64,000 nt of DNA. It comes from Hahella sp. KA22 (GTDB lineage Bacteria > Pseudomonadota > Gammaproteobacteria > Pseudomonadales > Oleiphilaceae). Position 1 is the stretch's first letter. Every line of letters starts with the position of its first letter. The stretch lies in assembly GCF_004135205.1 (NCBI RefSeq), contig NZ_CP035490.1, forward strand, positions 2,063,501 to 2,127,500. The letters are read 5' to 3'. The position numbers and the translations under genes were made by a program. The notes below the pieces were generated by a model. That model was not told the origin of the DNA. It did not search any database and saw nothing but the letters and a program-made list of their open reading frames with translations. Shown in pieces: positions 1 through 64,000 of the stretch.

Positions 1-1085
1 ATCTCAACTGGGTCTTCTGCTGTGGAAATATTTCGCTCTGTTGTATTGAGTATATTTAGACCTGTATATAAAGAGACTGTTTTTCCACTTCCGGTAGGTC
101 CTGTTACTAGAATCATACCTTGCGGCTGCGCGAGAGCATCCAAATACATCTTTTTCTGGTCTTCTTCGTACCCTAATGCGTCTATTCCCAGTTTTGCGCT
201 ACTTGGGTCAAGAATCCTTAAAACGATTTTTTCTCCCCATAGGGTAGGAAGAGTGTTGACACGAAAATCGATAGCCTTTGTTTTCGAAAGCTTCATTTTT
301 ATTCTGCCGTCTTGAGGCACCCTACGTTCAGATATATCGAGCTGAGACATAACTTTTAAGCGGGCTGCTAACTTTGCGGCTAGCTTTATAGAAGGCTTAG
401 ATACTTCGTTCAATATGCCGTCTGTCCTAAACCTTACACGATATGACTTTTCGTAAGGCTCAAAGTGTATGTCTGAAGCCCCGCCTTTGATCGCATCAAG
501 GAGCATCTTATTGATGTACTTAACTATTGGCGCATCGTCTTGCTCTGGCCCAGAGTCGTCAGCTCTGTCTGGTTCATCTCCAGCGTCAATATCAATATCA
601 TCAAGTTCGGTATCTCCAAGGTCTCCCAAAGGTTGCTCATGTGAGTCCAAGTATTTTTCAATTAACGCAGAAAGCTTATCCTCTTCCACTAGAATGGCGT
701 CGGTACCAAGACCGGTATGAAACTTGATCTCGTCAAGCGCTTGCAAGTTAGTGGGATCTGCGACCGCCAGAAAGAGTCGATTTCCTCTTTTGAATATAGG
801 AAGTGCGTGGTGTTTGCGAATGAGCTTTTCGTCAACGATTTTGTCAGGTATCTGTTCGATAGAGAGGCCAGAGAGATCCATAAGAGGGACCCCAAACTCA
901 GCGGAAGCCGCATAAGCGAGTTGTGTGGCGTTGGCTAGACCTTGCTTGACGATATAGCTAACAAAAGGGTCCTTGGACTTTTGCGCGTTGGCTTGCGCCT
1001 CACGTGCTACGCTCTCTTCTAGCAGCCCATCCTGAACGAAGCGACGCGCTAACCCTGTTAATGGCGGGGAAATCTGTGTATTCAT
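1..1085 (-). CDS. pilB: Type IV pilus extension ATPase PilB, N-terminal part (runs off left edge)
   Basis: PilB is the cytoplasmic hexameric ATPase that powers pilin polymerisation. The frame opens at an ATG at 1085 and stays open to base 1, so about 361 residues are present and the C-terminal third is missing. Residues 1-150 look like the T2SSE/MshEN N-terminal domain. An acidic Asp/Glu-rich linker follows near 165-190. The ATPase core then begins with GASDIHFEP, and Walker A is GPTGSGKT at about 329-336. The Asp-box motif AEDPVE falls at the very edge of the window. The gene is divergent from pilA, as in other pil loci; pilC and pilD would be expected further left, but that is inference. 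Family assignment is secure; separating PilB from GspE or MshE rests mainly on the neighbouring pilA. Confidence 0.93.
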   Translation of the reverse strand, partial: MNTQISPPLTGLARRFVQDGLLEESVAREAQANAQKSKDPFVSYIVKQGLANATQLAYAASAEFGVPLMDLSGLSIEQIPDKIVDEKLIRKHHALPIFKRGNRLFLAVADPTNLQALDEIKFHTGLGTDAILVEEDKLSALIEKYLDSHEQPLGDLGDTELDDIDIDAGDEPDRADDSGPEQDDAPIVKYINKMLLDAIKGGASDIHFEPYEKSYRVRFRTDGILNEVSKPSIKLAAKLAARLKVMSQLDISERRVPQDGRIKMKLSKTKAIDFRVNTLPTLWGEKIVLRILDPSSAKLGIDALGYEEDQKKMYLDALAQPQGMILVTGPTGSGKTVSLYTGLNILNTTERNISTAEDPVE

Positions 1086-1184
1086 TACAAATGATATGCG
1101 TTGTGACTAAAAACAATTGCCTTTCAGAAGTTTAGAATCAATCAAGGAACTTGGAAAGGCGTTATAGTGGTTTTTATTGTAAGG

Positions 1185-1219
1185 TGACAATTATTGTCAT
1201 GTGTGGTCGCATTTTGTCA
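1185..1219 (+). promoter_or_regulatory. Candidate PilR-type upstream activator sites for pilA
   Basis: A perfect 7-base inverted repeat, TGACAAT-T-ATTGTCA, lies at 1185-1199. A further TTGTCA follows at 1214-1219, so two TGTCA cores sit exactly 20 bases apart (1195-1199 and 1215-1219), about two helical turns. They lie roughly 90-125 bases upstream of the sigma-54 element. In Pseudomonas, PilR binds repeated TGTC-containing sites upstream of the sigma-54 promoter of pilA, so these are the natural candidates here. The motif match was made by eye; pilR itself is not in the window. Confidence 0.5.
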
Positions 1220-1310
1220 TAAGTGCGCATAGGTCCTTTGGCCTACAATGGCTAAGGGCTGGATTGGTAAGGCACTGAATAACATACTTTATCGAAGTAA
1301 GAGTTAAATG

Positions 1311-1326
1311 TGGCACGGGGTGTGCA
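1311..1326 (+). promoter_or_regulatory. Sigma-54 (-24/-12) promoter of pilA
   Basis: The sequence TGGCACGGGGTGTGCA matches the RpoN consensus TGGCACG-N4-TTGCA with one mismatch in the -12 part. The invariant GG (1312-1313) and GC (1324-1325) are separated by exactly 10 bases, the spacing sigma-54 requires. Transcription would start near 1337, about 70 bases before the pilA start codon. This is the known way pilA is controlled in Pseudomonas. Confidence 0.85.
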
Positions 1327-1405
1327 TCCATCTAAATCAAGGTGGCGGCTTCGGGCGCGAAACCGAAATTCAATAGTGTCGAAAGACGTGGTAGGAGAGA
1401 GATAA

Positions 1406-1849
1406 ATGAAGAGCATGCAAAAAGGTTTTACCCTTATTGAATTAATGATCGTTGTTGCGATCATTGGTATTTTGGCCGCTGTAGCGATTCCTGCTTATCA
1501 GGATTACACTGCTCGCGCTCAGATATCAGAAGGGTTGTCGCTGTCTGGCGGTTTGAAAACTACTATTACTGAGATTTGGACTCAGGAAGGTTCTCTGGCT
1601 ACTGCAGACAGTGGTAGCTCCGGTATTGCAGCTGAGTCAGACATCAGCGGCAAATATGTCGAAAAAGTGAACGTTACTGATGGTTTGGTGACTATTACGA
1701 TGAAGAGCACCGGCGTAGCTCAAGCTATCCAAGGCAAAACTTATAACATCAGCCCTGTTACTGGCGTTGGCTCAATCAAGTGGGCTTGTAAAGCAGGCGC
1801 TGCCGCTACCAAAATCGACGTTAAGTATCTGCCTAAGAGCTGCAGCTAA
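1406..1849 (+). CDS. pilA: Type IVa major pilin PilA
   Basis: Structural subunit of the type IV pilus, made as a prepilin in the inner membrane. The 7-residue basic leader MKSMQKG is followed by the prepilin peptidase site G/FTLIEL, with Glu at mature position 5, and by the hydrophobic alpha1 segment MIVVAIIGILAAVAIPAY. Length (147 aa) is typical. Two cysteines, C128 and C146, would form the C-terminal disulfide loop. The protein ends in Ser-Cys-Ser, so Ser147 lies directly after the loop cysteine; in group I Pseudomonas pilins the terminal serine is O-glycosylated. TAGGAG stands 10 bases before the ATG. A sigma-54 promoter lies upstream and a strong terminator downstream. Base composition is closer to the core genes than to the following glycan genes. 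Confidence 0.97.
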   Translation: MKSMQKGFTLIELMIVVAIIGILAAVAIPAYQDYTARAQISEGLSLSGGLKTTITEIWTQEGSLATADSGSSGIAAESDISGKYVEKVNVTDGLVTITMKSTGVAQAIQGKTYNISPVTGVGSIKWACKAGAAATKIDVKYLPKSCS

Positions 1850-1874
1850 TAATATAGTAGCAGCCTAGCGCAAT

Positions 1875-1911
1875 AAAAGGCCAAGGTTAAACCCTTGGCC
1901 TTTTTGTTTTT
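1875..1911 (+). terminator. Intrinsic terminator after pilA
   Basis: GGCCAAGG at 1879-1886 and CCTTGGCC at 1893-1900 form an 8-base-pair stem with a 6-base loop, followed by TTTTTGTTTT. It lies between pilA and the glycosyltransferase gene starting at 1930. That downstream gene should therefore receive only read-through transcription unless it has its own promoter. Confidence 0.9.
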
Positions 1912-1929
1912 GGGATTTGGAAATCTGCC

Positions 1930-3825
1930 TTGAAAAGCACTCTCACTAGCCTTCTTTTTTTGCTCACTCTGACGTTTCTCCTTGTGGGGGGGTATAAGCT
2001 TTATGCTCCTGGTATGCAAGGGGAGTTTATGTTCGATGACGTCCCAAATCTAAGTGTGTTGGGAAACCAAGGGACGATCGACTCACTAAATAAGCTTAAA
2101 GTTTACCTTAATAGCGGTTTTGCTGGGCCAACTAAGCGCCCGGTATCAATGGCTAGTTTCTTAATTGACGCTCAGAGCTGGCCTGCAGATCCGTTCTCGT
2201 TCAAGAAGACAAATGTCCTTATACACCTTCTTAATTGTTGTTTATTAGCATGGTTTGCCTATTTACTCCTCTCGTTAGTTACTGTCGATAAGACATGCTC
2301 GGCGGCAGTACTGGCGCTTGTATGCGCTGCTGTTTGGCTGCTCCACCCTCTTTGGGTTTCCTCTGTTCTATACGTTATTCAGCGGATGGCGACATTAGCG
2401 ACAACGTTTAGTTTGGCGGCGCTAATTACATTTCTTAAGCTCCGATGCGTGGATTCAAAAGATGGGTTTAGTCTGAAGGCTCTCTGCTATGCTTTTTTGT
2501 GCGTTATCTTGTCAATTTTGGCGGTATTCTCTAAAGAGAGTGCTGCAGTATTGCCTTTCCTGTTCTTGAGTGTTGATGTTGTTTTGCAGGCAGCGAATAG
2601 GAATAGTCGGCGCTCATGGATGCTTGTTAGGTGCTTGTTGACTCTGGGTTGTTTTTTTGTCATTGGGTATCTACTCTACCGCGGCGTTCCAGCTTGGTCT
2701 TTGGAAAGTTCACGGCGTGACTTTACGGTCGGTGAGCGCTTCTGGACTGAGGGTAGAGTGTTATGGATGTATATATATGATTTGTTAATACCTAAAGCGT
2801 ACTCATCTGGACTATTCGTTGAGATATCTGCCTCTAAAGGTGCATTTTCTCCCCTTGGTGGGTTATTTGGGTGGTTGGCCATTTTAGGGATATGTTTGCT
2901 GGTTTATGTTCTGCGTAAAAGACTGCCTTTCCTGGCAATAGGAGTGCTAGGATATTTTTCAGGGCACCTTATTGAATCCACAGTCATACCCTTGGAACTA
3001 TACTTTGAGCATAGGAACTATTTGCCAGGAGCTATGCTTTCGGTCTGCTTGCTCGAACTGTTTACCCGAATAAGAAAGAAAACGGTTCTTGCAGCTCTAT
3101 TTGGCTTGTGTATTTCTATTGAAAGTCTACTTCTGTTTATCAGAGTTGATATGTGGGGGACATATTCAACTTTAGTTAAATCATGGGCTTTGCATGATGT
3201 ATCTTCTTTAAGAAGCCAGCTTGAAGCTTCTCGTGCTAGCTACGAGGAAGGGGATTTGTCAAAGACTTACAAATACTTGTCAAACGCTCTTCTGTACCAC
3301 CCCCAATCCGGCGAAGCATGGCTTTGGAAAATAATACTTGACTGCAGTTTATCAAAGAAAATTTCTGATGTGGATCTTACTAATGCCATAACGTCCTTAG
3401 AAGATGCTAAAGAAAGTGGGACGTTGCTTCGATATTTTGAGACTATTGTTAGTATTAGCGACTATGAACAGTGTAAAGGTCTAGATGTTGTAGGCTTAAT
3501 AGATGCGTATCAGAGTGCAAACGCTATTAAGGGTTCAAAAACATATAGTAGACTGGATGTTCTCGCTGGGCAGTATTTTCTAAGCAGAGGAGATGTAGCT
3601 AATTCAGTTAACAGGTTTGATCGAGCTGTACTAAAGCTCCGCTCTATAAACACCGGCTTGCTATCAGTTGCTATGTTAGCTTCGGGAGGCTTTCGGTCCG
3701 AAGCGCTTGAGCTGCTTATTAAATATGAAAAAATGTATACCCTTAAAGAACTTTGGGGAAGTGACTTTGATTATCAGATGGAGATTGATGGACTTAAGGC
3801 TAAGATACAGGAAGACCTTAACTGA
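1930..3825 (+). CDS. GT-C fold membrane glycosyltransferase with TPR-like C-terminus, candidate pilin glycosyltransferase
   Basis: A 631-residue polytopic membrane protein. After a first membrane helix (residues 5-22) comes a periplasmic loop with FDDVPN, Asp36-Asp37. Further on are KRPVSMASF, NVLIHLLN and a HPLWVSSVLYVIQRMA segment. This pattern is typical of PMT/TMTC-like GT-C proteins, in which the first-loop acidic pair binds the metal or lipid-phosphate sugar donor. About ten membrane helices end near residue 400. The last 200 residues are soluble and helical with TPR-like repeats. The start is TTG, with only a weak ribosome site. It sits 18 bases beyond the pilA terminator, the place occupied by tfpO or tfpW in Pseudomonas, so pilin glycosylation is a good guess. 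Acting on the neighbouring surface polymer instead cannot be excluded. AT-rich codon use. Confidence 0.6.
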   Translation: MKSTLTSLLFLLTLTFLLVGGYKLYAPGMQGEFMFDDVPNLSVLGNQGTIDSLNKLKVYLNSGFAGPTKRPVSMASFLIDAQSWPADPFSFKKTNVLIHLLNCCLLAWFAYLLLSLVTVDKTCSAAVLALVCAAVWLLHPLWVSSVLYVIQRMATLATTFSLAALITFLKLRCVDSKDGFSLKALCYAFLCVILSILAVFSKESAAVLPFLFLSVDVVLQAANRNSRRSWMLVRCLLTLGCFFVIGYLLYRGVPAWSLESSRRDFTVGERFWTEGRVLWMYIYDLLIPKAYSSGLFVEISASKGAFSPLGGLFGWLAILGICLLVYVLRKRLPFLAIGVLGYFSGHLIESTVIPLELYFEHRNYLPGAMLSVCLLELFTRIRKKTVLAALFGLCISIESLLLFIRVDMWGTYSTLVKSWALHDVSSLRSQLEASRASYEEGDLSKTYKYLSNALLYHPQSGEAWLWKIILDCSLSKKISDVDLTNAITSLEDAKESGTLLRYFETIVSISDYEQCKGLDVVGLIDAYQSANAIKGSKTYSRLDVLAGQYFLSRGDVANSVNRFDRAVLKLRSINTGLLSVAMLASGGFRSEALELLIKYEKMYTLKELWGSDFDYQMEIDGLKAKIQEDLN

Positions 3826-3857
3826 CCCTTTGAACCCAAAAGATGAGAGGTTGTTAG

Positions 3858-4922
3858 GTGTTTATAGTTATTGTTGGCACTAAAGCTCAGCTGGTAAAAA
3901 TGGCGCCGGTTATTAGGGAGCTAGAAAAGAGAGCGCAACCGTTTAAATTTATATTAACAGGTCAGCACTCAGAAACTATGGAAGACCTCGTTTCTTCGTT
4001 TGGCATTCGAGCCCCAGAAGACAGTTTGTATACATTAGGTGAAGCGGACTCGGCACCGAAGCTTTTTAAATGGTTATGCTGTGCGACTAAAGCCGCCTCA
4101 TCACGATCATACTTTCGTGACATAAATATTAAAGCCATACTCGTCCACGGCGATACTATGTCAACCTTATTGGGAGCTTATATTGGCTGGAAGTATAATA
4201 TTTCAGTGGCGCATGTAGAAGCAGGACTAAGATCCTTTAATTATATGCACCCGTTCCCTGAAGAAATAATTCGTGTTTGTGTTTCAAAACTCTCCCAATT
4301 TCACTATTGCCCTGGTAAATGGGCTGTGGAAAATATAAGAAGTAAAGGAGTTATTATTGACACGGCTCAGAACACACTAGTTGACTCCCTTAAACTTGTA
4401 TACAATCAAGAAGGGGGGCGTCTCTTAGAAAAATATGCTGTAATTTCGCTGCATAGAACAGAAAATGTCAGTAACGATAAAAGATTTAACTTTATTATGG
4501 AGCAAGTTGTATCTATTTCGAAGCAAATACGAGTTAAATTCGTACTTCATCCGGTAACAAGATCAAAGCTCGACTCTTCTGGCTGGCGGGCTAAGCTCCA
4601 ACTTTTGTCAGAAGTTGAACTGTGTCCAAGGATGGACTATCTAAAGTTTGTATCGCTGCTTTGCGGCGCTAACTTTCTTGTTACAGATGGGGGGAGCAAT
4701 CAGGAGGAGGCGTCGTACATCGGGTTACCTTGTCTGTTAATGCGGGAGTACACAGAAAGGCAGGAAGGCCTGGGAACAAATGTGGTTTTGTCAAAATATA
4801 AGGAAGCTGTTATAGCCGAGTTTGTGCGAAAGCACGCTAGTTCGTCTCCTGATATAAATTTTCATGTTGACTATGAAAGAAGTCCATCAGAAATAATTGT
4901 TGATCATTTGATGTCGATATGA
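3858..4922 (+). CDS. UDP-N-acetylglucosamine 2-epimerase family protein (WecB/MnaA type)
   Basis: The family interconverts UDP-GlcNAc and UDP-ManNAc in the cytoplasm, supplying ManNAc for surface polymers. The protein (354 aa; usual length about 375) opens with an IVIVGTKAQLVKMAPVI nucleotide-sugar fold. It keeps the residues matching the E. coli WecB catalytic set: Asp99 in HGDT, Glu121 in HVEAGLR, Glu135 in PFPEE and His199 in SLHRTEN. The DGGSNQEE segment near 280 is the UDP-binding part. The start is GTG. It lies 32 bases after the GT-C gene and its stop overlaps the next gene's ATG (ATGA). It resembles its family less than core WecB does, so a variant substrate is possible. In Gram-positives MnaA makes ManNAc for the teichoic acid linkage unit. 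Confidence 0.8.
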   Translation: MFIVIVGTKAQLVKMAPVIRELEKRAQPFKFILTGQHSETMEDLVSSFGIRAPEDSLYTLGEADSAPKLFKWLCCATKAASSRSYFRDINIKAILVHGDTMSTLLGAYIGWKYNISVAHVEAGLRSFNYMHPFPEEIIRVCVSKLSQFHYCPGKWAVENIRSKGVIIDTAQNTLVDSLKLVYNQEGGRLLEKYAVISLHRTENVSNDKRFNFIMEQVVSISKQIRVKFVLHPVTRSKLDSSGWRAKLQLLSEVELCPRMDYLKFVSLLCGANFLVTDGGSNQEEASYIGLPCLLMREYTERQEGLGTNVVLSKYKEAVIAEFVRKHASSSPDINFHVDYERSPSEIIVDHLMSI

Positions 4923-6097
4923 AGATTGATAAATCTAATCCTTCTCACTGGAAAGCACTGATACTATCAGCAATTGTGGTAGTAGCTTCTCTTCTTATTC
5001 GCTGGATTAATGTAGGTAAACGGAATAAATATGTTGCTCTTTATGGACACAAGCTTAACGGGAATTTAGGGGCTTTATACTGGGCTAACGAAGCTAACAA
5101 GCTGAATGGGGCCGAACTTATCTTTCTTACGATGGACGAAAAGTACCATGAGGGGTTAATAGAGAATGGGGTAAGGTCTATATTGCTTACTAAACTTTCG
5201 TCTGCGTCTATTCTAGCAAGTACAGTTTGTGTAGTGTCAGACCATGGCTTGCATGCGATGAGTCTATTATTAAAGTTGACATCCATAAAATTTGTAGATG
5301 TGTGGCATGGTATTCCGTTCAAGGGATTTATTCCGGACGATTTCTCGGTGCAGAGAGAGTACGACGAAGTGTGGGTGACTTCTGAAAAAGTAAAGGAAAT
5401 GTATACAAGTAGATTCGGGTTTGAAGAGGAGCATGTAAAAGTTACTGGTTACGCTAGAACGGATATTTTAATAAAGAAAAGCCTGGATATTAATAAACTA
5501 AAAGTTAGATTGCGTCTCCCTGATCATAAAAAAGTAATCTTGTTTGCGCCAACTTGGCGGCAGGACCATGAGGGGCGAAGTGTTATCCCATTTGGCGAAA
5601 GTAGTGAGAGCTATTTTAAAAAGTTAGAGGATCTCTGTGCTAGTCAGGGGTGCATCGTCGCATTTCGTACCCATTTAAACTCTGGCGAAATACTAACTTC
5701 GAGTAACTACAGAAATATATACTTCTTGCCGCATGCGGACTTTCCTAACACGGAAGAAATACTACTTGTGTCGGATATAATGGTCTGCGATTGGTCTTCT
5801 ATAGCTTTCGATTTTCTGTTGCTCGATAGACCAACTATATTTTTAGATGTTCCCCCTCCATTTAAGAATGGATTTTCTTTTGGTCCTGAGTATAGATTTG
5901 GGGAAATTGTAGGAGATCAAGGTGAGATGCTACATGCCTTGGATATGTATATTGATAATCCAGGTTCGTATTGGGACTTATATGGTGTGGGCTGCGAGAA
6001 TGTAAAAGCTGATTTATATGCCGATTTAGCAGACGGTGAAGCGAGCGTCAGAGGCCTTCGGCGTATAGAGGCTATTATAAACGGATTTTCTCTATAA
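4919..6097 (+). CDS. TagF-like CDP-glycerol:poly(glycerophosphate) glycerophosphotransferase
   Basis: The family transfers sn-glycerol-3-phosphate from CDP-glycerol to a growing polymer at the inner face of the membrane. A single membrane helix (about 13-29) precedes the catalytic domain. Family landmarks appear in order: VDVWHGIPFKGF near 130 (the conserved HG), a GYARTD segment near 178, ILFAPTWR near 208, FRTHLN near 247 and CDWSSIAFDFL near 297 (the donor-binding S-S/D region). Length (392 aa) matches a bare catalytic domain without the long N-terminal part of Bacillus TagF. It overlaps the epimerase gene by 4 bases. Its end overlaps the convergent cytidylyltransferase gene, which would make its donor. 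Strongly AT-rich. Confidence 0.85.
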   Translation: MKIDKSNPSHWKALILSAIVVVASLLIRWINVGKRNKYVALYGHKLNGNLGALYWANEANKLNGAELIFLTMDEKYHEGLIENGVRSILLTKLSSASILASTVCVVSDHGLHAMSLLLKLTSIKFVDVWHGIPFKGFIPDDFSVQREYDEVWVTSEKVKEMYTSRFGFEEEHVKVTGYARTDILIKKSLDINKLKVRLRLPDHKKVILFAPTWRQDHEGRSVIPFGESSESYFKKLEDLCASQGCIVAFRTHLNSGEILTSSNYRNIYFLPHADFPNTEEILLVSDIMVCDWSSIAFDFLLLDRPTIFLDVPPPFKNGFSFGPEYRFGEIVGDQGEMLHALDMYIDNPGSYWDLYGVGCENVKADLYADLADGEASVRGLRRIEAIINGFSL

Positions 6098-6479
6098 CTT
6101 CAGTTGTTGATATCGCAGGTGTTCTATCAAGATAGACGATTTTGCAAATATCTTTAAGGTCATCGAACTTTCCTTTCCAATCGTCACCCATGACTAATAT
6201 GTGAGCATTTTGTTCAAGTATATAGTTTCTCTTTTTTTCTAAGGACTCTTCTAAAAATACCGCGTCTACACACTTTAAGGCAGATATGATTTCTAACCTT
6301 TCAGATTCAGAGTAAACTGGGTAGCGGCCTTTCTTTGAATAGTTAAGCTGATCGGTGGAAACTCCGACAATTAGCTGTGCGCCCATGGACTTCGCTCTCA
6401 TAAGGAGTCTAAGGTGGCCAACATGAAATACGTCGAAAGTACCGAAAGTTATCACCGTCTCTGTATTTTTCTTGCTCAT
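6075..6479 (-). CDS. Glycerol-3-phosphate cytidylyltransferase (TagD-like)
   Basis: Makes CDP-glycerol from CTP and glycerol-3-phosphate, the donor for poly(glycerol phosphate). At 134 aa it has the normal length of TagD. The two signature motifs of the cytidylyltransferase family are intact: HVGH near residues 19-22 (the HxGH nucleotide-binding motif, within FGTFDVFHVGHL) and RTPAISTT near 118-125 (the RTxGISTT motif with Ala in place of Gly). VMGDDWKGKFD near 97-107 is the segment typical of TagD rather than of choline- or ethanolamine-phosphate enzymes. The ATG overlaps the upstream HAD gene stop by the sequence ATGA, so the two are translationally coupled. The last 23 bases overlap the end of the opposing TagF-like gene. 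Confidence 0.9.
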   Translation of the reverse strand: MSKKNTETVITFGTFDVFHVGHLRLLMRAKSMGAQLIVGVSTDQLNYSKKGRYPVYSESERLEIISALKCVDAVFLEESLEKKRNYILEQNAHILVMGDDWKGKFDDLKDICKIVYLDRTPAISTTEVIEKIRL

Positions 6480-8551
6480 GATAAAGGGGGCTTGCTTTTC
6501 TTTTCAATTTTACTGGATGTAGACTCAATGCGCGATAATATTCGCCCAACAAAAGCCACTAAAGGTCTGGATATAGACGTGGAGCCCTGGAACCATGTCC
6601 ATTTTGGTGAGATCTGTCTATTGAGCAGTAATGCTGCAAAAAAAACTTTAATAAGCTCAGGAAAAGAAAGTGGGTGAGCTAGTACTCTTTCTTGGCTGGC
6701 ATCGTGGCTGGTTAACGCAAATATACGACTTTCACAAATTGACAGTGCCTCTAAACGCTTAGGAAACTTATAAAACAGCTCGAATGTTTCGATTGCCTCC
6801 TCTCTAATCAAGTAAAGCTGAGAAAACTGCTCTAGGCTGAATAGCTTGGAATATCGATGTGCATCTTCTTGTAGTTTATCAATATAGATAGTGTAGTCGC
6901 TATTATGAGTTTCTTTAAGTTTTGGTTCTACCCTTGAATTTTTATATTCATAGCACTTTGTTGACCCATGGTCCGCGGCGCAGAATACTTCTTCTAATAA
7001 TGTCATTGGCCCTAACTTAAATAGCCAATTATATTCGGGGGCTCCTTCGTTAGTTATGAATGCCTTAAACGGAGCCAAAGTCTGAGGATGCTTTTTTCCC
7101 ACTCCGAAGTAGTACCCTACAAGCGCATCCTTTTTGTTATCTTTCACTATTTTATATAGTGCGTTATGGGATGAGAGATGCCAGCCTATATCGACAATAG
7201 CAATATTTCCTGGCTCAAATACTCCCATGGTTGAGAGGTATTCATTTATGTACGCCCGTTGACTCGCGAAGTGGTTAAGTAATAGGGTGGATTCTTCCGA
7301 CTCTGCCAGAAATGTAAGTAATTTTTTGACGTTTTCCTTGTTGGTAGTGGTTATTAATTTTTGGTGCTTACTTTCTAACTTGTCTAATATCTTTCTGCAG
7401 TAATCCTCTGGTATTGATAGATCACTTAAAATTTGCTGCATGGAACGATTTGGATACTTGTTGAGTATAAGTTGAGTGAATTCCTCATCTAAAGTGCTAA
7501 ACGATGCAGGATACCAAGCAGCTCTTGACCCATATATGTAGTGACACTCGATATTGCTATCTTTAAAAATACCCTTTGCAATTTTATAAAAAATTTGGGC
7601 GTTGCGCGCCACAAAATATAGTCTTTTTATATCATCTTGCTGTGCTTGATTGATTAACCATGATACAAAGCTATTGAGCAGAGGCGCAGAAATATAAGAG
7701 GAAATGATCTGAAGAGGGCCGTTGAGTTCGCTTGAGTGTGAAACTAGTCTTGATGCTCCAAGAGATGTCGAAAGAGCAAGTCTATTTTGTATATTTAGCT
7801 TGTCTAAAGGGTGCTTGTAGAGCTTTCTATAGAGTTTGGATTTTCTCTGAAGTAGGTCCGTTAAAAGGTCTAAGCACGAGGTTTTATGCTGCAGTATATT
7901 GATATACCTTCGAGCAAGCCTGCTTTCCTCAACATGAACCGTATTGACTCCTTGGCTTCTTGGAACTTTGATGTCTGATAAAATATTGTCGCCAATATGG
8001 CAAAGCTCATTTGCTTCTATACTTTCCTTTTTGAGAATATGCTGAAAAAGCGCCCCAGATCTTTTTGTTAGGCCAACTTCCCCTGATGAGTATATTGGAA
8101 CTCCTTGTATATTGTAGCCACATTTAAGAAGAATTGCGCTCAACACATCCTTTGGAAGATACATGTCAGAAATAAAGATAACTCTAGCGCCTTCAGCGCG
8201 CAGTTTATGAAAACGATCAAGAGTCGGCCTTATGGGGTGGGCTGAAGTAATTTCCAATTCAATTTCTTTGCCCTTTATTTCATCTAAAAGAGATCTATCG
8301 TTGATTTTTTTTAACATTTCTTCATAGATGTCATCTAATAGAACATCTTGTCTATTAGAATTCATGCGCGCTGACTGTTCAGCTTGGTGACGTAGCTTTG
8401 GAAAGTTTAGGTCATGGAGTAGGTGTGATCCGTTACTCTCCATATTATAAGACAGTTCAATGAAAAGGTCATAGGGTTGGTGCTGGCGTCTTGATATACA
8501 TGTATCGAATATGTCGAAAGAATACACTTTTACTTCTTTATCTTCGTTCAT
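6476..8551 (-). CDS. Large HAD-domain protein (COG5610 type), copy 1
   Basis: A 691-residue protein with an N-terminal HAD-fold domain (about 8-215) and a long C-terminal region. Motif I is FDIFDT, with nucleophile Asp13 and Thr17; the +2 position, normally the acid/base Asp of phosphatases, is Phe15. Motif II is FISDMYLP, the lysine motif is in GLTKRSG, and motif IV is HIGDN. The C-terminal half carries YFVARNAQIFYKI near 310 and IVDIGWHLSSHNALYK near 450, shared with the next upstream gene. COG5610-like proteins occur in polysaccharide clusters, often near glycerophosphotransferases, but their reaction is not known to me. A role in making or trimming a phosphate-containing glycan is inference. 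Coupled to the TagD-like gene by ATGA. Confidence 0.7.
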   Translation of the reverse strand: MNEDKEVKVYSFDIFDTCISRRQHQPYDLFIELSYNMESNGSHLLHDLNFPKLRHQAEQSARMNSNRQDVLLDDIYEEMLKKINDRSLLDEIKGKEIELEITSAHPIRPTLDRFHKLRAEGARVIFISDMYLPKDVLSAILLKCGYNIQGVPIYSSGEVGLTKRSGALFQHILKKESIEANELCHIGDNILSDIKVPRSQGVNTVHVEESRLARRYINILQHKTSCLDLLTDLLQRKSKLYRKLYKHPLDKLNIQNRLALSTSLGASRLVSHSSELNGPLQIISSYISAPLLNSFVSWLINQAQQDDIKRLYFVARNAQIFYKIAKGIFKDSNIECHYIYGSRAAWYPASFSTLDEEFTQLILNKYPNRSMQQILSDLSIPEDYCRKILDKLESKHQKLITTTNKENVKKLLTFLAESEESTLLLNHFASQRAYINEYLSTMGVFEPGNIAIVDIGWHLSSHNALYKIVKDNKKDALVGYYFGVGKKHPQTLAPFKAFITNEGAPEYNWLFKLGPMTLLEEVFCAADHGSTKCYEYKNSRVEPKLKETHNSDYTIYIDKLQEDAHRYSKLFSLEQFSQLYLIREEAIETFELFYKFPKRLEALSICESRIFALTSHDASQERVLAHPLSFPELIKVFFAALLLNRQISPKWTWFQGSTSISRPLVAFVGRILSRIESTSSKIEKKSKPPLS

Positions 8552-8566
8552 TGACTATAACCGGTT

Positions 8567-10447
8567 TTAATTTTTTCTCTTATAGGGAATGAGAGACTTT
8601 ATTTTTCTAGTAATAGCCCGAACAGCCTCAAATACTCCTTTCCTTTGTATAAAGAATAGTAAATACTCATATTTTCTGAAGAGTGCAAAGTAAATGCTTG
8701 CCAGCGGTTTTATTTTGCGAGGTAAGAGAGCAATTGCTCCTTCAATCCAGAAACTTTTATAAGCTGTCAGAGTAAAAATAACTTTATCATAAGCACCTCC
8801 GTTTGCTCTATGTACATTGTGGATCAGCATTTTTTGCTTCGCCTCTCCAGCTAGACGTGTGTGAAAGGCTGTCCCTAGTATCATTGCATCAGAGTGGCCA
8901 GGACTGCTTAGCAAAAAGCTTAGTGCCTTTCTTCCTTGATACTGATGGTTTATTACTAGACCTGTCTTGGCTTGGAGTGCTTCTAAGTCGTCTAGAAAGG
9001 CCATAGCTCCGGCATGCATTTCCTCAATATTTTTGTAGTCAATGTTATTGTCGTTATAGAATACTGGAGCTCCCTTACTATCGATACTCTTTACTGAAGG
9101 ATGAGGTGCGGTGAATAGAAGTTCTGCAACTTCACACCCTTTCTCTACTAACAAACTCTCCATCCTCGGGAATCCTTTGTCGCAGTAGTAGCCTTCAACA
9201 TTTTCAGTTCTTGGGTTTGGAGATACTCCCAAATAGTAGCCTTGAAAGGTTATATTTTGAGACTTGAATATCGCCTCTAACATTGCTTGGCATGTGCCCT
9301 TCCACCCTATATCTATAATTGCAACTTTAGAGTTTCTGCTAATAAATTTTTTATAGTAATTTTCTATATTCGTACCTTCTATTTCAATACTTTTAATATC
9401 AATGCTCTTGCCATCTTTAAGAGTTGGAATATTAAGGCTTTCAATAAATGGATGAATCTTTTTTCTCAGCCCAAGTGATCTAGCTACAACGGTTTGATCT
9501 TTTTCCTTTCCTAGCAAAGCGATAGACATCATCCTTCTAGAGCAGTAAACATACTTGCTATTGAAGGATAGGCTCTCTTTCTCAATCCAAGCATAGGGGA
9601 GAAAGCCATCCCGAGATAAAAAGAGTACAGTGTCTGGGGCCATCTTATGTAACTTTTTTTCAATCCAGGAGGTAAAACCTTTTAGTATAATGCCTAGATA
9701 AATATAGCCTATAATGAACCACCCACTTTTTTGGGAGATGTAAATATCTCGGTAGAGAGAAGCTAGGCTTTTTTCCGCTGTTGTTCCATAATTAAATAAG
9801 CTTCTTACGTAAGGGTGTTGGCAGGCCCTTTCTGAATAATTTGAAAAGTTATAGTGAATACTATCTATCCTATTTTTTTTTGCTGACTTATAGTCGGAAT
9901 TAAAGTTGTCGCCAATATGAAGTATCTTTTTGTTAGGAAAATCGCTTAGTATCTCCTTGTATGCATTTCCGGTTGACTTTGTAACGCCAGTCTCACTGGA
10001 AACGTAAAGGCGATAAATGTTTGTGTAATCGTTATTATTTAATATTTTTTCAACTATTTTTTGTGGTAGATACATGTCGGATGTGAAGATAACTTTTTTG
10101 TTTTTATTTATTAAATAATCGTATGCCTCCTTTATTTCATTATTTGCTTTGCAATATTTGAGTTCAATCTCGATTTCTTTCTCAATATATTCATCGTCTA
10201 AAAGCGGGGTGCTATATATATCCCCTAAAGTGATATCTTCATGCGAGGCTCTAGTTTCTCTGGCGTGTTTTTCTGCATCTACCCTGAATTTCTTGAAGTC
10301 GGGGTTGTTGTACAAAGACTCTAGAATGGAAAAAATGTCAGTAGGCTCTGTAAGACTCCTAGTTATAGCAGTATCAAAAACATCAAGAGATATAATTTCG
10401 TAGCTATCTAGTATATTTCTATATTTATTTAGGAAAGTGGTTGTCAT
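8567..10447 (-). CDS. Large HAD-domain protein (COG5610 type), copy 2
   Basis: A paralogue of the neighbouring gene, 626 residues from the ATG at 10447. A TTG four codons further up, at 10459, is possible, but neither start has a clear ribosome site. The HAD domain has LDVFDT with nucleophile Asp22 and again Phe instead of Asp at +2, FTSDMYLP as motif II, GVTKSTG with the lysine, and HIGDN. The C-terminal region has FLSRDGFLPYAWIEKE near 280, a YCSRR segment and IIDIGWKGTCQAML near 380. These match the ARN.../DIGW positions of copy 1, so the two share the whole architecture and not only the HAD fold. It lies 15 bases upstream of copy 1 in the same transcription unit and is very AT-rich. Function unknown. 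Confidence 0.7.
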   Translation of the reverse strand: MTTTFLNKYRNILDSYEIISLDVFDTAITRSLTEPTDIFSILESLYNNPDFKKFRVDAEKHARETRASHEDITLGDIYSTPLLDDEYIEKEIEIELKYCKANNEIKEAYDYLINKNKKVIFTSDMYLPQKIVEKILNNNDYTNIYRLYVSSETGVTKSTGNAYKEILSDFPNKKILHIGDNFNSDYKSAKKNRIDSIHYNFSNYSERACQHPYVRSLFNYGTTAEKSLASLYRDIYISQKSGWFIIGYIYLGIILKGFTSWIEKKLHKMAPDTVLFLSRDGFLPYAWIEKESLSFNSKYVYCSRRMMSIALLGKEKDQTVVARSLGLRKKIHPFIESLNIPTLKDGKSIDIKSIEIEGTNIENYYKKFISRNSKVAIIDIGWKGTCQAMLEAIFKSQNITFQGYYLGVSPNPRTENVEGYYCDKGFPRMESLLVEKGCEVAELLFTAPHPSVKSIDSKGAPVFYNDNNIDYKNIEEMHAGAMAFLDDLEALQAKTGLVINHQYQGRKALSFLLSSPGHSDAMILGTAFHTRLAGEAKQKMLIHNVHRANGGAYDKVIFTLTAYKSFWIEGAIALLPRKIKPLASIYFALFRKYEYLLFFIQRKGVFEAVRAITRKIKSLIPYKRKN

Positions 10448-10464
10448 TGTTAGCACCAAAGCTA

Positions 10465-11688
10465 CTATCTGTGAACGTTAACTCCAATTGCACCGACAAG
10501 CTTCAAAATGGCTCTGTTTACCTTTTTAAATCCCGGTATATTCTTCAGTGTGAGCAAGAGTCTGATGAAAGGGCTGCTGTAAATTGTTTTAATGCTATCA
10601 GCTAAATCTAGCTTTAACTTTTTCAGATGCTTTGAATAGGCCTCCAGCTCGTATTGTAAGAGTGACTGTGAGTCTATTGAAAATGCACTGAGCTGAGAGT
10701 GGATCGACTTGTAATCGATAGGGCCATTTTGTTGCTTCTGTAGAGCTTCATGATTATGCTCTCCATTTGCAATATCTTTTATTAACTTAATAAGTTTCTC
10801 GGATGCACTACCTTCTTCAAGTTCGTCTTGGATACATAGCCTTTGATAGGCTAATTTTTGTAATGGAGGAAAAAGGAGCTCATGAATTACGCTTTCAATA
10901 TGATCTTTAGAGCGTATTTGCCAAGCAGAATTAAATAGTAGAGGCTCTATTCTATACTCAATTAAGCAAGTTGGTATATCAGCAAGCATGCCTTCGATAA
11001 GACAAGTTGATGGAAATGAAATTAGCGCATTTGAACGAGATAGTGACTCTTTGAATGTCTCGCCTTCAACATATGATGCTATGTCTAATTGACCCGCTAG
11101 CGTTTTAGGAATTCGCCATATAGGGATAAAAGACTTGTTGCGATCAAAAAAACTCTTTAAGTCTCTTAGTGCTTGAAGTACGTATAAATTATGTGAAAGA
11201 TTATGAGAGTATGTGTTTGCTGTGCATATTAGTATGGTTGGTTGGCTTGTTCTCTTTCTGGAAAATTCATAGTTGTCTAGCCTGGGAAGTCCTATAACAT
11301 TTATTTTATCAGCAAGGCCTAAAGAGGATAAGTATCTTGAGGGATTTCTTCCTATGGTGCACAAGTGATCGGCGACTAATGGCTGCATAAATGTGCCATC
11401 ATCGAAAATATAGCTATGATTGTTCCAAATGTATGTCCATTCGATTATGCCATCCATTACATAAATAACAGGTATTGACTTTTTTCTAGCCTCGGCGGAG
11501 ACCAGCCTGTAAAAAGGGATCCACTCTAAACTTAATAATAAAATGTCTGGAGAGTGCTTGTTTAAAAAGTCTTCAGGAATAAATGAGTGTGCTATATCAA
11601 AAATAAACTCAAAATCAGGGCAGTGTAGAGTGTTTCCGTATATTCTTGCCGCATCATCTTTTGTATTTAAGCATAGTATTCTGATCAT
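10465..11688 (-). CDS. Surface-glycan cluster protein, possible GT-B glycosyltransferase
   Basis: A 407-residue soluble protein that I do not recognise by family. The N-terminal part has a Rossmann-like start (IRILCLNTKDDAARIYG). A later segment, INVIGLPRLDNYEFSRK, and the stretch ISFPSTCLIEGMLADIPTCLI near 230-250 resemble the nucleotide-sugar-binding half of GT-B or TagF-like enzymes, in which a Ser-Thr pair precedes an acidic residue in a helix. The last 70 residues are basic and amphipathic, which could give membrane association. It lies between the HAD genes and the methyltransferase gene, all in one direction with short gaps. A transferase acting on the same polymer is the simplest reading. 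Low confidence in the function, good confidence that the gene is real. Confidence 0.55.
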   Translation of the reverse strand: MIRILCLNTKDDAARIYGNTLHCPDFEFIFDIAHSFIPEDFLNKHSPDILLLSLEWIPFYRLVSAEARKKSIPVIYVMDGIIEWTYIWNNHSYIFDDGTFMQPLVADHLCTIGRNPSRYLSSLGLADKINVIGLPRLDNYEFSRKRTSQPTILICTANTYSHNLSHNLYVLQALRDLKSFFDRNKSFIPIWRIPKTLAGQLDIASYVEGETFKESLSRSNALISFPSTCLIEGMLADIPTCLIEYRIEPLLFNSAWQIRSKDHIESVIHELLFPPLQKLAYQRLCIQDELEEGSASEKLIKLIKDIANGEHNHEALQKQQNGPIDYKSIHSQLSAFSIDSQSLLQYELEAYSKHLKKLKLDLADSIKTIYSSPFIRLLLTLKNIPGFKKVNRAILKLVGAIGVNVHR

Positions 11689-11701
11689 CGTATGTTGTCA
11701 T

Positions 11702-12481
11702 CTAATTATCTTTTCTGCATACAGCAATAAAGCATTCTGCTAAATCTTGATTCTTTATTGTTGTGTGTGTTATTCCTGCAGGCTGATTGTGGTTGTATTC
11801 TGATTTCGAGCCAGAGTTTTGATTGTAAATTATTTCAATGCGAAAATATTTTTCGATGTCTTCTTTAAAAGAAGAAAAGTTATATGTTCTTAGATGATGT
11901 TTTGTTAGTGGCCAATTATTGGGGGTGGAAATGATAAGAGTAGAACTTGGCTTAAGAACTCTATGGAACTCTTTTAGAATATCTACGCTAGGAGGAAGGT
12001 GTTCAATGGTTTCAAAGGATACAATGAGATCTAGAGAGGCAGAAGGTAAGCCTGTGTCGTCTGCTGAGGCTACTTTATAACTTGTATTAGCCGGACCATG
12101 CTTCTGTTTTGCATATGATATTGCGGAACTATCTATGTCTATGCCGGTAACGCTGTTAGCTTTTCCTTCTAGCGCTAAGATTTCAGAACCGTAGCCTGTT
12201 CCGCAAGCTATGTCTGCTACATCTAGGCCATTGCAATAGTTACTAGCAAACTCATATCTCATCAAATGAAAATTTCGTCTCGCTTCGTCAAAAAGTTCGT
12301 CTGTAGCATCCATGCGTTCATCTTTATTCTTTAACAGCCACGCACTACTGCTGCTGCCACTTATTCCACACACTATCGTTGTTAGCTGTTCAATCTGTTG
12401 TTTCTGTTGCTCTACTTGAGCTAGTAAGTGGTTTTTATCAAATCCCAACAATTTTTTGCGAATTTTTTGTATGATTTTCAC
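11702..12481 (-). CDS. Class I SAM-dependent methyltransferase
   Basis: A 259-residue methyltransferase of the Methyltransf_11/25 type. A short coiled coil (about 18-36) precedes the Rossmann domain. Motif I is DIACGTGYGSE near 90-100, the acidic residue at the end of beta2 is in VTGIDID near 112-118, and a SFETIEHLPP segment near 155 is the typical post-motif of this group. The gene sits 39 bases downstream of wzt. In ABC-transporter-dependent O-antigen systems, chain length is often set by a methyl- or phosphomethyl-transferase that caps the chain, with Wzt_C recognising the cap. The position fits such a role, but the protein could equally methylate an internal sugar. AT-rich like its neighbours. 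Confidence 0.8.
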   Translation of the reverse strand: MKIIQKIRKKLLGFDKNHLLAQVEQQKQQIEQLTTIVCGISGSSSSAWLLKNKDERMDATDELFDEARRNFHLMRYEFASNYCNGLDVADIACGTGYGSEILALEGKANSVTGIDIDSSAISYAKQKHGPANTSYKVASADDTGLPSASLDLIVSFETIEHLPPSVDILKEFHRVLKPSSTLIISTPNNWPLTKHHLRTYNFSSFKEDIEKYFRIEIIYNQNSGSKSEYNHNQPAGITHTTIKNQDLAECFIAVCRKDN

Positions 12482-12520
12482 ATTGGCTCCGAAATAGACA
12501 GGAATTGTTTGCTGATACTT

Positions 12521-13771
12521 TTATGGTTGAGCTGTCCACGCGGCTTTCGCAACAATAACACCTTCGCCCGGTAAAAGTTTTGAACCGTTACCAAAATAGT
12601 TGTCGAATAGCACCTCAATTTTTAAGCAGCTATTAGCTCGATCTAAGAACCCAACTAATCTTTGCCCAATTGCTATATCAAGGTAATAAATACCTTCTTT
12701 TAAAGGTAAGCTTTCTAACTTGCAATGTATCTTTCCACCATTAGGAAACTCCTCTATACACTTTTCATCAAAATAATTTCTAGAGGTTAGGGCCCTTACT
12801 CCATGAGAGTCATTAATTCCTATGGCGGCGTAATTGAGTCTTTTCTCATATGACTTATATGTTATTACTACTTCTAAGCTCTCTCCTGTCGCAACATGTC
12901 CTGAACTTCCATATTTCTCAGAAAAGATATCAACTCGTGTGATGATAGGGCTACTACTTGGGGCTTCATAAAAGGATTTGACGCCAACAGTTAGTAATTC
13001 CGAGTATCTTGAAAGTACATGCTCGAACCTATCAAAGCTCTCAAGTTTTCCTTGATTTAATAACAAACCTTTATCACAAAGGCTTTGTAATTGGCTGACA
13101 TTATGGCTAACGAAAAGTAGTGTTCTTCCCCCCGATTGGACTTCATTCATTTTTCCTATGCATTTTTTTTGGAACTGAGCGTCGCCAACGGCTAATACTT
13201 CGTCAACAATAAATATGTCCGGCTCTAAGTGGGCTGCCACGGAGAAAGCCAATCTAACGTACATGCCGCTGGAGTAGCGCTTCACCGGTGTGTCGAGAAA
13301 CTTTTCTACTTCAGAGAAATCTACTATTTCATCAAACTTACGCTTTATATCGCGTTTGGTCATGCCAAGTATGGCGCCATTTAGAAAGATGTTCTCTCTT
13401 CCAGTTAACTCTGGGTGAAACCCTGTGCCTACTTCTAGTAGACTCGCAATTCTACCTTTGATTCCTATCCAGCCTGATGAGGGCTCAGTAATGCGGCTCA
13501 GAATCTTTAATAAAGTCGACTTTCCAGCTCCATTTCTCCCTAGTATACCAATACGATCACCTTGTTTTATTTCAAAGCTTATATTGTCCAGAGCGGAGAA
13601 TAGTTCATATTCTTCCTTGTCAGCACCTTTTGACATTGGGTGTCTAATTTTGGTCGAAATTTGCCTGCCTACTGAAGAAAGCTTTTCCGAAAATGTAAGG
13701 TATCTAGGAGACATCTGGTGGGTAATCAGATAGGTCTTTGATACTTCTTGTGCCTTGATTGCAATTGACAT
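12521..13771 (-). CDS. wzt: ABC transporter ATP-binding protein with carbohydrate-binding C-domain (Wzt/TagH type)
   Basis: The nucleotide-binding subunit of an ABC-2 polysaccharide or teichoic acid exporter. The ATPase domain has Walker A GRNGAGKST near 78-86, signature YSSGMYVRLAFS near 170 and Walker B DIFIVDEVLAVGD, followed by the switch histidine in FVSHN. Residues from about 285 to 416 form a separate beta-rich domain, as in the Wzt C-terminal domain that recognises the finished, terminally modified glycan. That domain makes the protein longer (416 aa) than plain TagH/KpsT ATPases (about 220-260). It lies 8 bases downstream of the permease gene, so the two form a pair. A polymer exported by an ABC transporter and selected by this domain is the expected substrate. 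Confidence 0.92.
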   Translation of the reverse strand: MSIAIKAQEVSKTYLITHQMSPRYLTFSEKLSSVGRQISTKIRHPMSKGADKEEYELFSALDNISFEIKQGDRIGILGRNGAGKSTLLKILSRITEPSSGWIGIKGRIASLLEVGTGFHPELTGRENIFLNGAILGMTKRDIKRKFDEIVDFSEVEKFLDTPVKRYSSGMYVRLAFSVAAHLEPDIFIVDEVLAVGDAQFQKKCIGKMNEVQSGGRTLLFVSHNVSQLQSLCDKGLLLNQGKLESFDRFEHVLSRYSELLTVGVKSFYEAPSSSPIITRVDIFSEKYGSSGHVATGESLEVVITYKSYEKRLNYAAIGINDSHGVRALTSRNYFDEKCIEEFPNGGKIHCKLESLPLKEGIYYLDIAIGQRLVGFLDRANSCLKIEVLFDNYFGNGSKLLPGEGVIVAKAAWTAQP

Positions 13772-13779
13772 TTATTACA

Positions 13780-14610
13780 CTATATTATATCTGCAAATTT
13801 ATTTTCTGTTTTTCTGAAATAAAGATAGCCTGTAAATAATAGGGCGATAGTTACAAATATAGATAAGAAAAATCCAGGCCAATAAAAGCTGACGTTCTCA
13901 TCTAGAATTGACCAGCGGAACCCATCAATAATCCCCACCAAAGGATTCAGGGAGTATACGTATCTCCATTCGTTTGACATGACGGTTGATGAAAATCCAA
14001 CTGGTGATATGAATAATCCAAATTGAACAATGAATGGGATAATATATCTTATGTCTCTATATTTTACATTTAAAGCAGACATCCAAATTATTGCGGCGCC
14101 AGTGAATGCTGCGGAGATCAGGAAAAATACAGGAAGTGCAATTATTTTGTATGTCGGCGGGTATTGAAGAAATATCATTAGCAGCAGAAGTAAGAAAAAT
14201 GAAATGATGAAATCTACTGCATTAACAAAGAGGCTGCTAATTGGAATAATGATTCTTGGGAAGTAAATTTTTGAAATCATATTGGCGTTTGATACAAGTG
14301 CATTACTTCCATCTTGAAAGCTACTAGAGAAAAAGAACCATGGCAGCATTGCTGAAAATACTAAAATAGAATATGGCGCTTGACCTTGGCTTGGCAAAGC
14401 CGCTATTTTTCCAAAAACAATAGTAAACACTAGCATTGTCATCAGTGGTCTTAGAATAGCCCAGAGAGACCCTACTATAGTTTGTTTATACCTGACTTTG
14501 AAATCTCGTAGGGCTAGAAAGTAGAATAAATCTCTGTATTCCCATATCTCACTAATAAAGGTGGTTACTTTTTTATTTGGCCGGATTATAAAGTCAAAAT
14601 TATTGTTCAT
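13780..14610 (-). CDS. wzm: ABC-2 type polysaccharide export permease (Wzm/TagG type)
   Basis: The inner-membrane permease for an undecaprenyl-linked glycan, paired with the ATPase gene just downstream. The protein (276 aa) has a cytoplasmic amphipathic start with the family segment LALRDFKVRYKQTIVGSLWAI (about 32-52) and then six membrane helices. The family marker SLNPLVGIIDGFRW lies near 220. Length and motif order are those of Wzm, KpsM and TagG. It starts 12 bases after the GT2 gene stop. The family alone does not say whether the substrate is O-antigen, capsule or a teichoic-like polymer. Confidence 0.93.
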   Translation of the reverse strand: MNNNFDFIIRPNKKVTTFISEIWEYRDLFYFLALRDFKVRYKQTIVGSLWAILRPLMTMLVFTIVFGKIAALPSQGQAPYSILVFSAMLPWFFFSSSFQDGSNALVSNANMISKIYFPRIIIPISSLFVNAVDFIISFFLLLLLMIFLQYPPTYKIIALPVFFLISAAFTGAAIIWMSALNVKYRDIRYIIPFIVQFGLFISPVGFSSTVMSNEWRYVYSLNPLVGIIDGFRWSILDENVSFYWPGFFLSIFVTIALLFTGYLYFRKTENKFADII

Positions 14611-14622
14611 TTTATGAAGGGC

Positions 14623-15471
14623 TTACTTTTTCTGGTACATTAGGGATGTCACTTGTTCTGAAATTAACCCCATGGCGAATATCAATACAGAAGTTATATA
14701 AAGCAGTGCGCTCATATTTGTGAATCTACCCTGGTCTATGTAGGTGTGAGCATAGTGAATGCTTGCTAAGCTAAAAAATAGTAAAGATGTTGGGAAAAAG
14801 ACCTTTAGAGGCGAGTAGAGTGTGCCAATTTTAAATATTATTAATAGAAAGCGTACGCCGTCTCGGATAATCCGAATATGACTTTTTCCTAAGCGCTTAT
14901 TGGCAAGAATTGGTATATATGAGACTGAGTAGCCGGCTCTAAAGAAAGCCATTGTGCAGGTTGTAGGGTATGAAAAACCATTTGGCAATAGATATAGAAA
15001 TTCACGAAACTTATCCGCTCGTACTGCACGAAAGCCTGAAGTTAAGTCTTCAACTTTATGTCCCACAATTAATGTGGCTAGCCAGTTATAAAGCGCATTT
15101 GCCCCGCCTCTCGATATATTAGCTTGCGATTGGAGTCCTTGCCTGGCGCCGATGACCATATCGTGCCCCTCATCTATTTTGGCCAGCAACTGCCTTACGT
15201 CTTTTGCATTATGCTGGCCATCACCATCCATAAACACGATTACATCCTGTGTTGCTGCTCGTGCTCCAGTTTTAATTGCTGCGCCGTTGCCTTTGCTATA
15301 TGGGTGGCTAATGACATTGACATTATTTGAAATACAGACTTCTCTAGTATTGTCTGTTGAGCCATCATCAATAACAATAATTTCAGCTTCAGGGTATAGA
15401 CTGCGAAGTTCTGGAAGAAAGGTTGAGAGGCCTGCTGATTCATTTTTAGCTGGTATGACTATAGAAAACAC
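14623..15471 (-). CDS. GT2 family glycosyltransferase (polyprenyl-phosphate sugar synthase-like)
   Basis: A 282-residue enzyme of the dolichol-phosphate mannose synthase-like group. It has the GT2 start SIVIPAKNESAGL, the nucleotide-binding VIDDGSTDNT near 33-42, the metal-binding DGDGQH (DxD-type) near 90-95 and an EDLTSGFRAVR acceptor motif near 140. Two hydrophobic helices at the C-terminus (about 220-275) anchor it in the membrane. Such enzymes make undecaprenyl-phosphate sugars, used for example by GT-C transferases such as the one downstream of pilA; that link is inference. The start is GTG at 15471 with no clear ribosome site. It is the first gene of the minus-strand series. Confidence 0.85.
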   Translation of the reverse strand: MFSIVIPAKNESAGLSTFLPELRSLYPEAEIIVIDDGSTDNTREVCISNNVNVISHPYSKGNGAAIKTGARAATQDVIVFMDGDGQHNAKDVRQLLAKIDEGHDMVIGARQGLQSQANISRGGANALYNWLATLIVGHKVEDLTSGFRAVRADKFREFLYLLPNGFSYPTTCTMAFFRAGYSVSYIPILANKRLGKSHIRIIRDGVRFLLIIFKIGTLYSPLKVFFPTSLLFFSLASIHYAHTYIDQGRFTNMSALLYITSVLIFAMGLISEQVTSLMYQKK

Positions 15472-15593
15472 TAAATTATACTTCCGCTCGTTGTGAATAA
15501 GGCTGAGTCATTTGTCTAGGATACATGATTAGAGAATTTTACTGATTTAACAATTTTATTGTGTAAACAGCAGATTAGCCGCATCTAAGCGAA

Positions 15594-15794
15594 TCAATAA
15601 TGCGGAGGAGGCCCTTCTTCCCCATCTTCAGGCAACAGCTCTCTCACGCTCTCAAGTTGTTCGCGCAGGTTGTCCAGCTGGCTCTCTAGTTTTTCAATCC
15701 GCCTGTCTTGCTGGTAAATCGTATCGTTGAGTGATGTGATCAGGTCGTCCAGGAAAGCAAGCTTGGTTTCCAGGTCGGTGACTCGTTGTTCCAT
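15594..15794 (-). CDS. slyX: SlyX family protein
   Basis: A 66-residue protein, almost wholly a predicted coiled coil with heptads from about 5 to 55, ending in the family's characteristic PPHY. SlyX is a small conserved gammaproteobacterial protein of unclear function, named for its position near slyD in enterics. It has an AGGG ribosome site ahead of the ATG at 15794. It lies just outside the AT-rich glycan block and marks the return to ordinary base composition. Confidence 0.9.
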   Translation of the reverse strand: MEQRVTDLETKLAFLDDLITSLNDTIYQQDRRIEKLESQLDNLREQLESVRELLPEDGEEGPPPHY

Positions 15795-16195
15795 TCGTTA
15801 GCCCTTAGCCTCAGTCGAACGTCTGGTAGGAGCGGGCGGCCAAAAAATATAGGCCATAAGTCATAAAGTTGTACCCGCGTACTACGTAATATATGTCTCG
15901 ATTTGCTATTATAAGGACTTCTTAGATGATTTCGATTCTAAATCATCGAGAGCAGAGCGTTCGGAGAAGCCTTTTTTATTTTGTCGGTCGCTTTTTAGTC
16001 TAGCTGGTTTTCTAAAGATTTCCGCCCGGGTCTATATGCTGACCGAACCGGCGCTCTGGTGTTTAGGCTTGGTGGAGGGGGCTTTCGGTATCATCCATGC
16101 CGTTTTCGGAATGATATGAAACACACTCGTAAGTCTCTCCATCACAGCCATTGGGGTGTTTTTTGTTCCAAAATAATTATTTGTAGAGTTAATAA
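15795..16195. other. Gap with structured leader upstream of the cold-shock-domain gene
   Basis: This 401-base stretch holds no gene I can support. It contains a hairpin GATGATTT/AAATCATC (15925-15932 and 15940-15947), a second pairing TATCAT/ATGATA (16089-16094 and 16111-16116) and a short imperfect hairpin ending in a T6 run near 16143-16163. AT-rich sequence with the palindrome AAATAATTATTT lies directly ahead of the start codon. Long folded 5' leaders are typical of cold-shock genes, so part of this may be untranslated mRNA of the gene at 16196. I could not place a convincing promoter. Confidence 0.35.
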
Positions 16196-16672
16196 ATGAA
16201 AGATAATAATTCAGTAAAAATGATGATTGCAGTGATTGCCGGTCTTATTCTTCCTATCGTGCTTGGCGTTGCGCTGAGTCTTTTCGGTATGCAGCCCACT
16301 TTTTCCTTCATGGCGGACGGCAGTGGATTAACGAGCCTCTTAACTTCTGGCGCAGGCATTGGCGTTTATTTGATCACCGCTGTGCTATTCATTCTGGCTG
16401 GCTTTTTGCCAGCGATATTGTCTGGAAGCTCGGAAGAGGCTTATGAGGAAGATAACGCCAATGACGAGCGCGAGTCGGGTATTGTTAAGTGGTTTAACCC
16501 GAATAAGGGATTTGGCTTTATCACGCGCGAAGGTGGCGATGACATATTTGTTCACTTCCGCTCTATTCGAGGCAGAGGTCATCGTTCTTTGCGTCAGGGA
16601 CAGAAAGTGAGGTTCCGGACAGTGGAAGGGGACAAAGGTCTTCAGGCGGAGGATGTTTCTCCCGTTCGCTGA
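16196..16672 (+). CDS. Membrane-anchored cold-shock-domain protein
   Basis: A 158-residue protein with two membrane helices (about 8-30 and 55-80) joined to a C-terminal cold-shock domain (about 93-158). The domain has the nucleic-acid-binding RNP1 motif KGFGFITR and the RNP2 motif DIFVHF, with GIVKWFN at its start. Free CspA-type proteins are about 70 aa and cytoplasmic. Here the same fold is tethered to the membrane by an acidic linker ([14 protein letters not shown]). CSD proteins with added membrane segments (often DUF1294) exist, but the helices usually follow the CSD; here they precede it. The likely role is binding single-stranded RNA or DNA at the membrane. A bidirectional terminator follows. 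Confidence 0.85.
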
Positions 16673-16693
16673 TCGCTACTTTACTGGTAGATG

Positions 16694-16722
16694 TTAAAAG
16701 GGCGGTTTAACCGCCCTTTAAT
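16694..16722. terminator. Bidirectional terminator between convergent genes
   Basis: TTAAAGGGCGGTT and AACCGCCCTTTAA form a near-perfect palindrome at about 16695-16721, with A/T-rich edges on both sides. It serves the cold-shock-domain gene on the plus strand and the convergent gene ending at 16718 on the minus strand. Confidence 0.8.
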
Positions 16723-17113
16723 CTTTCCAGTTACACTGTTTCTCGCCGTGCTGATTGATTTTCCACCATAGATCCGGCGCATCTTCTTCCTCTTCTTCGA
16801 TCCAGCCGCTTGCAGAGCAGCGCACCTCTTTATTGAGGGCCGAGAATGCGCTGCGAGCACAGTCCAGATCCGTTTCCCAAGGGGTGGCGGAGGAGTCGAA
16901 CCAAACGCTTGTGAAGCGTTTACCGGAAGCTTTTTCAACAACGATGACAGGAATGTCGGCGCCGTTATAGTTGGTGTGGATCTTGTGTGTGTTTCCCTCC
17001 ACCAGGGGGGCTCCTTCAATCGTCAGATGTTTCTTCAGCCATTCGCATATATCTGGGAGATTTGTATCCAGAATATAGATTTCGATATCGGGATAGCGGG
17101 GGGGATTTTGCAT
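16718..17113 (-). CDS. Conserved hypothetical acidic protein
   Basis: A 131-residue soluble protein without a signal peptide or membrane segment. It has the pattern ILDTNLPDICEWLKKHL near the start, then a beta-rich middle (ADIPVIVVEKAS, FTSVWFDSSATPWETDLDCA) and an EEEEED acidic stretch followed by PDLWWKI. The W-F-D-S-S and C-A-R-S-A positions look like conserved cores, and I believe similar proteins of unknown function occur in marine gammaproteobacteria. It lies 3 bases downstream of the small membrane protein gene and may share a transcript with dapE. No function proposed. Confidence 0.6.
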   Translation of the reverse strand: MQNPPRYPDIEIYILDTNLPDICEWLKKHLTIEGAPLVEGNTHKIHTNYNGADIPVIVVEKASGKRFTSVWFDSSATPWETDLDCARSAFSALNKEVRCSASGWIEEEEEDAPDLWWKINQHGEKQCNWKD

Positions 17114-17116
17114 ATA

Positions 17117-17419
17117 TCAGGACTCTTTCCGGTTGCCACTGTCATTGGAGAAATTAGATAAACGTATAATAAGTAAGCGAATATAGCCATACGCCGCCAT
17201 TACTAGGCCTAAAATAAGCAGCGCAAGCACGATCAGGTTAAGCAGGTCCTGAGCCAGTGTGGCGGGGTGCGTAGCATCAGAGATCACCAGCGTCGCCATG
17301 GCGCATACTGCTGTAATGCCTCCGCACAGAAAGCACTGAAAAGCGCGCGCCTGGTCGTAATCCCGTTTTCGCAATCGCTGCATCAGTCGCTTCATGATGC
17401 TGGGATGAGACGAGGTCAT
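17117..17419 (-). CDS. Small membrane protein of unknown function
   Basis: A 100-residue protein with a basic N-terminus (KRLMQRLRKRDYDQAR) and two predicted membrane helices, about 28-46 and 58-82. Two cysteines in the first helix (FQCFLCGG) are unusual but form no recognisable metal site. It lies between dapE (31 bases upstream) and the unknown acidic protein gene, in the same direction. It is real by position and composition, but I do not recognise the family. Confidence 0.55.
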   Translation of the reverse strand: MTSSHPSIMKRLMQRLRKRDYDQARAFQCFLCGGITAVCAMATLVISDATHPATLAQDLLNLIVLALLILGLVMAAYGYIRLLIIRLSNFSNDSGNRKES

Positions 17420-17450
17420 AGGCTCAGCTCCGGCCTGCTTGTTACCGAAT

Positions 17451-18719
<1,269 letters not shown>

Positions 18720-19745
18720 TCAGTTATTGGCGTGCAACGCTTCGTTCAACTGAATTGCGGTTTTATTAGTGACGACTTCGATTCTGCCCGTCTCAGAGTT
18801 GCGGCGGAACAATAAGTCGTTTTGGCCAGTCAGTTCACGGGCTTTGACGATTTTTGCAACTTTACCTTTGTCGTCCATTACCGCCACTTTGGAGCCAGCG
18901 GTGATGTACAGGCCGGCCTCAACTTTGCAACGGTCGCCCAGAGGGATGCCAATTCCTGCGTTGGCGCCGATCAGTGAGTTCTTGCCGACGGATATAATGA
19001 TAGCTCCGCCGCCGGACAGTGTGCCCATGGTGGAGCAGCCGCCGCCAAGATCGGAGCCTTCACCGATCATTACGCCTGCAGAGATGCGGCCTTCGATCAT
19101 GGATGCGCCTTCGGTGCCAGCGTTAAAGTTGACGAAGCCTTCGTGCATGATGGTGGTGCCTTCACCGACATAGGCGCCGAGCCTGACGCGAGCGGTATCA
19201 GCGATACGTACGCCTTTGGGTACTACGTAGTCAGTCATCTGTGGGAATTTGTCTACGGAAAATACGCGCAGGGTTTCGCCATTGGCGCGCGCGCTCAGTT
19301 GACGTGATGAAAGTTCCTCAATGTCGATAGCGCCTTGTGATGTCCAGGCCACATTGGGAAGCAGGGCGAAAATACCTTCCAGATTAATCCCATGGGGTTT
19401 CACAAAGCGATGGGATATCAATTGCAGCTTTAAATATACTTCGGGTGTGGAAGAGGCTTTGCCGTCTTCTTCAATCATGACGGCTACTGTCGGGCGTTTC
19501 GAATCGCGTAACGCCTTGGCGGTTTGCGCTTGTGTGGGCTGGTTCGCTTTGTCGAACGCTGCGGCCAGGGCTTCCAGCTTTTGGGCGTCAAGCTCCAGGG
19601 TCTGGTTACCGCCGGCGTAGCCCAGTGAGTCCTTCAACAGCTCTTTTACTTCCGCTGCAGGATTCCACAAGGGAGCGGCGAAATAGGTTTCAAGCCAGTC
19701 TCCTTTGCTGTTCTTGGCGCCTACGCCAATGCCAAATGCCAACAT
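18720..19745 (-). CDS. dapD: 2,3,4,5-tetrahydropyridine-2,6-dicarboxylate N-succinyltransferase
   Basis: Adds a succinyl group from succinyl-CoA to tetrahydrodipicolinate, the first step of the succinylase branch of DAP synthesis. At 341 aa it is the long form found in Pseudomonas and relatives (E. coli DapD is 274 aa). The C-terminal half is a left-handed beta helix with hexapeptide repeats, for example GVRIADTARVRLGAYVGEG, followed by GFVNFNAG and GGGCSTMGTLSGGG. It lies about 75 bases downstream of the ArsC-like gene on the same strand. Confidence 0.96.
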   Translation of the reverse strand: MLAFGIGVGAKNSKGDWLETYFAAPLWNPAAEVKELLKDSLGYAGGNQTLELDAQKLEALAAAFDKANQPTQAQTAKALRDSKRPTVAVMIEEDGKASSTPEVYLKLQLISHRFVKPHGINLEGIFALLPNVAWTSQGAIDIEELSSRQLSARANGETLRVFSVDKFPQMTDYVVPKGVRIADTARVRLGAYVGEGTTIMHEGFVNFNAGTEGASMIEGRISAGVMIGEGSDLGGGCSTMGTLSGGGAIIISVGKNSLIGANAGIGIPLGDRCKVEAGLYITAGSKVAVMDDKGKVAKIVKARELTGQNDLLFRRNSETGRIEVVTNKTAIQLNEALHANN

Positions 19746-19819
19746 GATAGTACCTTCTTTGCTTAGTGTTTAATGTCTTGGAATGTCTGTTGCTCCGGTG
19801 TCGGGAGACTGCAACTCGT

Positions 19820-20170
19820 TCAGGCGTATTTTTCCAGTTGGGATGCTGTGAAGCCTGTAATGATGTCTCCTGATGGCGTCTCGATCACCGGGCGTTTGAT
19901 AACGGAGCTGTGCTCCGACAGTAATTCTTTTGTCTTGGCTCCTGATTCTATATCGGACTTATCTGAGTCCGAGAGTTTGCGCCAAGTAGTTCCCCTTTTA
20001 TTGACTAATGTTTCCACGCCGACTGCGTTAAGCCAGGCTTCCAGATTGTCTTGGGGAACGCCAGACTTTTTAAAGTCGTGAAAAGTATATTCAATATGAT
20101 TGGCTTCCAACCACTTTCGGGCCTTTTTTACGGTGTCGCAGTTGCTGATGCCGTACACTTTCAAACTCAT
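19820..20170 (-). CDS. ArsC/Spx-family protein (YffB type)
   Basis: A 116-residue thioredoxin-fold protein of the ArsC-like family. The start LKVYGISNCDTVKKARKWL carries the conserved redox Cys11 in the NCDTVKKAR motif of the YffB group. RPVIETPSGDIITGF near 90 includes the conserved cis-Pro/arginine segment. True arsenate reductases have further arginines I do not see, and YffB-type proteins are often encoded near dapE or dapD without a settled function. Here it lies between dapC and dapD, all on the minus strand. Confidence 0.85.
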   Translation of the reverse strand: MSLKVYGISNCDTVKKARKWLEANHIEYTFHDFKKSGVPQDNLEAWLNAVGVETLVNKRGTTWRKLSDSDKSDIESGAKTKELLSEHSSVIKRPVIETPSGDIITGFTASQLEKYA

Positions 20171-20235
20171 TGGATCATTTCACCTGTTGTTTTACGGTTG
20201 TCCCTGCTTTGAGTTGCGCGCTCGCAATGCGCCGT

Positions 20236-21429
20236 TCACAGTGACTCTATAAATGACTTGATGCGTTGAGCGGCCTCAATGCACTCATCCACTGAGGCGA
20301 CTAGCGCCATGCGGACGCGTCCTGCTCCTGGGTTGACGTCTTGTTGCTCACGTCCCAGAAAACGCCCGGGTAAAACGGTGAGGTTTTTCTCCGCATAAAG
20401 ACGTTGTGCAAAGACATCATCAGGAATAGGCGTGTGCGCCCAGAAGTAAAAAGCGGCGTCAGGCATCTCAAGTGGCCAGCACGGAGCAAGTATCTCCTTA
20501 AAGCTATGAAATTTGCTCACATACTGGGTGCGATTTTGTCGTACATGTTCTTCATCGCTCCAAAGTGCGATGGAGGCAAGCTGCGTTGGGATGGGCATTG
20601 AGCAGCCATGGTAAGTGCGGTAACGAAGAAACTCTCGAAGTATGCTCGCGTCCCCCGCAACGAAACCAGACCTGAGTCCGGGAACGTTTGAGCGCTTTGA
20701 CAGGCTGTGGAATACAACGCAGCGGCGATAATCGTGTCTGCCCAATTTAGCGCAAGCTTCTAGTAAGCCGATGGGCGCAGTGGACTCATTGAAATAGATC
20801 TCCGAATAACACTCGTCCGAAGCAATAATGAAATTGTGTTCGTCAGCCAGCGAAATCAGTTTCTGTAGCGTCTCAATAGGGATGACGCGACCGGTTGGGT
20901 TGCCAGGCGAGCAAAGAAACAGGAGCTGGCAGCGTCGCCAAATGGAGTTCGGGACGGAGTCAAAGTCAGGGATGAAGCTATTGCTTGCGTCACAAGGCAG
21001 AAAATAGGGCTCCGCCCCCGCCAGATAAGCGGCGCCTTCATATATCTGGTAAAACGGATTTGGGCTGACGACGAGGGCGTTCTGGGTAGGATCGATAACC
21101 GCTTGTGCGAAAGCGAAGAGGGCCTCGCGAGTCCCATTGACTGGTAAGACCTGTGACTCCGGGTCTATTCCTCCGGTCAGGTTAAAGCGCTTCTCCAGCC
21201 ATCCTGCGATGGCTTTGCGGAGTTCGGGTTCTCCCTTGGTTGTGGGGTAGCGTGAGAGAGCGCTCATATTATTCCGCAGTACTTCCAGGGCGAACTCTGG
21301 TGGCGCGTGTTTGGGTTCGCCTATAGAAAGCGCTATATGGGGCAGGTGAGCAGGTGGATGGGCGGACTGCTTCAGCTGCGCCAGTTTTTCAAAAGGGTAC
21401 GGCTGTAGACGAGATAGGTTTGGGTTCAT
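20236..21429 (-). CDS. dapC: N-succinyldiaminopimelate aminotransferase
   Basis: A PLP enzyme converting N-succinyl-2-amino-6-ketopimelate to N-succinyl-LL-DAP with glutamate as amino donor. It is a fold type I class I/II aminotransferase of 397 aa. The N-terminal substrate loop has LSIGEPKHAPP, the middle has LCSPGNPTGRV, and the PLP-binding lysine is in HSLSKRSNVPGLRSGF near 240. The carboxylate-binding Arg lies in RVRMALV near 375. Presence beside dapD and dapE supports DapC over other class I aminotransferases such as ArgD-like enzymes. glnD lies 45 bases upstream. Confidence 0.95.
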   Translation of the reverse strand: MNPNLSRLQPYPFEKLAQLKQSAHPPAHLPHIALSIGEPKHAPPEFALEVLRNNMSALSRYPTTKGEPELRKAIAGWLEKRFNLTGGIDPESQVLPVNGTREALFAFAQAVIDPTQNALVVSPNPFYQIYEGAAYLAGAEPYFLPCDASNSFIPDFDSVPNSIWRRCQLLFLCSPGNPTGRVIPIETLQKLISLADEHNFIIASDECYSEIYFNESTAPIGLLEACAKLGRHDYRRCVVFHSLSKRSNVPGLRSGFVAGDASILREFLRYRTYHGCSMPIPTQLASIALWSDEEHVRQNRTQYVSKFHSFKEILAPCWPLEMPDAAFYFWAHTPIPDDVFAQRLYAEKNLTVLPGRFLGREQQDVNPGAGRVRMALVASVDECIEAAQRIKSFIESL

Positions 21430-21474
21430 ATCTTTGTCGTTACTCCAGAGCCTGCCGTCAAATTGGACGGACGA

Positions 21475-24195
21475 CTATAGTTCTTTGCTGTTCTGTTGGT
21501 CCAATTGCCCGCAAATATCGTCGCGCAATGTTCGGCATAGCTCGGGGTCGCTCAAGGGGGCCCCATCAATATCTGTCAGAACGAAAACGTCTTCCACTCG
21601 CTCGCCAAGCGTTGCGATGCGGGCGGTGACAAGTTCGACCTCGTGTTCCAGCAGAATGCTGCCGATACGGGCGAGCAGGCCTGGACGGTCTGGAGTGATG
21701 ATCTCCATAACTGTGCGTTGGTTGACGGTGTCATTACTGAAAGTGACTTCAGTTGGAAAATAAAAGTGCTTCAGCTGCCGGGGGGTGCGCCGCTTAATGA
21801 CATTAGGGTAGTGTTCAGGGTTGCTTAATTCTCTCTCCAGGCGCTGGGAGATCTGCTTCTTACTGACAGAGCCGCTTGTATCCGCGTCGGCGCTACTGAC
21901 TACAAACGAGCCAAGGCTGAATCTGTCTGTGGCGCAGTTAATGCGGGCCTCGGCAATGTTCAGGCGTAGTTGCTCCAACGTGGCTGTGGTGGCGGCGAAT
22001 AAGTCGTCGCGAGCCCGCTGGTACACCATGATTTGCATGAAGCCTTCTGCTTCACCGCCCTTGGCGTCGCGAATTAATACCAGCGGCTCGGTGGAGTCGC
22101 CATGCCGGATGATAGCGGCGGTCTGCCACGCTATCTCGCCGGTGGAGTCCTGCAAAAAGTACTCTTCTTCCAGAGCGTCCCAGATCGCGTCGATATTATC
22201 GTCGCCAAAATCCTGCGAATGTAGTATTTCGCGCGCTTCGGTCTGAGTGTCCGCCACCCACTGACTGCGATCGGGTGGCGTATCCAGGCCGCGTCGGATT
22301 GCACGTTTGGTTTCGCTGTAGAGCTGTCGCAAAAGAGCTGCGCGCCATGTGTTCCATAATTTGGGGTTGGTGGCGCTGATATCGCAAACAGTCAGTGTAT
22401 AGAGGTAGTCCAGGTGTATTTGCGAGTCGATCTTGCTGGCGAACTCATGAATCACTTCAGGGTCTGAGGGGTCCTTGCGTTGCGCTGTCATCGACATCAA
22501 CAAATGGTTGCGCACCAGCCAGGCCACCAAACTGGTGTCCCGCTGGCTGAGATGATGCCTTTTACAGAAGGCTTCAACATCTTCTGCGCCCAGTTCCGAA
22601 TGATCGCCGCCGCGTCCTTTGGCTATGTCATGGTATATGCCGGCAATGTATAGAAGCTCGAGCTTGGGCAGTCGATACACCAGTCGGGTCGCCAATGGGT
22701 AATCTTTGACGCTTTCGGGGTTGCGCAGGCGGATCATGTTGCGAATAACATGAATGGTGTGCGCATCCACGGTGTAAATATGGAATAAGTCGTGCTGCAT
22801 TTTGCCGACAACACGACCAAATTCAGGAAGATACTTGCCTAGCACACCATAGCGTTTCATGGACGAGAGTGTGCGATGCAGGGCGTGAGGCGTTTTTAAA
22901 ATCTCCATAAATAGAGATGTGTTGGCTAGGTCGCTGCGAAATTTGTCGTCGATCAGATGTCGATGTGCTCTGATTGCCCGGATGGTGTTGGCTCGAATAC
23001 CTCTGACCTGAGGGCTTTGCGCCATCAGCAGAAAAACTTCGACTAAGGCGAAAGGCTGGTAGGCGAAGGTCTGGTTGTTAATGGCTTCGATATAGTCATT
23101 GCGGATATGGAAGCGCCGGTTAAGCGGTACGATGACTTCCTCGTCATCTGCATGCAGGATAATTTCGTCGAAGTATTGCAGCACCACATCGTTAAGCTCG
23201 CCTAGCGCCATGGCGTAGCGGTAGTACTCCTGCATCATTTGTTCGACGCCGAGCTCATCGTCACGGTCGATATATCCCAATAGATTGGCCAGTGAGCGCT
23301 GATGGTCGAAAAGCAGCCTGTTTTCGTTGCGCCCCGCCAGCATTTGCAAGCCGTATCTTAAGCGCCAAAGATAGGCTTCGCCCTCGCGCAAGGTGCTGTA
23401 CTCATCGGCGGTCAGGAAGTCGTAAGCCGTTTCGCTGTCGCTACTTTCATTACAGAAATGGCGTTTGGTGATCCATCCGATGGTTTGAATATCGCGCAGT
23501 GTGCCTGGGGATGTCTTGATATTGGGTTCAAGATTGTATTCGGTATCGCCGTACTTTTGATGTCTTTCGAGCTGTTCGTCGCGCTTGGCGCTAAAAAAGC
23601 GCTGATCGGTCCAGGATTCATCTGAATAAGCGCGACGACTGAGCCGGCTCCGAAGTTCTGGCTCCCCGGCAAGGGTGCGGGTTTCCAGTAAGTTGGTGGC
23701 GATGGTGATATCTGTCGCCGCTTTGGCTATCGACTCCGTTACCGTGCGGACGCTATGGCCAATATCGAGGTTGAGGTCCCACAGCAGGGTAATGAGCCCT
23801 TCAATCGCTGGACCGAATTCGCTGATATCGGCGTCATCATCAAGCAGAATCAATAAATCAATGTCTGAGTGGGGGAGGAGCTCATTGCGTCCGTACCCAC
23901 CTACCGCAAGAAGGCATATTTTATCTGGATCAGACCAGTCTGCGCCTAGCCACAAGGCTTTGAGCACCTGATCGATATAAGCTGCCCGACCAGAAACCAG
24001 TTCTCTGATGGGCGCGCCGGACTTGAACTGTTCGTGCAGTCGCTCAGTGGCGCTCTGTAGTGATTGCTTCAGGAAGCCCAAAGTGGGCTTTCCTTCTCTC
24101 AGAAGCGTGGCGTAGGCGTCGGCGTCAAAAATGAGACGCGGATCCAGCCTGATTGGCGGCGCTTCTGTTAATACCTGGTCGCTTTGTTCAGTCAT
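21475..24195 (-). CDS. glnD: Bifunctional uridylyltransferase/uridylyl-removing enzyme GlnD
   Basis: The nitrogen sensor that uridylylates PII proteins when glutamine is low and removes UMP when it is high. All four domains are visible in 906 aa. The nucleotidyltransferase domain has VGGYGRNELLPHSDIDLLI near 100 with the metal Asp pair. A helical PII-UTase domain follows. The HD hydrolase has YHDIAKGRGGDH near 520. Two C-terminal ACT domains end the protein, the second recognisable by ITPDRPGLLARIGSIL. Length is normal (E. coli 890). The gene lies just downstream of map, as in Pseudomonas and E. coli. The N-terminal extension ahead of the catalytic domain is ordinary. Confidence 0.97.
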   Translation of the reverse strand: MTEQSDQVLTEAPPIRLDPRLIFDADAYATLLREGKPTLGFLKQSLQSATERLHEQFKSGAPIRELVSGRAAYIDQVLKALWLGADWSDPDKICLLAVGGYGRNELLPHSDIDLLILLDDDADISEFGPAIEGLITLLWDLNLDIGHSVRTVTESIAKAATDITIATNLLETRTLAGEPELRSRLSRRAYSDESWTDQRFFSAKRDEQLERHQKYGDTEYNLEPNIKTSPGTLRDIQTIGWITKRHFCNESSDSETAYDFLTADEYSTLREGEAYLWRLRYGLQMLAGRNENRLLFDHQRSLANLLGYIDRDDELGVEQMMQEYYRYAMALGELNDVVLQYFDEIILHADDEEVIVPLNRRFHIRNDYIEAINNQTFAYQPFALVEVFLLMAQSPQVRGIRANTIRAIRAHRHLIDDKFRSDLANTSLFMEILKTPHALHRTLSSMKRYGVLGKYLPEFGRVVGKMQHDLFHIYTVDAHTIHVIRNMIRLRNPESVKDYPLATRLVYRLPKLELLYIAGIYHDIAKGRGGDHSELGAEDVEAFCKRHHLSQRDTSLVAWLVRNHLLMSMTAQRKDPSDPEVIHEFASKIDSQIHLDYLYTLTVCDISATNPKLWNTWRAALLRQLYSETKRAIRRGLDTPPDRSQWVADTQTEAREILHSQDFGDDNIDAIWDALEEEYFLQDSTGEIAWQTAAIIRHGDSTEPLVLIRDAKGGEAEGFMQIMVYQRARDDLFAATTATLEQLRLNIAEARINCATDRFSLGSFVVSSADADTSGSVSKKQISQRLERELSNPEHYPNVIKRRTPRQLKHFYFPTEVTFSNDTVNQRTVMEIITPDRPGLLARIGSILLEHEVELVTARIATLGERVEDVFVLTDIDGAPLSDPELCRTLRDDICGQLDQQNSKEL

Positions 24196-24211
24196 AAATC
24201 GGATTTATTGA

Positions 24212-24982
24212 CTAGAAAGACTCTTCGCTACGCTTGGTAAGAACTTCGTATCCGTCTGCGGTCACCAGGATGGTGTGCTCCCACTGAGCTGAAAGCTTAT
24301 GGTCCTTGGTGACGACTGTCCAGCCGTCGGGAAGCAGTTTGCAGTGGCGCTTGCCCTGGTTGATCATCGGTTCAATGGTAAAAGTCATGCCTTCTTTGAT
24401 CACCGTGCCTGTTCCCGGCGTGCCGTAATGCATTACCTGCGGTTCTTCGTGGAATACCGCGCCGATACCGTGACCGCAATACTCCCTCACAACAGAATAA
24501 TGCTGGCTTTCCGCATATTGCTGGATGACATGGCCAATGTCGCCAAGGCGAACACCAGGCTTGACCAGTTCAATGCCTTTATAAAGGCATTCTTGAGTGA
24601 CGCGCACCAGCCTTTCAGCAGCAATGGTGGGTTTGCCGACAAAAAACATTTTGCTGGTGTCGCCATGATAGCCATCTTTTATTACCGTGATGTCTATATT
24701 AACGGTGTCGCCGTTTTTCAGTACTTTTTTGTCGCTGGGGATGCCGTGACAAATCACATGGTTGACTGAGGTGCAGATGGATTTGGGGAACCCCTTGTAG
24801 TTCAGCGGAGCAGGTATGGCCTGTTGGACTTCGGTGATATATTTATGGCAAATCTCGTCCAACTCGCCGGTAGTGACTCCTGGTTTCACATGCTCTTCAA
24901 TCATTTCAAGCACTTCAGCCGCAAGACGGCCGGCGATGCGCATTTTTTCGATTTCTTCAGGGGTTTTGATGGTAACTTTCAT
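24212..24982 (-). CDS. map: Methionine aminopeptidase, type I
   Basis: Removes the initiator methionine from nascent proteins. I place the start at the ATG at 24982 (256 aa, MKVTIKTPEEIEKM...), not at the TTG seven codons earlier, because it matches the usual type I N-terminus. The five metal ligands are all present: two Asp in NIDITVIKDGYHGDTS, His in YCGHGIG, Glu in FTIEPM and Glu in WEHTI. HVICHGIP holds the substrate-side His. No N-terminal zinc-finger extension. It lies upstream of glnD and divergent from rpsB, the conserved arrangement. Confidence 0.96.
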   Translation of the reverse strand: MKVTIKTPEEIEKMRIAGRLAAEVLEMIEEHVKPGVTTGELDEICHKYITEVQQAIPAPLNYKGFPKSICTSVNHVICHGIPSDKKVLKNGDTVNIDITVIKDGYHGDTSKMFFVGKPTIAAERLVRVTQECLYKGIELVKPGVRLGDIGHVIQQYAESQHYSVVREYCGHGIGAVFHEEPQVMHYGTPGTGTVIKEGMTFTIEPMINQGKRHCKLLPDGWTVVTKDHKLSAQWEHTILVTADGYEVLTKRSEESF

Positions 24983-25167
24983 GCTCGCTTCTGAGGGTTC
25001 CAACTGCCTGCAAGGGCAAAGTGTGATTCTGTTGATATTAGACGCTGCCGTATTGTAACCGGTTCGTAGAGTGAATAAAAATCCGAGTTCTTTGCTAGGC
25101 TATCGTTTTTCTGCGTGCCTGGGCCGCTGCAGGCTCTGTGCTGGAGGGGTGGAGGGTGATTTTGGTC

Positions 25168-25196
25168 TTTAAAAAAACGGGGGTTTGTGGTATAAA
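25168..25196 (+). promoter_or_regulatory. Probable rpsB promoter
   Basis: TATAAA at 25191-25196 is preceded by TGTGG (a partly extended -10) and, 17 bases up, by a weak -35 TTTAAA at 25168-25173. It is followed by the GC-only discriminator GCGCGCC, a feature of stringently controlled ribosomal promoters. Transcription would start about 25203, leaving a leader of some 145 bases. Confidence 0.5.
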
Positions 25197-25202
25197 GCGC
25201 GC

Positions 25203-25347
25203 CGGATTGAAATGCATCCTGAAAATCAGGAGCGTTGAAGCCATAAAAACACACATGCGTCGACACATGTTTCGGGTGCCGCTTAGATGCGGTTGGAGCA
25301 TGGGATGCATGGAGGTTAAACCCAAACTTTTTTAAAGAGTAAAAGAT
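25203..25347 (+). ncRNA. rpsB mRNA leader (t44/S2 autoregulatory element candidate)
   Basis: The leader between the candidate promoter and rpsB has several short pairings (for example ACATGCGTCGACACATGT near 25252-25269) and ends with GGGATGCATGGAGGTTAAACCC ahead of the start codon. In gammaproteobacteria the rpsB leader, catalogued as the t44 RNA, binds ribosomal protein S2 and represses translation of rpsB-tsf. Position between map and rpsB is the same as in E. coli. I have not matched the covariance model, so the assignment rests on location and visible structure. Confidence 0.5.
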
Positions 25348-26109
25348 ATGTCAGAAGTTTCAATGAGAGACCTGCTGAAGGCGGGCGTTCACTTCGGTCA
25401 CCAGACTCGTTTCTGGAACCCCAAAATGCGCAAATATATCTTCGGTGCGCGCAACAAGATTCATATCATTAATTTGGAGCACACTGTACCTGCTCTGAAT
25501 GATGCTCTGCGTTTCGTTTCCAATCTGGCCGAAAAGAAAAATAAAATTCTTTTCGTAGGCACCAAGCGTGCAGCCGGTAAGATCATTAAAGAAGAAGCGG
25601 ATCGCGCCAGCATGCCTTATGTCAACCATCGCTGGTTGGGCGGCATGCTGACTAACTACAAAACCATCCGTCAATCTATCCGTCGCTACCGTGATCTGGA
25701 AACTCAGAGCCAAGATGGTACTTTCGACAAGCTGACCAAAAAAGAAGTGTTGATGCTGCATCGTGAGATGGACAAGCTGGAAAGAAGCATCGGCGGTATC
25801 AAAGATATGGGCGGTCTGCCTGACGCGCTGTTCGTGATCGATGTGGATCATGAGCGTATCGCTATCAAGGAAGCCAACAAGCTGGGTATTCCTGTTATCG
25901 GCGTAGTTGATACCAATAGCGATCCAGACGGCGTTGACTATGTTATTCCTGGTAACGACGACGCCATTCGCGCAATTCAAGTATACGCCAAGGCTGTTGC
26001 TGACTCTTGCCTGGAAGGTCTGTCCTCAGCGGCGGGTAATGGCGATGAGTTCGTAGAAGTTAACGAAGCAGCTGCTTCCGCCGAAGAAGCTGCCGAAAAG
26101 TCAGAGTAA
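25348..26109 (+). CDS. rpsB: 30S ribosomal protein S2
   Basis: A small-subunit ribosomal protein that binds late in assembly, with S1. The 253-residue sequence has the S2 start [18 protein letters not shown], followed by WNPKM and the central [11 protein letters not shown]. The middle holds [14 protein letters not shown] and the late [22 protein letters not shown]. The C-terminus is a short acidic alanine/glutamate tail, somewhat longer than E. coli S2 (241 aa). Starts at the ATG at 25348 after an A-rich spacer. It is followed by an attenuator and tsf. Confidence 0.98.
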
Positions 26110-26130
26110 TCTTAGGCATATAGAATGATC

Positions 26131-26159
26131 AAAAAGGGGATGATCTCCCCTTTTTTTTC
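26131..26159 (+). terminator. Attenuator between rpsB and tsf
   Basis: AAAAGGGGA and TCCCCTTTT form a hairpin with a 4-5 base loop, directly followed by a T run. It lies 22 bases after the rpsB stop and 35 before tsf. A partial terminator between these two genes is known in E. coli, where it adjusts S2 to EF-Ts output. Confidence 0.85.
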
Positions 26160-26193
26160 AATTTTTCTGAACCTGACAAGTGAGGATTAAAAG

Positions 26194-27054
26194 ATGGCGG
26201 CTATTTCAGCATCCATGGTAAAAGAACTGCGCGAGCGCACCGGTCTGGGTATGATGGAGTGCAAGAAGGCGCTTGTTGAAGCAGAAGGCGATATCGAGAA
26301 AGCGATTGAAGACCTTCGTAAAAGCAGCGGCATGAAGGCAGCTAAGAAAGCTGGTCGTGTATCCGCGGATGGCGTGGTTGCAGTTAAAGTTAGCGATGAC
26401 AACAGCTACGCAGTTGTTGTTGAAGTGAACAGTGAAACTGACTTCGTTGCTCGCGACGAAAACTTCCTGGGCTTTGTTGGCGACGTTGTTGGCGCCGCCT
26501 TTGACAAAAAGTCCGCTGACGTTGCGGCTCTGATGGAGTCTGGTTTGGAAGAGAAGCGTCAGGCTCTGGTTCAGAAAATTGGTGAAAATATCAATGTTCG
26601 TCGTGCTTCTATGCTGTCTTCCGATGTGGTTGGCGCATATGTTCACGGCAACAACCGTATTGCCGTTCTGGTTGCTCTGAATGGCGGCAACGCTGAGCTG
26701 GCGAAAGATATTGCAATGCACATCGCCGCAGTGAATCCGCAGTTCATTTCTCGTGATGACGTTAGCGATGAAGTGATCGCTAAAGAGCGTGAAATTTACA
26801 AGGCGCAAGCTGATCAGAGCGGTAAGCCTGCAGAGATCGTCGACAAGATGGTTGACGGCCGTATCAACAAATTCCTGGCGGAAATTAGCTTGCTGGAGCA
26901 GGCTTTCGTTAAAGATCCTGACGTTAAAGTTAGCGATCTGGTGAAGAAAGCCGGCGCTCAGGTAGTTGCTATGGTGCGCTACGAGGTTGGTGAAGGTATT
27001 GAAAAAGAAGAAGTGGATTTCGCTGCAGAAGTTGCTGCTCAGCTGAAAGGCTAA
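26194..27054 (+). CDS. tsf: Translation elongation factor Ts
   Basis: The guanine nucleotide exchange factor for EF-Tu. The 286-residue protein starts with the UBA-like N-terminal domain and its [15 protein letters not shown] signature. The core then carries the EF-Tu contact region with [16 protein letters not shown] near 80-95, including the TDFV motif that disturbs the EF-Tu magnesium site. Length matches the family (E. coli 283). GAGG ribosome site 10 bases ahead of the ATG. Part of the rpsB-tsf-pyrH-frr series. Confidence 0.98.
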
Positions 27055-27076
27055 TTTCTTCTTTTTGTATGAATTT

Positions 27077-27137
27077 GTGGCGAGGGCGGTATACTCTGCT
27101 CTCGCCACATTAGTATCCGGAGGCTGCAAACAGCCTC
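27077..27137 (+). promoter_or_regulatory. Two hairpins and a possible pyrH promoter after tsf
   Basis: GTGGCGAG (27077-27084) pairs with CTCGCCAC (27101-27108), and GAGGCTG (27120-27126) with CAGCCTC (27131-27137). Neither is followed by a proper T run, so termination may be weak. The first loop contains TATACT (27090-27095), a good -10 hexamer, but no matching -35 at 16-18 bases was found. pyrH may be reached by read-through, or partly from here. Confidence 0.4.
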
Positions 27138-27189
27138 TTAGCGTTTCTTCAACTTGCCAAGCTAGCGTGCAACACAGGTGAAACTACAT

Positions 27190-27924
27190 ATGCCCCCGTC
27201 TGCTCAAACTCAACCCAAATATAAGCGTGTACTGCTAAAACTCTCTGGTGAGGCGCTCATGGGAGAAGAGAACTTTGGAATAGATCCGAAAGTGCTCAAT
27301 CGCATGGCGTTGGAAATTGGTCAGCTAATTGGTATAGGGGTTCAGGTCGGTCTGGTTATTGGGGGAGGAAACCTTTTTCGCGGTAAAGCGCTGCAGGATG
27401 CAGGTATGGACAGAGTGACCGGCGACCATATGGGAATGCTGGCGACTGTAATGAATGCGCTGGCTATGCGAGATGCGCTGGAGCGCTCCAATATCGCGAC
27501 CCGTGTTATGTCCGCCATACCTATGAGCGGCGTTGTTGAGCATTATGATCGTCGCCGTGCTATTCGTGACTTAAAAGAAGGCGACGTGGTGATCTTCTGC
27601 GCTGGTACCGGCAACCCGTTTTTTACAACTGATTCCGCTGCCTGTCTTCGCGGTATCGAAATTGACGCGGACGTAGTCTTGAAGGCCACTAAAGTGGATG
27701 GCGTATACTCCGACGATCCTATGAAAGTGGCGGATGCGGTAAAATATGATCGACTCACCTATGATGAAGTGCTTGAGCGTAAGCTTGGAGTCATGGATCT
27801 AACTGCGATTTGTTTGTGTCGCGACCACGGTATGCCTGTGCGGGTATTTGATATGAATAAGGCCAGCGCGCTTATCAATATCGTGGTGGGTATGGAAGAA
27901 GGTACATTGATAGAGCGAGGGTAA
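27190..27924 (+). CDS. pyrH: UMP kinase
   Basis: Phosphorylates UMP to UDP, the hexameric bacterial enzyme of the amino acid kinase fold. I choose the ATG at 27190 (244 aa) because AGGTGA stands 8 bases before it; a GTG at 27178 would overlap that ribosome site and give 248 aa. Motifs: [14 protein letters not shown] at the start (phosphate-binding Lys and Gly), [10 protein letters not shown] near 60, [16 protein letters not shown] near 80 (UMP and GTP-effector region), [13 protein letters not shown] near 140 and [10 protein letters not shown] near 165. Followed by frr with a 4-base gap. Confidence 0.97.
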
Positions 27925-27928
27925 AGCC

Positions 27929-28486
27929 GTGATTAATGATATTAAGAAACAATCTGAACAAAAAATGAAAAAGTCCATGGAGGCGCTTGGTCATGCCTTC
28001 GCTAAGATTCGGACTGGTCGGGCAAACCCTGCGATTCTTGAATCGGTCATGGTTCCATACTACGGCTCTGATACGCCTTTGACGCAGGTCGCCAATGTGG
28101 TGGTTGAAGACGCCAGAACTCTGAGCGTAACACCATGGGAAAAAAACATGGTGCCACAAATCGAAAAGGCCATCATGAAGTCTGACTTGGGGCTTAACCC
28201 ATCTACCGCTGGTACAGTCATTCGGGTGCCAATGCCTGCGTTGACGGAAGAGACTCGTAAGGAGCTGGTGAAGACAGCTCGCGGAGAGGCGGAAAACACC
28301 AGGGTGGCGATTCGTAATCTGCGCCGCGATGCAAACGCAGATATCAAAACACTGCTGAAAGACAAAGAAATTTCTGAAGACGAAGAGAAGCGCGGGCTGG
28401 ACGATATCCAGAAGCTGACTGACAAGTACATTGCTGAAGTCGATCGCGTTCTTGCTGAAAAAGAAAAAGACCTGATGGCTGTATAA
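27929..28486 (+). CDS. frr: Ribosome recycling factor
   Basis: Splits post-termination ribosomes together with EF-G. The 185-residue protein has the usual three-helix bundle and small beta domain. Landmarks are the start [17 protein letters not shown], the [12 protein letters not shown] loop, [16 protein letters not shown] in the beta domain, and the C-terminal helix with [11 protein letters not shown]. Exactly the E. coli length. GTG start 4 bases after pyrH with GAGGG upstream, suggesting coupled translation. Confidence 0.98.
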
Positions 28487-28519
28487 GTCATGAAGGGCGG
28501 CTGGATGTTGGAGGGTTAA

Positions 28520-29344
28520 ATGTCGACGGCTGATATTCCTTTGGTTGGAACCAGCAAACCTCGCCATGTGGCGATCATCATGGATGGTAATAATCGTTGG
28601 GCGAAGCAGCGTCGGCTCCCTGGAGTTGCAGGCCACAAAGCGGGCGTTGATTCTGTGCGGGCTGTTGTTGAAACCTGCGCCCGTCACGGTGTAGAGGTGC
28701 TGACGTTGTTCGCCTTCAGTAGCGAAAACTGGCGTCGTCCTGAAGAAGAGGTGGGCGCACTGATGCGCTTGTTTCTTGTGGCGCTGCAACGCGAGGTTCG
28801 TAAACTTAATCGCAACAATATCCGGCTGCGAATTATTGGTGACCGTTCTAAATTTAACTCTACTCTGCAGCAACATATGCAGGATGCAGAAGGTTTAACC
28901 GCCGGCAATACAGGTATGACGCTGGCAATAGCGGCTAACTACGGTGGGCATTGGGATATTACTCAAGCTGCCCGTCGTCTTGCTGAAAAAGTTGAGCGGG
29001 GCGAGCTTCGCGCTGCTGATATTGATGATCACTTGATTCAGCAGTATGTTGAGTTGGGTGACCTTCCGCCCCCTGATCTGTGTATCCGCACTGCGGGTGA
29101 GCAGAGAGTCAGTAATTTCCTCTTATGGCAGCTTGCTTATACGGAGCTGTATTTCGCGGATGTGTTCTGGCCGGATTTCCGTACGGAGCAGATGGAGTTG
29201 GCGTTAGCTGCTTATAGCCATCGGAAAAGACGGTTTGGGCAAACTGACGACCAGGTTGATCGTCGCTTGGCGGAAGATGGCGGGCCTCAGGCTGAGCATC
29301 CCTCCTCTTTCGAATTCGCCACTAATCCAGCTGCAAAGCGTTAA
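28520..29344 (+). CDS. uppS: Undecaprenyl pyrophosphate synthase
   Basis: Cis-prenyltransferase extending farnesyl pyrophosphate to the C55 carrier used for peptidoglycan, O-antigen and other surface glycans. The catalytic Asp22 is in IIMDGNNRWAK. FAFSSENWRRPEEEV near 72-86 is the substrate-binding loop. DLCIRTAGEQRVSNFLLWQLAY near 190-211 holds the pyrophosphate-binding Arg pair, followed by ELYF.DVFWPDF. At 274 aa it is about 20 residues longer than E. coli, owing to a low-complexity C-terminal tail. GGAGGG ribosome site; cdsA begins 2 bases after the stop. Confidence 0.97.
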   Translation: MSTADIPLVGTSKPRHVAIIMDGNNRWAKQRRLPGVAGHKAGVDSVRAVVETCARHGVEVLTLFAFSSENWRRPEEEVGALMRLFLVALQREVRKLNRNNIRLRIIGDRSKFNSTLQQHMQDAEGLTAGNTGMTLAIAANYGGHWDITQAARRLAEKVERGELRAADIDDHLIQQYVELGDLPPPDLCIRTAGEQRVSNFLLWQLAYTELYFADVFWPDFRTEQMELALAAYSHRKRRFGQTDDQVDRRLAEDGGPQAEHPSSFEFATNPAAKR

Positions 29345-29346
29345 TT

Positions 29347-30177
29347 GTGCTAAAACAAAGAATAATCACCGCGTTGATTCTCCTGCCTTTATTTCTGGCG
29401 GGAGTGGCGCTGACCGATGTTTTCGGTTTTTCTCTTTTTATTGGGGCGATTGTTACATTGGCGGCTTGGGAATGGGCGCAGATCTGTGGTCTAACGTCAC
29501 AGACTTCCCGAGCGAGTTACGCAGCCATGACGGCGGTAGTGTTGCTTGCCTGCTCTCACTTGCCCGCGATCCTGACTCTCTCCATTGCGTTGATTTGGTG
29601 GATAGGCGCATTGGCGATAGTTTTGACATATCCTGCATCTAAAGCTTTCTGGACGCCGCCTATGACCAGGGCTGTCGCTGGGTTGTTGATCCTGGCTCCG
29701 GCTTGGAAGGCGCTGGTGGCGATTCGCGGCGGGGTGTTTGTGCTTGAGCCGGGCTTCGATACGAAGTGGATTATCCTCTATATCTTTCTCATCGTTTGGT
29801 TTGCCGATATTGGCGCTTACTTTGCTGGTAAGACATTCGGTAAGAATAAGCTTGCCCCTCATGTCAGTCCTGGAAAGTCATGGGAAGGCGCAGTGGGTGG
29901 GATGCTGGCTGTTTCGGTTTTGCCTTTCGCAATGAATTCATTTTTGACTCTTACCTTGCCTCAGCTTGTTGTGCTTTGGATGATGACCCTGTCAGCTGCG
30001 ATTTTTTCCATTGTGGGCGATTTGATCGAGAGCCTGGGTAAGCGTTTTGTTGGCCTGAAGGACAGCAGTCAAATTCTTCCTGGGCATGGCGGTATTTTCG
30101 ATCGTATTGATAGTGTTACGGCTGCGGCTCCTGTATTCCTGGTCTTAGCTATTTTTTCAGGCTGGATGCAGGGGTAG
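29347..30177 (+). CDS. cdsA: Phosphatidate cytidylyltransferase
   Basis: Makes CDP-diacylglycerol from phosphatidic acid and CTP in the inner membrane, the branch point of phospholipid synthesis. The 276-residue protein has eight or so hydrophobic segments. It carries the family elements [34 protein letters not shown] and, at the end, the CDP-alcohol signature [19 protein letters not shown]. The GTG start lies 2 bases after uppS; dxr follows after 4 bases, so the three are almost certainly co-translated. Confidence 0.97.
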
Positions 30178-30181
30178 GTTT

Positions 30182-31393
30182 ATGAAGCGAGTTACGGTTT
30201 TAGGCGCCACGGGCTCTATTGGACGCAGTACCCTGGATGTGATGGCCCGTCACTCAGATCGGTATGAGCTTTACGCAGCCACAGCCCATAGTAACCTGGA
30301 CGAGTTACTTTCTATCTGCATTAAGCATCGACCAAAATTCGCTATATTGGCGACTGATGCGGGCGTAGCGGATTTTAAGCGGCGCCTTCATGGCGAAGGT
30401 CTCGCCACAGAGGTTAGAGTGGGCGTTGAGGCTATGTGCGATGCGTCTTCCGCTAATGATGTGGATATTGTCGTTGCAGCTATAGTCGGAGCGGCTGGAT
30501 TGACTCCAACGCTGGCAGCGGTGAACTCTGGAAAGCGTATACTGCTCGCCAACAAAGAGGCGCTGGTAATGACTGGTGGGTTGTTCATGGACGCTGTGAG
30601 AAAGCATGGCGCTGAACTCCTTCCTATTGATAGTGAGCATAATGCGATATATCAATGCCTGCCAGAAGCGGCGCAACGCTTAAACGATTCTGCATCACTT
30701 GCTGCGCATGGGGTTACTCGCGTCCTGCTGACTGCGTCAGGAGGGCCATTTCGGCACTTTTCTCGGGAGCAATTAAGGCAGGTAACGCCGGAGCAGGCGT
30801 GTAAGCACCCGAACTGGTCTATGGGCCGTAAAATTTCAGTTGATTCCGCGAGCTTGATGAATAAAGGGTTGGAGTTGATCGAGGCATGCTGGTTGTTCGA
30901 TCTGGCTCCAGGCTCGGTTCAAGTACATTTACATCCTGAGTCGATCATTCACTCCATGGTTGAGTATGTGGATGGTTCTATTTTGGCTCAGATGGGCAAC
31001 CCTGACATGCGCACGCCCATCGCCTACGGGCTGGCGTGGCCGGAACGGATCGATGCAGGCGTTCAGCCATTAGATCTGTTTTCTATTGGGAAGCTGCATT
31101 TCGAAAAACCGGATAAAGAGCGTTTTCCCTGTTTGAGATTGGCTGAAGAAGCCTTTGCGCTTGGTGGAACTGCGCCGGCGGTAGTTAACGCTGCTAACGA
31201 GATGGCGGTAGATGCGTTTCTTCGAGGGGGTATCCGGTTCGTCGATATTCCCGTTGTTATTGAAAAGAGTTTGCTGAAAGGTTCTATTGTGCGAGCGGAT
31301 TCTGTCGAAACTGTAATTGAAGCTGACAGAGTAGCCCGTCAATATGCCTCGGAAGTCATTAATGAGTTGGCTGGCGGAGTTGTTGTTCCGTAA
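30182..31393 (+). CDS. dxr: 1-deoxy-D-xylulose 5-phosphate reductoisomerase
   Basis: The second enzyme of the MEP isoprenoid pathway, NADPH-dependent. The Rossmann start [17 protein letters not shown] binds [18 protein letters not shown] near 125 and the metal-binding [13 protein letters not shown] near 150 are intact. [11 protein letters not shown] and [23 protein letters not shown] are the active-site loop and substrate-binding regions. 403 aa, normal length. Product flux feeds UppS, encoded two genes upstream. Confidence 0.97.
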
Positions 31394-31435
31394 GCCTCAC
31401 TAGAAGGTCGCTCAGATATATTTACAATAGAGAGC

Positions 31436-32788
31436 ATGGAATTTTTTCAAAAAGCCTTAGCGTTTATAGTTACATTGGGGGTGCTTGTCACCATCCATGA
31501 ATTCGGTCACTTTTGGGTGGCGCGGCGTTGTGGTGTCAAAATTTTGCGGTTCTCTGTCGGCTTTGGATCTCCTCTTTTGACATGGCGGGATAAGCAAGGC
31601 ACTGAGTTTGTGATTGCAGCCTTACCTTTGGGCGGCTACGTCAAAATGCTGGATGAAAGGGAAGGCGATGTCTCTGCTGAAGAAAGACATCTGACCTTCA
31701 ACCAGCAGGCGGTGGGCAAGCGTATAGCCATTGCGGCTGCAGGGCCCGTTGCGAATTTTATATTCGCTGTCTTCGCCTACTGGTGTATGTTTGTGCTTGG
31801 TATCCAAACACTGGCGCCAGTGGTAGGAAGCGTCTCTAACAATTCTCCTGCGCAGCAGGCGGGGATTGTCGCTGGCGCGGAGCTGACTAGCGTTGATGGT
31901 TCTCCGGTATATAGCTGGGGCGACGTCAACATGAAGTTGGTTGGGCGTCTTGGTGACTCCGGCTCTATTGAATTTGGTTATAGCCTCCCTGACGAAAGTC
32001 TCCCTCACGATGCGACTGTGCCGATTAATGATTGGCTTATAGGAAAAGTTGAGCCTAACCCAGTGTTGGAACTGGGGATGAAAAGCTTCGTTCCTGATGC
32101 CCCTGCAGTGGTTCACGGTGTGATTCAGGGGGGGCGCGCTCAACAGGGAGGAATTGAGCCTGGTGATAGAATCGTGGCGGTTGAAGGACGGCCTATTGGC
32201 AACTGGTCTGACTTTGTTCGAGAAATAAAAGCGTCCCCTGAAAAACAGCTAACGTTGTCCCTGGAAAGGGCTGGACGGTCACTGGATATTAGTGTTCGTC
32301 CCGAAGCAAGGGAGCACAATGGTGAGACCTACGGCGTAATTGGTGCGGAAGCGAAAGCGACTGAATGGCCGCCTGGAATGTTGCGCGATGTGAAATATTC
32401 ACCATTGGTGGCGGTAGGCAAGGCGTTGGAAGAAACCTGGGATATCTCTCTACTAACGTTGACCGCGCTGAAAAAAATCGTCACCGGACGGATTTCGGTT
32501 GAAAATCTTGGTGGGCCTCTCACTATAGCTTCGGCTGCGGGAATCTCTGCTAAATCTGGATTGGAGGCTTTTCTTGGCTTTCTTGCATATTTAAGTATTA
32601 GTCTGGGTATCCTGAATTTGTTGCCAATACCGGTATTGGATGGCGGGCATTTATTGTATTATTTTGTCGAACTTATTCGGGGCAAACCCTTATCTGAAGA
32701 AAAACAACAGCTTGGGATAAAAGTCGGGATGGCCCTCATTGCTTTCGTAATGTTGTTAGCGTTCTATAACGACCTCTCCAAATTGTAG
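31436..32788 (+). CDS. rseP: Site-2 protease RseP
   Basis: An intramembrane zinc metalloprotease that cleaves RseA in the sigma-E envelope stress response and remnant signal peptides. The active site HEFGH is at residues 21-25 within the first membrane helix, and the third zinc ligand lies in IPVLDGGHL near 402-410. Two PDZ domains occupy the periplasmic part (about 115-195 and 200-285), recognisable by SPAQQAGIVAGAEL and GRAQQGGIEPGDRI. 450 aa, as in E. coli. Directly upstream of bamA, the conserved order. Confidence 0.97.
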   Translation: MEFFQKALAFIVTLGVLVTIHEFGHFWVARRCGVKILRFSVGFGSPLLTWRDKQGTEFVIAALPLGGYVKMLDEREGDVSAEERHLTFNQQAVGKRIAIAAAGPVANFIFAVFAYWCMFVLGIQTLAPVVGSVSNNSPAQQAGIVAGAELTSVDGSPVYSWGDVNMKLVGRLGDSGSIEFGYSLPDESLPHDATVPINDWLIGKVEPNPVLELGMKSFVPDAPAVVHGVIQGGRAQQGGIEPGDRIVAVEGRPIGNWSDFVREIKASPEKQLTLSLERAGRSLDISVRPEAREHNGETYGVIGAEAKATEWPPGMLRDVKYSPLVAVGKALEETWDISLLTLTALKKIVTGRISVENLGGPLTIASAAGISAKSGLEAFLGFLAYLSISLGILNLLPIPVLDGGHLLYYFVELIRGKPLSEEKQQLGIKVGMALIAFVMLLAFYNDLSKL

Positions 32789-32832
32789 TAAATAATGCTG
32801 AACCTTCGGCTCCCATCACGTGTGTTGATTAC

Positions 32833-35151
32833 ATGAGAGTATTGCTTTTTATCTTTGTTTGGCTGACGGCCGCTTTTTCTTACGCTGCAAATGATCAATT
32901 CGACGTCTCCGATATTCGAGTAGATGGTTTGCAAAGAGTGTCCGCTGGAAGCGTTTTTACCGCGTTCCCTGTCAATGTGGGAGAGAGCGTTGACTCAAAG
33001 AAGCTTGCGGATGCTACCCGCTCGCTCTTTAAGACGGGACTGTTTACCGACATCAAGCTGAGCCGGGAAGGCGATGTGTTGATCATCAACGTGACTGAGC
33101 GTCCATCAATCAGCAAAATTGAAGTTGAGGGAAATAAAAATCTTCCCACCGAAGATTTAATGGAAGGCCTTAAGTCAGCCAAGCTTTCGGAAGGGGAAGT
33201 GTTTCAGCGTTCGACGCTGGAGCGTATCGAGCTGGAAATTCTGCGCAGCTATGTGGCGCAGGGGCGTTACAATGCTTCTGTAAAAGCGGAAGTGGAGGAG
33301 TTGCCACGTAACCGTGTGCAGTTGAATATCAAAATCAAGGAAGGTCCGGTTTCAGCCATCCAGCATATTAATTTTGTCGGCAATAACGCCTTTGCGGATG
33401 ACGAGTTGCGGGATCTCATGCAGCTCAAATTGACCGGGTTCTGGGCGTCCATTTTCAGCAGTGATAAGTACTCCAAGCAGAAGTTGAATGGCGACTTGGA
33501 GCGTATTCGCTCACACTACCTGGATAATGGATACATCAAGTTCAGTATCGAATCTACGCAGGTCTCCGTTTCTCCTGATAAAGAGCAAGTATTCATTACG
33601 GTTAACGTAAATGAAGGGCCTCAGTACAAAATTCGCGACATCGCTTTAAAGGGCGATTTGAAAGTCGAAGAAGAAGAGCTGCGCAAGCTGATTGTAGTGA
33701 AACCTGGCGATACATTCTCCCGTCAGCTCCTTACGGTAACATCGGACATCATTTCCAAGCGTCTGGGGAATGATGGTTATACATTCGCGAGCGTGAATGC
33801 TATTCCTGAGCCGCATGACGATAACACTGCTTCGGTTACCTTCTACGTTGAGCCTGGTCGTCGTACCTATGTACGTCGAGTCAGCTTCAGCGGCAACACT
33901 TCTACCAGCGATGAGGTGCTGCGTCAGGAAATGGTGCAGATGGAGTCTGCGGCGGCTTCGACAGACTTAATTGAAGCATCCAAATCGAGACTGGAGCGTT
34001 TAGGGTTCTTCAAAACTGTTACTGTAGAAACGCCTCTGGTTCCTGGAACCAATGACCAGATAGACGTGAACTATTCTGTGGAAGAGCAGCCTACCGGCAG
34101 CCTTTCCGCAAGTTTGGGTTACTCGCAGGACGGCGGCGCGACTGTCGGCGCCAGCGTGGCGGAGAAGAACTTCCTGGGAACGGGCCGTCGGGTGTCATTC
34201 GGGGTTAACAAAAGCAAGAGCGTTCAGAGCGCAAACTTCTCTTACACCAACCCATATTACACCGTTGATGGGGTAAGCAGAGGTTTCAGTCTGTTTTACA
34301 AGGAAACAGACTATGACGATGATGACAATGATGTTGCCGCATATCTGAAAGACAGCATGGGTGGCTCCGTTAACTTTGGTTATCCAATAGATCGATTCTC
34401 AAGGCTGACCTTTAGCTCAGGTTATACGCACACCCGCATTAAGCTGCCTAAGTATCCTGTTCAGGAAATCTCTGATTTCACTAACGAGTTTGGGTCTAGC
34501 TACAGCTTCTTTGATTTGTCCGCCGGGTGGAGTCGCTCCACCCTAAACAAGGGGTTATTCCCAACTTCAGGTAACTCGCAGTCTTTCTCTGTGAAGGTCA
34601 CGCTACCAGAGTTGAGTGACTATAACTTCTACAAGTTGAACTACAACAATACCCAGTATTACCCATTGTCAGAAGACCAGGAATGGGCGCTGAAATTAAG
34701 GGCTGACTTAGGGTATGGCGATGGGTACGGCGACAATGATCGCTTACCGTTTTTTGAGCATTATTATGCTGGCGGTTTTGGGTCAATACGCGGGTTCAAG
34801 GCCAATACGCTAGGGCCAAAGAGTACGCCGCATCCTGGTAATCCAGACAGAGATCAGGACCCCTTTGGCGGTAATGTACAGGTTGAGTCCAGCCTTGAGC
34901 TGATAGTGCCTTTTATCTTTGTAAAAGACCGCTCTCAGATCCGTAGCGTGGTGTTTTTGGATGGCGGCAATGTGTTCGACACAGCCAGGGGATACGATCC
35001 CTCCTTCGACGAGCTTCGTTTTTCTGCTGGCGTCGCGATGACATGGGTAACGCCTATCGGTCCTTTGTCCTTCAGTCTGGGAAGAGCGCTGAACGATAAG
35101 GAGGGCGATAAAACCCAATTCTTCCAGTTCTTGCTGGGGCAAACGTTCTAA
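32833..35151 (+). CDS. bamA: Outer membrane protein assembly factor BamA
   Basis: Central beta-barrel of the BAM complex, inserting outer membrane proteins. A signal peptide (about 1-19, ending FSYAA) precedes five POTRA domains (about 22-420; for example VSDIRVDGLQRVSAGSVF at the first). The 16-stranded barrel occupies 430-772. VSFGVNKSKS and the loop-6 segment GGFGSIRGF, with its conserved (V/I)RGF, are visible, and the chain ends in Phe (LLGQTF), the barrel C-terminal signal. 772 aa is slightly shorter than E. coli (810). A strong terminator follows. Confidence 0.97.
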   Translation: MRVLLFIFVWLTAAFSYAANDQFDVSDIRVDGLQRVSAGSVFTAFPVNVGESVDSKKLADATRSLFKTGLFTDIKLSREGDVLIINVTERPSISKIEVEGNKNLPTEDLMEGLKSAKLSEGEVFQRSTLERIELEILRSYVAQGRYNASVKAEVEELPRNRVQLNIKIKEGPVSAIQHINFVGNNAFADDELRDLMQLKLTGFWASIFSSDKYSKQKLNGDLERIRSHYLDNGYIKFSIESTQVSVSPDKEQVFITVNVNEGPQYKIRDIALKGDLKVEEEELRKLIVVKPGDTFSRQLLTVTSDIISKRLGNDGYTFASVNAIPEPHDDNTASVTFYVEPGRRTYVRRVSFSGNTSTSDEVLRQEMVQMESAAASTDLIEASKSRLERLGFFKTVTVETPLVPGTNDQIDVNYSVEEQPTGSLSASLGYSQDGGATVGASVAEKNFLGTGRRVSFGVNKSKSVQSANFSYTNPYYTVDGVSRGFSLFYKETDYDDDDNDVAAYLKDSMGGSVNFGYPIDRFSRLTFSSGYTHTRIKLPKYPVQEISDFTNEFGSSYSFFDLSAGWSRSTLNKGLFPTSGNSQSFSVKVTLPELSDYNFYKLNYNNTQYYPLSEDQEWALKLRADLGYGDGYGDNDRLPFFEHYYAGGFGSIRGFKANTLGPKSTPHPGNPDRDQDPFGGNVQVESSLELIVPFIFVKDRSQIRSVVFLDGGNVFDTARGYDPSFDELRFSAGVAMTWVTPIGPLSFSLGRALNDKEGDKTQFFQFLLGQTF

Positions 35152-35165
35152 AGAACGAAATGATT

Positions 35166-35203
35166 TTTCCTGGCGCGCTGTCTAGTGCGCGCGCAGGATT
35201 TTT
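35166..35203 (+). terminator. Terminator after bamA
   Basis: TCCTGGCGCGC (35168-35178) pairs with GCGCGCGCAGGA (about 35187-35198), with a short loop, one bulge and a following TTTTTC. It separates bamA from skp. Two further hairpins, CTTGGC/GCCAAG (35239-35244 and 35252-35257) and ACGCAGA/TCTGCGT (35260-35266 and 35278-35284), follow in the skp leader. Confidence 0.75.
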
Positions 35204-35344
35204 CTGGTCTTTGCGGCATATAACCGAAACAGTGAAGGCTTGGCGGTGTTAGCCAAGTTACGCAGAACTCTATAAACTCTGCGTCCTCACTGGTGGTTTC
35301 CAGTCAGCCGATAGAGATAAATGTTTAAGTTTAAGGAGCCCAAT

Positions 35345-35857
35345 ATGAAATTGATTCGAATTGCCGCTTTGGCGCTGGCGTTAGTAAGCACAGGATACGC
35401 TGGAATGGTGAGTGCGGCTCAGAAAGTGGCGGTAGTTGATTTACGTACAGCGCTGCTTTCTTCTCAAGCAGCCAAAAAATTTGGCGAGAATCTTAAGAAA
35501 GATTTTGCTGACGAAGAAGCCAGATTAAGAGAAGTTGGCGAGCAGGCGCAGAAAATGCAGGAGCGTTTGAAAAAAGACTCCGCCATCATGAGCGAAACTG
35601 AGCGCACTAAACTGAATGCAGAGCTGGAAGAAAAAGCGCAGGAATTCAATTTTCTGAAAAACAAATATCAATCTGCGATCTCCAAGCGGGAAGAATTGTT
35701 TTTGCAGGAATCCAAGCCCAAGGTTGACGACGCGCTGAAGAAAATAGCGGAAAAAGAGAAAGTGGATGTCATCTTACCCAGCAAATTGGCGGTGTATGCT
35801 AATCCTTCTCTGGATTTGACTGCAAAGCTGATCGAAGCGCTTAACAGCGCCAAATAA
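35345..35857 (+). CDS. skp: Periplasmic chaperone Skp/OmpH
   Basis: Holds unfolded outer membrane proteins in the periplasm on the way to BAM. The start is the ATG at 35345 (170 aa), which has AAGGAG 7 bases upstream, not the ATG at 35321. Signal peptide about 1-25, ending VSAA before QKVAVVDL. The rest is the trimerising beta core plus a long basic coiled coil (about 40-130), which forms the jellyfish tentacles. The order bamA-skp-lpxD is conserved. A structured leader of about 140 bases precedes it. Confidence 0.95.
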   Translation: MKLIRIAALALALVSTGYAGMVSAAQKVAVVDLRTALLSSQAAKKFGENLKKDFADEEARLREVGEQAQKMQERLKKDSAIMSETERTKLNAELEEKAQEFNFLKNKYQSAISKREELFLQESKPKVDDALKKIAEKEKVDVILPSKLAVYANPSLDLTAKLIEALNSAK

Positions 35858-35876
35858 TTTTCAGAGGCTGGCGTTC

Positions 35877-36923
35877 ATGGGTAAGACAGACCTTTCATAC
35901 ACTCTGGCGGATATCGCTTCTCGGATTGGCGCTGAGCTGCGGGGCGATGGCTCAGTAGAGGTGAAAGGGCTGGCGACGCTGCAGAAGGCTCAGGCTGGAC
36001 AGATCAGTTTTTTGGCTAACAAGAACTATCTGAAGCATTTGAAAGATACTTGCGCCTCCGCTGTCATCATTCCATCCAGCCTCGCTGATCAGTGTTCGAC
36101 CAATGTACTGGTGATGGAAAACTCATACTTCGGGTATGCTCTTTGTAGTCAGTTGTTTTCCCCTCAATGGTCGAATATGAGTGGAATATCTCCCTCCGCC
36201 GCTATATCAGAAAGCGCCAAGCTTGGTGATGGCGTGGCCATTGGAGCAAATGCAGTCATTGAAGATGACGCGGAGATTGGCGATGGGGTGGTTGTTGGCC
36301 CCGGTTGTTACATCGGCGCGGGTTCTGTCCTTGGAGCGAATACTCAGTTACGTCCAAATGTTACTGTCTACCACGGCGTGAGTATTGGCGCGCGAGTACT
36401 TATCCATAGCGGAGCTGTTATTGGCTCAGATGGTTTTGGTTTTGCTCCCATTAGGGGAGACTGGGCCAAAATCGCCCAGCTTGGCGGTGTTGTTATTGGT
36501 GACGATGTTGAAATAGGCGCCAATACAACAATCGACCGCGGCGCACTGGATGACACGGTCATCGAAACCGGGGCGAAGTTGGACAATCAGATACAAATCG
36601 CCCACAACGTCAGAGTTGGCGCATATACTGTTATTGCCGCCTGTGTAGGCGTTTCGGGAAGCTCGTCGATAGGCAAACATTGCATGATCGGTGGCGGCGT
36701 AGGCATTGCCGGCCACCTGGAAATAGCGGATCAAGTGCAAATTACGGGAATGACATTGGTGACTCATAATATTAAGGAGCCAGGAGTTTATTCTTCTGGC
36801 ACTGCGGTTGAGCCCAATGTTTCGTGGCGAAAAAATGTGGCCCGTTTCCGACAGCTGGATCAGTTGGCGCGTAGGGTCAGGGTGCTGGAGCAGGGCGGCC
36901 GCCGAAAGTCCGATGCGGATTGA
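35877..36923 (+). CDS. lpxD: UDP-3-O-(3-hydroxyacyl)glucosamine N-acyltransferase
   Basis: The third step of lipid A synthesis, adding the N-linked hydroxyacyl chain from acyl-ACP. The N-terminal uridine-binding domain is followed, from about residue 105, by a left-handed beta helix with repeated hexapeptides. The catalytic His lies in IQIAHNVRVGA near 240. A C-terminal helical segment, WRKNVARFRQLDQL, interacts with ACP. 348 aa, close to E. coli (341). Followed after about 100 bases by fabZ-lpxA-lpxB. Confidence 0.97.
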   Translation: MGKTDLSYTLADIASRIGAELRGDGSVEVKGLATLQKAQAGQISFLANKNYLKHLKDTCASAVIIPSSLADQCSTNVLVMENSYFGYALCSQLFSPQWSNMSGISPSAAISESAKLGDGVAIGANAVIEDDAEIGDGVVVGPGCYIGAGSVLGANTQLRPNVTVYHGVSIGARVLIHSGAVIGSDGFGFAPIRGDWAKIAQLGGVVIGDDVEIGANTTIDRGALDDTVIETGAKLDNQIQIAHNVRVGAYTVIAACVGVSGSSSIGKHCMIGGGVGIAGHLEIADQVQITGMTLVTHNIKEPGVYSSGTAVEPNVSWRKNVARFRQLDQLARRVRVLEQGGRRKSDAD

Positions 36924-37026
36924 AAGCGAACTGTAAAGGATCGAGAATCCGGGCCAACGGCTCTGTATAATCGATATCATAAACTTATCCGGCATTGTGC
37001 AATCATGTTGTTGAGGCTTTCCAAAT

Positions 37027-37461
37027 ATGGAAATTAATGAAATTAAAGAATACTTACCTCACAGATACCCATTCCTGTTAGTGGACCGGGTGCTGGAGAT
37101 TAAGCCGGGCGAGTTTATTGCTGGTGTGAAGAACATCACTTACAACGAACCGCAATTTACCGGTCACTTCCCTGAGCATCCTATTATGCCCGGCGTGCTT
37201 ATTATTGAGGCAATGGCTCAGGTGGCTGGAATTCTTGGGTTTGTCACCACAGGTAAAAAACCGGCGGACGGTTATACCTACTACTTGGCCGGGACAGACA
37301 AAGTGCGCTTTAAAAAGCCAGTCGTTCCGGGAGATCAATTGCGTTTGGAAGCGGAAATTGTGACTGACAAGCGCGGCATATGGAAATTCGCCTGCCGGGC
37401 TTTAGTCGATGGAAATATCGTTTGCAGCGCGGAAATTTTAACTGCTGAGAGAAGGCTTTAA
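37027..37461 (+). CDS. fabZ: 3-hydroxyacyl-ACP dehydratase FabZ
   Basis: Dehydrates 3-hydroxyacyl-ACP in fatty acid elongation, competing with LpxA and LpxD for hydroxyacyl-ACP. The hot-dog fold protein has the start [17 protein letters not shown]. The active site is split over [13 protein letters not shown] (His) and IIEAMAQ (Glu). 144 aa, typical. Its stop overlaps the lpxA start by one base (TAATG), so synthesis of the two is coupled. Confidence 0.98.
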
Positions 37462-38234
37462 TGTCCATTCACCCTCAGGCGATTGTTGAACAGGGAGCCA
37501 AAATCGCCGCTGATGCGGAGATTGGGCCATGGAGTTATATCGGAGCCGATGTTGAAATCGGCTCTGGGACAGTGGTCAATTCTCACGTAGTGATCAAAGG
37601 CCCCACAAAGATAGGAAAGAACAACCGTATCTTTCAATTCGCCAGCGTAGGAGAGGAATGCCAGGACAAAAAGTACAATGGCGAGCCTACCGTTTTAGAG
37701 ATTGGCGACAATAACGTCATCCGTGAGAGCTGTACGATTCATCGTGGGACAGTTCAAGATCTCGGCGCTACCAGGATTGGCAGTAATAACCTGTTCATGG
37801 CGTACGTTCATGTCGCCCATGATTGTGTGGTTGGGGATAACTGTATTCTGGCGAATATGACTACCCTTGCAGGGCATGTGTATATTGGCGATTGGGCGAT
37901 TCTCGGCGGCGGCACTATGGTGCACCAGTTCTGCAAAATTGGCGAGCACAGCATGTGCGCAGGCGGTAGTATCGTTTTAAAGGATATCCCTGCTTATATC
38001 ATGGCGGGAGGACAATCCGCTAAGGCTCATGGTCTGAATGTCGAGGGATTGAAGCGTCGTGGCTTCTCCAGTGAGATAATCCTGGAGTTGCGCCGTGCTT
38101 ATAAGACGCTGTACCGACAAGGCCTAACGCTTGAGCAAGCAATAGAGAAGCTTAAAGCGCCGGCCGCAGAGTTTGCGGAAGTAGGCGTCTTCCTTCGCAG
38201 CGTACAATCCTCAGCCCGAGGCATCGTTAGATAA
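37461..38234 (+). CDS. lpxA: UDP-N-acetylglucosamine acyltransferase
   Basis: The first enzyme of lipid A synthesis, moving a 3-hydroxyacyl chain to UDP-GlcNAc O3. The left-handed beta helix (about 1-190) has IHPQAIVEQGAKI at the start, a QFASVGEECQDKKYNGE substrate loop and the catalytic His in AYVHVAHDCVVG near 125. A C-terminal helical part follows from about 195. 257 aa (E. coli 262). Downstream of fabZ with a one-base overlap and 9 bases upstream of lpxB. Confidence 0.98.
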   Translation: MSIHPQAIVEQGAKIAADAEIGPWSYIGADVEIGSGTVVNSHVVIKGPTKIGKNNRIFQFASVGEECQDKKYNGEPTVLEIGDNNVIRESCTIHRGTVQDLGATRIGSNNLFMAYVHVAHDCVVGDNCILANMTTLAGHVYIGDWAILGGGTMVHQFCKIGEHSMCAGGSIVLKDIPAYIMAGGQSAKAHGLNVEGLKRRGFSSEIILELRRAYKTLYRQGLTLEQAIEKLKAPAAEFAEVGVFLRSVQSSARGIVR

Positions 38235-38243
38235 ATTCCTAAG

Positions 38244-39434
38244 ATGACGCCCATATCACAACGACCGATTCGCATCGGCATTGTCGCCGGAGAGGCTTCC
38301 GGCGACTTGTTGGGGGCGGGCTTGATGCAAGAATTAAAGGTCCTATACCCTCAGGCGACTTTTGAAGGTATCGGCGGTGAACGGATGTTGAAAGAAGGGT
38401 TTAACACCTTCTTTCAAATGGAGCGCCTTTCAATTATGGGATTGGTTGAGGTGCTTGGCAGGCTGCCGGAATTATTGGCTATGCGCCGCCGCATCGTTGA
38501 GCACTTTACAGCGAATCCTCCCGATCTTTTTCTTGGTATTGATTCCCCAGATTTCACTATTGGCATCGAATTAAAGCTGCGTCGGGCAGGAATTAAAACT
38601 GCTCACTACGTTAGCCCTTCTGTGTGGGCCTGGCGACAGAATCGTGTCTTCAAAATCGCCAAAGCGGTTGACCTGATGCTGACGCTGCTACCCTTCGAAG
38701 CGCGTTTTTACCGCGAGCATAATGTGCCGGTAAAATTTGTTGGCCATCCTTTGGCGGAAATTATTCCGCTTCATCCCGATAAAGTGGCAATGCGTCACGA
38801 ACTTGGTATTGATGCATCGGGTGACGTTGTCGCTGTGTTGCCAGGCTCCAGAGGCGGTGAGGTCTCTCGCTTGGGGCCTACCTTTATTGAAACCATTGCT
38901 TGGCTGCACCAGCGGCGCCCTGATATTCGATTTTTGATTCCTGCCGCCAATCAGGCGCGAAGAGTGCAAATAGAACGGCAGCTGCAATCTCATGGCGGCC
39001 GACTACCTGTTACTCTGATTGATCAGCATTCACGTGAATGCATGATGGCTGCGGACGCTATACTGTTGGCCTCTGGAACAGCGACGCTTGAAGCGATGTT
39101 GGTGAAGCGTCCCATGGTAGTAGCCTATAAGCTTGCGACGCTCAGCTATTGGATTATGCGGCGCTTACTGAAAGCAAAGTACATCTCTTTACCGAACCTG
39201 CTGGCGGATAGAGTTTTAGTCCCTGAACTGATTCAACACGACGCTACGCCTTCCAAGCTGGGAGGGGCGTTACTGAAAGAGCTGGACGTGGAGCGGCGGA
39301 GAAGCCTTGAAGGCGAGTTTGAAGGACTGCACAAGCTTATACGGCAAAACGCCAGTGTGGTCGCGGCGCAGGCCATTGCAGAGTTAATTGAAAAAGGGCG
39401 TGTCGAGGTTCAAGGCGCCAAAGAAGGACAATGA
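38244..39434 (+). CDS. lpxB: Lipid A disaccharide synthase
   Basis: A GT19 enzyme joining UDP-2,3-diacylglucosamine and lipid X at the inner membrane. It has the start [18 protein letters not shown], the DFTIGIEL segment preceded by LGIDSP near 97, [14 protein letters not shown] near 120, [10 protein letters not shown] near 200 and the C-terminal [11 protein letters not shown] near 280. 396 aa, slightly longer than E. coli (382). rnhB begins one base after the stop. Confidence 0.97.
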
Positions 39435-39435
39435 C

Positions 39436-40044
39436 ATGAATCATTCGCAGATTGGCTTGTTCGATCAGGAAACTGGAGAGCTTGTAGCAGGCGTCGACGA
39501 GGTTGGCAGGGGCCCTTTGGCTGGCCCTGTCGTAGCGGCGGCAGTGATATTAAATCCGGAAAAGCCTATCGAAGGCCTGAATGACTCTAAAAAACTAAGT
39601 CATCGTCAACGGGTTGCGTTGTCACAGGAAATCAGAGAAAAAGCGCTGGCGTGGGCGACGGGATGGGCGACTGTCGAAGAGATTGATCAAATTAATATCT
39701 TGCAGGCTTCATTGCTGGCGATGCAGCGCGCCGTAGCAGGCTTGCAGGTTACACCAGATTTGGCTCTGATAGACGGTAACAAGATCCCTAAGTTGGATAT
39801 GCCGGCAGAAGCGATTGTTAAAGGCGATAGCAAAGTGGCGGCCATTGCAGCGGCTTCTATACTAGCTAAAGTAGAGCGTGACGAAGAACTGGATAGATTA
39901 GACTTAATATTCCCTGGATACGGGCTGGCGGGGCATAAAGGGTACCCAACGGCTCAGCATTTATCCGCGTTGAAGGAGCTGGGGGTGACGGAAATACATC
40001 GGCGCAGCTATAAGCCGGTGCAGCAGTTATTGCAAGGTGACTAA
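39436..40044 (+). CDS. rnhB: Ribonuclease HII
   Basis: Cleaves RNA in RNA-DNA hybrids and single ribonucleotides in DNA. I take the ATG at 39436 (202 aa), directly after the lpxB stop and with GAAGGA just upstream, over a TTG inside lpxB. The acidic active site is intact: Asp-Glu in [14 protein letters not shown] near 18-31, Asp in LIDGNK near 115 and Asp in the [21 protein letters not shown] region. In E. coli dnaE follows rnhB; here it does not. Confidence 0.97.
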
Positions 40045-40045
40045 A

Positions 40046-40519
40046 GTGGCTAGGCATATCGTTAGAAATCATCCCATCAGCGCCATCGTCGCTGTGCTGT
40101 TATTCAGCTTTGGCGCGTCTGCGCAGGCGGAAATCTATAAATGGGTCGATGAGCATGGCGAAGTGCATTTCAGCGATACGCGCCAGCATAAGGACGCCAA
40201 AGTCATCAAGGTTCAGCCCAATGTCTCTGATGCGCAAAAGCGTGATGCGGAGCAGGTCGGGCAGCGCTACCAGCGTATCTATGAGCAGTATAAAGTTGAG
40301 GAAGCTGCGCGGGTCGCTCATGAAAAAGAACGCGCGGCTCAGAAAGCTAAATTAGATAACTACTGTGCGGAGCTTAGAAAGGATATTAATCAGATTGATC
40401 AGGGATACGCCTTTGCCCGCATTAAAGATGACGGCACGCCTGAGTATGTCTCTGACGAAGAAATTGCTCAGCGACGCAGTAAGTTGCAGGCGCTATATCA
40501 AGAAAAGTGCGCGCCATAG
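40046..40519 (+). CDS. DUF4124 domain protein, periplasmic
   Basis: An envelope protein with an N-terminal signal-like helix (about 10-27, ending ASAQA) followed by the DUF4124 pattern EIYKWVDEHGEVHFSD. The family is common in proteobacteria and of unknown function. The C-terminal two thirds are helical and charged with three cysteines (NYC, KC near the end). The start is uncertain: GTG at 40046 has AAGGTGA upstream and avoids overlap with rnhB, while GTG at 40037 would add three residues. A bidirectional terminator follows. Confidence 0.8.
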   Translation: MARHIVRNHPISAIVAVLLFSFGASAQAEIYKWVDEHGEVHFSDTRQHKDAKVIKVQPNVSDAQKRDAEQVGQRYQRIYEQYKVEEAARVAHEKERAAQKAKLDNYCAELRKDINQIDQGYAFARIKDDGTPEYVSDEEIAQRRSKLQALYQEKCAP

Positions 40520-40533
40520 TATTCGTTAAAAAG

Positions 40534-40560
40534 AAAAGAGGGCTTGAAGCCCTCTTTTTT
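40534..40560. terminator. Bidirectional terminator between the DUF4124 gene and fdxA
   Basis: AGAGGGCTT and AAGCCCTCT pair around a two-base centre. An A-rich stretch lies on the left and TTTTTT on the right, so both strands have a T run after the stem. It ends the DUF4124 gene on the plus strand and fdxA on the minus strand. Confidence 0.85.
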
Positions 40561-40588
40561 ATGTCTGAAGCTGGACGCTAATTTTTGA

Positions 40589-40912
40589 TCAGCGCGCCAG
40601 ATCTTTAAGTTTGCCCTTAACGCCTTTCCAGTCATCCGCATCAGCAGGCGCGTCTTTTTTCTCCGTGATATTCGGCCAGACGCGGCACAACTCTTCATTC
40701 AGCGCGATAAATTCCTTTTGATCTTCCGGCAATTCATCCTCGGAAAAAATGGCCTCGGCGGGGCACTCTGGCTCACACAGCGCGCAGTCGATGCATTCGT
40801 CTGGATCGATGACGAGGAAGTTAGGACCCTCGTAAAAGCAGTCCACCGGGCACACTTCGACGCAATCGGTGTATTTGCACTTGATGCAATTTTCGGTAAC
40901 AACAAAAGTCAT
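40589..40912 (-). CDS. fdxA: Seven-iron ferredoxin FdxA
   Basis: A small electron carrier with one 3Fe-4S and one 4Fe-4S cluster. Cysteines are placed as in the 7Fe type: [17 protein letters not shown] near 9-25, where the second position of the first motif is non-standard, and [12 protein letters not shown] near 40-51. The C-terminal extension of about 50 residues is typical of the Azotobacter/Pseudomonas FdxA group. 107 aa. The neighbourhood fdxA-mutS-pncC-recA is as in Pseudomonas. Confidence 0.95.
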
Positions 40913-41044
40913 GGTCTGATCCCTTATTATGAAACTCTGCGCGATTGCTCAGTGACCGTTGGGCCGCGCGATTTAGTATTGTAGAAAACCCTTTCGGCGC
41001 AAGCAACCCGAGGCGTTCTTGCAACGCCCGGGATACCTGAGTTT

Positions 41045-43627
41045 TCAGGCGTTCTTACTTATCGATTTCAGCTCATACAGCATATTTAATGCATCTCGCG
41101 GAGAAAGAGAATCCACGTCGAGTTTTTGCAGGCGGGTCTCCACCTCGCTAGGCTCGATTCGAGCGAACAAATCGTCCTGAAGCGATGGCGCAGGGGCCGT
41201 CAGCGCGGGCTTGGACCCGCCGCTTTCCAGCTGTTTCAATTGCTTTTGCGCCTGATTGATAACTTGAGGCGGCACTCCCGCCAGTTGCGCCACCTGTATT
41301 CCGTAGCTCTTGCTCGCAGGGCCTTCGTGTACGGTGTGCAGGAAGACTATGCTGTCATTGTGCTCCGTTGCGGTCAGGTGCACGTTGGCGACATTTGTGT
41401 GTGTCTTGGGCAGCGCAGTCAGTTCAAAGTAGTGTGTGGCGAACAAGGTAAAGGCCTGAATTTCCTGAGCTAAGTGCTCGGCGCAGGCCCAGGCCAGCGA
41501 GAGTCCGTCAAAGGTGCTGGTGCCGCGGCCGACCTCATCCATCAAGACCAGACTCTGACGGGTAGCATAGTGCAGAATGTTGGCGGTTTCGGTCATCTCC
41601 ACCATGAAAGTAGAGCGTCCCCCAGCGATGTCATCCGAGGAACCCATACGGGTGAATACGCGATCAATCGGGCCGATGACAACCTGAGCGGCGGGCACAA
41701 AGCTGCCGCAGTAAGCCAGGATGACAATACATGCGGTCTGGCGCATGTAGGTGGATTTACCGCCCATGTTCGGGCCGGTAATGATCAGCATGCGATGTCT
41801 GTCCTGCAGATCCAGATCGTTGGGGACGAACGGCTCCTGACTGACTTGCTCAACAACTGGATGACGGCCGCCTTCGATATGCAGCATATGTTCATCTGTC
41901 AGCTCCGGGCAGACCAGATTCAAAGTCAGCGCTCTTTCCGCAAAGTTGGACAGCACGTCCAGCTCCGATAGAGCGCGAGCGCTGTCTTGGAGAGGGGCAA
42001 GCTGCTCTGCGATGGTTTCCAGAATCTGGTCATAAAGCAGCTTTTCCCGGCTCAATGCGCGGCTCTTGGCGCTCAGCGCTTTATCTTCAAAAGTTTTCAG
42101 CTCAGGAGTAATAAAGCGCTCGGCGTTTTTCAATGTCTGGCGTCGAATGTAGTCCGCGGGCGCCTGGTCGGATTGTGTGCGGCTCAGCTCGATAAAGTAA
42201 CCGTGAACGCGGTTATAGCCCACTTTTAAAGAGGATAGCTGCGTGCGTTCTTTTTCGCGCTTCTCAATTTCCAGCAGATAATCGCCTGCGTTTTCACTGA
42301 TTCCGCGCAATTCGTCCAGCTCTTCATCAAATCCCTGGCGAAGCACGCCGCCATCACGAATGACGACAGGAGGGTTTTCTTCTATGGCGCGGCTGAGAAG
42401 GTCTGCGATGTCAGGAAACTCACTGATTTGTTTGGCCAGACTGCGCAAGTGGGCGCCGCTCAGTTCCTCCATCTGCTTTTGCAAATCAGGCAGGAGCGTT
42501 AGCGTATCCCGTAAGCGGGCGAGATCGCGGGGGCGCGCCGAGCGTAACGCTACCCGAGACAGAATGCGTTCGCTATCGCCAATCTGTTTGAGCGTTTCGT
42601 GTAATGCTTCGAACTGGTAGCCTTCCAGCAGTTCTTTAATGGCGTTTTGACGCTGACGCACTTCTTCCTGGCTGCGCAATGGACGATTCAGCCAACGGCG
42701 CAACATGCGGCTACCCATGGCGGTGGCCGACTTGTCCATGACCCATGCCAGCGTATGCCTGGAATCTCCCGCCAAATTAACGTCAATTTCAAGATTTCTG
42801 CGGCTGGCGGCGTCAAGAATGATGGAGTCTTCGCGCCGCTCCCGAATCATGGTTCGAATATGGGGAAGCTGAGAGCGCTGCGTCTCTTGGGCATACTGAA
42901 ACAGACAGCCTGCGGCTTGTATGGCGACGCTCATGCCTTCGCAATCGAATCCAGCCAGATCTTTGGTGCGAAACTGCTGACATAACAGGCGCTGGGCAGT
43001 TTCCTGCTCAAAATACCAGGGGGGCTGCTTTTGCACGCCTGTGTAGTTTTCCAGTAGCGTCAGAAAAGGGAACTGTTCGCTGACCAGAATCTCAGCAGGT
43101 CGCAGGCGTTGCAGCTCGCTGGCTAACGCTTCGGCTCCGCGCACTTCCTGGATCAAAAAGCGTCCGCCGGCGATATCCAGCGTCGCCAGGCCGAATAAAT
43201 CCTTATAAGCGCTTATCGCTAACAGTAAGTTGTCTGACTTCTCTTCCAGAAAGGCTTCATCGCTGAGTGTACCCGGCGTGACGACCCTGACGACCTTGCG
43301 TTCTACCGGCCCTTTGCTGGTGGCGGGGTCGCCAACCTGCTCGCAGATTACGACAGATTCGCCAAGGCGAACCAAACGGCCGATATATCCTTCCGCGGCA
43401 TGGAAGGGAACTCCCGCCATCGGAATAGGTTGTCCGCCGGACTGGCCTCTTTGGGTCAAGGTGATATCCAGCAGCTCAGCGGCGCGACGGGCGTCTTCAT
43501 AGAACAGCTCATAGAAGTCGCCCATTCTATAAAATACGAGCTGGTGAGGATGTTTCGCCTTGATGCCAAGATACTGTTGCATCATTGGCGTGTGTTGGGG
43601 TTTGATTGCGGATTCAATAGCGGACAT
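41045..43627 (-). CDS. mutS: DNA mismatch repair protein MutS
   Basis: Recognises mismatches and recruits MutL. I use the ATG at 43627 (860 aa), since the 20 residues that a further upstream start would add do not resemble the family. The mismatch-binding motif is GDFYELF near 36-42. The connector, lever and clamp domains follow. The ATPase has Walker [10 protein letters not shown] near 610, [22 protein letters not shown] and the Walker B-like [16 protein letters not shown]. The C-terminal helix-turn-helix and a tail ending in MLYELKSIS are normal. Divergent from pncC. Confidence 0.97.
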
Positions 43628-43770
43628 GACAGAACAAAAGGATTGTGTAATTTTATGAATGAAGGCGGGATTGTAAGGGAAAGCCATGGCCTTAATAAAG
43701 GAGGCCGATCATTGTCCCGGAGCGTAATGCGCGCCCTTCCTGTATTTAAATTGGGGTTGATGGTGACGGA

Positions 43771-44262
43771 ATGAACGATGAGATCAAGAGTCTGGCGGCG
43801 CGTTTAGGCGTAGTCCTGGGTGAGCGGGGCCTGACGGTGACGACAGCGGAGTCTTGTACCGGCGGTGGAATCGCCTATGCGATTACCTCCGTTGCGGGTA
43901 GTTCTAATTGGTTTGAGGAAGGCGTGGTCACATACTCCAATGACGCCAAGCAGTCGCGCTTACAGGTGTCGTCGGAGGCTCTGATGCGATGTGGCGCAGT
44001 CAGCGAAGAGGTTGTGAAAGAGATGACGCTTGGCGCCTTGCAGCATACGCAGGCGCAGCTTGCTATCGCAGTGAGCGGAATAGCGGGCCCTGGAGGCGGA
44101 ACCGCAGAAAAGCCCGTCGGGCTGGTCTGGGTTGCATGGAGATTTCGGGACTTGGTTGTGGCGCGGAGCTTTCATTTTTCTGGGGATAGGGAGCAGGTGC
44201 GTCTGCAATCCATTGTCGAGGGATTGCGGGGAGCGATAGCGATGCTGGAAAGCAATTTGTAG
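43771..44262 (+). CDS. pncC: Nicotinamide-nucleotide amidohydrolase (CinA C-terminal domain)
   Basis: Deamidates NMN to nicotinate mononucleotide, recycling NAD made available by the ligase reaction. It is the short form of 163 aa without the CinA N-terminal domain. The catalytic TAESCTGGGIAYAITSV is near 25-41, and the late GIAGPGGGTAEKPVGLVW near 108-125 is conserved. It lies 117 bases upstream of recA, as in E. coli (ygaD) and Pseudomonas. Confidence 0.95.
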   Translation: MNDEIKSLAARLGVVLGERGLTVTTAESCTGGGIAYAITSVAGSSNWFEEGVVTYSNDAKQSRLQVSSEALMRCGAVSEEVVKEMTLGALQHTQAQLAIAVSGIAGPGGGTAEKPVGLVWVAWRFRDLVVARSFHFSGDREQVRLQSIVEGLRGAIAMLESNL

Positions 44263-44304
44263 AAAATTTAAGCGTGACTTTGTCCGTCGGGTTATGGAAT
44301 AATG

Positions 44305-44320
44305 CTGTCAATTTATACAG
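44305..44320 (+). promoter_or_regulatory. LexA (SOS) box upstream of recA
   Basis: CTGTCAATTTATACAG matches the LexA consensus CTGT-N8-ACAG exactly in both half-sites with an AT-rich centre. It lies 59 bases upstream of the recA start. Control of recA by LexA is the rule in gammaproteobacteria. Confidence 0.9.
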
Positions 44321-44378
44321 TAATTCTGGGTTGAAATAACAACTCGTACCGGTTAAATGAAATAAAGGGTGTTTAAGA

Positions 44379-45416
44379 ATGGATGACAATCGTAAGAAGG
44401 CGTTGACGGCCGCTTTATCACAAATTGAGCGTCAGTTTGGTAAAGGCGCAGTTATGCGGATGGGTGAACAGCCAAGAGAAATTATTCCTTCCGTTTCTAC
44501 TGGTTCGCTTGGGTTGGACATCGCTCTTGGCATCGGCGGCCTGCCATATGGACGTATTGTCGAGATCTATGGACCTGAGAGTTCCGGTAAAACTACTTTG
44601 ACTTTGCAGGTGATCGCAGAAGCGCAGCGTCAGGGCAAAACCTGTGCGTTCGTTGATGCGGAGCATGCGCTGGACCCTATTTACGCAGAGAAGCTTGGCG
44701 TTAATATCGACCAATTGCTGGTTTCTCAGCCCGATACGGGCGAACAGGCTCTGGAAATCGCCGATATGCTGGTACGCTCCGGCGCGGTTGATGTCATCAT
44801 CATTGACTCCGTTGCTGCGCTAACGCCAAAGGCGGAAATTGAGGGCGAAATGGGAGACTCCCACGTTGGTCTGCAAGCCCGTTTGATGTCACAGGCGCTG
44901 AGAAAGTTGACCGGCAGCGTTAAGCAGGCGAATTGCTTGATGATCTTCATTAACCAGATTCGTATGAAAATCGGTGTCATGTTCGGATCGCCAGAGACCA
45001 CTACTGGCGGTAACGCGCTTAAGTTCTATGCTTCCGTCCGTCTTGATATTCGCCGCGTTGGCTCTGTGAAAGAAGGAGAAGAAGTCGTTGGTAACGAGAC
45101 TCGCGTGAAAGTGGTGAAAAACAAAGTGTCTCCTCCTTTTAGACAGGCGGATTTCCAGATCATGTACGGGCGTGGTATTTACCGCACTGGAGAGATTATC
45201 GATCTGGGCGTGAAGGAAGGCTTTGTTGATAAGTCTGGCGCTTGGTATAGCTACAAAGGCGACAAGATCGGTCAAGGTAAAGCGAACTCCTCAAGATATC
45301 TGGAAGAGCACCCTGAGATTGCGATAGAAATCGAAACCGCGATCAGAGATAAATTGATGCCGAAGATGCCAGCCAAAGAGAAAGAAACGCCCGTCGCTCC
45401 TGTTGAGGCTGAATAA
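44379..45416 (+). CDS. recA: Recombinase RecA
   Basis: The strand-exchange ATPase and LexA co-protease. 345 aa. It has Walker [10 protein letters not shown] near 67-75, Walker [11 protein letters not shown] near 141-150, the L1 loop with [17 protein letters not shown] and the L2 region [22 protein letters not shown]. The C-terminal tail is acidic/proline-rich ([13 protein letters not shown]). Preceded by a LexA box and followed by a terminator. No recX follows, although recX commonly sits downstream of recA. Confidence 0.98.
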
Positions 45417-45455
45417 AGCCAGTTCTTCCAAGAGCCTGTTTGCTCAATACAAAAT

Positions 45456-45488
45456 ATAAGGGCGGCCTTTTAGCCGCCCTTATTGCGT
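45456..45488 (+). terminator. Terminator after recA
   Basis: ATAAGGGCGGC (45456-45466) and GCCGCCCTTAT (45473-45483) form an 11-base-pair stem with a 6-base loop, followed by the moderately T-rich TGCGTTTCC. It lies about 40 bases after the recA stop. Confidence 0.8.
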
Positions 45489-45563
45489 TTCCTTGTCCAT
45501 ATTCCTTCTCTCTATTTTTCCGTATCGAGTATTGTCCTTTGTCGGATAGGTCGTTGATCTGCG

Positions 45564-46046
45564 TTATAGGATCTTCTTAGTCATAATCTTGGAAGGCTCG
45601 CTTTCCATTCCGTTTATATCCAGAACGGTGACTGCGAAATAGTGAACGCCTTTTTCCAGATTGGAAAACGCATACTCAAACTGATGATCTCCAACTTCGA
45701 CGTATTTCCAGTCGTTGTCTGATTCATGCTGGTGGTACACGCGGTAGCCTTCTAATTCATATAGCTCGATATCGCTACCGTCTTCGCGAGTATATGGCGG
45801 TTCCCAGATGATAAACGCACTACGGGCGTAGTTCGTTGACTGCTTCGCTGCGGCGATTTGGGGGGTACTTCCGTCAATACTGGAAGAGTCGCTTCCAGAC
45901 CCTCCACCACCGCCACACCCGGTTAAGGCAGCGCTTGCTAGAGTGAAGCTAAAAATAGCGGTGATGGATCTACAATTTGATTTGGCGCGGTGAAAAATAC
46001 TTTTTAAGTATGAAAGGGCTTTGACCTCAAAGTTAACTTGATTCAA
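45564..46046 (-). CDS. Lipoprotein with fibronectin type III-like domain
   Basis: A 160-residue exported lipoprotein. A long N-region is followed by a hydrophobic stretch and the lipobox LTGC, with Cys44 as the acylation site. A glycine/serine linker (GGGGGSGSDSSS) comes next. The remaining 90 residues look like one FnIII fold: IWEPPYTREDGSDI, YELEGYRVYHQ, DHQFEYAFSNLEKGVHYFAVTV and MESEPS are the typical strand signatures. Convergent with recA. Such proteins bind partners or glycans at the cell surface, but no ligand can be named. Confidence 0.75.
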   Translation of the reverse strand: MNQVNFEVKALSYLKSIFHRAKSNCRSITAIFSFTLASAALTGCGGGGGSGSDSSSIDGSTPQIAAAKQSTNYARSAFIIWEPPYTREDGSDIELYELEGYRVYHQHESDNDWKYVEVGDHQFEYAFSNLEKGVHYFAVTVLDINGMESEPSKIMTKKIL

Positions 46047-46357
46047 ATCATTCCCCTATTAGTAGAGTTAGAGTTATAAGTTGACGTTATAAACAGATAA
46101 CGCCCCGCGCTCTTAGTCAGGATTCGTGCCAATAATGGCGGGGTGTTTGTAATTTGTTTAAAAAACAAAGAGTTAAGCTTTTTGTTTATCTCTTTCTGGA
46201 TTTGGACTATTGTGAAAAGGGTTGCCTTTTTCTTACCAGAACGCCGGTGTTTGAAATTATTGTTATAAATTTCAAATAGTTAGATTGTCTGCAATTGGCG
46301 ACAGTCATTGTAGAATCGAAAATGTAACTTGAGCTGTTGTGGAGAGGGAGAACGAAT
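46047..46357. other. Divergent intergenic region without a supported gene
   Basis: This 311-base AT-rich stretch separates the lipoprotein gene (minus) from a very small membrane protein gene (plus). It should hold promoters in both directions. A distant CGCCCCGC/GCGGGG pairing (46101-46108 and about 46138-46143) is seen, with a loop too long to be a convincing terminator. I see no RNA gene. Confidence 0.4.
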
Positions 46358-46537
46358 ATGAAGTGGGTCGTATTGCTAGCTATCGTGGTCGCGGTCGTGA
46401 TTTGGGTGGTTAATAGTCGGAGACGAAACCCTGTGAGCGATCCTGAAGTCAAAGAGCTTGACCAGAAGCGTTATTACGTGACGCCACCTAAGCCGGGTGA
46501 CCTAGAACCCGAGGATAAAAGCGGCACGCAATACTAA
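46358..46537 (+). CDS. Small single-pass membrane protein
   Basis: A 59-residue protein from an ATG with a GGAGAGGGAG ribosome site about 8 bases upstream. One strongly hydrophobic helix covers residues 2-18 (MKWVVLLAIVVAVVIWVV), followed by RRR, giving an N-out/C-in anchor. The rest is a polar, proline-rich cytoplasmic tail ending KSGTQY. A good ribosome site and the helix plus positive-inside pattern support a real gene. Function unknown. Confidence 0.6.
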   Translation: MKWVVLLAIVVAVVIWVVNSRRRNPVSDPEVKELDQKRYYVTPPKPGDLEPEDKSGTQY

Positions 46538-46550
46538 TTTGGCGGAAGGT

Positions 46551-46934
46551 TTAAAGCGGTAAGGGCCAGCTGCTTTTAGTCAGAGCGACCATGACGATAT
46601 AGGCGAACGCTGTGTAGGCGCCAAGTCCGAACAGGATGCGAGCCCCTTTTGTCTTGCCTCTCTTGAGCGCGAAAACGCCTAACGCGATATAAATGATTAA
46701 TCCCGCCACTTTTGCGGTGAGCCATCCACTATGGAAAGGGTATTGCTGGAGCTTGAGCGCGAGTCCTATGGCGCTCAGCAGTAGCACTGTGTCGATAATG
46801 TGTGGAAGAATCTTGCTTAACTTGCGCTGTAAGAGCGGACTTTCCAGGATCATCCATATAAAGCGCAGGGTAAATGACGCAAAGGTCAACGCAACGCAGG
46901 TCATATGAATGTGTTTGAGCAGCATATAGCTCAT
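46551..46934 (-). CDS. SirB2 family membrane protein
   Basis: A 127-residue inner-membrane protein with four predicted helices. The start LLKHIHMTCVALTFASFTLRFIWM and the central LPHIIDTVLLLSAIGLAL are typical of the SirB2 family (invasion gene expression up-regulator, a name from Salmonella whose biochemical basis is unclear). KVAGLIIYIALGVFALKRG near 75-93 is also characteristic. Convergent with the small membrane protein gene, 13 bases apart. Confidence 0.88.
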   Translation of the reverse strand: MSYMLLKHIHMTCVALTFASFTLRFIWMILESPLLQRKLSKILPHIIDTVLLLSAIGLALKLQQYPFHSGWLTAKVAGLIIYIALGVFALKRGKTKGARILFGLGAYTAFAYIVMVALTKSSWPLPL

Positions 46935-47086
46935 GACGGGCTCCTTTCACAGCTTCTTTTTTATTTCGGTTTGTTTAAACGACGGCCGCCTATTAGAAAT
47001 TCTTTCCTTAAAAACTTAAAGTGTTAGTCAGCATTTCTTTATCTATTGCGCGTTACGCGCAGCCTTCATTAGGTGGTTTCTGAACG

Positions 47087-47560
47087 ATGAGCGACAACAT
47101 AAACATCGATGTGACAACGGGCGACTTTGATCTCGGAGAAGAAACGCGTCGATTGACGGATGGCGACACCAGTGTTGGCGCGGTTTGCAGCTTTGTCGGC
47201 CTGGTGCGTGACTTCAGTGATAAGCCTGATGTGAAAGGACTTTATCTGGAGCACTATCCGGCCATGACGGAAAAGTCGTTGCTTAAAATCGCAGAAGAAG
47301 CTTCTCAGCGCTGGGATTTGAATGGGGTGCGAGTCATCCATCGAGTGGGTGAGCTTTGGGCGGGAGACCAGATCGTCCTGGTGGTGGTCGCCAGCGCTCA
47401 TCGTGGTGATGCTTTCGCCGCCTGTGAGTTCATCATGGATTATTTAAAGGTGCAGGCTCCATTCTGGAAGAAGGAGCTGACAGCGGAAGGAGAGCACTGG
47501 GTGGAGGCGAAGGAAAGCGATCAGGCCAGGGCGGGTGAGTGGAGTTCTGAGTCAGAATAG
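47087..47560 (+). CDS. moaE: Molybdopterin synthase catalytic subunit
   Basis: With MoaD, inserts sulfur into precursor Z to form molybdopterin. 157 aa. It has GAVCSFVGLVRDF near 30, LEHYPAMTEKSL near 53, VIHRVGELWAGDQIVLVVVASAHR near 84 and the catalytic lysines in VQAPFWKKE near 125. No moaA, moaC or moaD is in the window, although mobA lies just downstream on the opposite strand. Confidence 0.96.
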   Translation: MSDNINIDVTTGDFDLGEETRRLTDGDTSVGAVCSFVGLVRDFSDKPDVKGLYLEHYPAMTEKSLLKIAEEASQRWDLNGVRVIHRVGELWAGDQIVLVVVASAHRGDAFAACEFIMDYLKVQAPFWKKELTAEGEHWVEAKESDQARAGEWSSESE

Positions 47561-47593
47561 CTTCGGACGAAACGAGCAGCGGGCGTATTTCGG

Positions 47594-48193
47594 TTATTGT
47601 TCTTGAGACTTATCCAGATTCGCCAGTTCTTCCAGTGTATTGATGTTGTAGAACATCTCTGGGCAGTCGCTGAAGTCGATTTGTTGCAGGGGGCGTGAAT
47701 CAAGCCAGCGTTTGACGCTTCGTCCCTCGCTTTGTAAATAGCGAAGAATATCTTCAAAACTGCTGGCGGGAAGCAGGCAGTGCAGATACTGCAATCGTTC
47801 TCCATCCCAGGCGATGTTTATCAGGTTGTCGCGTCTGCTGGCGAACATGCGACGCGCGTATTCAGGTCGGAGAAGAGGCGTATCGCAGGGGCTGACCAAT
47901 AGCCACTCTTTACTCATATAGGGTTGGGCGGAACAGATGCCCGCCAGAGGGCCGGCAAACTCTCCCCAGTCATCGGAAAAGACAAAAGGCGTCATGCGCT
48001 GATACTGCGCCCTGTTGCGATTACAACTGATTAGAATCCTTTCGCAGGTTTTGGTGAATGTAGCGTGTATATGCTGGGCGAGAGGCTGGCCGCGCCAGGA
48101 TAGCAGCCCTTTGTCATTACCGCCCGCCCGCTGCCCTTTACCGCCCGCGAGAATCAGGCCGTCGCAATCCAACATCGTTGACAGCTCAGTCAT
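47594..48193 (-). CDS. mobA: Molybdenum cofactor guanylyltransferase
   Basis: Adds GMP to Mo-molybdopterin for bis-MGD enzymes. 199 aa. The GTP-binding start is LILAGGKGQRAGGNDKGLL near 14-32, followed by RILISCNRN, VFSDDWGEFAGPLAGICS near 70-88 and VSPCDTPLL near 99 (metal-binding Asp). It overlaps the upstream PilZ gene by 4 bases (ATGA) and converges with moaE, so the two cofactor genes are neighbours but not one operon. Confidence 0.94.
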   Translation of the reverse strand: MTELSTMLDCDGLILAGGKGQRAGGNDKGLLSWRGQPLAQHIHATFTKTCERILISCNRNRAQYQRMTPFVFSDDWGEFAGPLAGICSAQPYMSKEWLLVSPCDTPLLRPEYARRMFASRRDNLINIAWDGERLQYLHCLLPASSFEDILRYLQSEGRSVKRWLDSRPLQQIDFSDCPEMFYNINTLEELANLDKSQEQ

Positions 48194-48600
48194 GAAGCCC
48201 TTGAGCGGCAGACTTCCTGCGCTTTGCTGAATAAACCTTCAATACGGGACAAAGCATTATCAACTTCTCTGGAGTAATCTCTGCTGGAGGCGCAGTAAGC
48301 GAATTGGATGCCGTACCTGAAGCCATGCTCATGTTCGCGGCAGTTAATAATCTGTGCCTGAATGCCATTTTCAGCAATGTAGCGGCCACGGAAACAAAGT
48401 TCAATCTTCTCGCCCAGACGAAATTTCTGACTACTGTGAAACGCCATGCCATAGCGATTGAAGTCTATGCAGTTAACGACGATGCGAGTCTTGGAACGGT
48501 TGAACAAGCCTGATAAGCAAACCATCGCCGTCAGGGCTGACGTGGTATGCCGTATTTTGATGCGGCGTTCTGTTTGGTTGGGGAAAGTCACTTCCTGCAT
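48190..48600 (-). CDS. PilZ domain protein (candidate c-di-GMP receptor)
   Basis: A 136-residue protein with one PilZ domain. The N-terminal part has TERRIKIRH, a version of the RxxxR c-di-GMP motif. The second motif is weakened: the usual (D/N)xSxxG appears as DFNRYGMAF (Asn where Ser is common). GFRYGIQFAYC near 95 is the typical late strand. A short helical tail follows. Overlap with mobA suggests co-transcription. Whether it binds c-di-GMP is uncertain given the altered second motif. Confidence 0.8.
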   Translation of the reverse strand: MQEVTFPNQTERRIKIRHTTSALTAMVCLSGLFNRSKTRIVVNCIDFNRYGMAFHSSQKFRLGEKIELCFRGRYIAENGIQAQIINCREHEHGFRYGIQFAYCASSRDYSREVDNALSRIEGLFSKAQEVCRSRAS

Positions 48601-48639
48601 GATCTTATGCTGAGTCTGTATCTTTTGGGTAATAGCGTT

Positions 48640-48670
48640 AAGCCCGATGGATTCCCTTTATCGGGCTTTT
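48640..48670. terminator. Hairpin with T run between the PilZ gene and the broken small gene
   Basis: AAGCCCGAT (48640-48648) pairs with ATCGGGCTT (48660-48668), followed on the plus strand by TTTCATTTTATTG. No plus-strand gene ends here, so it more likely limits transcription of the minus-strand small gene at 48754-49037, for which only a two-base T run follows the stem. Confidence 0.45.
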
Positions 48671-48753
48671 CATTTTATTGGTTGGGTTTGGATAATAAAC
48701 GCTCAGCTTCGTGATTTGTGAGCTGGCGCAACCCCTGCGGTTAACAGCGAGGG

Positions 48754-49037
48754 TTAAACGGCGGTATTCACCAGCCTGCCTGTTCTACTCTCCAGCTCTT
48801 CCGGCTGCCCGTCTCGCGCACCGAGGAGTTTGGGGGTGCGCCGCTCTCTTCTTTTGCGGCGCTCCTTGCCGTCGTAGTCGTTTTCATCGCTGCGCCGGCG
48901 GTCTGGGCGTATGCGGCGGTCATGCAGCTCACCTTCTGACAGGGGCGCCTGCGCCGGTGTGGACTCCACCTGAGCAGCCTGCTTCAAGGAGGCGGAGCTG
49001 GGGGGGAGGGCCTGTTTCTGGCGTCATTAATGTACAT
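48754..49037 (-). pseudogene. Small arginine-rich protein gene interrupted by a one-base shift in a 7-base G/C tract
   Basis: On the minus strand an ATG at 49037 has AGAGGA about 9 bases upstream and begins MYINDARNRPSPP. The frame then meets an early stop. The adjacent frame, open to 48754 with no ATG of its own, encodes SSASLKQAAQVESTPAQA and a basic region (DRRIRPDRRRSD, ERRKRRERRTPK). The switch falls at G49000-G49006 of the plus strand. With eight instead of seven bases in that tract the two parts join into one protein of about 94 residues. It may be a recent frameshift, a phase-variable tract, or a sequencing error. Family not recognised. Confidence 0.5.
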
Positions 49038-49408
49038 GTCTGGTTTTCCTCTAACAGGTTGTCTTTCATTTTTTCAATCATTCCCTATTGCTGTATTAAC
49101 TCGCCTTGAATTATTGCGCTTAGCCCTGTTTCCGGCACGCGTCGCTGTAACCGGAGTTACGCTAAACTTATAACGGCGGGTGTAGGAAAAACTTTAATCC
49201 GCCTGATCAATCGTCAGCGCTTTTGTGGGTCTTGTAGCGTTGGCGGGCGTGGCGGGGAGCATCTTGGATAAATGTGTAAAAGCGGTTTTGCGCTAAAGCC
49301 GATTTGGTTAAACTTGACCCTTTTTTGGGAAGTCGCAGGTGAGCCGGCGTGGCGAGCAGCGATCTATACACGCATTTTGACGCCCCGATTTAGCATCGGG
49401 CGGAGTCT
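49038..49408. other. Intergenic region upstream of the Lon-like protease, possible heat-shock promoter
   Basis: No gene is supported in these 371 bases. CTTGAA at 49105-49110 and CCCTGTTT at 49124-49131, 13 bases apart, partly resemble a sigma-32 promoter (CTTGAAA...CCCCATnT), which would suit a protease gene, but the match is partial and lies about 280 bases from the start. CCCGAT/ATCGGG (49384-49389 and 49395-49400) forms a hairpin that abuts the CGGAG ribosome site of the protease gene. Confidence 0.3.
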
Positions 49409-51787
49409 ATGAGTAAGAAAAAGCCCCTACCAATCCAATCGCTCTACAAACCCTGTCTGACAAAAGATTTTAAATTCAGCAGCACCCGCGCGCTGGAGCC
49501 GCTGGAAGGCATTCTCGGGCAGAATCGCGCCCAGGAGGCGGTGCAGTTCGCTATATCCATGGCGGATGCTGGCTACAACATATACGCCATTGGCCGCAAC
49601 GGTCTGGGTAAGCGGACAATGATCATGCGCTTCCTGGAGAAAAAACGTTCTGATGCGGTCGCCAGCGACTGGTGCTACGTCAACAACTTTGACGATGTGC
49701 GGTCGCCAAAAGTGCTGCGTCTTCCTGCCGGTCTGGGAATGCCGTTAAAGAAAGATCTGGAACAATTGTTGGTGCGCCTGCAAAAGGGCATACCGCAGGC
49801 GTTTGACAACGAATCTTACTACGAGCGTGCAGAGCAGATTAAAAACGAGCTGAGTCAGAAGCAGGAAAAATCGCTGAGCCGCATCGCCAACGCGGCTAAA
49901 AAACAGCAAATCAGCCTGACTGTGACGACGCCGGGCGGTTATCGTCTGGTTGCGACGGACGGCGAGAAACCATACAGCGCGGACACGTTTGCAGAGCTTC
50001 CGGAAGCTCGCCAACAGGAGTTTGAAGACGCAATCAACAAGCTGGAGAAAAAGCTCCGCACGGTGTTGCGTCGACTCAGCCAGTGGGAACAGGAATATGC
50101 GGATAAACAGCAAGCGCTGAATGAAGAGATTGCGCTGGCGGTTTCTCAGCATTTGATCGACAACCTGAAGAAAAAGTATCGCGAGCATCTGGAAGTCGTC
50201 GAACACCTGGAACAAATTCAGGCGGACTTGCTGAAGAACGTTGAGATTTTTCTGGATGACGGCGAAGAGCAGGCCGCTCTGGCCGCCGCCACTATGGATA
50301 ACAAGCTGCCCAGACGTTATCAGGTTAACGTGATGGTGCATCATGACGCCAATGGCAATGCGCCGATCGTTGTGGAAGACAACCCCAACTACTTCAATCT
50401 GTTTGGGGCGGTGGAGAACGTGACTTATAAAGGCACCGTATTTACCGACTTTACCTTGATCAGGCCCGGCGCCCTGCATCGCGCCAATGGCGGTTATCTC
50501 CTGATGGACGCCGTCAAAGTGCTGGAACAGCCTTTTGTCTGGGATGCAATCAAGCGCACGTTGCGCTCAGGCAATGTGGTCATGAATGCGCTGGAGAAAG
50601 AGATCACACTGTCCGGTACGATTTCTCTGGAGCCGGAGCCAATGCCGCTGGAAGTGAAAATTGTGCTGTTCGGCGACAGAGATACTTATTTGTTGCTGCA
50701 GCAGTATGATCCGGACTTCGGCGAGCTGTTTAAGGTGACGGCGGACTTTGAAAGTGAGATTTCTCGTACTCCTGAGACGCAAATGCACTATGCCCGTTTT
50801 ATTACCAGCCTGGTGCGCGAGAAGGGGCTGATGCCTTGTGACCGCTACGCGGTGATGAGAATCCTGGAGCATAGCGCTCGCGTCGCGGAAGATCAGAACC
50901 GGTTGTCTTTGCATGCGGCGGATATCGCTAACCTATTGCGTGAGAGTAACTACTGGGCAAACGACGCCAAAGCGAAAATGATCCATTCAGAGCATGTCGA
51001 TAAAGCGCTGCGGAGCGCGGAATATCGCTCCAGTCGAATTCGTGACCAAGTGTTCGACAGTATTCGCGACGGCACTACGCTGATTTCCACAATCGGAGAG
51101 AAGGTGGGCCAAATCAACGCGCTGTCGGTATTGAGTACTGGCGATCATGAGTTTGGCGTGCCGAGCCGAGTGACTGCGACCACGCATTATGGCGATGGCG
51201 AAGTGATCGATATCGAGCGTGACGTCAAGCTGGCTGGCGCTATTCACTCCAAGGGCATGATGATTCTGTCTGCGTATCTGGCTTCTATTTTCGGTAAGAA
51301 TGGCCCGATCAGAATTTCCGCCAGTATCGCCTTTGAACAGTCATACAGCGAAGTCGATGGCGACAGTGCTTCAATGGCGGAGTTTTGCGCGATCATTTCT
51401 TCGATTGCTGATGCGCCGATCAAACAGAATATTGCGATTACCGGCTCAATGAACCAGTTTGGCGATTCTCAACCGGTTGGCGGGGTCAACGAGAAGATTG
51501 AAGGCTTCTTTGAAACCTGTTGCATCAAAGGGTTAAGTGGGGAGCAGGGCGTAATTATTCCCGCTTCCAACGAGCACAATCTGATGCTGAACAAACGTGT
51601 ATTGGACGCCTGCAAGGAGAAGAAATTCTTCATCTATTCCGTCAGGAATGTAGGAGAGGCGCTGGAGATATTGACTGGCCTGCGTGTTGGGCAGCCAAAC
51701 GAAAAAGGCGCCTATAGCCGCAATACGTTATTTGGCATGGTTCAGCAGAAGCTCAAGCAACTGAAAATTGCGGAGAGACGTCACTAG
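49409..51787 (+). CDS. Lon-like ATP-dependent protease (AAA_32 / LonB-type, YcbZ-related)
   Basis: A 792-residue cytoplasmic protease with a fused ATPase and Lon-type peptidase. The ATP-binding motif is GRNGLGKRT near 64-72, the variant P-loop of this family (LGKRT). A long helical insertion (about 130-290) is rich in coiled coil. Walker B-like and sensor regions lie near LHRANGGYLLMDAVKVL. The S16 peptidase domain has the catalytic Ser in DGDSASMAEF near 650 and Lys in GGVNEKIEGF near 693. This group (COG1067) is separate from true Lon and its substrates are poorly known. It stands alone, with a hairpin next to its ribosome site. Confidence 0.92.
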   Translation: MSKKKPLPIQSLYKPCLTKDFKFSSTRALEPLEGILGQNRAQEAVQFAISMADAGYNIYAIGRNGLGKRTMIMRFLEKKRSDAVASDWCYVNNFDDVRSPKVLRLPAGLGMPLKKDLEQLLVRLQKGIPQAFDNESYYERAEQIKNELSQKQEKSLSRIANAAKKQQISLTVTTPGGYRLVATDGEKPYSADTFAELPEARQQEFEDAINKLEKKLRTVLRRLSQWEQEYADKQQALNEEIALAVSQHLIDNLKKKYREHLEVVEHLEQIQADLLKNVEIFLDDGEEQAALAAATMDNKLPRRYQVNVMVHHDANGNAPIVVEDNPNYFNLFGAVENVTYKGTVFTDFTLIRPGALHRANGGYLLMDAVKVLEQPFVWDAIKRTLRSGNVVMNALEKEITLSGTISLEPEPMPLEVKIVLFGDRDTYLLLQQYDPDFGELFKVTADFESEISRTPETQMHYARFITSLVREKGLMPCDRYAVMRILEHSARVAEDQNRLSLHAADIANLLRESNYWANDAKAKMIHSEHVDKALRSAEYRSSRIRDQVFDSIRDGTTLISTIGEKVGQINALSVLSTGDHEFGVPSRVTATTHYGDGEVIDIERDVKLAGAIHSKGMMILSAYLASIFGKNGPIRISASIAFEQSYSEVDGDSASMAEFCAIISSIADAPIKQNIAITGSMNQFGDSQPVGGVNEKIEGFFETCCIKGLSGEQGVIIPASNEHNLMLNKRVLDACKEKKFFIYSVRNVGEALEILTGLRVGQPNEKGAYSRNTLFGMVQQKLKQLKIAERRH

Positions 51788-51859
51788 GGCGTCCCTCCGT
51801 ACTATCCATAGTATCCGTACTACGCACTAAAAGGCGTGCGGCGTCTCTGGCCGCATGCC

Positions 51860-52708
51860 TCAACTCTGAGCCTTAACTGGCTTTACTACCGTCCCTAAAG
51901 GAAGCCGTGCGCCGCAGTGGCTGCAAAAACGGGCTTCCGCTTCATGTAAATCTTTTTCACAGGAACGACAGGCCAGGCTTAGGTAGTTGTTGCGCAATAC
52001 GTTGGAAAGTTCTGCGGTAAAAATTCCTGTTGGCACGGCGATGATAGCGTAACCCATCACCATGACCATCGCCGCCATGCCTTGACCAAGGTCTGTCCTC
52101 GGGGCGATATCTCCATATCCCACGGTGGTGAGGGTGACGATAGCCCAATAGATGCTACGCGGAATGCTGGTGTAACCATTAGCGGGCCCCTCTATCAGAT
52201 ACATCATACAGCCGAACAAAGTGACCAGCACCAGGATGGAAAACAGAAACACAGTCACTTTTTGCCTGCTCTGGCGAATCGCGTGCAACAGTAGATTGGC
52301 CTGAGAAACATACTTCGCCAGCCGCAGGATACGAAACACCCTCAGAACTCGAAGCACCCTGATAACCAGCAGATAGTGAGCGCCGCCCACGAACAAACTT
52401 AAATAGGTGGGGATGATGGAGAGCAGGTCGACGATGCCGTAAAAGCTGAAAATATATCGAATGGGTTTGTCTACACAGTAGATTCGCAGCAGGTACTCAG
52501 TGGTGAACAAGATGGTGAAAAGCCACTCAACGGCCACGAACCAGTCGCCGTATTTCATGCGCAGTTCACTAACGCTGTCCAGCATCACCGTTAAAACGCT
52601 GATAAGAATGCCGCCGATGAGCGCTATGTCAAAGGCTTTGCCGGCCGGGGTGTCAGCGTGAAAAATAATGATATAAAGCTGCCTGCGCAGCTTGTCGTTA
52701 ATAGACAT
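51860..52708 (-). CDS. Voltage-gated potassium channel-like protein with C-terminal zinc ribbon
   Basis: A 282-residue six-helix channel subunit. The S4 voltage sensor is the arginine-periodic RVLRVLRVFRILRLAKY near 116-132. The pore helix and selectivity filter are TLTTVGYGD near 192-200. S6 follows with the PTG bend region (IAVPTGI). After the pore the protein ends in a small cytoplasmic domain with two CxxC pairs, CRSC and CSHC, 16 residues apart. This zinc-ribbon ending replaces the usual RCK or cyclic-nucleotide domain. Potassium selectivity is inferred from the filter. Confidence 0.9.
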   Translation of the reverse strand: MSINDKLRRQLYIIIFHADTPAGKAFDIALIGGILISVLTVMLDSVSELRMKYGDWFVAVEWLFTILFTTEYLLRIYCVDKPIRYIFSFYGIVDLLSIIPTYLSLFVGGAHYLLVIRVLRVLRVFRILRLAKYVSQANLLLHAIRQSRQKVTVFLFSILVLVTLFGCMMYLIEGPANGYTSIPRSIYWAIVTLTTVGYGDIAPRTDLGQGMAAMVMVMGYAIIAVPTGIFTAELSNVLRNNYLSLACRSCEKDLHEAEARFCSHCGARLPLGTVVKPVKAQS

Positions 52709-52819
52709 GTTTTTCTCGAAACTGGTTTAACGGATAACCACGCCGCAGATTCTAATTCATCATTGAGGATGCGCAACCGTTTACTGGTGAGCCGCCATAG
52801 TCATCCGAGCTGAGGGTAA

Positions 52820-53431
52820 TCAGGCGACGAGAATATGTCGATAAGTCAGATTCACTCGCGGACCCACTGGCGTCTTGCTTTTTGGCAGTTGATGGCGCCA
52901 GTGGCGCTGCATATCTCCTGACATAATCAGCAGCGAGTTATGCATCAGCTCTATCGCCAGGGTTTGGCCGCCCCGTTTGGGCTTAATCTGAAACTTGCGT
53001 GTTGCGCCAAAAGAAAAAGAAGCAATGATGGGAGCAGGCCCTAGCTCGGGCTCATCATCTGCATGCCAGGAAACGCTGTCCTGGCCATCCCTATACAGGT
53101 TGCACAGAGCGCAGTTGAACTCGGCGGCGGCGTGTTCAGAAGCGATGTGACGCAACTGTTGCAGCAGTGGGGAGAATGGAACGGGACTCAGGCGTAGGCC
53201 GGAATAAGCATAATGGCAATGCGCTTCTCCATACCAGGCTTGCAGGCGCGGAATGGGAATTATGCGGCCTTGTATGCGCAGGCTGTCCTGGCGCCATGCC
53301 AAATGCTGGGTTAAGTCCTCCATAACAGAGGCTGCGTCAGCGTCCGTCAGTACTGGATGAACAAGGGTGAGCGCGCCATTGGCTATCGTAATGGGCTCAA
53401 TTTGGAGGTCTGGATGTGGGCGTAACTGCAT
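52820..53431 (-). CDS. alkB: AlkB-type 2-oxoglutarate/Fe(II) dioxygenase
   Basis: Removes methyl groups from alkylated bases in DNA or RNA. 203 aa. The iron ligands are His and Asp in WHADDEPELG near 115-124 and the distal His in GDMQRHWRHQLPK near 170. The 2-oxoglutarate arginines lie in RVNLTYRHI at the end. The pattern, with SFGATRKFQI between ligands, is closer to the ALKBH2/3-like branch than to E. coli AlkB. It lies 5 bases downstream of the radical SAM gene, so the two are probably one unit. Confidence 0.9.
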   Translation of the reverse strand: MQLRPHPDLQIEPITIANGALTLVHPVLTDADAASVMEDLTQHLAWRQDSLRIQGRIIPIPRLQAWYGEAHCHYAYSGLRLSPVPFSPLLQQLRHIASEHAAAEFNCALCNLYRDGQDSVSWHADDEPELGPAPIIASFSFGATRKFQIKPKRGGQTLAIELMHNSLLIMSGDMQRHWRHQLPKSKTPVGPRVNLTYRHILVA

Positions 53432-53436
53432 GCGTT

Positions 53437-54525
53437 CTAGTTAATCCTTACGGGTTGGCGACGGGGGCCCCAGTGGCCAGGGTGTGACTCAAATACACCC
53501 GGTAAAGCGGCGCAGCAATGAGCGCATTCCCCGTGTTCATTTAACCCCCATTTACCAAGGCGATACCAGTCTCGTTCTATCAGTAACTCTCCACAGTTCG
53601 CGCACCATGTGCTGCCGCCTTCGCTATCATGAACGTTGCCGGTATACGCATAGCGTACTCCGTTCTTCATTGCGATATCTCTGGCTCGGGTGAGCGTTTC
53701 TGGGGGCGTGTGGGGTTTGTCCCGCATTTTCCAATCTGGATGGAAGGCGGAGAAATGCATGGGAACATCTGGGCCAAGGTGTTCCACCACCCACTGGGTC
53801 ATGTCCTCCAACTCTTGAGAGGAGTCATTTTCGTCTGGAATCAATAACGTGGTGATTTCGAACCAGACTGATGTCTCTTGCTTCAGGTAGATCAGGGTAT
53901 CCAGCACCTCCGCCAAATGCGCACCGCAAATTTTATGGTAGAAGCGTTCCGTAAATGCTTTCAGGTCAACATTGGCTGCGTCCATGTAGCGGTAGAACTC
54001 TTTGCGGGGATCTGGACACATAAAGCCTGCCGTCACAGCAACGGATTTTACGCCTACTTCATGGCAGGCTTGGGCCACGTCGATCGCATATTCGTGAAAA
54101 ATGACGGGGTCGTTATAAGTGAAGGCGATGCTGCGGCAGCCGTAATGCCGGGCGGCCTCAGCCAGCTGTTGCGGCATGGCGGTGGCGGCGAGAGTATCCA
54201 TTTCTCTGGATTTGCTCATGTCCCAGTTTTGACAGAATTTACAGGCGAGATTACAACCGGCGGTGCCAAAAGACAGTACTGGCGTGCCCGGCAGAAAGTG
54301 GTTCAACGGTTTCTTTTCTATAGGATCGATACAAAAACCGCTGGAGCGGCCGTAGCTGGTGAGAACGATGGCGTCATTCTCTCGCGCTCTCACAAAGCAT
54401 AAGCCTTGTTGTCCTTCATGCAGTTTGCAGGCGCGAGGGCAGATATCGCACTGAATGCGGCCATCATCCAGCTGATGCCAGTAGCGAGTAGGGTGGTTTA
54501 GGGGCGGTTGGAGCTGGGCCATCAT
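53437..54525 (-). CDS. amrS: AmrS-type radical SAM enzyme (AmmeMemoRadiSam family)
   Basis: A 362-residue PflA-like radical SAM protein. An N-terminal cysteine region (CDICPRACKL...GLC) precedes the radical SAM motif CNLACKFCQNWD near 84-95, a CxxxCxxC cluster site, and the GG-like and beta5 segments follow. The C-terminus has a ribbon-like set of cysteines (CANC near 305 and CAHCC near 330). In genomes it usually occurs with AMMECR1- and Memo-like partners (AmrA, AmrB), neither of which is nearby here. The reaction is not established. It lies upstream of alkB with a 5-base gap. Confidence 0.9.
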   Translation of the reverse strand: MMAQLQPPLNHPTRYWHQLDDGRIQCDICPRACKLHEGQQGLCFVRARENDAIVLTSYGRSSGFCIDPIEKKPLNHFLPGTPVLSFGTAGCNLACKFCQNWDMSKSREMDTLAATAMPQQLAEAARHYGCRSIAFTYNDPVIFHEYAIDVAQACHEVGVKSVAVTAGFMCPDPRKEFYRYMDAANVDLKAFTERFYHKICGAHLAEVLDTLIYLKQETSVWFEITTLLIPDENDSSQELEDMTQWVVEHLGPDVPMHFSAFHPDWKMRDKPHTPPETLTRARDIAMKNGVRYAYTGNVHDSEGGSTWCANCGELLIERDWYRLGKWGLNEHGECAHCCAALPGVFESHPGHWGPRRQPVRIN

Positions 54526-54611
54526 TAAAATCAGGTTAGAAACGCCTGCCTCCGCTTACATTTGTCAGCTATCGGGCGGATAAACGGTTTTACCCGCTTC
54601 CACTAACGGCT

Positions 54612-55544
54612 ATGATAACGAGAATACCACAAAGTGGTTCGCCATTTGTTTTGCGCGCGGTCTTATCGTTAAAAATGATGTTAATCAGACTTCTGCGAAG
54701 CCTTCCGCATTGGATGCTTCTTCTTTCTCTTACTCTCTGCGCCCGTGTCTGGGCGGCGTCTCCTATTGAACTCAAGGGCGACTTAACTCAAGGTGGTCTG
54801 GTCGTCGGCCAAATCGCTGCCGATGCTCAGGTCTGGTATGACGACCATAAGCTTGAACTGACGAAAGATGGTCATTTTGTGTTTGGTTTCGAGCGCGATG
54901 ACGATTTAAACCACAGCCTGAAGGTCCGTTTGGCGGATGGACAGGAATGGACGCAACCCGTCACTATCTCCGCCAGAGATTACGACATACAGTATATCGA
55001 GGGCATTCCCAAGAAGATGATGGAACCCGACCCGAATGATTTGAAACGCATTCGGGAGGAGAACGCTCAAGTAGCCCGTGCGCGGGGACGCGATTCCCGA
55101 CTAAACTATTTTTTAGAGGGATTTATTTCTCCGGCAAAAGGGCCGATCACGGGAGTGTATGGCAGTCAGCGTTATTTCAACGGCGAGCCGCGTCGCCCGC
55201 ACTATGGTTTGGATATCGCTGCGCCGCGAGGCGCTTCCGTGATTGCGCCAGCCTCGGGAGAAGTAACGCTCACGCACCCGGATATGTTTTTTTCAGGAGG
55301 AACCCTGGTGATTGATCACGGTTATGGTGTGTCTTCCACCTTTATCCATCTGGATAAGATTCTGGTGAAAGTGGGCGACAAAGTGGAACAGGGACAGGAA
55401 ATCGCCAAAGTCGGTTCTACCGGGCGGGCCACAGGCCCGCATCTGGACTGGCGGATAAACTGGTTTCAGACCAGGCTCGATCCGGCGTTGTTGCTGGCGT
55501 CGGAACCTAAAATGATGAGCAACAAGAACCTGCAAGAAAAATAG
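54612..55544 (+). CDS. M23 family peptidoglycan metallopeptidase
   Basis: A periplasmic LytM/M23 zinc endopeptidase for peptidoglycan cross-bridges. The start is uncertain: the ATG at 54612 gives 310 aa, but the ATG pair at 54675/54678 places the hydrophobic signal segment (HWMLLLSLTLCARVWA) at the N-terminus in the usual way. The catalytic domain (about 185-300) has HYGLDIA (first His and Asp zinc ligands) and GPHLDWRI (the HxD-like late motif). The middle His is in TFIHLDKI near 248. The domain before it (about 45-150) is beta-rich. The active-site set looks complete, so it is likely an active enzyme. Confidence 0.9.
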   Translation: MITRIPQSGSPFVLRAVLSLKMMLIRLLRSLPHWMLLLSLTLCARVWAASPIELKGDLTQGGLVVGQIAADAQVWYDDHKLELTKDGHFVFGFERDDDLNHSLKVRLADGQEWTQPVTISARDYDIQYIEGIPKKMMEPDPNDLKRIREENAQVARARGRDSRLNYFLEGFISPAKGPITGVYGSQRYFNGEPRRPHYGLDIAAPRGASVIAPASGEVTLTHPDMFFSGGTLVIDHGYGVSSTFIHLDKILVKVGDKVEQGQEIAKVGSTGRATGPHLDWRINWFQTRLDPALLLASEPKMMSNKNLQEK

Positions 55545-55557
55545 GTAATTAGCCAAG

Positions 55558-56169
55558 ATGAATGTAATGAACCAGATAGTCTATGTAGTCGAGGACGACG
55601 AAGCTGTTCGCGACTCTCTGCTGCTCCTGTTGCGGGCGGAAGGTTACAGTACCAAAGGGTATTCCAGCGCCCAAAGCTTCCTGGAAGAGGAAGTCGCCGA
55701 TCTGAATGGCTGTCTGGTTCTGGATATCCGTATGCCTGGTATGACAGGCATGGAGCTGCACAAAAAACTGCTTGAGCTGGGTTGCGCCTTGCCAGTGATA
55801 TTCGTAACCGGGCATGGCGATGTGGCCATGGCTGTGGAAGCGATGAAACTTGGCGCGGTGGACTTTGTGCAGAAGCCTTACCGAGAAGAAGACCTGTTGG
55901 AGAAGGTGAAAGGCGCTTTGGCGATGGACGCCGAACAGAAAGAAGCGCTGCGCCACAAAGAGAAACTGCGTCAAAAAATAGAGTCTCTGACGCCGCGCGA
56001 GCTTGAAATCATGGAAATGATGATTGAAGGCAATGCTAATAAAGTGATCGCCATTGAGTTGAATATCAGTCAGAGAACCGTGGAAATCCACCGTTCCCGC
56101 GTCATGCAGAAGATGGGAACGCATTCTCTGGCGCAGTTGGTGCAGATGGTGCTGGCCGCAAGAAGTTGA
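55558..56169 (+). CDS. FixJ-type response regulator with LuxR DNA-binding domain
   Basis: A 203-residue two-component transcription factor. The receiver domain (about 7-120) has the acidic pair VVEDDEAVRD, phospho-acceptor Asp61 or so in CLVLDIRMPGMTG, the switch Thr in VIFVTGHGDV and Lys in VQKPYREEDLL. The LuxR-type helix-turn-helix is at 138-200 (LTPRELEIMEMMIEGNANKVIA, followed by ISQRTVEIHRS). It starts 13 bases after the M23 gene and precedes a hybrid-like histidine kinase gene after a hairpin. Its target genes are not known. Confidence 0.93.
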   Translation: MNVMNQIVYVVEDDEAVRDSLLLLLRAEGYSTKGYSSAQSFLEEEVADLNGCLVLDIRMPGMTGMELHKKLLELGCALPVIFVTGHGDVAMAVEAMKLGAVDFVQKPYREEDLLEKVKGALAMDAEQKEALRHKEKLRQKIESLTPRELEIMEMMIEGNANKVIAIELNISQRTVEIHRSRVMQKMGTHSLAQLVQMVLAARS

Positions 56170-56172
56170 TTT

Positions 56173-56196
56173 CTGCGGCTTCCGCCGCAGCTTTCC
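56173..56196 (+). terminator. Terminator-like hairpin between response regulator and kinase genes
   Basis: CTGCGGC (56173-56179) pairs with GCCGCAG (56184-56190) around TTCC, followed by CTTTCCC. The T run is short, so it may only partly separate the two signalling genes. Confidence 0.55.
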
Positions 56197-56297
56197 CAGA
56201 GGTGAAAGTCGCCTCAAGTCTGTAAGGGTTATCGCGTATTAAACGGGATGATACGGCTGTCTATAGTCGCAAGTTCCGGCATTTTTCTCGGTGGAGC

Positions 56298-57920
56298 ATG
56301 GCGACGGTAGATAACAAAGCAGTATCCAAGCTATCCAGACAGGACCAGATTCTGCTGGTGGATGATAATCCGGCTAACCTGAAAATCCTTTACGAAACGT
56401 TGGATGGTCGCGGCTATAAGCTATTAGTGGCGGATAGCGGCGAGAAAGCGCTTAGCATCGTTCGTAAATCCCACCCAGACTTGATTCTTCTTGATGTCAT
56501 GATGCCTGGCATGGATGGCTTCGAGGTGTGTCGTACCTTGAAGCAAGACCCGGCCACCGCATCCTCTTCGATTATTTTTCTTTCCGCGCTGGATGACACG
56601 GACTCCAAAGTGATGGGCTTCGATGCTGGCGGCGTGGACTACATTTCCAAGCCGTTTCAGGTCAAAGAAGTGATCGCAAGGGTGGAGACTCACCTGAAGA
56701 TCCATCGTTTAGAACAGCAGCTGGAAGCCCGTAATCGCGAGCTGCAGATTGACAAGGCGAGCATCCTGTCCGCCATGAGCGAGGGCATATACGGGCTGAG
56801 TCGCCGTGGTGAAATCATTTTCGCTAACTCGGCGGCGGGACGCATGAATGCGTGCGACGAAGACAGCCTTCTCGGGCGTTCCTTTGTGCAATTGCATTTC
56901 AGTCAGGCGGAAAACCCTGAGGGTGAAAACGCATTCGATCTGGATCGTATGACCGAGCGTCTACAACGTGTATTAAGTAAAAATGAGGCGTTACGTATCG
57001 GAAACGCTTTGTTTACCCGACCGGATGGCTCTGTTTATCCCGTCGCCTTTACGGTTACGCCGACGGCGCGTGATGATCACGCAACTCACGCTGTTGTTGT
57101 GTTTCACGACACTACGGATGAGATCAGGCAGGCTGAAGAGCTTGAGGCTGCGCGGCAAAGCGCTGAGGCGCAACGTTCCCAGCTCGCGCATATCTCTCGT
57201 TTGAGTATGATGGGAGAAATGGCGGCGGGTATCGCTCATGAAGTAAATCAACCTCTTACCGCCATCGTCAATTACATCCGCGTCGCCAACCGCATTGCCA
57301 AGGCGGAGCAGTTGGACAAGGCGCTAATGGACGAAACGCTGAAGAAAATAGAAAGTCAGTGTTTGCGCGCCAGTCAGGTCATTCAGCATATCCGCGATTT
57401 CGTTAAGAAGCCTTTGCAGGGCAAAGAAATGTTGTCCGCCAACACGCTCGCTAAGGACATTCTGGAGTTGGCGGAAATAGAGGCCAAGGAGCACGGCATT
57501 GAGTTGCGCGCGAATATAGAGCCCTCATTGCCGGAACTCTATATTGAGCCGGTGCAGGTGCAGCAGGTGGCCTTGAATCTGTTGCGTAACGGCATGGAGG
57601 CGATGGGGCACGCGAATATGCGCGGTGCTGTTAAGTTTAAAGTCGCTCAGGCCAATGGTAAGGGTATTTTATTCGAAGTGACGGATGAAGGACCCGGCGT
57701 CGCGGAAGAGCATCAGAACAATTTGTTCAGTCCTTTCTTCACTACGAAAAAGTCTGGGATGGGGATTGGTCTGACGTTGTGTCAGTCCATCATTCACTCT
57801 CATGGCGGCGAGATTGGCTTCAGGCCGGGAGAAAGTGGCGGCAGCACTTTTTATTTTACGCTGCCGGTGCGTAGCAAGCCGGTAGGCAAGCGGGATCAGC
57901 CCGCTGCATCAGCTCAGTAA
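56298..57920 (+). CDS. Soluble histidine kinase with N-terminal receiver and PAS domain
   Basis: A 540-residue signalling kinase without membrane segments. An N-terminal receiver domain (about 17-130) has phospho-acceptor Asp66 in LILLDVMMPGMDG and YISKPF. A PAS domain (about 155-275) includes SEGIYGLSRRGEIIFAN. The HisKA domain has His314 in GIAHEVNQPLTAIV, and the HATPase has NLLRNGMEAMGH, DEGPGV and FTTKKSGMGIGL. The HEVNQPLTAI motif is that of the FixL/DctB (HPK4) class, which fits a FixJ-type partner directly upstream. The receiver suggests input from another kinase. Confidence 0.92.
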   Translation: MATVDNKAVSKLSRQDQILLVDDNPANLKILYETLDGRGYKLLVADSGEKALSIVRKSHPDLILLDVMMPGMDGFEVCRTLKQDPATASSSIIFLSALDDTDSKVMGFDAGGVDYISKPFQVKEVIARVETHLKIHRLEQQLEARNRELQIDKASILSAMSEGIYGLSRRGEIIFANSAAGRMNACDEDSLLGRSFVQLHFSQAENPEGENAFDLDRMTERLQRVLSKNEALRIGNALFTRPDGSVYPVAFTVTPTARDDHATHAVVVFHDTTDEIRQAEELEAARQSAEAQRSQLAHISRLSMMGEMAAGIAHEVNQPLTAIVNYIRVANRIAKAEQLDKALMDETLKKIESQCLRASQVIQHIRDFVKKPLQGKEMLSANTLAKDILELAEIEAKEHGIELRANIEPSLPELYIEPVQVQQVALNLLRNGMEAMGHANMRGAVKFKVAQANGKGILFEVTDEGPGVAEEHQNNLFSPFFTTKKSGMGIGLTLCQSIIHSHGGEIGFRPGESGGSTFYFTLPVRSKPVGKRDQPAASAQ

Positions 57921-58940
57921 TATGGCAGGCAAAGGCCTGACCAGCAGTCCCGCGCGTTGACCGGGCCCTACCTTGGAATTAGGGAAAACAATGCGCACAG
58001 GGCTGCCGGAAACAACGTATTCCGTCTCCTCATCCTTCCAAACTGAATAACCCACCTCCAGCTCAGTAAAGTTGGGGGTGGCTTCCGCGATGTTCAGCTG
58101 GAAGTTCTTGCCTGTATTAATAATTTCGTCAACGACTTGATACTGCTCAGGCAGCTTTCCGCCGTAGGATTTGATAGCGGCGTCATCGCCGGCGATCAGC
58201 GCCAGAAGCTGATTTTTAAGATTGGCGAGTCCCGCCAGGTCGTTTTCACCAAACGGATGCACTTTGCCCAATTCCACTGTGAAACTCTCCGCCGCGTACT
58301 CAGCTGCGCTCCAGCCTGAGAATGTTGCGGCGGGTTTGTTTTGCAGCAGGACAGCTTCCACTCCGCTGGCCGCCAACAGCTTAAGCTGCAGCGTGGGGCA
58401 CTGCCGGGCTGGCAGGAATGGATAAACGGCGAACTTTTCGATCTGCGAGCCCCGAATTGCTGTGTGCAGGTCATAGTGCCAACAGGTCTCTTCAGCTGGG
58501 ACAAAGTCTTGTACTTGTGCGATGAGTTCCGCCGCCCGATTAGGCTCATATCCTGGGCCTGCAGTGGCGCTTTCCTTGAAGAGGCGATTGAGGTTGATGT
58601 CAATAAAGCGCTCCTGCGCCTTCATGGCTGGAGGATTTCCGAGTAGAAAAAGACACTCTCTACGTACAGGATGAAGTCCTTCCAATAGTTCGGAAACGAT
58701 CTCGTTCATGATTTCTATTGGCGCAGTCTCGTTGCCGTGCACGCCTGCGGAAAAGACCAGTTTTGGGCCGACTGGAGAGGAGGGGGCGCACGTCAGCGCG
58801 CCGTGGCCGGTGAGGCGGAACACCACACCGTTATTTTCTGCGACTTCCCTTTCTTGCGCAGCTTCCCGCCCCTCAGGGATGTCAGCCAGCGTGGCGGATA
58901 AGAAGTCCTTGTGAGGGGCGAATAAAGCGCTCATAGACAA
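57909..58940 (-). CDS. aotO: AstE-like succinylglutamate desuccinylase/aspartoacylase (AotO type)
   Basis: A 343-residue M14-fold zinc hydrolase. The metal site is FSAGVHGNETAPIE near 65-78, followed by INLNRLF near 122 and YDLHTAIR near 164 (third ligand region). The family covers AstE (end step of the AST arginine pathway) and aspartoacylases. Here it ends an arginine-type ABC transporter operon, the position of aotO in P. aeruginosa, so it may process the imported ligand's catabolite. It lies 1 base downstream of the AotM-like permease gene and overlaps the convergent kinase end by 12 bases. Confidence 0.85.
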   Translation of the reverse strand: MSMSALFAPHKDFLSATLADIPEGREAAQEREVAENNGVVFRLTGHGALTCAPSSPVGPKLVFSAGVHGNETAPIEIMNEIVSELLEGLHPVRRECLFLLGNPPAMKAQERFIDINLNRLFKESATAGPGYEPNRAAELIAQVQDFVPAEETCWHYDLHTAIRGSQIEKFAVYPFLPARQCPTLQLKLLAASGVEAVLLQNKPAATFSGWSAAEYAAESFTVELGKVHPFGENDLAGLANLKNQLLALIAGDDAAIKSYGGKLPEQYQVVDEIINTGKNFQLNIAEATPNFTELEVGYSVWKDEETEYVVSGSPVRIVFPNSKVGPGQRAGLLVRPLPAILLS

Positions 58941-58941
58941 A

Positions 58942-59664
58942 TCAGCTTCCTACAGGTCTCAAGTGGGCCATGAGTTTGTGCTCCAGACGCTTGAAGATAT
59001 AAATGATGGTGAAGGTCAGGCACAGGTAAATCATGGCGACAAAGGTGAAGGCCTCGAAAGGCGCATAGTACTTGGAATAGATATAACGGGCTGCGCCAGT
59101 CAGATCGATAATCGTCACCACGCTGGCGATGGCGCTGGCGTGCAACATGAAGATAACTTCGTTGCTATACGCTGGCAGGGCCCGGCGGAAGGCGTTGGGC
59201 AGAATGATGCGACGCATGCTTAACCACCAGGACATACCGTATGCCTTGGCGGCTTCGATTTCCCCTTGAGGGGTTTGCTGAATCGCGCCGCGAATGATTT
59301 CTGTCGTGTACGCAGCGGTGTTCAGAATGAAGGCGAGCAAGGCCGGGTAAAACGCATTGGCGAGCAAGGGCCAGATGAAAGAATCTTTCACGCCGGGAAG
59401 CGCAGGCAAGCCGTAATAGATCAGGTAAAGCTGGATCAGCAGTGGCGTGCCTCTAAATATATAGGTATAGAGCCAGATAGGTTTGTTTATCCAGGGGTTC
59501 TTGCTGGTGCGCAATATGCCTAGTGGAACGGCGATAACCAAGCCAATCAGCAATGACAGGAAGACCAGTTGAACGGTGACCGTTAAGCCATCCCCGTAGT
59601 ATTCCAGCGTGCCGACGTTAAAAATTTTATTCTGGTTGAGCCAGGTGGTAAGTGTCTCAATCAC
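58942..59664 (-). CDS. aotM: Arginine/ornithine ABC transporter permease (AotM/HisM type)
   Basis: A polar amino acid permease of 240 aa with five membrane helices. The binding-protein-dependent EAA loop is EIEAAKAYGMSWWLSMRRIILPNAF near 137-161. The pair AotQ/AotM forms the heterodimeric channel. It overlaps the AotQ gene by 4 bases and is followed after 1 base by the AstE-like gene. Substrate specificity within the His/Arg/Orn group is inferred from the operon, not from the sequence itself. Confidence 0.92.
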   Translation of the reverse strand: MIETLTTWLNQNKIFNVGTLEYYGDGLTVTVQLVFLSLLIGLVIAVPLGILRTSKNPWINKPIWLYTYIFRGTPLLIQLYLIYYGLPALPGVKDSFIWPLLANAFYPALLAFILNTAAYTTEIIRGAIQQTPQGEIEAAKAYGMSWWLSMRRIILPNAFRRALPAYSNEVIFMLHASAIASVVTIIDLTGAARYIYSKYYAPFEAFTFVAMIYLCLTFTIIYIFKRLEHKLMAHLRPVGS

Positions 59665-60368
59665 TGGGAAGCTCTCCTGGAATCAACATGATAGTGAGTT
59701 TCCAGCTTTTTGAAGAAAAACTCGGAAATGGATGTCAGCGCCAGGAATATTAAAAGCACGGGAATAAAGAACATGAATGGCGCTTGCAGTGCGGCGGAAG
59801 CCTGATGAGCGGCTCGCACCATATCCTCCATGCCAATGACCGAAACCAGTGCAGTGGTTTTCAGCATAACCAGCCAATTATTGCCCAGGCCGGGAAGGGC
59901 GTGGCGCATCATCTGTGGAAACATAATGCGTTTGAAAATCTGCCAGCGATTCATTCCGTAAGCCAGGCCAGCTTCAACTTGACCGCGTTCGACGGCGAGG
60001 AAAGCGCCGCGAAATGTTTCTGACATATAGGCGCCGAAAATAAAGCCTATGGTCAACACGCCGGCGACGAAGGCGTTGATGTTGATGTAGGTGTCAATTT
60101 CAAACTGGTCGTAAAGCCAGTCTGACAGGCTGTTCATCATTATCTGGCCGCCATAAAAGATCAGCAGCATCAGAACCAGATCGGGCACGCCCCTGATCAC
60201 GGTGGTGTACGCGGTGCCTACTGCTTTGGAAACCGGGTTTCTGGATAGTTTTGCGGTTGCGCCCAACAATCCCAACAGCAAGGCGAGCAATAGAGATAGT
60301 ATGGCTACTTCTATGGTAACCAATGATCCTTTGAGGATAGTGGGGCCGTAACCTTTCAGATCTAACAT
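59661..60368 (-). CDS. aotQ: Arginine/ornithine ABC transporter permease (AotQ/HisQ type)
   Basis: The partner permease, 235 aa, with five membrane helices. It starts MLDLKGYGPTILKGSLVTIEV, typical of HisQ/ArtQ, and its EAA loop is QVEAGLAYGMNRWQIFKRIMFPQMM near 131-155. It overlaps the AotM gene by ATGA. A hairpin separates it from the AotJ gene 54 bases upstream, which probably lowers permease relative to binding protein output. Confidence 0.92.
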   Translation of the reverse strand: MLDLKGYGPTILKGSLVTIEVAILSLLLALLLGLLGATAKLSRNPVSKAVGTAYTTVIRGVPDLVLMLLIFYGGQIMMNSLSDWLYDQFEIDTYININAFVAGVLTIGFIFGAYMSETFRGAFLAVERGQVEAGLAYGMNRWQIFKRIMFPQMMRHALPGLGNNWLVMLKTTALVSVIGMEDMVRAAHQASAALQAPFMFFIPVLLIFLALTSISEFFFKKLETHYHVDSRRASQ

Positions 60369-60392
60369 AAAATCGCCTGATCGATTGATGAT

Positions 60393-60415
60393 AAGGGGAG
60401 GCCGGAGCCTCCCTT
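60393..60415 (-). terminator. Hairpin between binding-protein and permease genes
   Basis: On the minus strand AAGGGAGGC and GCCTCCCCTT pair with one bulge around a short TCCG-like loop (60393-60402 and 60407-60415 of the plus strand). Hairpins in this position protect or attenuate mRNA so that binding protein is made in excess over permease. Confidence 0.6.
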
Positions 60416-60422
60416 AAGATGC

Positions 60423-61199
60423 TTACTTGCCGTAAACGTCGATTTCGAAGTACTTGTCGTTGATTTTCTTGTACACGCCATTGCCACGGATTTTCTTGAT
60501 GGCGGCGTTGAATTTGTTAGCCAGGTCGGTATCGCGCTTACGCACAGCGACGCCAGCGCCTTCGCCGAAGATACGGACGGGTTCAGTGATCATTGGGCCA
60601 GCGAACTCAAAGTCCTGACCTGCTTCTTTTTTCAGGAAGCCGCCGTCGGCAGCCAGCGCGTCAACGAACAGCAGGTCCAGACGTCCAGCTTTCATATCCA
60701 GGTAGGCTTCGTCCTGGCCTGCGTAACGCTTGATGTTGACGACGTCTTTCAGTTCTTCGCTGACATAGGTGTCCTGAATGGTGCCGCGCTGAACGCCAAC
60801 GGATTTGCCTTTCAGCTGATTCATGTCGGAAGGATCAATGCCTGCGCCTTTTTTGGCTACCCAGCCGGAAGGCGTGTTGTAGTATTTGTCGGTGAACAGA
60901 ACTTTTTCACGACGCTCTTCGGTGATGGACATGGATGACAGGATGGCGTCGTACTTACGAGCCAGCAGTGCGGGGATGATGCCGTCCCAATCTTGCACTA
61001 CCCATTCACATTTCGCTTTCATTTCCGCGCACAGCGCGTTGCCGATTTCGATATCGAAGCCTTCCAGTTCGCCAGCGGCGTTTTTGGAGGCGAAGGGAGG
61101 GTAGGTTGCGTCAACGCCAATACGGATTTCTTTCCAGTCTTTAGCTTGGGCTGACGAAAAAGCCAGTACGGACACCAAGGTAATGAGTAACTTTTTCAT
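60423..61199 (-). CDS. aotJ: Arginine/ornithine-type periplasmic binding protein (AotJ)
   Basis: A periplasmic solute-binding protein of the ArgT/HisJ family, 258 aa. The signal peptide is about 1-19, with cleavage after SSAQA. Mature motifs are RIGVDATYPPFASKNAAGELEGFDIEI (start of lobe 1), DWDGIIPALLARKYDAILSSMSITEERR near 75-100 with the ligand-binding Asp/Arg/Ser residues, and AGRLDLLFVDALAA near 165. GAGGAA ribosome site. Length and motifs match basic amino acid binders. Confidence 0.93.
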   Translation of the reverse strand: MKKLLITLVSVLAFSSAQAKDWKEIRIGVDATYPPFASKNAAGELEGFDIEIGNALCAEMKAKCEWVVQDWDGIIPALLARKYDAILSSMSITEERREKVLFTDKYYNTPSGWVAKKGAGIDPSDMNQLKGKSVGVQRGTIQDTYVSEELKDVVNIKRYAGQDEAYLDMKAGRLDLLFVDALAADGGFLKKEAGQDFEFAGPMITEPVRIFGEGAGVAVRKRDTDLANKFNAAIKKIRGNGVYKKINDKYFEIDVYGK

Positions 61200-61324
61200 G
61201 AAATTTCCTCAACATTTATTATCTGACTGATGGCTTGGCCACCGTTTTCTAAACCCCATTTTCTGCGAAAGTGCAGCGATGAACCGAAGGACGTCGCGCA
61301 CGGTTTAATTGGCCCTGTATAGGA

Positions 61325-62095
61325 TTAATACTTCGGAGCCAAAAACTGTCGAACCCGCTCGGAATCCGGGTTGTTGAATACTTTATCAGGAGAGCCTTGC
61401 TCCTCGATTTTGCCTTGGTGAAGAAACACCACCTGGCTGGAAACGTCGCGGGCGAAGGCCATTTCGTGGGTCACCACGATCATGGTGCGGCCTTCTTCCG
61501 CAAGCGAGCGCATGACTTTCAGCACCTCGCCGACCAACTCTGGGTCAAGCGCGGAGGTGGGCTCGTCAAACAACATGACGTCCGGCTCCATCGCCAGCGC
61601 TCTGGCGATAGCTGCGCGCTGTTGCTGTCCGCCGGACATTTGTGCGGGATAGTAGTTGCGGCGCTCCCAGATACCGACTTTCTGGAGGTAACGCTCTGCG
61701 CTCTCTAAGGCTTCTTTTTTGGGGACGCCAAGCACATGAATGGGCGCTTCAATGATGTTTTCCAGCACGGTCATGTGCGACCAAAGATTGAAACTTTGAA
61801 ATACCATGGACAGTCGGGACCGCATGCGTTCCACCTGCTTGATGTCCGCAGGCTTGCGTTCTCCGTTTCGACTGGTGATGAAGGTGATCTGTTCGCCGTG
61901 AACTTCTATTTCACCTGAGGTGGGGATTTCAAGCAGGTTGATGCATCTTAAAAAAGTACTTTTGCCTGAACCAGACGAACCTATCATTGAGATTACGTCA
62001 CCTTTTACGGCTCTAAGCGAAACCCCTTTCAAGACTTCCAGGTCATTAAACTTCTTATGTACGTCTGTGACTACCAGGGGGGCTTTTTCAGCCAT
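61325..62095 (-). CDS. aotP: Arginine/ornithine ABC transporter ATPase (AotP/HisP type)
   Basis: The ATP-binding subunit for a polar amino acid importer, 256 aa. Walker A is GSSGSGKST near 38-46, the signature [15 protein letters not shown] near 155 and Walker [16 protein letters not shown] near 175, with the switch His in [11 protein letters not shown]. It begins the operon, with GGAGG before the ATG. In P. aeruginosa aotP comes last, so the order here (P-J-Q-M-O) is rearranged. Confidence 0.93.
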
Positions 62096-62767
62096 GTAAA
62101 CCTCCGGTTGAGAGTGGGCGATGCCGACAAATCGACTTAATAATAGTAGTTAGCTCCGGCGACCACCTATTCTTTGCTTGTTGTGAGAATAGAATGTGGC
62201 ATTTGAGCCTTTCATGCCAGGGTAGTCTCTTAGAAGCTACTCATCTAGGACTTCGCTAAGGGATAGGCGAGTGGCGAGGAAATCATCGAGGTAGGACATA
62301 CAGATCCCAATAAGTAGCGAGCTGCAGAAGCGTACGCAAATTTGTTGGGAATATTCTGTAACCATCATATGAGCCAGACCGCTTTAACTTCTATTTGATC
62401 CATAGTGCTTGCTCGTGCACAGGATGCTTTCTTGTTTTTAGAACTGAGTCTTGTTGTTCTGTCTGTTGTTATTATCACAAATCACGCTTTTTGAACTAGC
62501 GGTTCCTCCGTATTCCATCCGAAAAGAATTTTAATGTCAACCAAGCGCTGACTGCGGAAATTACCTATAGATTCGTCGTTAAATTTTTAAATGGCTATTG
62601 GTTTGGAGTTTGTTGATTTCTGTATGTTTTTGTTTTTGCGGTAGATTTCTGGGTGCCGCCGAGCGCCCGAATATTTTCGTTAAATTGGCGTTTCGACGGT
62701 GTAATCGGACAAATGGGGGATTGTTGAAATGTCTGAATGGGTGGAAAAAGTGGGGAAATAGGAAATG
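62096..62767. other. Gap of about 670 bases without a supported gene
   Basis: This AT-rich stretch between the aotP start and the RDD gene end should contain the aot promoter; a possible TATTAT (minus strand, rich in TA near 62140-62150) is the only candidate and lacks a clear -35. I did not find a convincing ArgR box, terminator, RNA gene or repeat. A 70-residue plus-strand open frame from 62598 that overlaps the RDD gene has no family likeness and was not accepted. It could be a decayed region. Confidence 0.4.
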
Positions 62768-63277
62768 CTACTTCTTTTTTTTCTTTTCGGAGGGCTTGGC
62801 GGGGACATAAACGACCCTGCTCAAAGAGAAACGATCATGCCAGCTTAGTTTTTCTTTATCCCAAAGAACCCAGAGATATCCCAGACCAAGACAAACTGCA
62901 GAGGCTGCTGCGCCAAAGAAGCGCAGCAGGCACTGGCTCCAGTTCACTTTGAAGCCGTCCGGGTTCTGAATACGAATGCGCCAGACTTGCATGCCCAGAG
63001 TCTGTCCGATGCGTCGCCAGAAATAGGCGAAAAAGAAGAAAGTAGCCAGGAACAGGCTGCTGGAAAGCAGCGGATCGCCGATATTTTTGCCTGCGTCAGC
63101 CTCCATCTGCATCGCCTCAGAGCCAATAACCATTCCGCGTAGAAGCATATAAATCATGGTAGTCACCAGCCAGACCGCAATCAGCAAAATGGCGTCATAA
63201 AACATAGCTGCGAGGCGGCGCCACAGAGGGGCGGGTTGGAGCTGCGCGGGGTCTTCCGGAAAGCGATTCGATAGCAT
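62768..63277 (-). CDS. RDD family membrane protein
   Basis: An inner-membrane protein of 169 aa from the ATG at 63277, with a leading TTG at 63295 also possible. The RDD motif is PLWRRLAAMFYDAILL near the start. Three to four membrane helices follow, and later GQTLGMQVWRIRIQNPDG matches the family. The C-terminus is SEKKKKK, encoded by A/T-homopolymer DNA, a likely site for strand slippage. RDD proteins are widespread and some act in transport or resistance, but no role can be given here. Confidence 0.85.
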   Translation of the reverse strand: MLSNRFPEDPAQLQPAPLWRRLAAMFYDAILLIAVWLVTTMIYMLLRGMVIGSEAMQMEADAGKNIGDPLLSSSLFLATFFFFAYFWRRIGQTLGMQVWRIRIQNPDGFKVNWSQCLLRFFGAAASAVCLGLGYLWVLWDKEKLSWHDRFSLSRVVYVPAKPSEKKKKK

Positions 63278-63353
63278 AAAAGTGAGGACTCTCAAGGCGA
63301 CTGAAAACTGCGGCGGGACTATACCACAGGTGACTTTTTCTGTCCCGGCGCGA

Positions 63354-64000
63354 TCAAATGGAAAGTATGTGGCACAGCGCGGTGACGCCTGTCAGTCTGC
63401 CCGCCAATTGCGGCAGGTTATGGCGGGACGCGGCGCTTTGCATCTGCAGGAGTCGATACGTGAGAAACATGGCGGGAACGAGCGAGCCTGTCATCCACAG
63501 TGGCGAGTTCAAGTGGCCCAAAGACATCAGAGTGATATACCCGGCGGCGGTTAATCCCAGAAGAGCCAGAAACGCCATTTTGGCTCGGGGGAGTCCCAAT
63601 ATAGAAGAAAGCGTACGATCGCCATGGCGCAGATCTTTTTCTATATCCCGGATTTCATTCGCCATTAACACCAGGGAGATTAGTGGTCCGAAGGCTATTG
63701 AGTCCAAAAGCAACGTTTGCGACCAATTTCCTGTCGCGCTGAATCCCGCGCCGGTAATCAAAAGCGGGCCCATCAATACAAAAACCAATATTAACCCCAA
63801 GCCCCGGCGTTTCAGGTTAAAAGGTTCAATGGTATACGCCAGACACCCCGCAAAACCGGCTATGGCTAATAATGCGATTACTGGCCCTCTCATAAACATA
63901 ATGACGCCTCCCAGAATCGCAGCGAAGGCGAAGCAGGCCATTCCCAGGGCGAAATTGTGACGAATGGCGTGAATCTGGTCGGAGCATAGGCGCAGCTCGG
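63354..64000 (-). CDS. UbiA/MenA-family prenyltransferase, C-terminal part (runs off right edge)
   Basis: An integral membrane prenyltransferase of which 215 residues lie in the window; the frame is open to base 64000, so the N-terminus with the first Asp-rich motif is outside. The second motif is present as NEIRDIEKDLRHGDRTL near the middle. About six hydrophobic segments and the SDQIHAIRHNFALG entry match the MenA/UbiA fold, and the MenA-like pattern (menaquinone synthesis, attaching a prenyl chain to dihydroxynaphthoate) seems closer than UbiA. It could alternatively be a homologue for another quinone or lipid. Confidence 0.85.
   Translation of the reverse strand, partial: ELRLCSDQIHAIRHNFALGMACFAFAAILGGVIMFMRGPVIALLAIAGFAGCLAYTIEPFNLKRRGLGLILVFVLMGPLLITGAGFSATGNWSQTLLLDSIAFGPLISLVLMANEIRDIEKDLRHGDRTLSSILGLPRAKMAFLALLGLTAAGYITLMSLGHLNSPLWMTGSLVPAMFLTYRLLQMQSAASRHNLPQLAGRLTGVTALCHILSI

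Follow-up and report, generated by a model that had tools for sequence, protein, structure and literature searches.

A candidate glycerol-phosphate glycan cassette beside the type IV pilin gene of Hahella sp. KA22

INTRODUCTION

Glycerol-phosphate capsules are known in Gram-negative bacteria, among which TagF-like capsule polymerases are described for Actinobacillus (PMC8262930), and Actinobacillus CpsA is reported as a TagB-like glycerol-phosphate transferase of the transition type (PMC11666461). Among type IV pili, Pseudomonas aeruginosa TfpO and TfpW are described as pilin accessory glycosyltransferases, with accessory genes defining pilin types and a terminator preceding the accessory gene tfpY (PMC11841053). 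In Neisseria meningitidis, phosphoglycerol is reported on pilin via pptB, directly on serine (PMC10948894). No data on the pilin glycan of Hahella sp. KA22 were found in the literature.

Here we describe a sugar cassette adjoining pilA in a 64-kb window of this genome (the window being the whole stretch of DNA analyzed). On balance, we read it as a glycerol-phosphate glycan cassette tied to type IV pilin glycosylation, and the product is most likely a pilin-linked glycan bearing glycerol phosphate and ribofuranose, rather than an O-antigen or capsule of the classical poly(glycerol phosphate) type. If so, teichoic-acid-type chemistry would be joined with type IV pilus glycosylation, and the locus would offer a concrete example of a pilin glycan that is anionic and carries phosphate.

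RESULTS AND DISCUSSION

Organization of the locus

The type IV pilin gene pilA (1406..1849, plus strand; an ORF with the motif GFTLIELMIV) adjoins an AT-rich block (3858-14610; GC 0.384 versus 0.513 at 16196-64000). GTC (1930..3825, plus strand), predicted from hydropathy and relatives to be a GT-C-type membrane glycosyltransferase with a TPR-like C-terminus, begins after an 80-nt gap 3' of pilA and is separated from it by a terminator-like hairpin of 12 pairs (1875..1904, plus strand); such sites were not enriched across the region (10 found versus a mean of 12.2 in shuffles). An accessory glycosyltransferase gene tied to pilA, with a terminator ahead of it, resembles the TfpO/TfpW arrangement as described (PMC11841053), from which GTC differs in its TPR-like C-terminus, its frequent GT2 partner, and its large exchangeable sugar cassette.

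Ten genes lie within 3858-15471, in two convergent operons. On the plus strand, the gene for an MnaA/WecB-like UDP-sugar 2-epimerase (Epi, 3858..4922) overlaps by 4 nt that of a TagF-like CDP-glycerol-type glycerophosphotransferase (4919..6097), which in turn overlaps by 23 nt the gene of a TagD-like glycerol-3-phosphate cytidylyltransferase (6075..6479) on the minus strand. The latter, sharing 4 nt with its neighbor HAD1, is the last of eight minus-strand genes separated by gaps of at most 39 nt; this operon starts with GT2 and joins the exporter genes Wzm and Wzt to the TagD-like gene and two HAD fusions. The initial annotation had named seven of the ten genes, each of which proved to be an intact ORF matching its family in Pfam searches, and had overlooked HAD1, HAD2, and GTx, a 5.2-kb stretch that separates the TagD-like gene from a methyltransferase gene.

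Relatives of wall teichoic acid enzymes

Epi matched Epimerase_2 (PF02350, E 1e-54) in a Pfam profile search, has GTKAQ in place of the GTRPE motif, and scored 183.8 bits against the WecB model TIGR00236 (cut-off 210.15). The TagF-like protein, the sole match in the genome to Glyphos_transf (PF04464, E 4e-38), is TagB-sized (392 aa) and has TarL and TagF as its closest solved relatives; it scored 84.7, 69.1, and 29.7 bits against NF041713 (TarL), NF041712 (TarF), and NF041711 (TarB), below the respective cut-offs of 1000, 550, and 500 bits. The TagD-like protein (CTP_transf_like, PF01467, E 5e-23) had 1coz as its best PDB match (2e-34), contains the motifs HVGH and RTPAISTT, and reached E 3e-35 and 121.2 bits (cut-off 165.4) against TIGR01518, the glycerol-3-phosphate cytidylyltransferase model. 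The curated NCBIfam cut-offs applied here (for WecB, TagD, TarL/TarF/TarB, and TagH-type models) were missed, and we regard these proteins as relatives of the Gram-positive enzymes, not as established orthologues.

Residues H130 and P133 of the TagF-like protein align with TagF H444 and P447, the proline being that of glycerol-phosphate transferases as opposed to the glycine reported for ribitol-phosphate transferases (PMC10299916), and their retention points to glycerol phosphate. Sequence thus gives good support both for a TagD-like donor enzyme and for a transferase of CDP-glycerol type that retains the proline associated with glycerol, so the block likely makes a glycerol-phosphate-bearing glycan. 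In a tree of 21 rows, the TagF-like proteins of pilA islands formed a separate clade (support 100/98) apart from staphylococcal TarF/TarL and containing no characterized member; no grouping with a family of other known function appeared, and the initial reading of this protein was not refuted.

The island is like the Gram-positive wall teichoic acid pathway in its Epimerase_2, CDP-glycerol synthase, and PF04464 transferase families, its ABC exporter, and its TagF H444/P447 equivalents, but differs in missing the curated cut-offs, in its lack of TagO and TagA families, and in having ribofuranosyltransferase-like fusions and a pilin module. As first noted, TagO-type (PF00953) and TagA-type (PF03808) families have no match in the 64-kb window; the genome outside it holds three PF00953 matches and one PF03808 match. 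To call the block nearly the wall teichoic acid set was too strong given the missed cut-offs, the two fusions, and a GT2 gene that is often a member of the pilin module. A true wall-teichoic-acid-like poly(glycerol phosphate), polymerized by the TagF-like enzyme, would agree with the pairing of PF04464 and TagD-like proteins and with TarL and TagF as closest solved relatives, but we consider it highly improbable: the transferase is TagB-sized and in a clade of its own, the TarL, TarF, TarB, WecB, and TagH-type cut-offs were missed, and ribofuranosyltransferase-like genes share the operon of the TagD-like gene.

Ribofuranosyltransferase-like fusions

HAD1 (6476..8551, minus strand) and HAD2 (8567..10459, minus strand) are predicted fusions of a HAD phosphatase and a phosphoribosyltransferase (PRT). 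HAD1 matched Bcs3 (3e-32) and PDB 7shg (5e-19); HAD2, which had no PDB match by phmmer, was assigned by similarity to HAD1 (blastp 7e-20 in a two-protein comparison) and by the family alignment. Both contain the HAD phosphatase motifs (DIFDT/DVFDT, SDMYLP, a lysine, and GDN). HAD2 keeps both PRT acidic positions (SRDG and DIGWKG, equivalents of Bcs3 D680/E818), and in HAD1 the first conserved acidic residue is replaced (ARNA) in the family alignment, which counts against our preferred reading. GTx (10465..11688, minus strand) is a glycosyltransferase-like protein with a weak, below-cut-off match to NF046086, and a relative of it weakly matched DUF6716, also below cut-off. Relatives of GTx (46-47% identical) and HAD1 (28% over 694 aa) occur in the same GTC island of Frateuria terrea.

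Counterparts resembling CroT, CrpP, and CriT of the Hib capsule polymerase Bcs3 (PMC10299916) are all present in the island, but here as separate proteins, with a TagD-like CDP-glycerol supplier and with HAD fusions that number two, a PRT acidic residue being altered in one of them. The fusion of HAD phosphatase and PRT is likewise that of the PRPP-dependent ribofuranosyltransferases (PDB 7shg; PMC11127046), although here the fusion shares a pilA island with a glycerophosphotransferase. Because two ribofuranosyltransferase-like fusions share an operon with the TagD-like gene, the glycan is probably mixed; of the poly(glycerol phosphate) initially suggested, the glycerol phosphate is likely and the plain polymer less so.

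An O-antigen-type exporter

The operon also encodes a SAM-dependent methyltransferase (11702..12481, minus strand; PF08241, E 7e-20), a Wzt-type ABC ATPase (12521..13771, minus strand) with ABC_tran (PF00005) and a C-terminal carbohydrate-binding Wzt_C domain (PF14524, 35.6 bits, above the cut-off of 30.4), and a Wzm-type permease (13780..14610, minus strand; ABC2_membrane, PF01061, E 2e-14). Permease and ATPase match an ABC-dependent O-antigen exporter with carbohydrate-binding Wzt. The exporter is thus real, but its presumed TagGH likeness fell below the cut-offs (217.7 versus 538 bits for PRK13545/NF010065 and 176.6 versus 320 for NF010066). The Actinobacillus TagF-like and CpsA systems are likewise Gram-negative cases of a PF04464 transferase supplied with CDP-glycerol, but they are described as Kdo-glycolipid group 2 capsules (PMC8262930; PMC11666461), unlike the island with its Wzt_C exporter. 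No PF05159 Kdo transferase (group 2 capsule, KpsC/KpsS) was found in or near the locus, and the one match in the genome (39.6 bits) lies about 0.9 Mb from the island.

The exporter gives weight to a different reading, which we hold to be a serious alternative, though a less probable one. On this view the block would make an O-antigen or other surface polysaccharide that bears glycerol phosphate and ribofuranose and depends on an ABC transporter: assembled on undecaprenyl diphosphate and given its cap by the methyltransferase, the chain would be recognized by Wzt_C and exported by Wzm/Wzt. Its genes would merely reside at a pilA recombination site, with GTC and GT2 having a separate role on pilin. 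Wzm with an above-cut-off Wzt_C is typical of ABC-exported O-antigens, the exporter shares the eight-gene operon with the TagD-like gene and HAD fusions, 3 of the 13 HAD1 loci elsewhere have both Wzm and Wzt (those three stretches containing no match to GTC), and the Actinobacillus capsules provide a Gram-negative precedent. It also tells against the pilin reading that Wzm turned up in 0 of 80 further GTC loci and that the exporter in three islands inspected for it was a one-chain ABC_membrane plus ABC_tran protein. Against the polysaccharide reading, other pilA islands again contain Epi, TagF, and TagD but show no relatives of Wzm or Wzt in the stretches compared, a separate sugar cluster at about 2.985-3.02 Mb has ORFs resembling its own Wzm/Wzt (read by eye), and congener cassettes at the pilA site include Wzx-type flippases. 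The O-antigen or capsule originally suggested thus fits the Wzt_C exporter, but the comparative evidence favors a link to pilin glycosylation.

The pilin module and its recurrence

GTC has nine hydrophobic stretches, with an invariant D36 D37 after the first. It had no Pfam match itself; among 40 relatives, TPR models matched several and PMT one, the other 39 having no catalytic-domain Pfam match (E 0.001). That GTC is a glycosyltransferase we infer from this PMT match in 1 of 40; with pilin genes nearby in relatives, it is a probable pilin glycosyltransferase. Counting this genome, 105 of 369 in the class encode a GTC homologue. Of 30 GTC loci fetched, again with that of KA22, 22 contained the pilin motif, compared with 0 of 19 control loci (65 kb); among the named GTC loci the motif was present in 64 of 80.

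GT2 (14623..15471, minus strand), which resembles polyprenyl-phosphate-sugar synthases (Glycos_transf_2, PF00535, E 3e-29; two C-terminal hydrophobic stretches), has close counterparts (54-63% identity) in 16 of 20 class GTC loci. Among the 80 named loci, 30 had a counterpart of at least 45% identity, which in 28 lay on the same strand as GTC. Of the 51 named loci with 3 kb on both sides, 21 had one; that the majority are without counts against the pilin reading, as does a congener in which a different GT2-family protein follows GTC. pilA, GTC, and often GT2 form a module widespread in the class, and GT2, a real gene of the polymer set first proposed, goes more with pilA and GTC in relatives.

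Three pilA-GTC-GT2 islands also contain the teichoic-acid-type enzymes: those of Zhongshania aquimaris (TagF 42%, TagD 63%, Epi 40%), Alteromonadaceae Bs31 (TagF 40%, Epi 39%), and an uncultured gammaproteobacterium (TagF 40%, TagD 67%, Epi 36%). Epi directly follows GT2 in a Microbulbifer and in Methyloglobulus morosus. In whole-genome searches, a close TagF occurred in 4 of 43 GTC genomes, three times at the pilA island and once on a 5.8-kb contig of unplaceable position; these islands were found via GTC, and the sampling is thus biased toward pilA. None of 10 further TagF loci in the class had the pilin motif nearby. Against the pilin reading, a clade member of Halioglobus japonicus is on a record without a pilin gene, and the 20 class GTC loci scored for close GT2 counterparts had no Epi, TagF, or TagD. 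Because these glycerol-phosphate enzymes are retained at the pilus locus in some other bacteria too, the block may decorate pili rather than form a capsule or O-antigen of the ordinary kind.

The three other TagF islands have Epi and TagF without relatives of HAD1, HAD2, GTx, Wzt, or Wzm in the stretches compared, which, like the convergent operons with their 23-nt overlap, would suit a mosaic in which Epi and TagF (with TagD) serve pilin and HAD1, HAD2, GTx, the methyltransferase, and Wzm/Wzt an unrelated exported polysaccharide. We think this improbable, as the TagD-like gene, partner of TagF, ends the minus-strand operon and overlaps HAD1, and GTx and HAD1 relatives also lie within a GTC island.

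For a pilin-linked glycan, Epi would supply a UDP 2-epimer sugar of the ManNAc type. Hydropathy, family, and frequent linkage suggest that GT2 loads sugar on undecaprenyl phosphate and that GTC transfers to PilA in the periplasm. The TagD-like enzyme would form CDP-glycerol, from which the TagF-like enzyme would add glycerol phosphate to the glycan (as suggested by family, the H/P residues, and TagD-TagF pairing). By homology to Bcs3, HAD2, and perhaps HAD1, would add beta-ribofuranose from PRPP and remove the 5-phosphate. The methyltransferase may modify or cap the glycan, and Wzm/Wzt may carry it across the inner membrane. Glycerol phosphate and a type IV pilin also meet in the N. meningitidis pptB system as described (PMC10948894); the route proposed here is of CDP-glycerol type and leads to a glycan.

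Exchange at the pilA locus

DNA homology with three close congeners ends sharply inside pilA (~1522-1542) and at 15593, delimiting an exchange block (1542..15593) in which alignable DNA was confined to GT2 (in two of the three) and one 43-nt match in GTC (in one of them). TagF was found in 0 of 6 congener genomes searched; four of these, including the three compared above, carry other sugar cassettes at their pilA loci. We take the block to be a glycan cassette that belongs to the pilA locus and is exchanged horizontally, although this locus could be a mere recombination site for surface-sugar genes.

More tentatively, several Gammaproteobacteria would bear type IV pili with a teichoic-acid-like glycan, to which a distinct clade of CDP-glycerol-dependent glycerophosphotransferases adds glycerol phosphate (or, in one lineage, perhaps a phosphonate) and which a widespread, unannotated GT-C/TPR family transfers to pilin, with pilin head, transferase, and cassette exchanged as one unit. 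By the TfpO/TfpW precedent (PMC11841053), cassettes of this family may govern pilus recognition, for example by pilus-binding phages.

A probable glycan gene cassette between two predicted glycosyltransferase genes downstream of pilA

Reading of ORFs resolved eleven intact genes at 1930–15471. The predicted GT-C/TPR membrane glycosyltransferase (GTC, 1930–3825) lies downstream of pilA on the plus strand, together with a MnaA/WecB-like epimerase (Epi, 3858–4922) and a TagF-like protein of the PF04464 family (4919–6097). The minus strand encodes a TagD-like protein (6075–6479), two fusions of a HAD phosphatase with a phosphoribosyltransferase (HAD1, 6476–8551; HAD2, 8567–10459), a glycosyltransferase-like protein (GTx, 10465–11688), a methyltransferase, Wzt and Wzm in that order, and a GT2 enzyme resembling polyprenyl-phosphate-sugar synthases (GT2, 14623–15471). 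Intergenic gaps in the minus-strand operon are ≤39 nt, with one 4-nt overlap, and the plus- and minus-strand operons converge with a 23-nt overlap. The cassette in the window sits between GTC and GT2. All seven genes named in the initial annotation were present, while HAD1, HAD2 and GTx had been omitted, and GTC precedes the point at which the block had been taken to begin.

Pilin head, GTC and cassette change together among congeners

We compared the DNA with that of three close congeners (G001, G002 and G005). Left of approximately -2000, identity was 92%–94% in G005 and 84%–94% in G001 (G002 was not covered there), and just right of 15593 it returned to 95%–99%. Between 1542 and 15593 there was no DNA identity, except in GT2 (66%–70%, two congeners) and in one 43-nt match in GTC. 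The pilC-pilB genes and the 5' end of pilA (window 1–1542 and the adjoining DNA to its left) were 68%–83% identical versus 84%–99% in the outer flanks, as if the pilus genes had been exchanged along with the cassette. At the protein level, identity to congeners was 97%–98% for DapE versus 40%–50% for PilA and 29%–33% for GTC. No TagF match was found in the six congener genomes, and the islands of four carry other sugar genes (confirmed as Wzx-type flippases in two congeners and as a CTP-transferase in one, and otherwise read by eye). These four were the informative congeners, given that G003 had no PilA or GTC match in the fetched stretch and G006 yielded only 3.5 kb. Taken together, the breaks in identity, the low identity of PilA and GTC, and the differing congener cassettes show that, in these comparisons, the cassette varies in concert with GTC and the pilin head. 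The exchange block is followed immediately to its right, at 16196–16672, by the gene for a small protein whose N-terminus has hydrophobic stretches and whose C-terminal domain looks cold-shock-like by eye; this protein is 99%–100% identical in three congeners.

GTC is strongly linked to pilin genes

A simple scan of GTC identified nine hydrophobic stretches; the first is followed by two invariant aspartates, and the C-terminus is TPR-like. When its profile was compared with PDB, the 60 matches listed out of 252 were repeat (TPR-like) matches. Its predicted GT-C type relies on hydropathy, a PMT match in one of 40 family members and the invariant aspartates; 39 of the 40 had no catalytic-domain Pfam match. 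The family occurs beside pilin genes in many gammaproteobacterial genomes, in some as tandem copies, and homologues were present in 105 of the 369 genomes of the class (own included). The pilin N-terminal motif was found in 22 of 30 fetched GTC loci (own included) versus 0 of 19 control loci (65 kb). Among 20 larger loci, which scored best among the 104 other genomes of the class that matched GTC, 16 had GT2 at 54%–63% identity and 16 had a PilA match; relatives of Epi, TagF, TagD, HAD, Wzt and Wzm were absent from the same 20. The motif was also present in 64 of the best 80 of at least 585 named GTC loci, 30 of which had GT2 at ≥45% identity (28 on the GTC strand), and in 46 of the 51 loci flanked on each side by ≥3 kb, of which 21 had GT2. 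The GTC-pilin link is therefore strong, and the GTC-GT2 link frequent, not constant. Four congeners had a GTC match, three of them with GT2 (60%–64%) and G001 with another GT2-family protein after GTC. As GT2 often accompanies GTC in other loci, we rejected it as a member of the polymer set. A Pfam tally of following ORFs in other islands (94 of 114 listed, one with an altered start) assigned 20 to Glycos_transf_1 and 9 to Methyltransf_23.

Teichoic-type genes recur in other pilA islands

Flanks of the best 80 of at least 585 GTC loci contained relatives of TagF in three cases, Epi in three, and TagD, HAD1 and GTx in one each. The Zhongshania aquimaris island comprises pilA, GTC, GT2, an ABC protein, TagF (42%), TagD (63%; its record shows an in-frame stop), Stealth, Epi (40%) and a UDP-sugar dehydrogenase, and that of an uncultured gammaproteobacterium comprises Epi (36%), Stealth, TagF (40%) and TagD (67%). 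In Alteromonadaceae bacterium Bs31, TagF (40%) and Epi (39%) occur with phosphonate-type genes (a PEP mutase-cytidylyltransferase fusion and a TPP enzyme), and no TagD-sized gene was seen in the island. These phosphonate-type genes (L212, 3093–6615), together with a dehydrogenase-like ORF (by eye), adjoin the TagF relative. An epimerase directly follows GT2 in a Microbulbifer and in Methyloglobulus morosus, and Frateuria terrea has relatives of GTx (46%) and HAD1 (28% over 694 aa) after two GTC genes, without TagF.

Whole-genome searches for 43 of the 44 GTC loci ≥13.3 kb recovered TagF in five genomes, four close (E 1e-90 to 1e-97) and one distant (E 3e-6). Owing to the small files searched, E-values of the congener, HAD1, GTC-locus, island and 43-genome contig comparisons appear stronger than those of database searches. 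Three of the four close relatives were at the pilA island, and the fourth was on a 5.8-kb contig that could not be placed, together with TagD (72%). A further relative (43%, 82% of query) was found in Halioglobus japonicus, where an 8.6-kb record (NZ_CP019452.1, L230) also encodes TagD-like and Stealth proteins. The 13 features listed for this record include neither a pilin nor a replication gene, and although labelled as a plasmid it may represent a piece of a chromosomal island left separate in the assembly.

In a 21-row tree, the six TagF proteins (own, three pilA islands, 5.8-kb contig and H. japonicus) grouped in a single clade (100/98) that excluded staphylococcal TarF and TarL as well as the homologues of ten other class genomes; deeper placements are unsure because of long branches. 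None of those ten other loci had a pilin motif within the 15–20 kb fetched. TagD-like genes were present in 8 of the 10, hence TagD beside TagF is not peculiar to pilA. A role for the TagF-like protein as a poly(glycerol phosphate) polymerase was rejected on this tree. No TagF-like relatives were confirmed in IMG/VR viral contigs or, with a single-protein query, in genome contigs. The latter search overlooked members at 40% identity that were recovered subsequently, and its empty result is therefore no evidence of rarity.

Predicted donor substrates of the encoded transferases

In a profile alignment, W-H-G-I-P of the TagF-like protein (392 aa; residues 129–133) aligns with W-H444-G-T-P447 of TagF. 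Proline is conserved at this position in glycerol-phosphate transferases, and glycine in ribitol-phosphate transferases (PMC10299916). The glycerol-type proline, together with the TagD-like gene, thus supports CDP-glycerol as the probable donor.

HAD1 matches the Haemophilus influenzae type b capsule polymerase Bcs3 (E 3e-32) and the ribofuranosyltransferase 7shg (E 5e-19) across its HAD and phosphoribosyltransferase parts. In Bcs3, the CriT transferase uses PRPP and the CrpP phosphatase removes the 5-phosphate (PMC10299916). HAD2 is homologous to HAD1 and had only weak, unrelated-looking phmmer matches in PDB. In the family alignment, both acidic positions are retained in HAD2, whereas HAD1 reads ARNA where other members covering the site have R-D/E-G (ARDG in the F. 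terrea relative of HAD1), which favours HAD2 over HAD1 as a candidate for an active ribofuranosyltransferase. HAD1 may have a different mode of action, or act only as a phosphatase. Among the 369 class genomes only the own genome matched GTx, and the GTx profile had no PDB match. We abandoned the hypothesis of GTx being a second glycerophosphotransferase because its profile did not resemble that of the TagF clade.

Published precedents exist for glycerol-phosphate capsules that involve TagF-like enzymes, for ribofuranosyltransferases that depend on PRPP, for accessory glycosyltransferases of pilin, and for phosphoglycerol on the pilin of meningococci. A search largely outside subscription journals found no literature on teichoic-type pilin glycans, a TPR/GT-C pilin transferase, the combination of these parts at a pilin locus, or a pilA-linked TagF clade.

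Possible function in pilin glycosylation or a separate exported polysaccharide

The product had been proposed to be an O-antigen or capsule. The comparative pilA link, which is correlative and in our analysis the strongest new evidence, shifts the reading towards pilin glycosylation, and we lean slightly towards a glycerol-phosphate glycan cassette serving that process. A serious rival, possible but in our estimate rather less than probable, is that the genes direct a second exported polysaccharide. It retains weight from Wzm and Wzt (with Wzt_C), the main feature at odds with other islands (Wzm was found in none of the flanks of the best 80 of at least 585 GTC loci), and from the presence of both Wzm and Wzt in 3 of 13 HAD1 loci elsewhere. 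A group 2 capsule was rejected after a genome search for PF05159, the match being located in a separate sugar cluster of the same genome (2.985–3.02 Mb), as were two of three PF00953 matches. By eye, this cluster also has ORFs reading like Wzm, Wzt and nonulosonic acid genes, including NeuB/NeuC-type-like ORFs (L106, 1932–5706).
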